From the IMG/VR virus record IMGVR_UViG_3300045996_003055, positions 1 through 20,409 of that record: a stretch of 20,409 bases of DNA; one strand, written 5' to 3'. A program made the position numbers and the translations under genes. The notes beneath the pieces were generated by a model that was not told where the DNA came from, searched no databases, and saw nothing but the letters and a program-made list of their open reading frames with translations. This stretch comes from a virus. Position 1 is the first letter of the stretch, and each line of letters starts with the position of its first letter. Shown here in pieces: positions 1 to 20,409 of this stretch.

Positions 1-58
1 GTGGACGCGCGAGTCCGAAGCTTCACGCGGGTGACACCTTCAAAGGTAGGTACGCACC

Positions 59-643
59 ATGGCCGATGACGGAATGCTGTCCATTCGCGCCTACGCGAAG
101 CACCGCGGCTGCAGCGATGGCGCGGTGCGCAAGGCCATAGAGAAAGGGAAGATACACGCGACGGGCTCGGGGAAGGAGACGCGCATCGACCCCGTCGCCG
201 CCGACGCCGAATGGGCGGCGAACACGCGTACCCCGGTGCGTACCAAGGCAGAAGGTGCGCACGATGGTGCGCACCTGCGCACCGAGGCCGAGGGATCGCG
301 CTACAAGTACGCACGCGAGCTCGACAACGCGGCCGCCAGCGACGAGTCCAAGGCGGACGCGGAGCGCCGGAAGGAAGTCGCGCTCGCGAACATCCGGGAG
401 CACGAATACCGGATCAAGAGCGGCACCAGCGTTGACCGCCAGGCAGTGACGGACGCGTGGTTTGCAGTCGCGCGCAACGCGCGGGATCAGCTGATGGGCG
501 TGGTGGACCGGCTCGCGCTGCGGCTCTACCTCACGCCGGAGCAGACCGAGATCGTGACGGAGGAGATGCGCGGCGTCCTCGTCCAGCTGGCGAAGGAGAC
601 GCCCGGTCTTGGCGACCCGCTCCCCGAACCCGTAGAGATGTGA
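59..643 (+). CDS. Terminase small subunit (Nu1-like)
   Basis: This 194-residue protein is probably the DNA-recognition subunit of the packaging motor, which binds the phage packaging site and hands DNA to the large subunit. The N-terminus (about residues 7-48) reads like a winged helix-turn-helix of the Nu1/excisionase type, with LSIRAYAKHRGCSDGAVRKA followed by a wing-like segment rich in K, G and T. A charged helical middle (about 75-140) and a helical C-terminus (about 145-190, DAWFAVARNARDQLMGVVDR) follow, as in oligomerising small terminases. The ATG lies 8 nt after an AAAGGTAGG ribosome binding site (42-50). The stop overlaps the GTG start of the large terminase as GTGA. Position directly before a GpA-type terminase strongly supports the call. 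The exact family is inferred from pattern and context. Confidence 0.8.
   Translation: MADDGMLSIRAYAKHRGCSDGAVRKAIEKGKIHATGSGKETRIDPVAADAEWAANTRTPVRTKAEGAHDGAHLRTEAEGSRYKYARELDNAAASDESKADAERRKEVALANIREHEYRIKSGTSVDRQAVTDAWFAVARNARDQLMGVVDRLALRLYLTPEQTEIVTEEMRGVLVQLAKETPGLGDPLPEPVEM
255..282 (+). repeat. Short palindromic repeats GTGCGCAC inside the small terminase gene
   Basis: The 8-bp palindrome GTGCGCAC occurs at 255-262 and 267-274, a 12-bp period, and a 7-bp partial copy TGCGCAC follows at 276-282. The segment encodes a short linker with the local repeat RTKAEG / RTEAEG just after the DNA-binding domain. The repeats are visible directly. A role as a packaging-initiation site is only a possibility. 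Confidence 0.5.
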
Positions 644-2676
644 TCGCCTTCGCCGCGCCCCAGGAGACGGACGTCTCCGACCTGCTGCAGGCGGCGGGGT
701 TCGGCTTCGAGCCGGACCCCGATCTGCGCTGTGACGAGTGGGCGGAGCAGCGGCGATACCTCACCCGGGACGACAGCAAGGTCACCGGGCTCTACAAGTT
801 CGACCCGATCCCGTGGGCGCGTGACATTGCCCGCGCCCTCTCCCCGCAGGTCCGGATCCGGCGCGTGGTCTGGCGGTCCTCCAGCCAGACCGCGAAGACG
901 GCCATGGGGCTGAACTTCATCGGCTGCGCGGTGGACATTTCGCCGGGTCCTATCCTCATCGTCCAGCCGACACAGAGCACGGCGAAGACGTTCAGCACGC
1001 AGCGGCTGCGGCCGATGATCCGCGCCAGCCCCACGCTCCGGGAGAAGGTCAAGGACGGGAAGGGGCGGGACGGCGGGAACAGCACGTTCGAGAAGCAGTT
1101 CGCCGGCGGCGCGATCTTCATCGCATGGGCGGGCTCGGCTGACGAGCTTGCGTCCAAGCCCATCCGCTACATCATGGCGGACGAAGTATCGAAGTGGCGG
1201 CGCAACCTGGACAACCAGGGTGATGCACTCGCCCAGGCCGTACAGCGCACGCAGAACTACGGCCCGGACGCGAAGGTCTTCATCCCCTCCACGCCCACGG
1301 AGGAGGGCAGCTGCACCGTCACCGAAGAGTACGAGGCCGGGGATCAGCGAAAGATCGAGGTTCCCTGCCCCCACTGCGACGGGTTTCAGCAGTTGGAGTG
1401 GGAGCAAATCCATTGGGAAAAGAAGGAGGTGAACGGCCGCAAAGTTCACCTGACGGACACGGCGGCCTACTTCTGCAAGCTGTGCGGCAGCGAGTGGACG
1501 GACGCGGAGCGCCTGGCCGCGATCCAGCGCTACCGGTGGGTCGCCCACCGCTGGGGCGGGATCGACGGGAACGTGCGCGTACTCACGCCCGAGGACGCCT
1601 GTATCGCCCCGGGCGGCGTAGCGAGTTTCGATTCCTGGTGCCTCTACACCCCGTGGGAGAACCCCGTCTCCCTGGCCGCGGAGTTCGTGAAGTGCATCGG
1701 GCACCCGGACAAAATGCGGGCCTTCGTGAACCTGAAGCTCGGCCGGCCGTACAAGCCCGCCGCGATCGAGTTCGACGCCCGGGACCTGATGGGCCGCCGG
1801 CGGGCGTTCGCGGCGGAGGTGCCCGAATTCGTCGCGCTGCTGACGGCGAGCGTGGACGTCCAGGGCGACCGCCTGGAGGTGTTGCTGATGGGGTGGGGCG
1901 CGGGGGAGGAGTCCGCCGTCATCTTGCACACCCGCATCCATGGCGACCCCGAGCAGGCGGAGGTGTGGCAGCGGCTTGAGTCGATCATCACCAAGCGATA
2001 CACGCACGAGCTCGGCGGCACGATCCGCGTCCGCATGGTCTGCTGCGACGGCAGACACAAGCCCGAGGCAGTCGCGAAGTTTGTCCGCCCGCGGGAGCAC
2101 AGGCCCTCCGCTACGGTGTCCGCCATCCATGGCCACGACAACCGCGCAAAGGAGCTGATCCACCGCCCGGAGAAGCCCAACAAGTTCGGGATCAAGCCGG
2201 TCACTCTGGCGACGCACCAGCTGAAAGACACGATGCTGCCGCGGCTCCTGAAGTCCGAACCGGGCCCCGGATACATCCATTTCGCCGCACAGGACAGCCG
2301 CATCGAGGGCATGGACGCTAACTTTTTTGAGCAGTTCAGCCATGAAAAACGGGTGAAGGAGCGCAACACGAAGGGGCGGTACGAGTGGCGGTGGAAGGCG
2401 ATCCACGAGCGCACGGAGGCCATCGACCTCATGTGCTACGCCTACGCCGCGCTCCTGCTGCTGGGCCCTGCTGTGTATGAGAACCTGGAGCGCTGGCACC
2501 GCCGCCTCGCCCGGCGCGCGGCGACGTCGGTTGCTGCCGAGGACGCCGTCCCGGCCCCTGTCGCGGAGCCCGTTGCGGATCAGCCCGCAGCGGGGAAGAA
2601 GCGGGCGGCGCGTGCGAAGCCGGCGAAGCCGGGCCCTGGCCGGTCCGGCAGCTGGGCGACGAGGGGCATTCGCTGA
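640..2676 (+). CDS. Terminase large subunit (GpA family ATPase/nuclease)
   Basis: This is the ATP-driven motor and nuclease that packages DNA into proheads. The GTG at 640 overlaps the upstream stop as GTGA and gives 678 residues, close to lambda gpA. Upstream in-frame codons lie inside the small-subunit gene. The ATPase domain shows a degenerate Walker A (SSQTAKT, about residues 81-87), a conserved segment ILIVQPTQSTAKTFS (105-119) and a Walker B, YIMADEVSKW (177-186). A zinc-ribbon pair follows: CPHC (243-246) and CKLC (279-282). The nuclease domain carries acidic residues D406 (SVDVQGD), D470 (VCCDGRHK) and D596 (RTEAIDLMCYAYAALLLLG), the last in a typical GpA ending. A basic Ala/Pro/Lys tail (about 635-678) may contact the portal or prohead. 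Family assignment is firm; the catalytic residues are inferred from position. Confidence 0.95.
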   Translation: MIAFAAPQETDVSDLLQAAGFGFEPDPDLRCDEWAEQRRYLTRDDSKVTGLYKFDPIPWARDIARALSPQVRIRRVVWRSSSQTAKTAMGLNFIGCAVDISPGPILIVQPTQSTAKTFSTQRLRPMIRASPTLREKVKDGKGRDGGNSTFEKQFAGGAIFIAWAGSADELASKPIRYIMADEVSKWRRNLDNQGDALAQAVQRTQNYGPDAKVFIPSTPTEEGSCTVTEEYEAGDQRKIEVPCPHCDGFQQLEWEQIHWEKKEVNGRKVHLTDTAAYFCKLCGSEWTDAERLAAIQRYRWVAHRWGGIDGNVRVLTPEDACIAPGGVASFDSWCLYTPWENPVSLAAEFVKCIGHPDKMRAFVNLKLGRPYKPAAIEFDARDLMGRRRAFAAEVPEFVALLTASVDVQGDRLEVLLMGWGAGEESAVILHTRIHGDPEQAEVWQRLESIITKRYTHELGGTIRVRMVCCDGRHKPEAVAKFVRPREHRPSATVSAIHGHDNRAKELIHRPEKPNKFGIKPVTLATHQLKDTMLPRLLKSEPGPGYIHFAAQDSRIEGMDANFFEQFSHEKRVKERNTKGRYEWRWKAIHERTEAIDLMCYAYAALLLLGPAVYENLERWHRRLARRAATSVAAEDAVPAPVAEPVADQPAAGKKRAARAKPAKPGPGRSGSWATRGIR

Positions 2677-2683
2677 CCCGTCG

Positions 2684-2744
2684 CGCCAACTTGCACACTC
2701 ACTTGTGCAAGTTTCGCCAACTTGCACGAGCACGTGTGCAAGTT
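2684..2744. repeat. Two tandem 30-nt dyad-symmetric repeats, 31-bp period
   Basis: Unit 1 (2684-2713) and unit 2 (2715-2744) both begin CGCCAACTTGCAC and end GTGCAAGTT, with one base between them. The 7-8 bases in the centre differ. Each unit is itself an inverted repeat: arms 2688-2697 and 2704-2713 (10 bp) in unit 1, arms 2719-2727 and 2736-2744 (9 bp) in unit 2. A 31-bp period is about three helical turns and places both dyads on the same DNA face, as expected for paired operators bound by dimers. Conserved arms with diverged centres point to protein binding. Confidence 0.8.
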
Positions 2745-2758
2745 ACTGCACGCATTCC

Positions 2759-2772
2759 TTTCCCCGGGGAAA
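2759..2772. repeat. 14-bp perfect palindrome TTTCCCCGGGGAAA
   Basis: This is a perfect palindrome within the control island. A close relative, TTTCCCAGGGGAA, lies at 10733-10745 just before the tape-measure gene, and both are followed by a CGG. It could be a binding site shared by two late-gene control points. With only two copies seen, chance in GC-rich DNA is not excluded. Confidence 0.4.
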
Positions 2773-2782
2773 CGGCGCGCGG

Positions 2783-2807
2783 CTCACTGGCGAAAAACGC
2801 CAGTGAG
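2783..2807. repeat. Perfect 10-bp hairpin with A5 loop
   Basis: Arm CTCACTGGCG (2783-2792) and its exact complement CGCCAGTGAG (2798-2807) flank a loop of five A residues. No T-run follows, so it is not a standard intrinsic terminator in the plus direction. It could be an RNA element, such as an antitermination (boxB-like) hairpin, or a protein site. This is inference. Confidence 0.5.
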
Positions 2808-2838
2808 AAATTCAGCGCGCAGAGGGGGATCAAGGGTC

Positions 2839-2866
2839 TTGTGTGAGGCGCGTCCATAGATAATAT
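2839..2866 (+). promoter_or_regulatory. Possible sigma-70-type promoter
   Basis: TTGTGT (2839-2844) and TAATAT (2861-2866) are separated by 16 bp, in one of the few AT-rich patches of the window. Transcription would begin around 2873 and meet the terminator at 2891-2931 almost at once. The match is weak at the -35 box, so this is only a candidate. Confidence 0.3.
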
Positions 2867-2890
2867 TTGATCCCGACCATGTGAGGCCAA

Positions 2891-2931
2891 GCCTCCGAAC
2901 CCGCCATCCCCGGCGGGCTCGGAGGCTTTTT
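2891..2931 (+). terminator. Rho-independent terminator
   Basis: A 15-bp stem pairs 2891-2905 (GCCTCCGAACCCGCC) with 2912-2926 (GGCGGGCTCGGAGGC) with a single A-C mismatch. The loop is 6 nt (2906-2911) and five T residues follow (2927-2931). It ends transcription after the terminase genes, or acts as an attenuator before the head genes. Its location within a collinear late gene run is unusual. Confidence 0.8.
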
Positions 2932-2969
2932 GCGTTTGCGGCCTGCGCCCCCCCTCGCCCCGGGCCCCG

Positions 2970-3209
2970 ATGTCACACACCGCCGCCGTCTCCACCCTGA
3001 AGGAGCGCGCCGCGTTCCTGCGCCAGGACGCCGCTACCCTGATGGACAGCGCTGCTTCGGCGAGCACCCGCGCCGCGCGGTGCACCGAGGAGGCCCAGCG
3101 GCACCTGGCGGACGCCGCCGCGCTCGATGCCGCCGTGCTGGAGCTGGAGCGGACGCAGGCCACGACCGGCTCCGCGAACACCGTCCGCGCCAGCTTCACG
3201 CTGTCGTGA
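2970..3209 (+). CDS. Small Ala-rich helical phage protein, unknown function
   Basis: This 79-residue protein is about one third alanine. Its charged heptad-like pattern (LKERAAFLRQDAATLMDSAA, then ALDAAVLELERTQ) suggests one long helix or coiled coil. Codons have the strong G/C third-position bias of neighbouring genes, and the stop overlaps the next gene's GTG as GTGA, so it is likely real. No clear ribosome binding site precedes the ATG; the upstream sequence is C-rich. It sits where lambda has gpW but lacks gpW features, which appear in the next gene. It may be a small head or assembly factor. No family is recognised. Confidence 0.6.
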   Translation: MSHTAAVSTLKERAAFLRQDAATLMDSAASASTRAARCTEEAQRHLADAAALDAAVLELERTQATTGSANTVRASFTLS

Positions 3210-3751
3210 GCCTCGATCGGGAGCCCACCCGCCTCGCCGCCGGCGACACGTGGACGTGGAGCCGTACGCTGCCGGACTACCCGGCCGCGGACGGCTGGCT
3301 GCTGCGGTACTACGCGCGGCCCTCCGTCGGCACTGGCCTGGAGACGGAGGCGGCTGAGGTGACGGTGGACGGCGATACCTGGACCGTGTCGGTCCCCAGC
3401 TCCCGCACCGGCGTCCTGACGGCGGGCACGTTCCGCCTCGCGGGCTACGTCTCCCGCGGGACCGATCGCCACGAGGTCTACGCCGGCGTGCTGCGCGTTA
3501 CGCCCAACTTCGCATCCGGCGACGCCACGGCCGCCCTGAGCACGGATGAGCAGCTGCTCGACGTGCTGTCCGCCGCTGTGGCCGGGCGCCTCTCCAGCGA
3601 CATCGCGGAGACTTACACCATCGACGGTGTGGCCGTAGCGAAGATCCCTGCGCGCGATCTGGCGCGGATGCTGGCGGAGGTACGCTCGCGTTTGCGCCGG
3701 CGCCGCACGGGGAAGCTGACGCAGACCGTGAAGGTGCGCTATGGCAGGTAG
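3206..3751 (+). CDS. Head-tail connector protein with N-terminal beta domain and gpW-like C-terminus
   Basis: The chosen start is GTG 3206, overlapping the upstream stop (GTGA), giving 181 residues. The frame is open further upstream, but that part lies inside the preceding gene. Residues 1-100 look like a beta-sandwich (AAGDTWTWSRTLPDYPAADG, then DGDTWTVSVPSSRTG, then GTFRLAGYVSR). Residues 117-167 resemble gpW-type connectors: two helices around a short hairpin (SDIAETYTIDGVAVAKIPARDLARMLAEV). Its place before the portal fits a protein that closes the filled head or joins head to tail. The C-terminus overlaps the portal start by 11 nt. The gpW relationship is by pattern only; the N-terminal domain is not recognised. 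Confidence 0.55.
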   Translation: MSLDREPTRLAAGDTWTWSRTLPDYPAADGWLLRYYARPSVGTGLETEAAEVTVDGDTWTVSVPSSRTGVLTAGTFRLAGYVSRGTDRHEVYAGVLRVTPNFASGDATAALSTDEQLLDVLSAAVAGRLSSDIAETYTIDGVAVAKIPARDLARMLAEVRSRLRRRRTGKLTQTVKVRYGR

Positions 3752-5336
3752 GCTCCTGAGCCTGGCAGGCGCGCGGCGCGCCATGGCGGCGGACATCGCT
3801 GCCGCGCCGACCCCCCCGCGAAGGCCGCGCCGGGCGCCGCGCGGGGCCCGCAGCGCATACGCCGGCGCTCGCATGGGGGACGGCATCGTGGAGTGGGCAT
3901 TCTCCGCGATCCAGTCGGCAGACCAGGAGCTGCGCGGGGACCTCACGGCCCTGCGTGGAAACTCGCGGAATCACTGCCGCAACGACCCGTACGGGCGCCG
4001 CTTCGTGAACGAGGTGGCGCTCAACACCGTAGGCCCTGGCGGAATCCGCATGCAGTCCCAGGTCCGTACCGGCGACGACGCCGCAGACCTGGCCTGGAAC
4101 GCTGAGGTGGAAGCCGCATGGCTCGGCTGGGCGGAGGACAAGGTCACGGCGGACGGCCGCATGGACTGGTGGCAGCTGCTGACGCACGTGGCCACCACGG
4201 AGCCGCAGGACGGAGAGATCCTGATCCGCATGCTCCCCGGCTTCGCGGACAACCCCTACGGCTTCGCCCTGCAGGTCATCGACCCGGATCAGCTGGACCA
4301 CACGCTGAACCGGCCGGCCGCCTTCAACAGCGCCGGGCAGCGAATCCAGAACGCCATCCGCATGGGCGTGGAGGTGAACGAGTGGGGGAAGCCGGTGGCG
4401 TACTGGATTCACCCGACCCACCCCACGGACCGCCAGCAGTACGGCGTGCAGCGTTTCGACCCGGTGCGGGTGCCCGCGCACCTGATGATCCATGACTACC
4501 TCTCCGTGCGCGTGGGACAGACGCGCGGCGTGCCCTGGCTGGCCCCCGTGCTGCGCCGCGGGCGGCTGCGCGATTCGTTCGAGGAGGCGGCCGTCGTCAA
4601 CGCCAGAATCGGCGCGTCCAAAATCGGGCTGCTCCAGGAGGAGCCCAGCGCGGTCCTGGACCCGAACGACGACGAGGACGAGGAGGAGGCGGGGGGCGGC
4701 GCGCCGCCGTTCAGCATGGACCCGGAGCCGGGCACGTGGGAGATCCTGCCGGTCGGCGTGAAGCCCGTAGAGAACGGGTGGAATCCGCTCTATCCCAACG
4801 GGGAATACGAGCCTTTCGTCCGCGCCTCGCTCGGTGCCGAGGCGGCCGGGATGCTCATCTCCTACATGACGCTCACGGGGGACCTGAAGCAGACGTCCTT
4901 CAGCTCCGGGCGCATCGGTCTGCTGAGCGAGCGCGATATGTGGCGCGTCGCTCACCGCCGGAAAATCGCGAACATCTGCCGACCGGTGATGCGGGCGTGG
5001 GCGCCATGGGCGCGCACGTCGGGGATGCTGAGGGTGCCCGAGGCGGTGTTCCCCGCCGACCGGCCGCCGGTGCGCTGGCAGGGGCGCGGGTGGCAGTGGG
5101 TCGATCCCAAAAACGACGTCACCGCGCAGTCGGCCGCGGTGGACAACATCATGGGCAGCCGCACGCTGTCCCTGGGGGAGCAGGGGATCGACTTCGAGGA
5201 CGTTGCCCAGGACATCGCCCGTGAGGAGGCGATCATGGAGCGGCTGAAGATCAAGCCGCGATCACCCGCGGCCGCGCAGCAGCCCGCACCGGCGGACGCC
5301 GGTGCGACGAACCCTGACGCCGAGGAAGACGAATGA
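3741..5336 (+). CDS. Portal protein (lambda gpB family)
   Basis: This 531-residue protein forms the dodecameric ring at the capsid vertex through which DNA enters and leaves. After a basic Pro/Arg-rich N-terminus (about 1-45), the conserved lambda-portal segment appears: a region of helical spacing, then LRGDLTALRGNSRNHCRNDP and VALNTVGPGGIRMQSQV (about 58-110). Later come GEILIRMLPG, a PDQLDH segment, and the TSFSSGRIGLLSERDMWR-type region near residue 395, typical of this family. The C-terminus is acidic and Ala/Pro-rich. Length matches gpB (533). The ATG at 3741 overlaps the preceding gene; ATG 3783 is an alternative that would lose 14 residues. The last bases overlap the next ATG (ATGA). 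Confidence 0.93.
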   Translation: MAGRLLSLAGARRAMAADIAAAPTPPRRPRRAPRGARSAYAGARMGDGIVEWAFSAIQSADQELRGDLTALRGNSRNHCRNDPYGRRFVNEVALNTVGPGGIRMQSQVRTGDDAADLAWNAEVEAAWLGWAEDKVTADGRMDWWQLLTHVATTEPQDGEILIRMLPGFADNPYGFALQVIDPDQLDHTLNRPAAFNSAGQRIQNAIRMGVEVNEWGKPVAYWIHPTHPTDRQQYGVQRFDPVRVPAHLMIHDYLSVRVGQTRGVPWLAPVLRRGRLRDSFEEAAVVNARIGASKIGLLQEEPSAVLDPNDDEDEEEAGGGAPPFSMDPEPGTWEILPVGVKPVENGWNPLYPNGEYEPFVRASLGAEAAGMLISYMTLTGDLKQTSFSSGRIGLLSERDMWRVAHRRKIANICRPVMRAWAPWARTSGMLRVPEAVFPADRPPVRWQGRGWQWVDPKNDVTAQSAAVDNIMGSRTLSLGEQGIDFEDVAQDIAREEAIMERLKIKPRSPAAAQQPAPADAGATNPDAEEDE

Positions 5337-7345
5337 GCACGGCCGCACCCGCGGCGCCGCCGTCCGAGGCCGGCGCCGACATCCCCAAGGACGACGAGCA
5401 GAACCGCACGCGCTACCGCGTTGCCGGCTTTCTCCGCGCCGAGGGCGCGGAGCGGGAGCCGTGGGAGGACGACCCGGAAGCGGCGATCCCGCTGGCGATC
5501 AGTTCCGAGGCGCCCGTCCTCCGCTACGACTGGCGCGACGGCTACTACTACGAGGTGCTGGATCACTCCCCCGGCTGCATCGACCTGTCGTATGCGGCGG
5601 ACGGCCTGCCCTTCTGCGTGGAGCACAACACGCGGGATCAGGTGGGGATCGTGGAGGGGGTGCGCCTGGACGGCGACCGGAAGACCCGCGGCGAGATGCG
5701 GAGCAGCGAAAGCGTGCGCGGGAAGGAAATCCGCAGCGACATCGTCCGCAGGATCCGGAAGAAGATCAGCTTTGGGTACGACGTGGACGACACCAACTAC
5801 GTCGTCACGAAGGCGGACGGGGACCTGTACCCCACCCGCACCTACAAGCGGTGGATGCCCCTGGAGGTGTCCACCGTCGCCATCCCCGCGGACTACTCGG
5901 TAGGCGTGGGGCGCAGCGCGGAGCAGCGCGAGGGCGCGGCCCGCAACAACACCAGCACGGCCCGACACGCGGCCGAGGAGAACACCGTGAGCGGAACCGC
6001 TACGGCCCCGGCCCCCGGGGCAACGGCCAACGTGGACCCCCACGCCGAGCGCACCGCCGGGCTGATCCGCCTGGCGCGCGACCACGGCGCGCACGCCGAG
6101 CTGGCCGGCTGGCTGGAGGGGGGCAAGACCGTGGAGCAGGCGCAGGGCGAGCTCCTTGCCCGCGCGCGCGCCGGCAACACGCCCATCGACACGACCGGTG
6201 CCGGCTCGCCCACGGGGGTGGCGGACGTCCAGCTGTCGGAGCGCGAGCAGCGGCAGTACAGCATCGTGCGCGGCATGCAGCGGATGCTGGCCGGCAAGCG
6301 CGACGGGTTCGAGTTCGAGGTGTCGGAGGAGTGCAGCAAGCAACTGGGCCGCGACACGCAGGGGTTCTTCGTCCCGATGTCGCTGCGCGCCGCGCACCCC
6401 GACGCGCTGAAGGACACGCCTGGCGCGCGCCGCGCGCTCGGCATGCCGGACGCCCCCGGCCAGACGCGGACGATGTCCGTCGGCGGGGCCACGCTGGGCG
6501 CGGAGTCCGTGTTCACCGAGTACGGCGGGCTGATCGACGTGCTCCGCAACCGCTCCGCGGTGCTGAAGCTGGGCGCGCAGATGCTGCCCGGCCTGCAGGG
6601 GGACGTCGGCTTCGTCACCCTCACCGCCGGCACCGTCGGGTGGACGGCGGAGGCGACCAACATCGCCGTCGCGGACGTGAACACCGGCCTCCGGAAGATG
6701 GGCCCCAAGCCGCTCCAGGGCGCCCGCGCGTACACGCGCCAGCTGCTGCTGCAGTCCGTGTTCAGCGTGGAGAACATGGTGCGCACGGACCTCGCCCTGG
6801 GCCACGCGCTGGAGATCGACCGTGCCGCCATCAACGGCAGCGGCACGGGCAACGAGCCGCGCGGCATCCGCAACACGGTGGGGATCGGCAACGTCTCCAT
6901 CGGCACCAACGGCGGCGCCCCCACCTACGAGCACCTCGTGGACCTGGAGGCGGAGATCACCACGGACAACGCCGACATCGGCGCCATGGGAATCCTGACC
7001 AACGCCCGGATGCGCGCCAAGCTGCGCAAGACGCAGGAGTTCAGCGGCACCAACGGGCGCGCCATCTGGACGGGCGGCGTGGACGGCGAGTGCGCCGGCT
7101 ACCCCGCCATGGCCTCCAACCAGGTGCCCGGCAACCTGACCAAGGGCACGTCCACGGACTGCCACGCCATCATCCAGGCGGTCTGGAGCGAGCTCCTGAT
7201 CGGCGAGTGGGGCGCCCTGGAGGTCATTCTCGACCAGACCTCGCTGGGGCCGTCCGTCGTCAAGGTGATGTCCATCGAGTTCGTGGACATCTTCCTCCGC
7301 CAGATCGCGGCGTTCGCCGCCATCCAGGACGCCCGCAACGTCTGA
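5333..7345 (+). CDS. Prohead protease fused to HK97-fold major capsid protein
   Basis: One frame of 670 residues joins two roles that are usually separate genes. Residues about 25-195 match the HK97 prohead protease (U35/S78) pattern: candidate catalytic H98 in LPFCVEHNTRDQVGIVEG, S146 in KKISFGYDV, and the C-terminal signature WMPLEVSTVAIPADYSVGVGR (174-194). Residues about 200-390 are a charged Ala-rich helical region like a scaffolding/delta domain. From about 395 the HK97 capsid fold follows: TEYGGLIDVLRNRSAVLKLG, GTVGWTAEATNI, an E-loop/spine helix region, DRAAINGSGTGNEPRGI, and the C-terminal strand LRQIAAFAAIQDARNV. An in-frame GTG at 5987 with a good ribosome binding site could yield the capsid alone. 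ATG 5333 overlaps the portal stop. Confidence 0.88.
   Translation: MSTAAPAAPPSEAGADIPKDDEQNRTRYRVAGFLRAEGAEREPWEDDPEAAIPLAISSEAPVLRYDWRDGYYYEVLDHSPGCIDLSYAADGLPFCVEHNTRDQVGIVEGVRLDGDRKTRGEMRSSESVRGKEIRSDIVRRIRKKISFGYDVDDTNYVVTKADGDLYPTRTYKRWMPLEVSTVAIPADYSVGVGRSAEQREGAARNNTSTARHAAEENTVSGTATAPAPGATANVDPHAERTAGLIRLARDHGAHAELAGWLEGGKTVEQAQGELLARARAGNTPIDTTGAGSPTGVADVQLSEREQRQYSIVRGMQRMLAGKRDGFEFEVSEECSKQLGRDTQGFFVPMSLRAAHPDALKDTPGARRALGMPDAPGQTRTMSVGGATLGAESVFTEYGGLIDVLRNRSAVLKLGAQMLPGLQGDVGFVTLTAGTVGWTAEATNIAVADVNTGLRKMGPKPLQGARAYTRQLLLQSVFSVENMVRTDLALGHALEIDRAAINGSGTGNEPRGIRNTVGIGNVSIGTNGGAPTYEHLVDLEAEITTDNADIGAMGILTNARMRAKLRKTQEFSGTNGRAIWTGGVDGECAGYPAMASNQVPGNLTKGTSTDCHAIIQAVWSELLIGEWGALEVILDQTSLGPSVVKVMSIEFVDIFLRQIAAFAAIQDARNV
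5975..5989 (+). promoter_or_regulatory. Internal ribosome binding site and GTG start for a capsid-only product
   Basis: GAGGAG (5975-5980) lies 6 nt before an in-frame GTG (5987-5989) at codon 219 of the protease-capsid fusion, just after the protease domain ends. Initiation here would give a 452-residue protein of scaffold-like segment plus capsid domain. The spacing is ideal, but GAGGAG also encodes Glu-Glu, so it could be coincidental. Confidence 0.45.
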
Positions 7346-7743
7346 TGACGTTCCCGCCGCGCCCCGGGTGGTGGCAGGCGCCGCCCGGGGCGACGGCAGA
7401 GGACTACCCCAGCGCGGCGGCGTTCGCCAACGCCGTCGCCACCCAACGCAAAAACGAACAGGAGAGTCCCATGGCCGGCATCGAGGCAATCGAGCTCACC
7501 CGCGGCACCGTTGGCCCCGAGGGGCCGGTGGATGCGGGGGCCTTCTTCATCGTCCCGGGCGAGATGGCTGCCGATGACGCGCAGCTGCTCATCCGCCTGC
7601 AGAAGGCGAAGCAGGTCAGCGCCGCCGACGCCAAGGCGGGCCGCAAGGCCGCGGCCGAGGCCGCCGCCGCCGCCGAGGAGGACGAGTCCGCCGCGCCCGC
7701 GCCGTCGCGCACCGGGAGCCGCGAGCCGCAGCGGACTCGCTGA
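7345..7743 (+). CDS. Small head protein, gpFI-like (start uncertain)
   Basis: Opening at ATG 7345, which shares one base with the capsid stop (TGATG), gives 132 residues. A second in-frame ATG at 7471 with a much stronger ribosome binding site gives 90 residues. The 126 bp between keep strong G/C third-position bias (encoding a Pro/Trp/Ala-rich segment starting MTFPPRPGWWQAPPG), so the longer form looks translated. After codon 43 the sequence IEAIELTRGTVGPEGPVDAGAFFIVPGEMAADDAQLLIRLQKA resembles the C-terminal fold of lambda gpFI, a DNA-packaging accessory protein, and gpFI follows the capsid gene in lambda. The end is Ala/Glu-rich and probably disordered. Function is inferred from place and pattern. 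Confidence 0.65.
   Translation: MTFPPRPGWWQAPPGATAEDYPSAAAFANAVATQRKNEQESPMAGIEAIELTRGTVGPEGPVDAGAFFIVPGEMAADDAQLLIRLQKAKQVSAADAKAGRKAAAEAAAAAEEDESAAPAPSRTGSREPQRTR
7460..7473 (+). promoter_or_regulatory. Strong internal ribosome binding site (AGGAG) at ATG 7471
   Basis: AGGAG at 7460-7464 is 6 nt before ATG 7471, inside the frame that opens at 7345. It is one of the best-placed ribosome binding sites in the window and probably drives a 90-residue form. It leaves the true start, or the existence of two products, undecided. Confidence 0.55.
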
Positions 7744-8042
7744 TGACCATCCCCGCCGACAATCTCGACCTGCTGCTGCGCGAGGCCGGCGGTGGAAAGC
7801 AGGCTGTCTTCGGCACCGCCGAGGGCTACTGCATCATGCGCACGGCGCGCCTGGAGGCGAATGACGGCCACGGCCGCATCCACACGTCGTCGCACGTGCT
7901 GACCGTGGACGGCGCCCGCTTCGCCAGCCTGAAGGTGAACGACACCGGCACGGCCGGCGGGATCCCGGTGAAGTTCATCGGCCACGACGACGACGCGGAG
8001 CGCGACGCGCGCCTCGCGCGCCTGGTGGTGAGGGCGATCTGA
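7743..8042 (+). CDS. Head-tail joining protein candidate (gpFII-like)
   Basis: This 99-residue protein is rich in beta-strand patterns (KQAVFGTAEGYCIMRTARLEA, then SSHVLTVDGARFASLKVND, then GGIPVKFIGHD) and ends with a basic strand or helix. Size, predicted small beta-barrel and position after the capsid and gpFI-like genes match lambda gpFII-type joining proteins, which sit below the portal and form the surface to which the tail attaches. It shares one base with the genes on each side (TGATG), so translation is probably coupled. No diagnostic motif exists for this family, so the call rests on context. Confidence 0.5.
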   Translation: MTIPADNLDLLLREAGGGKQAVFGTAEGYCIMRTARLEANDGHGRIHTSSHVLTVDGARFASLKVNDTGTAGGIPVKFIGHDDDAERDARLARLVVRAI

Positions 8043-8548
8043 TGGTGCCCGGCACCCGAACCTCGCCGCTCGTGGACCTCGTCGTGGCCGCGCTGCAGGC
8101 GGCGTCGTACGACGTCCCCGACGGCGTCGGCGGGACCGTGACCGTCGCGCGGCCCGTGGGGCTCACGGTCCAGGATCAATCGGTAGACGGCGCAGACGAG
8201 TCGCTGTGCCCTGTCATCGGCGTGTACCCCTGGCGTGAGGACGCGCAGCACATGGCGGCCAGTGGTGGCGTCATGGATCGCGTGCTCCAGGTCGGCTTTG
8301 ACCTGGCCGTGCGGGAGGGGGGGGATTCCCCGCACCGCGCGCTGGACCCGCTCCGCGGCTGGGTCATCGTCGCGACGCACCACAACCCCGCCCTGCAGGC
8401 CGCGCTGAAGGAGTTTCCGACGGAGTCCTACACCGTGTGGCCCGCGCCGAACCAGGAGCCGCGCACGCGCGGGCCCGTTCACCTTTGCGTCACGGTGCTC
8501 CGGCTGGTGCACCGCACCCTGTACGCGAACCCCGGCATAAAGAGGTAA
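8042..8548 (+). CDS. Tail terminator candidate (gpU-like)
   Basis: This 168-residue protein has the layout of tail terminators: an N-terminal helix (SPLVDLVVAALQAASY), alternating strands including ESLCPVIGVYPWREDAQ and RVLQVGFDLAVRE, a second helix (RALDPLRGWVIVATHHNPALQAAL), and a final strand for summary of external values (PVHLCVTVLRLVHRTLYANPG). Such proteins form a hexameric ring that stops tail-tube growth and docks to the head. The location between head-joining and tail-tube genes agrees. The ATG shares one base with the upstream stop. No lambda Z-like gene is seen before it. A tract of eight G at 8317-8324 lies within the frame. Confidence 0.6.
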   Translation: MVPGTRTSPLVDLVVAALQAASYDVPDGVGGTVTVARPVGLTVQDQSVDGADESLCPVIGVYPWREDAQHMAASGGVMDRVLQVGFDLAVREGGDSPHRALDPLRGWVIVATHHNPALQAALKEFPTESYTVWPAPNQEPRTRGPVHLCVTVLRLVHRTLYANPGIKR

Positions 8549-8553
8549 GCCCG

Positions 8554-8955
8554 ATGAGCAACGAGCACCTGTCCTCCGAAACCATCCAGATCGGCGGCCG
8601 CGAGTACCAGGTGCCGCGCGCCGTCACCTCCGCCGGGGGCGCGGCGGCGGAGGCATGGCTTGCCGCCCAGCTGCTGGACGGCGCCCCGCGGGAGAGCCTG
8701 GCCAGGATGAGCCGCGCGGAGCTGGAGGAGGAGGCCGTGCGCCTGGGCCTCGCGGCCGAAGCCCCACAGGGCGTGGAGGTGGACGACGCCCTGCGCGCCC
8801 TGCTGGTGCTCCCCGCGGAGCCCGGCGCGCAGCTGGTGAAGGAGGACTACGTGCGGTGCATCGAGGCCCGCCGGGCCAACCTGGCCGCGCTCGCGTACAT
8901 CGAACCCGCCGCGCAGGAAGGCGGCTCCACTACCGACCCGGAAGGTGAGGGATGA
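8554..8955 (+). CDS. Unknown phage protein between tail terminator and tail tube genes
   Basis: ATG 8554 follows an AGAGG ribosome binding site (8541-8545) and gives 133 residues. The frame is open further upstream, but that part overlaps the tail terminator gene. The first residues (SETIQIGGREYQVPRAV) form a short beta-hairpin-like motif. The rest is largely helical and acidic, with AAEAWLAAQLLDG, SRAELEEEAVRLGL and VKEDYVRCIEARRANLAALAYIEP. Its stop overlaps the tail-tube start (ATGA). Lambda has no gene here. It may be a tail-assembly factor or a tube-binding chaperone, but no family is recognised. Confidence 0.6.
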   Translation: MSNEHLSSETIQIGGREYQVPRAVTSAGGAAAEAWLAAQLLDGAPRESLARMSRAELEEEAVRLGLAAEAPQGVEVDDALRALLVLPAEPGAQLVKEDYVRCIEARRANLAALAYIEPAAQEGGSTTDPEGEG

Positions 8956-9944
8956 GCGCTCCGAAGCTGATCGACGTCATCGGGCTTCTGCTGAACGTAG
9001 AGAGCACGTACGGCACCGCCGGCGCCGCGCTCACCGTAGGGACGCATGGCGTGCTCCTGCAGGACGAGGCGGAGGCGGAGATCACGTACATCAACGACGG
9101 CGCCCGGGACACGAACACCGGGCTCGGCGGGCCCACCCGCGGCGTCCGCCCGTCCGGCCGCCAGGTGTCCATCCCCTTCAAGGTGGAGGCGCGCGGCGCG
9201 GGCGCCGCGTACAGCGCGAGCGTGAAGCCGCCCGACGCCCACAACCTGTTCCTGATGTCGGGCCACACGGCCACGCTGGACACCACGGCGGGCGCGCAGA
9301 AGTACACCTACAAGCCGGCGACGAACGCCCTGGGCGCCAACTACACGTCCTGCTACGGAGAGCTCTACGCGCGGGCGCAGAAGTACACCTTCACCGGCGC
9401 ATACGCCGACTTCGGCTACTCGTTCGAGGCGGGCGGGATCCTGGTGCTGGAGTTCCCGACGGTGGGGCTCGTCTCGCTCCCGGTGGACGGCACCCTGGGC
9501 GTCATCCCCTGGACCGGGGCGGACCCGCCCAAGGCGGAGAACAGCGCGTGGGCCATCGGCTCGTGGACGTCGGCGGTCATCCGCAAGGCCAGCTTCAAGG
9601 CCGGACGGACGCAGTCGCCGCGCACGGACGCCGGCGGCAGCAGCGGTGCCCACCGCGGGTTCAGCCAGGGGGGCAAGCGGACGTCGCTCCTGGAGCTGAC
9701 GGTGGAGGCGGTCCCGCTCGCCACGTTCGACCCGTACACGGCCCGGGACAACGCCACCTCGCTCAACGTGACCGGCACGTTCGGCAGCACGCTCTACAGC
9801 CGTGTCGCCCCGCGGCACCCGCAGGCGCAGATCATCGAAGTGAAGGAGGACAAGGACGGGAACACTGCCCTCTGGAACCTCACGCTCAAATGCGCCAAGT
9901 CGGCGCCCCACGCGGACGATGACTATGAGATCGCGTACACGTGA
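8952..9944 (+). CDS. Major tail tube protein
   Basis: This 330-residue protein probably polymerises as stacked hexamers into the tail tube. It is beta-rich with few charged helices, with alternating strand patterns such as RQVSIPFKVEARG, ADFGYSFEAGGILVLEFPTV and RTSLLELTVEAVPLATF, and an early GTHGVLLQDEAEAEITY segment. The N-terminal motif GLLLNVESTYGTAGA (a start with 'E-x-TYGT') is common in tail tube and related phage proteins. Its place between the tail terminator and tail chaperone genes fits. It is longer than lambda gpV (246), leaving room for an added surface domain. ATG 8952 overlaps the preceding stop. Confidence 0.75.
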   Translation: MSAPKLIDVIGLLLNVESTYGTAGAALTVGTHGVLLQDEAEAEITYINDGARDTNTGLGGPTRGVRPSGRQVSIPFKVEARGAGAAYSASVKPPDAHNLFLMSGHTATLDTTAGAQKYTYKPATNALGANYTSCYGELYARAQKYTFTGAYADFGYSFEAGGILVLEFPTVGLVSLPVDGTLGVIPWTGADPPKAENSAWAIGSWTSAVIRKASFKAGRTQSPRTDAGGSSGAHRGFSQGGKRTSLLELTVEAVPLATFDPYTARDNATSLNVTGTFGSTLYSRVAPRHPQAQIIEVKEDKDGNTALWNLTLKCAKSAPHADDDYEIAYT

Positions 9945-10347
9945 GCCGCGGCCGGCGGCGTGCTTCAACGCGGACGACAACGAGATTACGCGTGCGCTCG
10001 ACGCGCTGGAGCGGCCCACGTTCCAGCGCGGAGGGCAGTTCTTTACGGGCGTCATCCTTTCGCTGGAGGAGTTCCGCCCGTTCGAGCCGCTGTTCTTCAA
10101 GCTGGACGAACAGTCGCTGGATGAGGAGCAGGTTCGGACGCTCATCTACGAGTACACGCGCGCGGTCTTCCCCGACCCGCGGCCCTGGTGGCGGAGGATC
10201 TGGAAGAAGGCGCCGGCAACGCTGGTGTCGGAGATGTCGCTCCCCCTCCAGATCCTGGCGGTAAAGCGTTTTTTGGCATGTCAGACCTCAGCGATCCCGG
10301 TGTGGCTGGGGCAGAGCGAGCCGACGGTGCAGACCCCGAGCTCGTAA
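9919..10347 (+). CDS. Tail assembly chaperone, short form (gpG-like)
   Basis: This 142-residue protein precedes the tape-measure gene and is probably the chaperone that holds the tape measure soluble during tail assembly. It is mainly helical with aromatic and acidic segments (LSLEEFRPFEPLFFKLDEQ, RTLIYEYTRAVFPDPRPWWR, ATLVSEMSLPLQILAVKRFL). A T-TTT-TTG slippery heptamer at 10269-10275 lies in the correct phase 24 codons before its end, so some ribosomes should shift to the next frame. The start overlaps the tail-tube gene by 26 nt; ATG 9919 and ATG 9925 are both possible. Family is inferred from context and the frameshift layout. Confidence 0.7.
   Translation: MTMRSRTREPRPAACFNADDNEITRALDALERPTFQRGGQFFTGVILSLEEFRPFEPLFFKLDEQSLDEEQVRTLIYEYTRAVFPDPRPWWRRIWKKAPATLVSEMSLPLQILAVKRFLACQTSAIPVWLGQSEPTVQTPSS
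10269..10275 (+). promoter_or_regulatory. Probable -1 programmed ribosomal frameshift site T-TTT-TTG
   Basis: In the chaperone frame, codons TTT (10270-10272) and TTG (10273-10275) are preceded by T10269, so both tRNAs can re-pair one base back on TTT TTT. Reading then continues GGC ATG TCA in the frame that stays open to 10721. A 7-bp stem with one G-U pair could form downstream (10286-10292 with 10305-10311, 12-nt loop), 10 nt from the heptamer. The product would be about 267 residues. Confidence 0.75.
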
Positions 10348-10721
10348 ACACCGCACGCGGCCGCAGGGCCCTTCAAGGAAAGCCGGAACCCGGCGAGCCG
10401 AAGCAGGAGGAGGGCGAGGGCTGGCGCACGCTGGAGCATCGCATTTTCCGCTTCGTGGATCGGTGGGGATGGGGAGCCTACCAGAACCCGGTGTGGGCGA
10501 AGTACACCCGGGACGGAGTGATCCCCTACCGCGTGTTCGTCCGGGCGGAGCGGTACTTGGACAGCGCCATCGCACACGACCGGCTGGAGCGCACGATCAG
10601 CACCGCCCTGGGATACACGCTCGCGAAGGTCGGGTTTGAGAAAAGCCCCGCACTGCGCTCGCAAGTGGCGAAGCTCACTGCGCTTGCTCACCCCGTCATC
10701 CGCGGGAAGCGCCCGGACTGA
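10278..10721 (+). CDS. Tail assembly chaperone extension (T domain, expressed by frameshift)
   Basis: This frame lies -1 relative to the short chaperone and overlaps its end. It is probably made as the C-terminal part of a G-T type fusion: 119 residues from 9919 to 10275, then 148 residues. Its own ATG at 10278 has only a weak, distant purine run before it, which argues against independent initiation. The frame is open back to at least 10188. The visible domain starts with an acidic Gly/Pro/Glu linker and continues with a compact helical part (WRTLEHRIFRFVDRWGWGAY, PYRVFVRAERYLDSAIAHD, RTISTALGYTLAKVGF). In lambda the T part recruits tail-tube protein to the tape measure; the same role is inferred here. 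Confidence 0.7.
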   Translation: MSDLSDPGVAGAERADGADPELVNTARGRRALQGKPEPGEPKQEEGEGWRTLEHRIFRFVDRWGWGAYQNPVWAKYTRDGVIPYRVFVRAERYLDSAIAHDRLERTISTALGYTLAKVGFEKSPALRSQVAKLTALAHPVIRGKRPD

Positions 10722-10732
10722 CCCTTACGCTC

Positions 10733-10745
10733 TTTCCCAGGGGAA
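10733..10745. repeat. Near-palindrome TTTCCCAGGGGAA before the tape-measure gene
   Basis: This imperfect dyad sits in the 38-bp gap between the chaperone and tape-measure genes and closely resembles the 14-bp palindrome at 2759-2772. It also overlaps the approach to a GGAGG ribosome binding site (10747-10751), so an RNA-level effect is possible. Shared function with the earlier site is speculative. Confidence 0.35.
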
Positions 10746-10759
10746 CGGAGGAACCGCCG

Positions 10760-13387
10760 ATGGGCGCCGTCAGACGCGTCGTTGAACTGCTGATCCAGGG
10801 CAAAGACCTGTCGGGCCGGGCGACCGCCACCGCGGCGGCCGGCCTGCAGCGCCTGAAGACGGTCGCCAAGAACGTCTTCTCCAACATCCGGGCTGCATCC
10901 AACAACGCCCTGCGCGGCTTTCAGGAGCGCGCGGGGCATCGGCTGTTCGACGGCGCCTTGAGCGCCGTGAGCGGCTTCGTTCGCGGTGCGCTGTGGGCAT
11001 CCGCCGAGGTGCAGGAGGGGAACCAGAAGCTCCAGCACTCGGTTGGGGCGATCGGCCTGGAGTACGAGAAGGTTGCTGGCCAAGTCGAAGCGGCCGCAGC
11101 CCGCGCGATGGAGACGAGTTTCTTTGATGACGACGAGGCGAAAGCGGGCATCGCCGCCGTCATCGAGCAGACGAACAATTACAAGTTTGCCATTCAGGAG
11201 GTCGGGCTTGTAGCGGACATCGCCACCAAGCGCGGAATCAGCATGGCCGAGGCCGGCGAGATCGTCGGCAAGGCGTACAACGGGAACACCAAGGCCCTGA
11301 AGTCCCTGGGCATCTACACCCGTGATGCCAGCAAGGCGGTTGAGGAGCTGCACCGGAAGTTCGATGGCGCGGCCCGCGGAGGGCTCGACACGGCCGCCGG
11401 CCAGGCGCGCGCCGCGCAGCGTGACCTGGGGGAGCTGCAGGAGGAGATCAGCGGAGTCCTCGCGCCCACCCTGCTGCGCCTCACGCAGATCCTGCGGCTG
11501 CTCACCCGCTGGATCAGCGAGAACCGCGTTGCAATCCAGCAGTGGATCGCCTGGATCGTGGGCATGATGGTCGTGTTGCAGATCACGTCCGGCGTCATGG
11601 GCTTGGTGGGCGCCGCTCGCACGCTGGCGACGACGCTGGGCGTGAGCCTCGCCCGCGTGGTGTTGCTCGGCGGGCCGCTGCTGATCGGGCTCACGGCGCT
11701 GTCCGCCATCTTCGTCAAGAACAGGATAGACGCGCTGAACGCCGCCGCCGCGGCCGACCGCTACCGAAACTCCCTCCTTGCGATGTCGCGCGCGGAGCTC
11801 GTCGCGGAGCAGTCGCGCATCGCTCGCGAGCGCAGCGAGCAGGAGGCGGAGCGGGCGCGGCTGCAGAGCGAGGGGGAATACAGCCGCCGCGCCCGCAAAA
11901 CCCACATCACGTCCGCCGGCGCAACCCCAGCGCAAGCGATGGAGAACGCCCGCGCGGACGCAGGGGTGCCGGTCATCACCCCTGCGGGCCAGCGTGTGAA
12001 CACGGCTATCTCGGCGCTGGAGGCCAGGGCGACCGCGGTGCAGGATGCCATCAACGAGCTGGAGAAGCGGGAGAGTGAGATCGGCCCCATCGGCGGCATC
12101 ACGCCCCCGGAGACGCCCTCAAAGGACCGCGGCCGCGAGAAGTCGGGCAGCGAGGCCGCCGTCACCAAGCCGAAGCTGGACGCGCTGGGGCAGGAGATTC
12201 CGGAGAAGCTGGCTGCCGACGTGGAGCGACAGATCGCGCTCCTGGAGCGGGCGAACGAGCTGCAGCAGGCGACGCCCGCCATGGTAGATGCGGCCCGCCA
12301 GCGCGTGGAGCAGCTGAACCAGGCGCTTTCTCAGGGGGTGCAGTCGGAGGAGCACCGACAGGAAGTGATGGGGCGGATCGCCCGCCTGCAGGACGCAGCG
12401 CGCGTAAGTGATGAGGCGGAGATCACCTCCCTGGAGGAAGCCGCGGGCCGGCGAGCGCTGAACGCAGCGGAGATGGCGCGGATCGTGGACCTGACGGCGG
12501 ACCTCAATGTCCTTCAGGGCGAGGCCGTGGGCGACGAGCGCGAGCAGGGCCGGCTGATGGAGATGCAGCGTCGGCTGACGGCGCTGGCCGTGGGCGAGCA
12601 GGAGCGGGAGAAGTCCTTTCTCATTGCCGCTCGTGAGCTGCGCCGGCTCACGCCCGACGAGCGCGGCCGGCTCGTGCTTCTCCGGCAGCAACTGGAAGCG
12701 CAGATCCAGGCCAATCTTGGCACGGCTGAGGAGCTGCGCCTCCGCCGGGAGTTGGCTGAGCTGGATCCGGACAGCGGTGGCCTCACCTCCGGGGAGCGGA
12801 ACACCGGCCCGGGCTGGCTGCGTGACGCCGGCCTGACGTCGTCCGGCATCGCCGACGGGATGCGCGAGGCGCTTGGCGCCGTGCAGTCGCTGGACAAGGC
12901 GGTAGGCGGGAGCCTCGTCCGGTCGTTCAACCGGCTTGGCGAGGCCGCCGGGCTGGCGGTGGGCGCGCTGCTGGAGGGCAATCTCTCTTGGCGCTCTTTC
13001 GCGGACCTGGGCAAGGCCGCGGTCGCCGACCTGGCGGACACCTACGCGCAGTTCTTCTTCGCGAAGTCTGCGTCTGAGGTGGCCGCCGGGCTGGGGCTGG
13101 GCGGGTCGCCCAAAAACTTCGCCTCCGCGGCCAAGTGGTTCCTTGCCGGTACGGCGATGAAGGGCATTGGCGCAGCCGCCAGCGGCAGCTTCGGCGGGGG
13201 CGGCGGGGGCGGCTCCGCTTCGAGCACGGCCGACAGCGTATCCGGCCAGGCCAACCGCGGACGCTCGGAACTGCGCATCCGCGGCCGCGGCTTCCTGGAC
13301 CTGTCCGACCCGCGCGTGCAGGACGGGCTTGCCGCAGCCATCGACGGGCTGGGGGAGCGTGACCGCATTGACGTGACCTTCGAGTAG
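10760..13387 (+). CDS. Tail tape measure protein
   Basis: This 875-residue protein sets tail length and is expelled into the host membrane on infection. ATG 10760 is 8 nt after GGAGG. Features fit the family: long amphipathic helices throughout, two hydrophobic membrane-like segments (about residues 262-286, WIAWIVGMMVVLQITSGVMG, and 297-319, ARVVLLGGPLLIGLTALSAIF), then coiled-coil-rich stretches (about 320-445 and 485-690). The C-terminus has a conserved-looking helix block (WRSFADLGKAAVADLADTYAQ) and a glycine-rich patch (GGGGGGG, about 812-820). At the usual 0.15 nm per residue it predicts a tail near 130 nm. There is no visible lytic enzyme domain. It directly follows the chaperone pair, as expected. 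Confidence 0.93.
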   Translation: MGAVRRVVELLIQGKDLSGRATATAAAGLQRLKTVAKNVFSNIRAASNNALRGFQERAGHRLFDGALSAVSGFVRGALWASAEVQEGNQKLQHSVGAIGLEYEKVAGQVEAAAARAMETSFFDDDEAKAGIAAVIEQTNNYKFAIQEVGLVADIATKRGISMAEAGEIVGKAYNGNTKALKSLGIYTRDASKAVEELHRKFDGAARGGLDTAAGQARAAQRDLGELQEEISGVLAPTLLRLTQILRLLTRWISENRVAIQQWIAWIVGMMVVLQITSGVMGLVGAARTLATTLGVSLARVVLLGGPLLIGLTALSAIFVKNRIDALNAAAAADRYRNSLLAMSRAELVAEQSRIARERSEQEAERARLQSEGEYSRRARKTHITSAGATPAQAMENARADAGVPVITPAGQRVNTAISALEARATAVQDAINELEKRESEIGPIGGITPPETPSKDRGREKSGSEAAVTKPKLDALGQEIPEKLAADVERQIALLERANELQQATPAMVDAARQRVEQLNQALSQGVQSEEHRQEVMGRIARLQDAARVSDEAEITSLEEAAGRRALNAAEMARIVDLTADLNVLQGEAVGDEREQGRLMEMQRRLTALAVGEQEREKSFLIAARELRRLTPDERGRLVLLRQQLEAQIQANLGTAEELRLRRELAELDPDSGGLTSGERNTGPGWLRDAGLTSSGIADGMREALGAVQSLDKAVGGSLVRSFNRLGEAAGLAVGALLEGNLSWRSFADLGKAAVADLADTYAQFFFAKSASEVAAGLGLGGSPKNFASAAKWFLAGTAMKGIGAAASGSFGGGGGGGSASSTADSVSGQANRGRSELRIRGRGFLDLSDPRVQDGLAAAIDGLGERDRIDVTFE

Positions 13388-13401
13388 AACAGGGGGGGTG
13401 G

Positions 13402-14382
13402 ATGGCCTCGCTTACGGTCCAGCAGATCCGGTGGGGAACGGGGCTCGCGGACACGATCTACATCGCGTACCCGTCCCGCGCCGTGACGTACGGAGTCCCG
13501 GCGTCGGACTTCGACGTGCTGGAGCTGGCGTCTGGCTACCGCACGGCGTGGGGCGGCGGAGCGAGCGAGCAGCAGCGGCTGCGCGAGGACGTCCGTTACA
13601 TCCCGCCGGCGGACACCGTCGATCCGCTCGCGACGGGGTGGGACGGCGTGAAGGGGTGGCGGGCGTTCCTCGCCTGGGCGCGCCGGCAGAACACCTTCAC
13701 GCATCACCGCGACGCGAGGAACTTCTACAGGTTCGCCCCAATGTCGGTTGATTCCAACGGGGACGGCCTGGTGGACGGGCACGCGATCTTTCGCTCCATC
13801 GCGAGCACGTCGTACGCGAAGCCGGCCGGCCGGAACCAGGTGGTCACCGCCACGTTCACCGGGGCGGGCCAGGTCGCAGGGGTGGAATCCCTCTACCGCC
13901 CGCCGGCGTGGGCTGGCATGCCGACCCGGTTCTACAGCATTGATGCTCGGTTCAACCGCGCGCCAGGGGCGACCGCCGGGAGCCTGCTGTTCACCATGCG
14001 CCGCGAGTTCCTGGACGCGGCCGCGGCGTCGCTGGGGTTCGCCTACATCACGCTCGCAACCGACCCCTCGAACGACACCAACTACATCCGGTTCACCGTC
14101 TCCGACGCCACCGCGGCCCCGGCCGGCACCGTCGCAATAAGGCTTTCGCCGTGCCTGCGGTCGGCCGTCGACGCGTCGGCCACAGGCTCCACGGTGGAGA
14201 TGAAGGACATCGCCGTGCAGTACGGCGGATCGGCGTTCGAGGGATACGTAGATAGCGACCTATCCGTGCTGAGCTACCTGGACGCGCCGCTGCGCGATGC
14301 GCCGGGGCTGGAGGACGACGGCACCCGCCGCCTGACGCTGGAGCTCATCAGCGCCAGCGGGGCCAGCTACGACGGCTACTGA
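13402..14382 (+). CDS. Distal tail / minor tail protein with a calcium-loop motif
   Basis: This 326-residue protein follows the tape measure and is probably part of the tail tip. The N-terminal half carries beta patterns and a block resembling distal tail proteins: LASGYRTAWGGGASEQQRLR, then GWRAFLAWARRQNTFTHHRD. Residues 117-125 read DSNGDGLVD, a match to the DxNxDGxxD calcium-binding loop. About residues 130-285 form a beta-sandwich-like segment (NQVVTATFTGAGQVAGVE, then FYSIDARFNRAPG, then TVAIRLSPCLR), possibly an inserted carbohydrate-binding-type domain. The end (residues 285-326) returns to a strand-rich segment ending SYDGY. A G-rich ribosome binding site (13392-13398) precedes the ATG. 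Exact role is inferred. Confidence 0.6.
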   Translation: MASLTVQQIRWGTGLADTIYIAYPSRAVTYGVPASDFDVLELASGYRTAWGGGASEQQRLREDVRYIPPADTVDPLATGWDGVKGWRAFLAWARRQNTFTHHRDARNFYRFAPMSVDSNGDGLVDGHAIFRSIASTSYAKPAGRNQVVTATFTGAGQVAGVESLYRPPAWAGMPTRFYSIDARFNRAPGATAGSLLFTMRREFLDAAAASLGFAYITLATDPSNDTNYIRFTVSDATAAPAGTVAIRLSPCLRSAVDASATGSTVEMKDIAVQYGGSAFEGYVDSDLSVLSYLDAPLRDAPGLEDDGTRRLTLELISASGASYDGY

Positions 14383-14401
14383 GCGGGGGAGAGCCTGGAC
14401 C

Positions 14402-17400
14402 ATGACCATGATCGCGGCTTACAAGCTGATCGTCTACGCGCCTCGCGCGGAGGACCCCACCGAGTCCACGCCCCTCGTGCCGATCGCGGGGGCGCCGCAC
14501 TCGGACCCGTTCCAGGTGGCCAGCGTTGCCGGGCCGGCCGGCTTCAAGCCCTACCTGTACGCGCCTCGCGGCAGGACGGGCGAGATCAAGCTCCTCTCAC
14601 GGATGACGGACGCCGGCGAGATGACGTTCTCCCTGGCGGACGGCGACCTGGTGTCCGGCTCGGACGCGGAGCGCTTCGTCACGGCGTACATGGGCGACGC
14701 CTATGGCCAGAACCGCATCAATGGCTGCATGGTCCGGGTGTGGGAGTCGCTGGACTTTGACCCCGCCGCCCCAGGCGCTGCGACGTGGGTCCCCTACTGG
14801 ACGGGGCGCGTCCAGCAGCCCGCGCTGAACGGCCGCCTCACCATGGACCTGACGGTCCGCGACGCGGCGGCTGGGCTGAACCATGAGCTTTTCACTGGCG
14901 CGCCGCACAGCTCCATCGCGTACGCCCGCCCCGCCAACGTCCTGCCGACAGGCTACGTGGGCGCGTACGGGCCGGTCACGCCAACGGCGCCGCTGACCGG
15001 CAAGGTGAAGACGCTCGGCTACGCGGAGTCGTACGAGGGCGCCGTGTTCCTCGATGGCCTGGAGGGGCAGGATTGGGCGACAGCAACGATACAGGCCCTC
15101 GACGGGGAGCCGTACAGGCCTGCGGACGACGCGGGCCTGCGTGCATCCGCGCATCCTTCGGCGCGGGCGTACGTGAAGCGGCTGGACACAGGAGCGGCGG
15201 GGTGGTTCCGGCTGGCGAAGATCCGGGGCTCCACGCGGCGCAGCACCGGGGAGCGCAGGTACTTCGATTGGTGGTTTGACGCGCCGGCCAACCCGCAAGC
15301 CGTGTTCTCCCACTTCCGCGTGCGCGGCTTCGGGATACAGGAGCTGATGCCGTCGGAGGTGGGGTACATGGCGCGCCCACCCGCGGACACCGCCGTGGAG
15401 GTCTACGTCATCCCCGGCGCGAAGCGGGGCCAGGCGGCGCCTCTCCTGATCGACGCGGTGCACCCGGTCCAGCTGATCGCCGACGCGGCCGCCGCGAAGT
15501 TCGCCCGGCTGAAGTCCGACGGCTCCGTGTTCCCGCACTACGTCATGCCGGTGAACGCTGCGAACTTCGCGGCGCTACTGGCGGATCAGAGCTTCACTCC
15601 CATCCGCCTCCCGATCACCGAGCCGGAGAGGGCGCGTGACTTCATCTCCGACGTGTGCATGTGGTCCGGGCTCGGCTGGCGCGTGAACGGCGGCGGCGAG
15701 CTGGAGCTCGTGGACCTGCGCCTGCCGTCCGCCCTGCCTGTGGCGCCCACGATCGGGCCCGGGGACTACGACCGCAGCACACCGCCGCAGTGGGCCATCC
15801 CCAGCGCGGACCAGGTCACGCGCGCCGAGTTCGTCTACTACATCGACACGCTTCTCACGGCCGCTGAGGTGGCCCGGACGCGCGCGGAGTTCCCCGACAT
15901 CCCGCCGGGGATGGTCCGCTCGGAACCCGTGGACTACACGCCGATCGACCTGGCGGAGGAGGTCATCAACCAGGAGCGGAAGGCGCTCACGGTTGACGCG
16001 CGGGGGCTGCGCGCCTTCGTAACGTTCGGCGTGGGGGGCTCCGGTGCATCCACGGTGGAGGACGTGCGGCGCTACCTGGACCGGATGGATGCGGAGATGC
16101 GCGGGGCGTACGCCTACGGCCCGCGCATCACGACGGTCACGTGCGCGCGCACCGCGAACACGTCCGGCTGCAACGCCGGGGACGTCCGCTTCCTGAACAT
16201 CCCTGAGCTCCCGAACCCGGACACCAACAGGCGCGGCGGGCTCACCCTCGCGCGCTGCCTTTCGCGGCTTGACGACGGGATCCGGCTGGAGTTGAAGTTC
16301 ATCGCCATCCCTAACGCCATCGCGATCGCTCCCACGCTGGGCGCGCTCACCAGCACGACGGACGGCGCGAACGGCACCGTCTCCGTGCCCGTCACCCTGA
16401 ACGCTGCAGGCGAGCCCGCGGAGGTGGACATCGCCGTGACCGCCACCTCCGTCGCGGTGCGGCCGGCGGCGACCGCGGCCGAGTGGCAGCGCGGGCGCGT
16501 GGCCCCCGCGACGGGCACGCTGGCCATCCAGGACTTGCCGATCGGTCGCCGCGTCTGGCTGCGCGCCAGGTCCAATCCGCTCGCGCGTGCGGGCGGCGCG
16601 CCGAAGTATCCATCCGCCTACGTCTACCCCACGGGCGCCGGCTACATCGACATCGTAGCGTCGCCGCGCCTGCTGACGGTCCGCGCGCTGGTGGACGACG
16701 CCACCGGCACCGTCGATGTGCCCTGGACGCCCGTGGATTCCGGCGTGGCGGCCGTGCGCATCTACTGGGGGGTGGGGCCGGACAACGGCCCCGCATCCCC
16801 TCCGGCGCACGCGTACGAATTCGATACCGCCAGCACCACGCCGACCATTCCCGGCCTCGTGGTGGAGCGGGGGCAGCGCGTCTCCGTGGAGGTGAAGCCC
16901 TACCCGGGCTGGACGGGCTCGGCCGTGAGCGGCACGCCCGGGACGTCGCTGCTGGACAATGCCGCCCGCGCCAACGCGCCGGACCCCAGCATCCCGGCTC
17001 CCACCCTCGTCGTTACCCTCGATTCGCAGTCCGATACCGCGGAGGTGTGGCGCATTCAGGCGGCCGTCGCCGCCGGCGCGTCGCTCCCGATGCTGTGGCG
17101 TGTTGCGTCCTACGATGCGTCGCTCCCGCCCACCGCCTACACGACGGACGCGGACGGCGTGGTGGACACGACGGTGTCGCTCGCTCGCCTGCCCACCCGA
17201 CAGAACGCTTTTCAGGCGAGCGCGGTGGATGGGGACGGCCGGGTGACGAACGAGCCCATCTACGTCTCCGCGCAGCTGCCCGCCGTGGACCCGCCCACCG
17301 GGCGCATCAACCCCGTCACGCCGCTGGCCGGCACCACGCGCACCCTGACGGGGATCGACACCGATGCGCTGCTGGGCAAGGCCGCGGACACGGACCTGAC

Positions 17401-18511
17401 GGCGTTCAACGCCGCCGGCACCCTCGACCGCGCGGGGCGGCACGTCCTCCTGATCCGGGACCAGGCGCGCGGCGTGGGCGTGAGCGGCGCGCAAGCGGCG
17501 ACGGGAGCGCGGCTGGTGGACCCGGCGGACACCGCCGTCCGGCTCCCGCCCACGGAGGTGTCCGCCGGGGACCTGCCGGGAGCGGTCAACTTGACGGACG
17601 CGGTGCGGGGCGTCGCCGTGTCCGGAGCGCAGGCCGCCACGGGCGCGCGGCTGGTGGACACCGCCGACACGGCCGTGCGCCTGCCGCCCACGGAGGTCGC
17701 CACCGGAGCGCTGAACAACGACGTGGGCGCGAGCGACGGCGCCACGCAGAAGGCGATTCCCAAGGGGATGGCGGGGCCGTTCCAGGCGTACAACGGCGTG
17801 ACCTTCACGTTCTCGCCTGCGTACCAGGACACGCCGCCGATCTTCACCGAGGGCACCGGCGCGGTCATGGAGGAGCGCGCGAAGTGGGGCACGCTGGCCC
17901 AGGTGGACGCGGGCACGGCCAGCAGCGCGAAGCCGACAAACTGCCTGTTCCGCTTCGTGGACCTGGGCACGCGGTCCGGCGCTGCGTACGCGCCGCGGTT
18001 CTACATCATGGCCAAGCAAGCGCCGGTAGCGAAGTCCGCTGCCTTCGCCGCGCCGACCAGCGTGTCCGCGATCGGGGCGACTACGGGCAACGCCCAGCCC
18101 GCCGCGGGTGACGTTCCCAGCGCAGACGGTAAGTTCCGTGCTGCCGTCTCCGTGAGCATCAGCAACGGCGGGGCTGGCGCGGCAGGCGGAACCGTCGTCG
18201 TTGCACTGCTGCTCAGCATTGACGGCGGCCCCCCCACGGAGGTGGGAACGGGAACGGTGGGGTACTACGTGCCCGGTGGTGGCGGGCTCCCCACCGTCTA
18301 CCCCGTCACCATCGAGGCGCCGGCGGCAGCGGTAGCGGGAGGAAACGACACCTTCGCCGTTCAGCTGAAGAGCAAGACCGGCGGGGCGACCGCGGTGGCG
18401 GTGGGCGTGACTACGCTGACGTGGTCGTACGATCCAGGCGCACTGTACGCCAGTGCCACCCCCGGCGGCGCTGACGATTCGATCCCCATCTACGTCATGG
18501 CCCGGAGCTGA
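14402..18511 (+). CDS. Large tail hub / receptor-binding protein
   Basis: At 1369 residues this is the largest protein of the window, placed where siphophages carry the tail hub and host-recognition protein (gpJ position). Residues 1-620 are hub-like: MTFSLADGDLVSGSDAERF near 75, and FISDVCMWSGLGWRVNGGGELELVD near 420, a pattern seen in baseplate hub domains. About 640-960 contain three Ig/fibronectin-III-like segments. Two copies of a 31-residue repeat (1023-1053 and 1069-1099; RGVGVSGAQAATG...) form a spacer. The C-terminus (about 1110-1369) has two beta domains, each ending alike (PRFYIMAKQ and IPIYVMARS), the likely receptor-binding part. ATG 14402 follows a GGGGGAGAG site; ATG 14408 is an alternative. 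Confidence 0.75.
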   Translation: MTMIAAYKLIVYAPRAEDPTESTPLVPIAGAPHSDPFQVASVAGPAGFKPYLYAPRGRTGEIKLLSRMTDAGEMTFSLADGDLVSGSDAERFVTAYMGDAYGQNRINGCMVRVWESLDFDPAAPGAATWVPYWTGRVQQPALNGRLTMDLTVRDAAAGLNHELFTGAPHSSIAYARPANVLPTGYVGAYGPVTPTAPLTGKVKTLGYAESYEGAVFLDGLEGQDWATATIQALDGEPYRPADDAGLRASAHPSARAYVKRLDTGAAGWFRLAKIRGSTRRSTGERRYFDWWFDAPANPQAVFSHFRVRGFGIQELMPSEVGYMARPPADTAVEVYVIPGAKRGQAAPLLIDAVHPVQLIADAAAAKFARLKSDGSVFPHYVMPVNAANFAALLADQSFTPIRLPITEPERARDFISDVCMWSGLGWRVNGGGELELVDLRLPSALPVAPTIGPGDYDRSTPPQWAIPSADQVTRAEFVYYIDTLLTAAEVARTRAEFPDIPPGMVRSEPVDYTPIDLAEEVINQERKALTVDARGLRAFVTFGVGGSGASTVEDVRRYLDRMDAEMRGAYAYGPRITTVTCARTANTSGCNAGDVRFLNIPELPNPDTNRRGGLTLARCLSRLDDGIRLELKFIAIPNAIAIAPTLGALTSTTDGANGTVSVPVTLNAAGEPAEVDIAVTATSVAVRPAATAAEWQRGRVAPATGTLAIQDLPIGRRVWLRARSNPLARAGGAPKYPSAYVYPTGAGYIDIVASPRLLTVRALVDDATGTVDVPWTPVDSGVAAVRIYWGVGPDNGPASPPAHAYEFDTASTTPTIPGLVVERGQRVSVEVKPYPGWTGSAVSGTPGTSLLDNAARANAPDPSIPAPTLVVTLDSQSDTAEVWRIQAAVAAGASLPMLWRVASYDASLPPTAYTTDADGVVDTTVSLARLPTRQNAFQASAVDGDGRVTNEPIYVSAQLPAVDPPTGRINPVTPLAGTTRTLTGIDTDALLGKAADTDLTAFNAAGTLDRAGRHVLLIRDQARGVGVSGAQAATGARLVDPADTAVRLPPTEVSAGDLPGAVNLTDAVRGVAVSGAQAATGARLVDTADTAVRLPPTEVATGALNNDVGASDGATQKAIPKGMAGPFQAYNGVTFTFSPAYQDTPPIFTEGTGAVMEERAKWGTLAQVDAGTASSAKPTNCLFRFVDLGTRSGAAYAPRFYIMAKQAPVAKSAAFAAPTSVSAIGATTGNAQPAAGDVPSADGKFRAAVSVSISNGGAGAAGGTVVVALLLSIDGGPPTEVGTGTVGYYVPGGGGLPTVYPVTIEAPAAAVAGGNDTFAVQLKSKTGGATAVAVGVTTLTWSYDPGALYASATPGGADDSIPIYVMARS
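17468..17698 (+). repeat. Duplicated 31-codon repeat in the hub protein
   Basis: Copy 1 spans 17468-17560 and copy 2 17606-17698, separated by 15 codons, giving a 46-residue period. At protein level 29 of 31 positions are identical (differences G/A and P/T). At DNA level 14 further codons differ synonymously, so the duplication is old and the protein sequence has been held by selection. Key residues shared are SGAQAATGARLVD and ADTAVRLPPTEV. Confidence 0.85.
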
Positions 18512-18517
18512 GAGTTC

Positions 18518-18895
18518 ATGCCGCGATCGCTTGTTGACCTGCTGGAGCGCCACGGCGGAGCGGGGGCCGTGATGGCTGGCGCTCACCCGCTGGGCCGCCG
18601 CCTCTTCGTCCCCGATGCACTGCCCGGGTCCCTCCCGCACTTCGCGTGTAGGTGCGGTCGGCGCGTGGCCGCCTTCATGATGCGTGACTTGGCGCCGGAT
18701 GAAGTGCCGGCCGGCCAGCGGCTGACGGCTGACGAGCGGGCCGCGTGCGGCTTCGGCTCGGATATGGTGCGTTGCGACGCGTGCTGTGAAGCGCCGGTGC
18801 TGACCGGCGCGATCACGGAGGGGCGGTTGCGCGAGGCGCGAGGCGACCCGCCGCGGCACCTCCCGGAAACGCACCGGGGGCGCGGCTCGGATTGA
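18518..18895 (+). CDS. Small Cys-rich protein, possible zinc ribbon
   Basis: This 125-residue protein ends the plus-strand gene run, 6 bp after the hub gene. It has CRC (C44, C46) in HFACRCGRRVAAF, C77, and CDACC (C86, C89, C90) in MVRCDACCEAP. Two clusters of paired cysteines about 40 residues apart would suit a zinc ribbon. The C-terminus is basic and probably disordered. The stop codon lies inside a perfect 15-bp hairpin (18874-18908), so the last codons are part of that stem. The site follows the hub gene, where phages often place tail accessory or host-interaction genes. No family is recognised; metal binding is inferred from the cysteines. Confidence 0.6.
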   Translation: MPRSLVDLLERHGGAGAVMAGAHPLGRRLFVPDALPGSLPHFACRCGRRVAAFMMRDLAPDEVPAGQRLTADERAACGFGSDMVRCDACCEAPVLTGAITEGRLREARGDPPRHLPETHRGRGSD

Positions 18896-18908
18896 GCCGC
18901 GCCCCCGG
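18874..18908. terminator. Strong GC-rich hairpin at the convergent junction, possible bidirectional terminator
   Basis: Arms 18874-18888 (CCGGGGGCGCGGCTC) and 18894-18908 are perfectly complementary over 15 bp around a 5-nt loop (GGATT). The stop codon at 18893-18895 falls at the loop and stem edge. No T-run follows in either direction, so it is not a classical intrinsic terminator, but its place between convergent gene sets suggests it blocks transcription or protects 3' ends. Confidence 0.6.
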
Positions 18909-19061
18909 ACGGGACGCGCGGTGCCTGCTTTGAGAAAGCCCACCTGATCAGGGTAGCAGGCGAGGGAGTGCTCGCGGAACCGCGCCCGTCGTACGTTACA
19001 GGTTCACACTTCAGTTTCGCAACACCCAACCGCCAGCGGCCAGCAGTTTTGCAACAACCTC
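18896..19061. other. Non-coding gap between convergent genes
   Basis: About 165 bp separate the plus-strand run from the minus-strand cassette. It holds an inverted repeat GCCTGCT / AGCAGGC (18923-18929 with 18955-18961) that encloses the 10-bp palindrome CCTGATCAGG (18943-18952), a small dyad CGCGGAACCGCG (18973-18984), and two near-identical 13-mers CAGTTTCGCAACA (19012-19024) and CAGTTTTGCAACA (19044-19056) 32 bp apart. No gene is supported. Confidence 0.5.
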
Positions 19062-19259
19062 TCAATCGAGCCCCGCCGCGGCCGCGTCCCACGCCTCTGC
19101 CTCTGTCTCACCCTCGCCGAGCACCAGCCGCTGGCCCCAGTCTTCCGGGTAGAACCGAGTGCGATGGGTGCTGAGGATCAGCCAGCCCCCCCCGGCGGCG
19201 AGCTCGACGGCGTACGCCTCATGGTGGCGCTCCTGGACCGCGCTGCGGCTACCGCTCAT
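19062..19259 (-). CDS. Small unknown protein of the minus-strand cassette
   Basis: The chosen ATG (at 19259) overlaps the upstream stop by 4 bp (ATGA) and gives 65 residues. A longer frame extends to 19334 but lies inside the preceding gene. The sequence has a strand-like core (AYAVELAAGGGWLILSTHRTRFYPEDWGQRLVLGEG) and a helical tail (ETEAEAWDAAAAGLD), suggesting a compact alpha/beta protein. It is the last gene of the cassette. No family is recognised. It reads as coding because of the coupling overlap and coherent protein composition. Confidence 0.5.
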   Translation of the reverse strand: MSGSRSAVQERHHEAYAVELAAGGGWLILSTHRTRFYPEDWGQRLVLGEGETEAEAWDAAAAGLD

Positions 19260-19585
19260 GGCGCATCGAAAGTGCGGACTTGTGCCGTGGCGAAGCCCTG
19301 ACGCAAGGCCTCCGCAAGCCGGACGGCCCCGCACTCCTCAGCCCGCGCCACCTCCATCGTGACGGACACGCCAACGAGCAGGCGCACCCCCTGCCACTGC
19401 ACGCCGACAACATGCGCCGGGAAACTCGCCTTGGGCCTGTCCGCCAGCGCAACGCCGTCGATGTCCACGAGAACCCAGCGCGCATCCTCGCAAGCCGCAT
19501 AGAGCGTTGCCGCCTGATCTGCAGGAACTTCAAAGTCCGCGTCGAACCGCCACGTACGAGGGCGCACCAGCGGCTCGCGGGTCAT
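19256..19585 (-). CDS. Unknown 109-residue protein of the minus-strand cassette
   Basis: The ATG (at 19585) overlaps the upstream gene's stop by 4 bp, and the stop overlaps the next gene's ATG by 4 bp. The protein begins with a beta-rich half (RTWRFDADFEVPADQ, then ARWVLVDIDGVALADRPKA), continues with strands (HVVGVQWQGVRLLVGVSVTMEV) and ends in a helix (GAVRLAEALRQGFATAQVR). There are no membrane segments and no recognisable catalytic motif. It may be a tail accessory or host-interaction protein, but the sequence does not say which. Confidence 0.55.
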   Translation of the reverse strand: MTREPLVRPRTWRFDADFEVPADQAATLYAACEDARWVLVDIDGVALADRPKASFPAHVVGVQWQGVRLLVGVSVTMEVARAEECGAVRLAEALRQGFATAQVRTFDAP

Positions 19586-20409
19586 GTGCCCACCCGTGCC
19601 AGCGTGAGCGCGCGGAACCCGGCGAACGCTGGCGGCCCAGGAGCGCAGAAGTTCCCGCCCAGGTAGTCGCCGCTGGGCTGCAGCACGGCATCCGTCGTCC
19701 GCTCGCCCGTGGCGCCACCGCCCATCCGCACCGTTCCCCCGGGAAATTGGCGGGCGGGCTCCGTGATGCGCTGCGTGTTGACACGCGGCTCACGGCCACC
19801 TGTGAGATAATCCGTGTAGACGGGGGCGCCATGGAGCAGGATCCGCACGCCCTCCTCCGTCGCGCCGACGTACTCTACGCTGTCTGCGGTCAAGACGTAC
19901 GTGGCGCTGTCCAGCTCAAACAGCGGCGGGCCCGGGCGATCAAAGCATGCCCAGGAGAGGCGCCAGTCGTGCGCGTTCAGGTTCGCTACGGCATGCACCG
20001 TGAGCGTCGCCGTCGCCGTCCCCGCCGTGAGCGTCACCGTGCCCTGCGCTTCCGCGCTGGCGGCGAGCGACAGGCCCGTGAGGGTGAATCCCTGTCCCGT
20101 GGCGCTCGCGGCGATCTGAGGGGCACTCACGGCGTTCCCATTGGCGTCCTTCGCACCGCTCACCAGCTGCGCCAGGTTGAGCGTTCCGCCCGTGTGCAGC
20201 CATGCCGCCGCCGGCACTGTCCAGCTGGCCACCGGCCCCGGCGTGAACGTGGCCACGGCGGTGTCCGAGTCGAACGCCTGCCCCGTCGCGCCGTCCACGC
20301 CCTCCCCGACCATGTGGCAATCACCCGCGGCGGTGGGCCTGCGGTAGTAGTTCAGGGCCGAGTCCACGCCCCCGCCGATGATGGTGGTTGGGGCGTGCGG
20401 CGCGCACCA
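19582..20409 (-). CDS. Unknown protein with Ig-like segment, N-terminus cut by window edge
   Basis: On the minus strand the frame is open from the right edge, so at least 275 residues are visible and the true start is probably outside. A GTG at 20367 could start a 261-residue form, but the residues before it (APTTIIGGG) read as continuing protein. An Ig-like beta segment spans about the first half of the visible part (TFTPGPVASWTVPAAAWLHT, then FTLTGLSLAASAEAQGTVTL, then TATATLTVHAVANL). The rest contains DSATYVLTADSVEYVGATEEG and a Gly-rich end (VRMGGGATGERTTDAV, then SGDYLGGNF). Extracellular or virion-surface structure is plausible. No family is recognised. It overlaps the next gene by 4 bp. 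Confidence 0.6.
   Translation of the reverse strand, partial: WCAPHAPTTIIGGGVDSALNYYRRPTAAGDCHMVGEGVDGATGQAFDSDTAVATFTPGPVASWTVPAAAWLHTGGTLNLAQLVSGAKDANGNAVSAPQIAASATGQGFTLTGLSLAASAEAQGTVTLTAGTATATLTVHAVANLNAHDWRLSWACFDRPGPPLFELDSATYVLTADSVEYVGATEEGVRILLHGAPVYTDYLTGGREPRVNTQRITEPARQFPGGTVRMGGGATGERTTDAVLQPSGDYLGGNFCAPGPPAFAGFRALTLARVGT

Follow-up and report, generated by a model that had tools for sequence, protein, structure and literature searches.

Why does a phage whose late genes are otherwise closely packed carry two nearly identical palindromes in a non-coding gap between its terminase and head genes? The palindromes occur in an uncultured phage represented by virus record IMGVR_UViG_3300045996_003055, which is probably a fragment, and the window discussed here is that whole stretch of 20,409 nt. 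Its genes follow the order terS (phrog_57), terL (phrog_15), a 79-aa open reading frame (ORF), head-tail joining (phrog_5774), portal (phrog_21) and a major head protein with protease (phrog_617). A preliminary description of this DNA placed the palindromes between terminase and head genes and called that location unexpected. The gene map confirms the placement, and the gap is the only one larger than about 40 bp in the packed late run (59-18895). GC content by codon phase is flat across the gap (0.62/0.63/0.62) and gives no coding signal, whereas third-position GC is high in the ORF that follows; the gap is thus non-coding and the 79-aa ORF is probably real. This ORF begins 37 nt past the terminator, has no match in PHROG and Pfam, and shows no clear ribosome-binding site. 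The features are summarized in Table 1.

Table 1. Positions of the features in and around the terL/head junction.
Feature	Position	Strand	Details
Terminase large subunit (terL), GpA type	640-2676	+	phrog_15, E 4.8e-189; PF05876, E 2.8e-75
Non-coding gap, terL to first head-region ORF	2677-2969	.	293 bp, from ORF map
Direct repeats carrying both dyads	2684-2744	+	5' flank CGCC common to both
Dyad 1	2688-2713	.	AACTTGCACA-CTCACT-TGTGCAAGTT; arms 10 bp with centre 6 nt, or 9 and 8
Dyad 2	2719-2744	.	AACTTGCAC-GAGCACGT-GTGCAAGTT; arms 9 bp, centre 8 nt
Perfect 14-bp palindrome	2759-2772	.	TTTCCCCGGGGAAA; read from sequence
Third hairpin	2783-2807	.	CTCACTGGCG-AAAAA-CGCCAGTGAG; -18.8 kcal/mol as RNA
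Promoter-like stretch	2839-2866	+	TTGTGT-16-TAATAT; GATAAT at 2859-2864
Intrinsic terminator	2889-2933	+	GC-rich stem, loop ATCCCC, then TTTTT
79-aa ORF, first gene past gap	2970-3209	+	Third-position GC 0.94
Head-tail joining gene	3206-3751		phrog_5774
Portal gene	3741-5336		phrog_21

The two units are direct repeats of 30 nt each, CGCCAACTTGCACACTCACTTGTGCAAGTT (2684-2713) and CGCCAACTTGCACGAGCACGTGTGCAAGTT (2715-2744), which are identical at 26 of 30 positions and lie 31 bp apart from start to start. Each contains a 26-nt palindrome, AACTTGCAC-N8-GTGCAAGTT. Identical outer arms, diverged centres and a 31-bp period had all been claimed previously, and they are present exactly as described. 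The mismatches between the units, at unit positions 14, 15, 16 and 20, all fall inside the central 8 nt, for which P is about 0.0026 if four differences are placed at random in 30 positions. Exact 9-bp dyad registers with loops of 3-10 number 16 in the window, whereas 100 dinucleotide shuffles gave 3.1 on average. A pair of dyads with the same arms arose once in 100 whole-window shuffles, or about 0.00014 per 293-bp gap. The arm AACTTGCAC has four exact occurrences in the 20.4-kb record, every one of them in the dyad arms, and the search for the motif elsewhere in the phage, which had been proposed as a check, returned no further copy of the dyad from this probable fragment. Whether read directly or inverted, the two centres agree at 4 of 8 positions (P about 0.11-0.18 for random centres). 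This is no closer than chance, so the two units need not be a recent duplication and may instead be independent sites that have their arms in common. The distance from dyad centre to dyad centre is 31 bp, or approximately three helical turns. The paired dyads are considered a real, non-random, lineage-specific feature of a control region, most likely one that is ordinary in kind.

Downstream of the dyads, the gap contains elements of the sort used in transcription. The promoter-like stretch begins 95 bp past the end of the dyads, is among the AT-richest 50-mers of the record and is flanked by GGGATCAA (2826-2833) and TTGATCCC (2867-2874). Only three places in the record, counting both strands, carry a hexamer within one mismatch of TATAAT, and one of these places is in the gap. 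A stricter consensus scan called no promoter, so the promoter in the gap is a putative one. The terminator hairpin, with 17-nt arms that are 94% complementary and a stability of -34.9 kcal/mol, is by far the strongest of the record's few sites with a hairpin followed by T5. Two other repeated structures were observed in the late region. A perfect 15-bp GC-rich stem lacking a T-run (18874-18908) spans the stop codon of the last forward gene, ahead of genes on the opposite strand, and a 118-nt direct repeat (17458-17713; 78% identical, 138-bp period) lies within a gene of 1369 aa, for which a search of the phage collection gave no match.

Related phages were compared at the same junction. The closest virus found, at 49% terminase identity, carries an extra gene of 229-265 aa at exactly this place, weakly DUF4145-like but below the cut-off; no dyad is present in its 41-kb record. 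A set of 120 distinct terminase junctions from related phages is dominated by overlaps and by gaps of less than about 80 bp, and paired dyads occur in none of them. In PPpW-3, terL overlaps the next gene, and in S-LBS1 the gap is 15 bp. Lack of the arms in relatives that share the gene order had been named earlier as a refuting result, and the arms are indeed absent in every relative examined; this is weak counter-evidence, since even the nearest of them has a terminase identity of only 49%. A group of AT-rich phages has a short TATAAT-bearing stretch with the motif GGTATAAT at this junction, which indicates that control elements do occur there, with other sequences. In three members of this group (L134, L184 and L164) the TATAAT-bearing stretch lies directly 3' of terL, and a palindrome, AAACCGGTAT-N8-ATACCGGTTT, is found in the group at the start of the next gene, with AAACCGATAT-N8-ATATCGGTTT as the version in L134. 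Given the extra gene of the nearest relative and the TATAAT-bearing stretch of the AT-rich group, the terL/head junction is, on the sequences compared, a variable slot that is here apparently filled with a small control region.

Wider searches for the dyads were also performed. The single dyad has 11 matches in IMG/VR, which is about chance level, and many of these lie in coding sequence. A search of 84,980 species genomes did not return the exact paired dyad; single or diverged copies would escape this search, and the host may be missing from the set. Judged from these collections, the dyad is no widespread element of the viruses or hosts sampled. A scan for paired core arms gave three unrelated loci, one within a gene, with no clear enrichment over background. 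Neither the third hairpin nor the GGGATCAA/TTGATCCC pair, used as scan patterns, led to a relative of the gap. BLAST with the gap sequence gave nothing relevant among phages and plasmids, and in the papers listed by a literature search with the arm sequence, the letters matched by chance only. The host may be a member of the Gemmatimonadota, and the dyad is absent from the one Gemmatirosa plasmid searched. An unrelated phage, IMGVR_UViG_3300044841_000028, has about five TTGCAC-N8-GTGCAA palindromes spaced 26-36 bp apart in an apparently non-coding region (L278:165-305). This array (L278/L288) has the same core arms with an 8-nt centre and adjoins a gene for an HTH DNA-binding protein (phrog_14857), but the core arms are all that it has in common with the present dyads, and the resemblance may be due to chance, the background of tandem dyads being high. 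Palindrome pairs of a TCACT type, TCACTTGG-N6-CCAAGTGA with TCACTGGCG-N4-CGCCAGTGA, occur 33-36 bp apart in three phage records (sites L293:490-530, L300:11695-11760, L301:6580-6640 and L302:4105-4165), followed by an intrinsic terminator in L300 and L301; these are maybe host-type extragenic palindromes. These two kinds of array were the only comparable ones found, and since tandem dyads are generally frequent, they are no proof of kinship.

The explanation ranked first, tentatively and with somewhat less than even confidence, is that the gap is a promoter-terminator cassette with paired operators for a dimeric regulator; a role as RNA is ranked second and a scar third. Each palindrome would take one dimer of a DNA-binding regulator of phage or host, and the two dimers would lie on one helical face and aid each other. 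The bound dimers would set the amount of transcription entering the head genes, through repression or activation of a local promoter or through an influence on terminator read-through. The regulator would be encoded outside the sequenced part. The operator reading is favoured by the conserved arms, the free centre, the spacing of about three turns, and a non-coding site beside a promoter-like stretch and a terminator. It is also favoured by the presence of a rare TATAAT-like site and the record's strongest terminator within the same 293 bp, and by the variable contents of this junction in other phages. In the half-site test for operators, the arms are constant and all the differences central, with the P value given above. 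The operator reading is weakened by the distance to the promoter-like hexamers, which is further than for most operators, by the negative outcome of the stricter promoter scan, and by the lack of the arms in relatives and of a second copy in the 20.4 kb. Operators of phage regulators usually recur elsewhere in the genome. The missing further copies nevertheless weigh little because the record is a fragment and the relatives are distant.

Action as RNA is possible but doubtful. The 61-nt stretch of late message would fold as a single long hairpin with interruptions, or else as two hairpins, and serve in protection of the terminase message end, as an RNase III-type processing site, or in attenuation together with the downstream terminator. 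The gap folds very stably (z -8.2), as does the dyad stretch on the + strand (z -7.6), and the third hairpin and terminator lie downstream. However, such folding is expected of any inverted repeat, and the minus strand does better still (-36.5). Dyad 2 is followed by no U-run and hence is itself no terminator, and no Rfam family scored above its gathering score, the only sub-threshold matches being to the terminator on the minus strand. As a single strand the two units pair mutually into a 23-bp interrupted hairpin of -33.6 kcal/mol, compared with -25.4 for separate hairpins. Same-arm tandem palindromes therefore mis-pair as RNA, which is immaterial to a DNA-binding dimer; identical arms are a poor design for two separate RNA hairpins and are expected for two DNA-bound dimers, so paired operators are placed ahead. 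One long interrupted hairpin is still a possible form of the RNA, because on the + strand new cross-pairs between the units arise from three of the centre differences and a G-U pair from the fourth. It is less probable that the gap is a scar with no present role, consisting of the regulatory ends of a lost moron-type cargo gene or of host extragenic palindromes acquired alongside. The extra gene of the nearest relative sits exactly here, a promoter and terminator with no gene would suit a hollowed-out cassette, and the TCACT-type pairs show that palindromes 33-36 bp apart also exist in unrelated phage records. Arms that stay perfect while the centres differ imply constraint instead, the gap holds no pseudogene or coding trace, and the absence of the exact pair from the species genomes, with the single dyad near chance in IMG/VR, argues against an element common in sampled hosts.

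Two further explanations treat the dyads as sites for DNA processing. A site for a tyrosine recombinase or replication initiator is very improbable. The arrangement of 9-bp arms around an 8-nt spacer is like lox-type cores in layout, and an AT-rich stretch is near, but the 20.4 kb shows no recognisable recombinase or replication gene and lacks a DnaA box, and the two sites enclose no cargo. The arms of lox and FRT are longer than 9 bp, and those of the dyads are thus shorter than either. The preliminary description had offered paired operators or a packaging-protein site. Paired operators stand as the best single reading, while a packaging site bound by the small terminase is unlikely, and the least probable of all the explanations. 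The dyads do adjoin the terminase genes, and a terminase oligomer could bind paired palindromes; they nevertheless lie downstream of terL and not beside or within terS, and cosB and pac in characterised phages are not known to lie downstream of terL. Better-placed candidates are the repeated GGTGCGYACC boxes just upstream of and within terS (49-58, 235-244, 254-263 and 266-275). The record begins 58 nt ahead of terS, much as those of PPpW-3 and S-LBS1 begin near it (88 nt and 0 nt), and a cos or pac region is expected there. A similar layout is seen in the nearest relative, with GGGGAACC as its own, different box (L014:2348-2361 and 2612-2645), and the terS boxes resemble packaging boxes for the small terminase whose sequence varies from relative to relative. 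The pattern is not general across the other relatives and is not evident in PPpW-3 or S-LBS1, so the boxes are a candidate lead only. Repeated boxes in the terS region are also listed at 123-131 and 276-284. The repeats of type III toxin-antitoxin systems were considered and dropped, as there are only two units, far from the terminator, and no toxin-like gene follows the terminator.

If the dyads are operators, the terminase/head junction would be under independent control in a place where nearly all relatives run their genes back to back, and it would be marked as a slot into which phages put either a cargo gene or a control element. If they are not, the gap is a regulatory one of an ordinary kind, specific to the lineage of this uncultured phage. 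A more specific version of the operator reading, and an improbable one, is a switch at the terminase/head boundary in which a dyad-bound regulator governs a promoter-terminator leader and separates packaging from head-protein levels. Those levels would then be set apart within what is usually a single late operon.

To our knowledge, the dyad arms match no described operator. Likenesses in layout come from phage operators and from lambda and lambdoid phages. The promoter-like site resembles the lambda pR'-tR' leader in standing about 20-60 nt before a strong terminator, ahead of late genes; the present pair differs in lying between terL and the head genes, with no known antiterminator. The tandem operators of phage repressors and activators, such as lambda OL/OR, likewise consist of close-set short palindromes with conserved arms and a variable centre in a non-coding control region, whereas the dyads here belong to the late genes and are separated from the nearest promoter-like site by about 95 bp. 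The moron or cargo slots of lambdoid late operons also combine a promoter-like stretch with an intrinsic terminator where a relative has an extra gene. In the present phage, the promoter-terminator pair has no gene between its two parts, and palindromes are added upstream.
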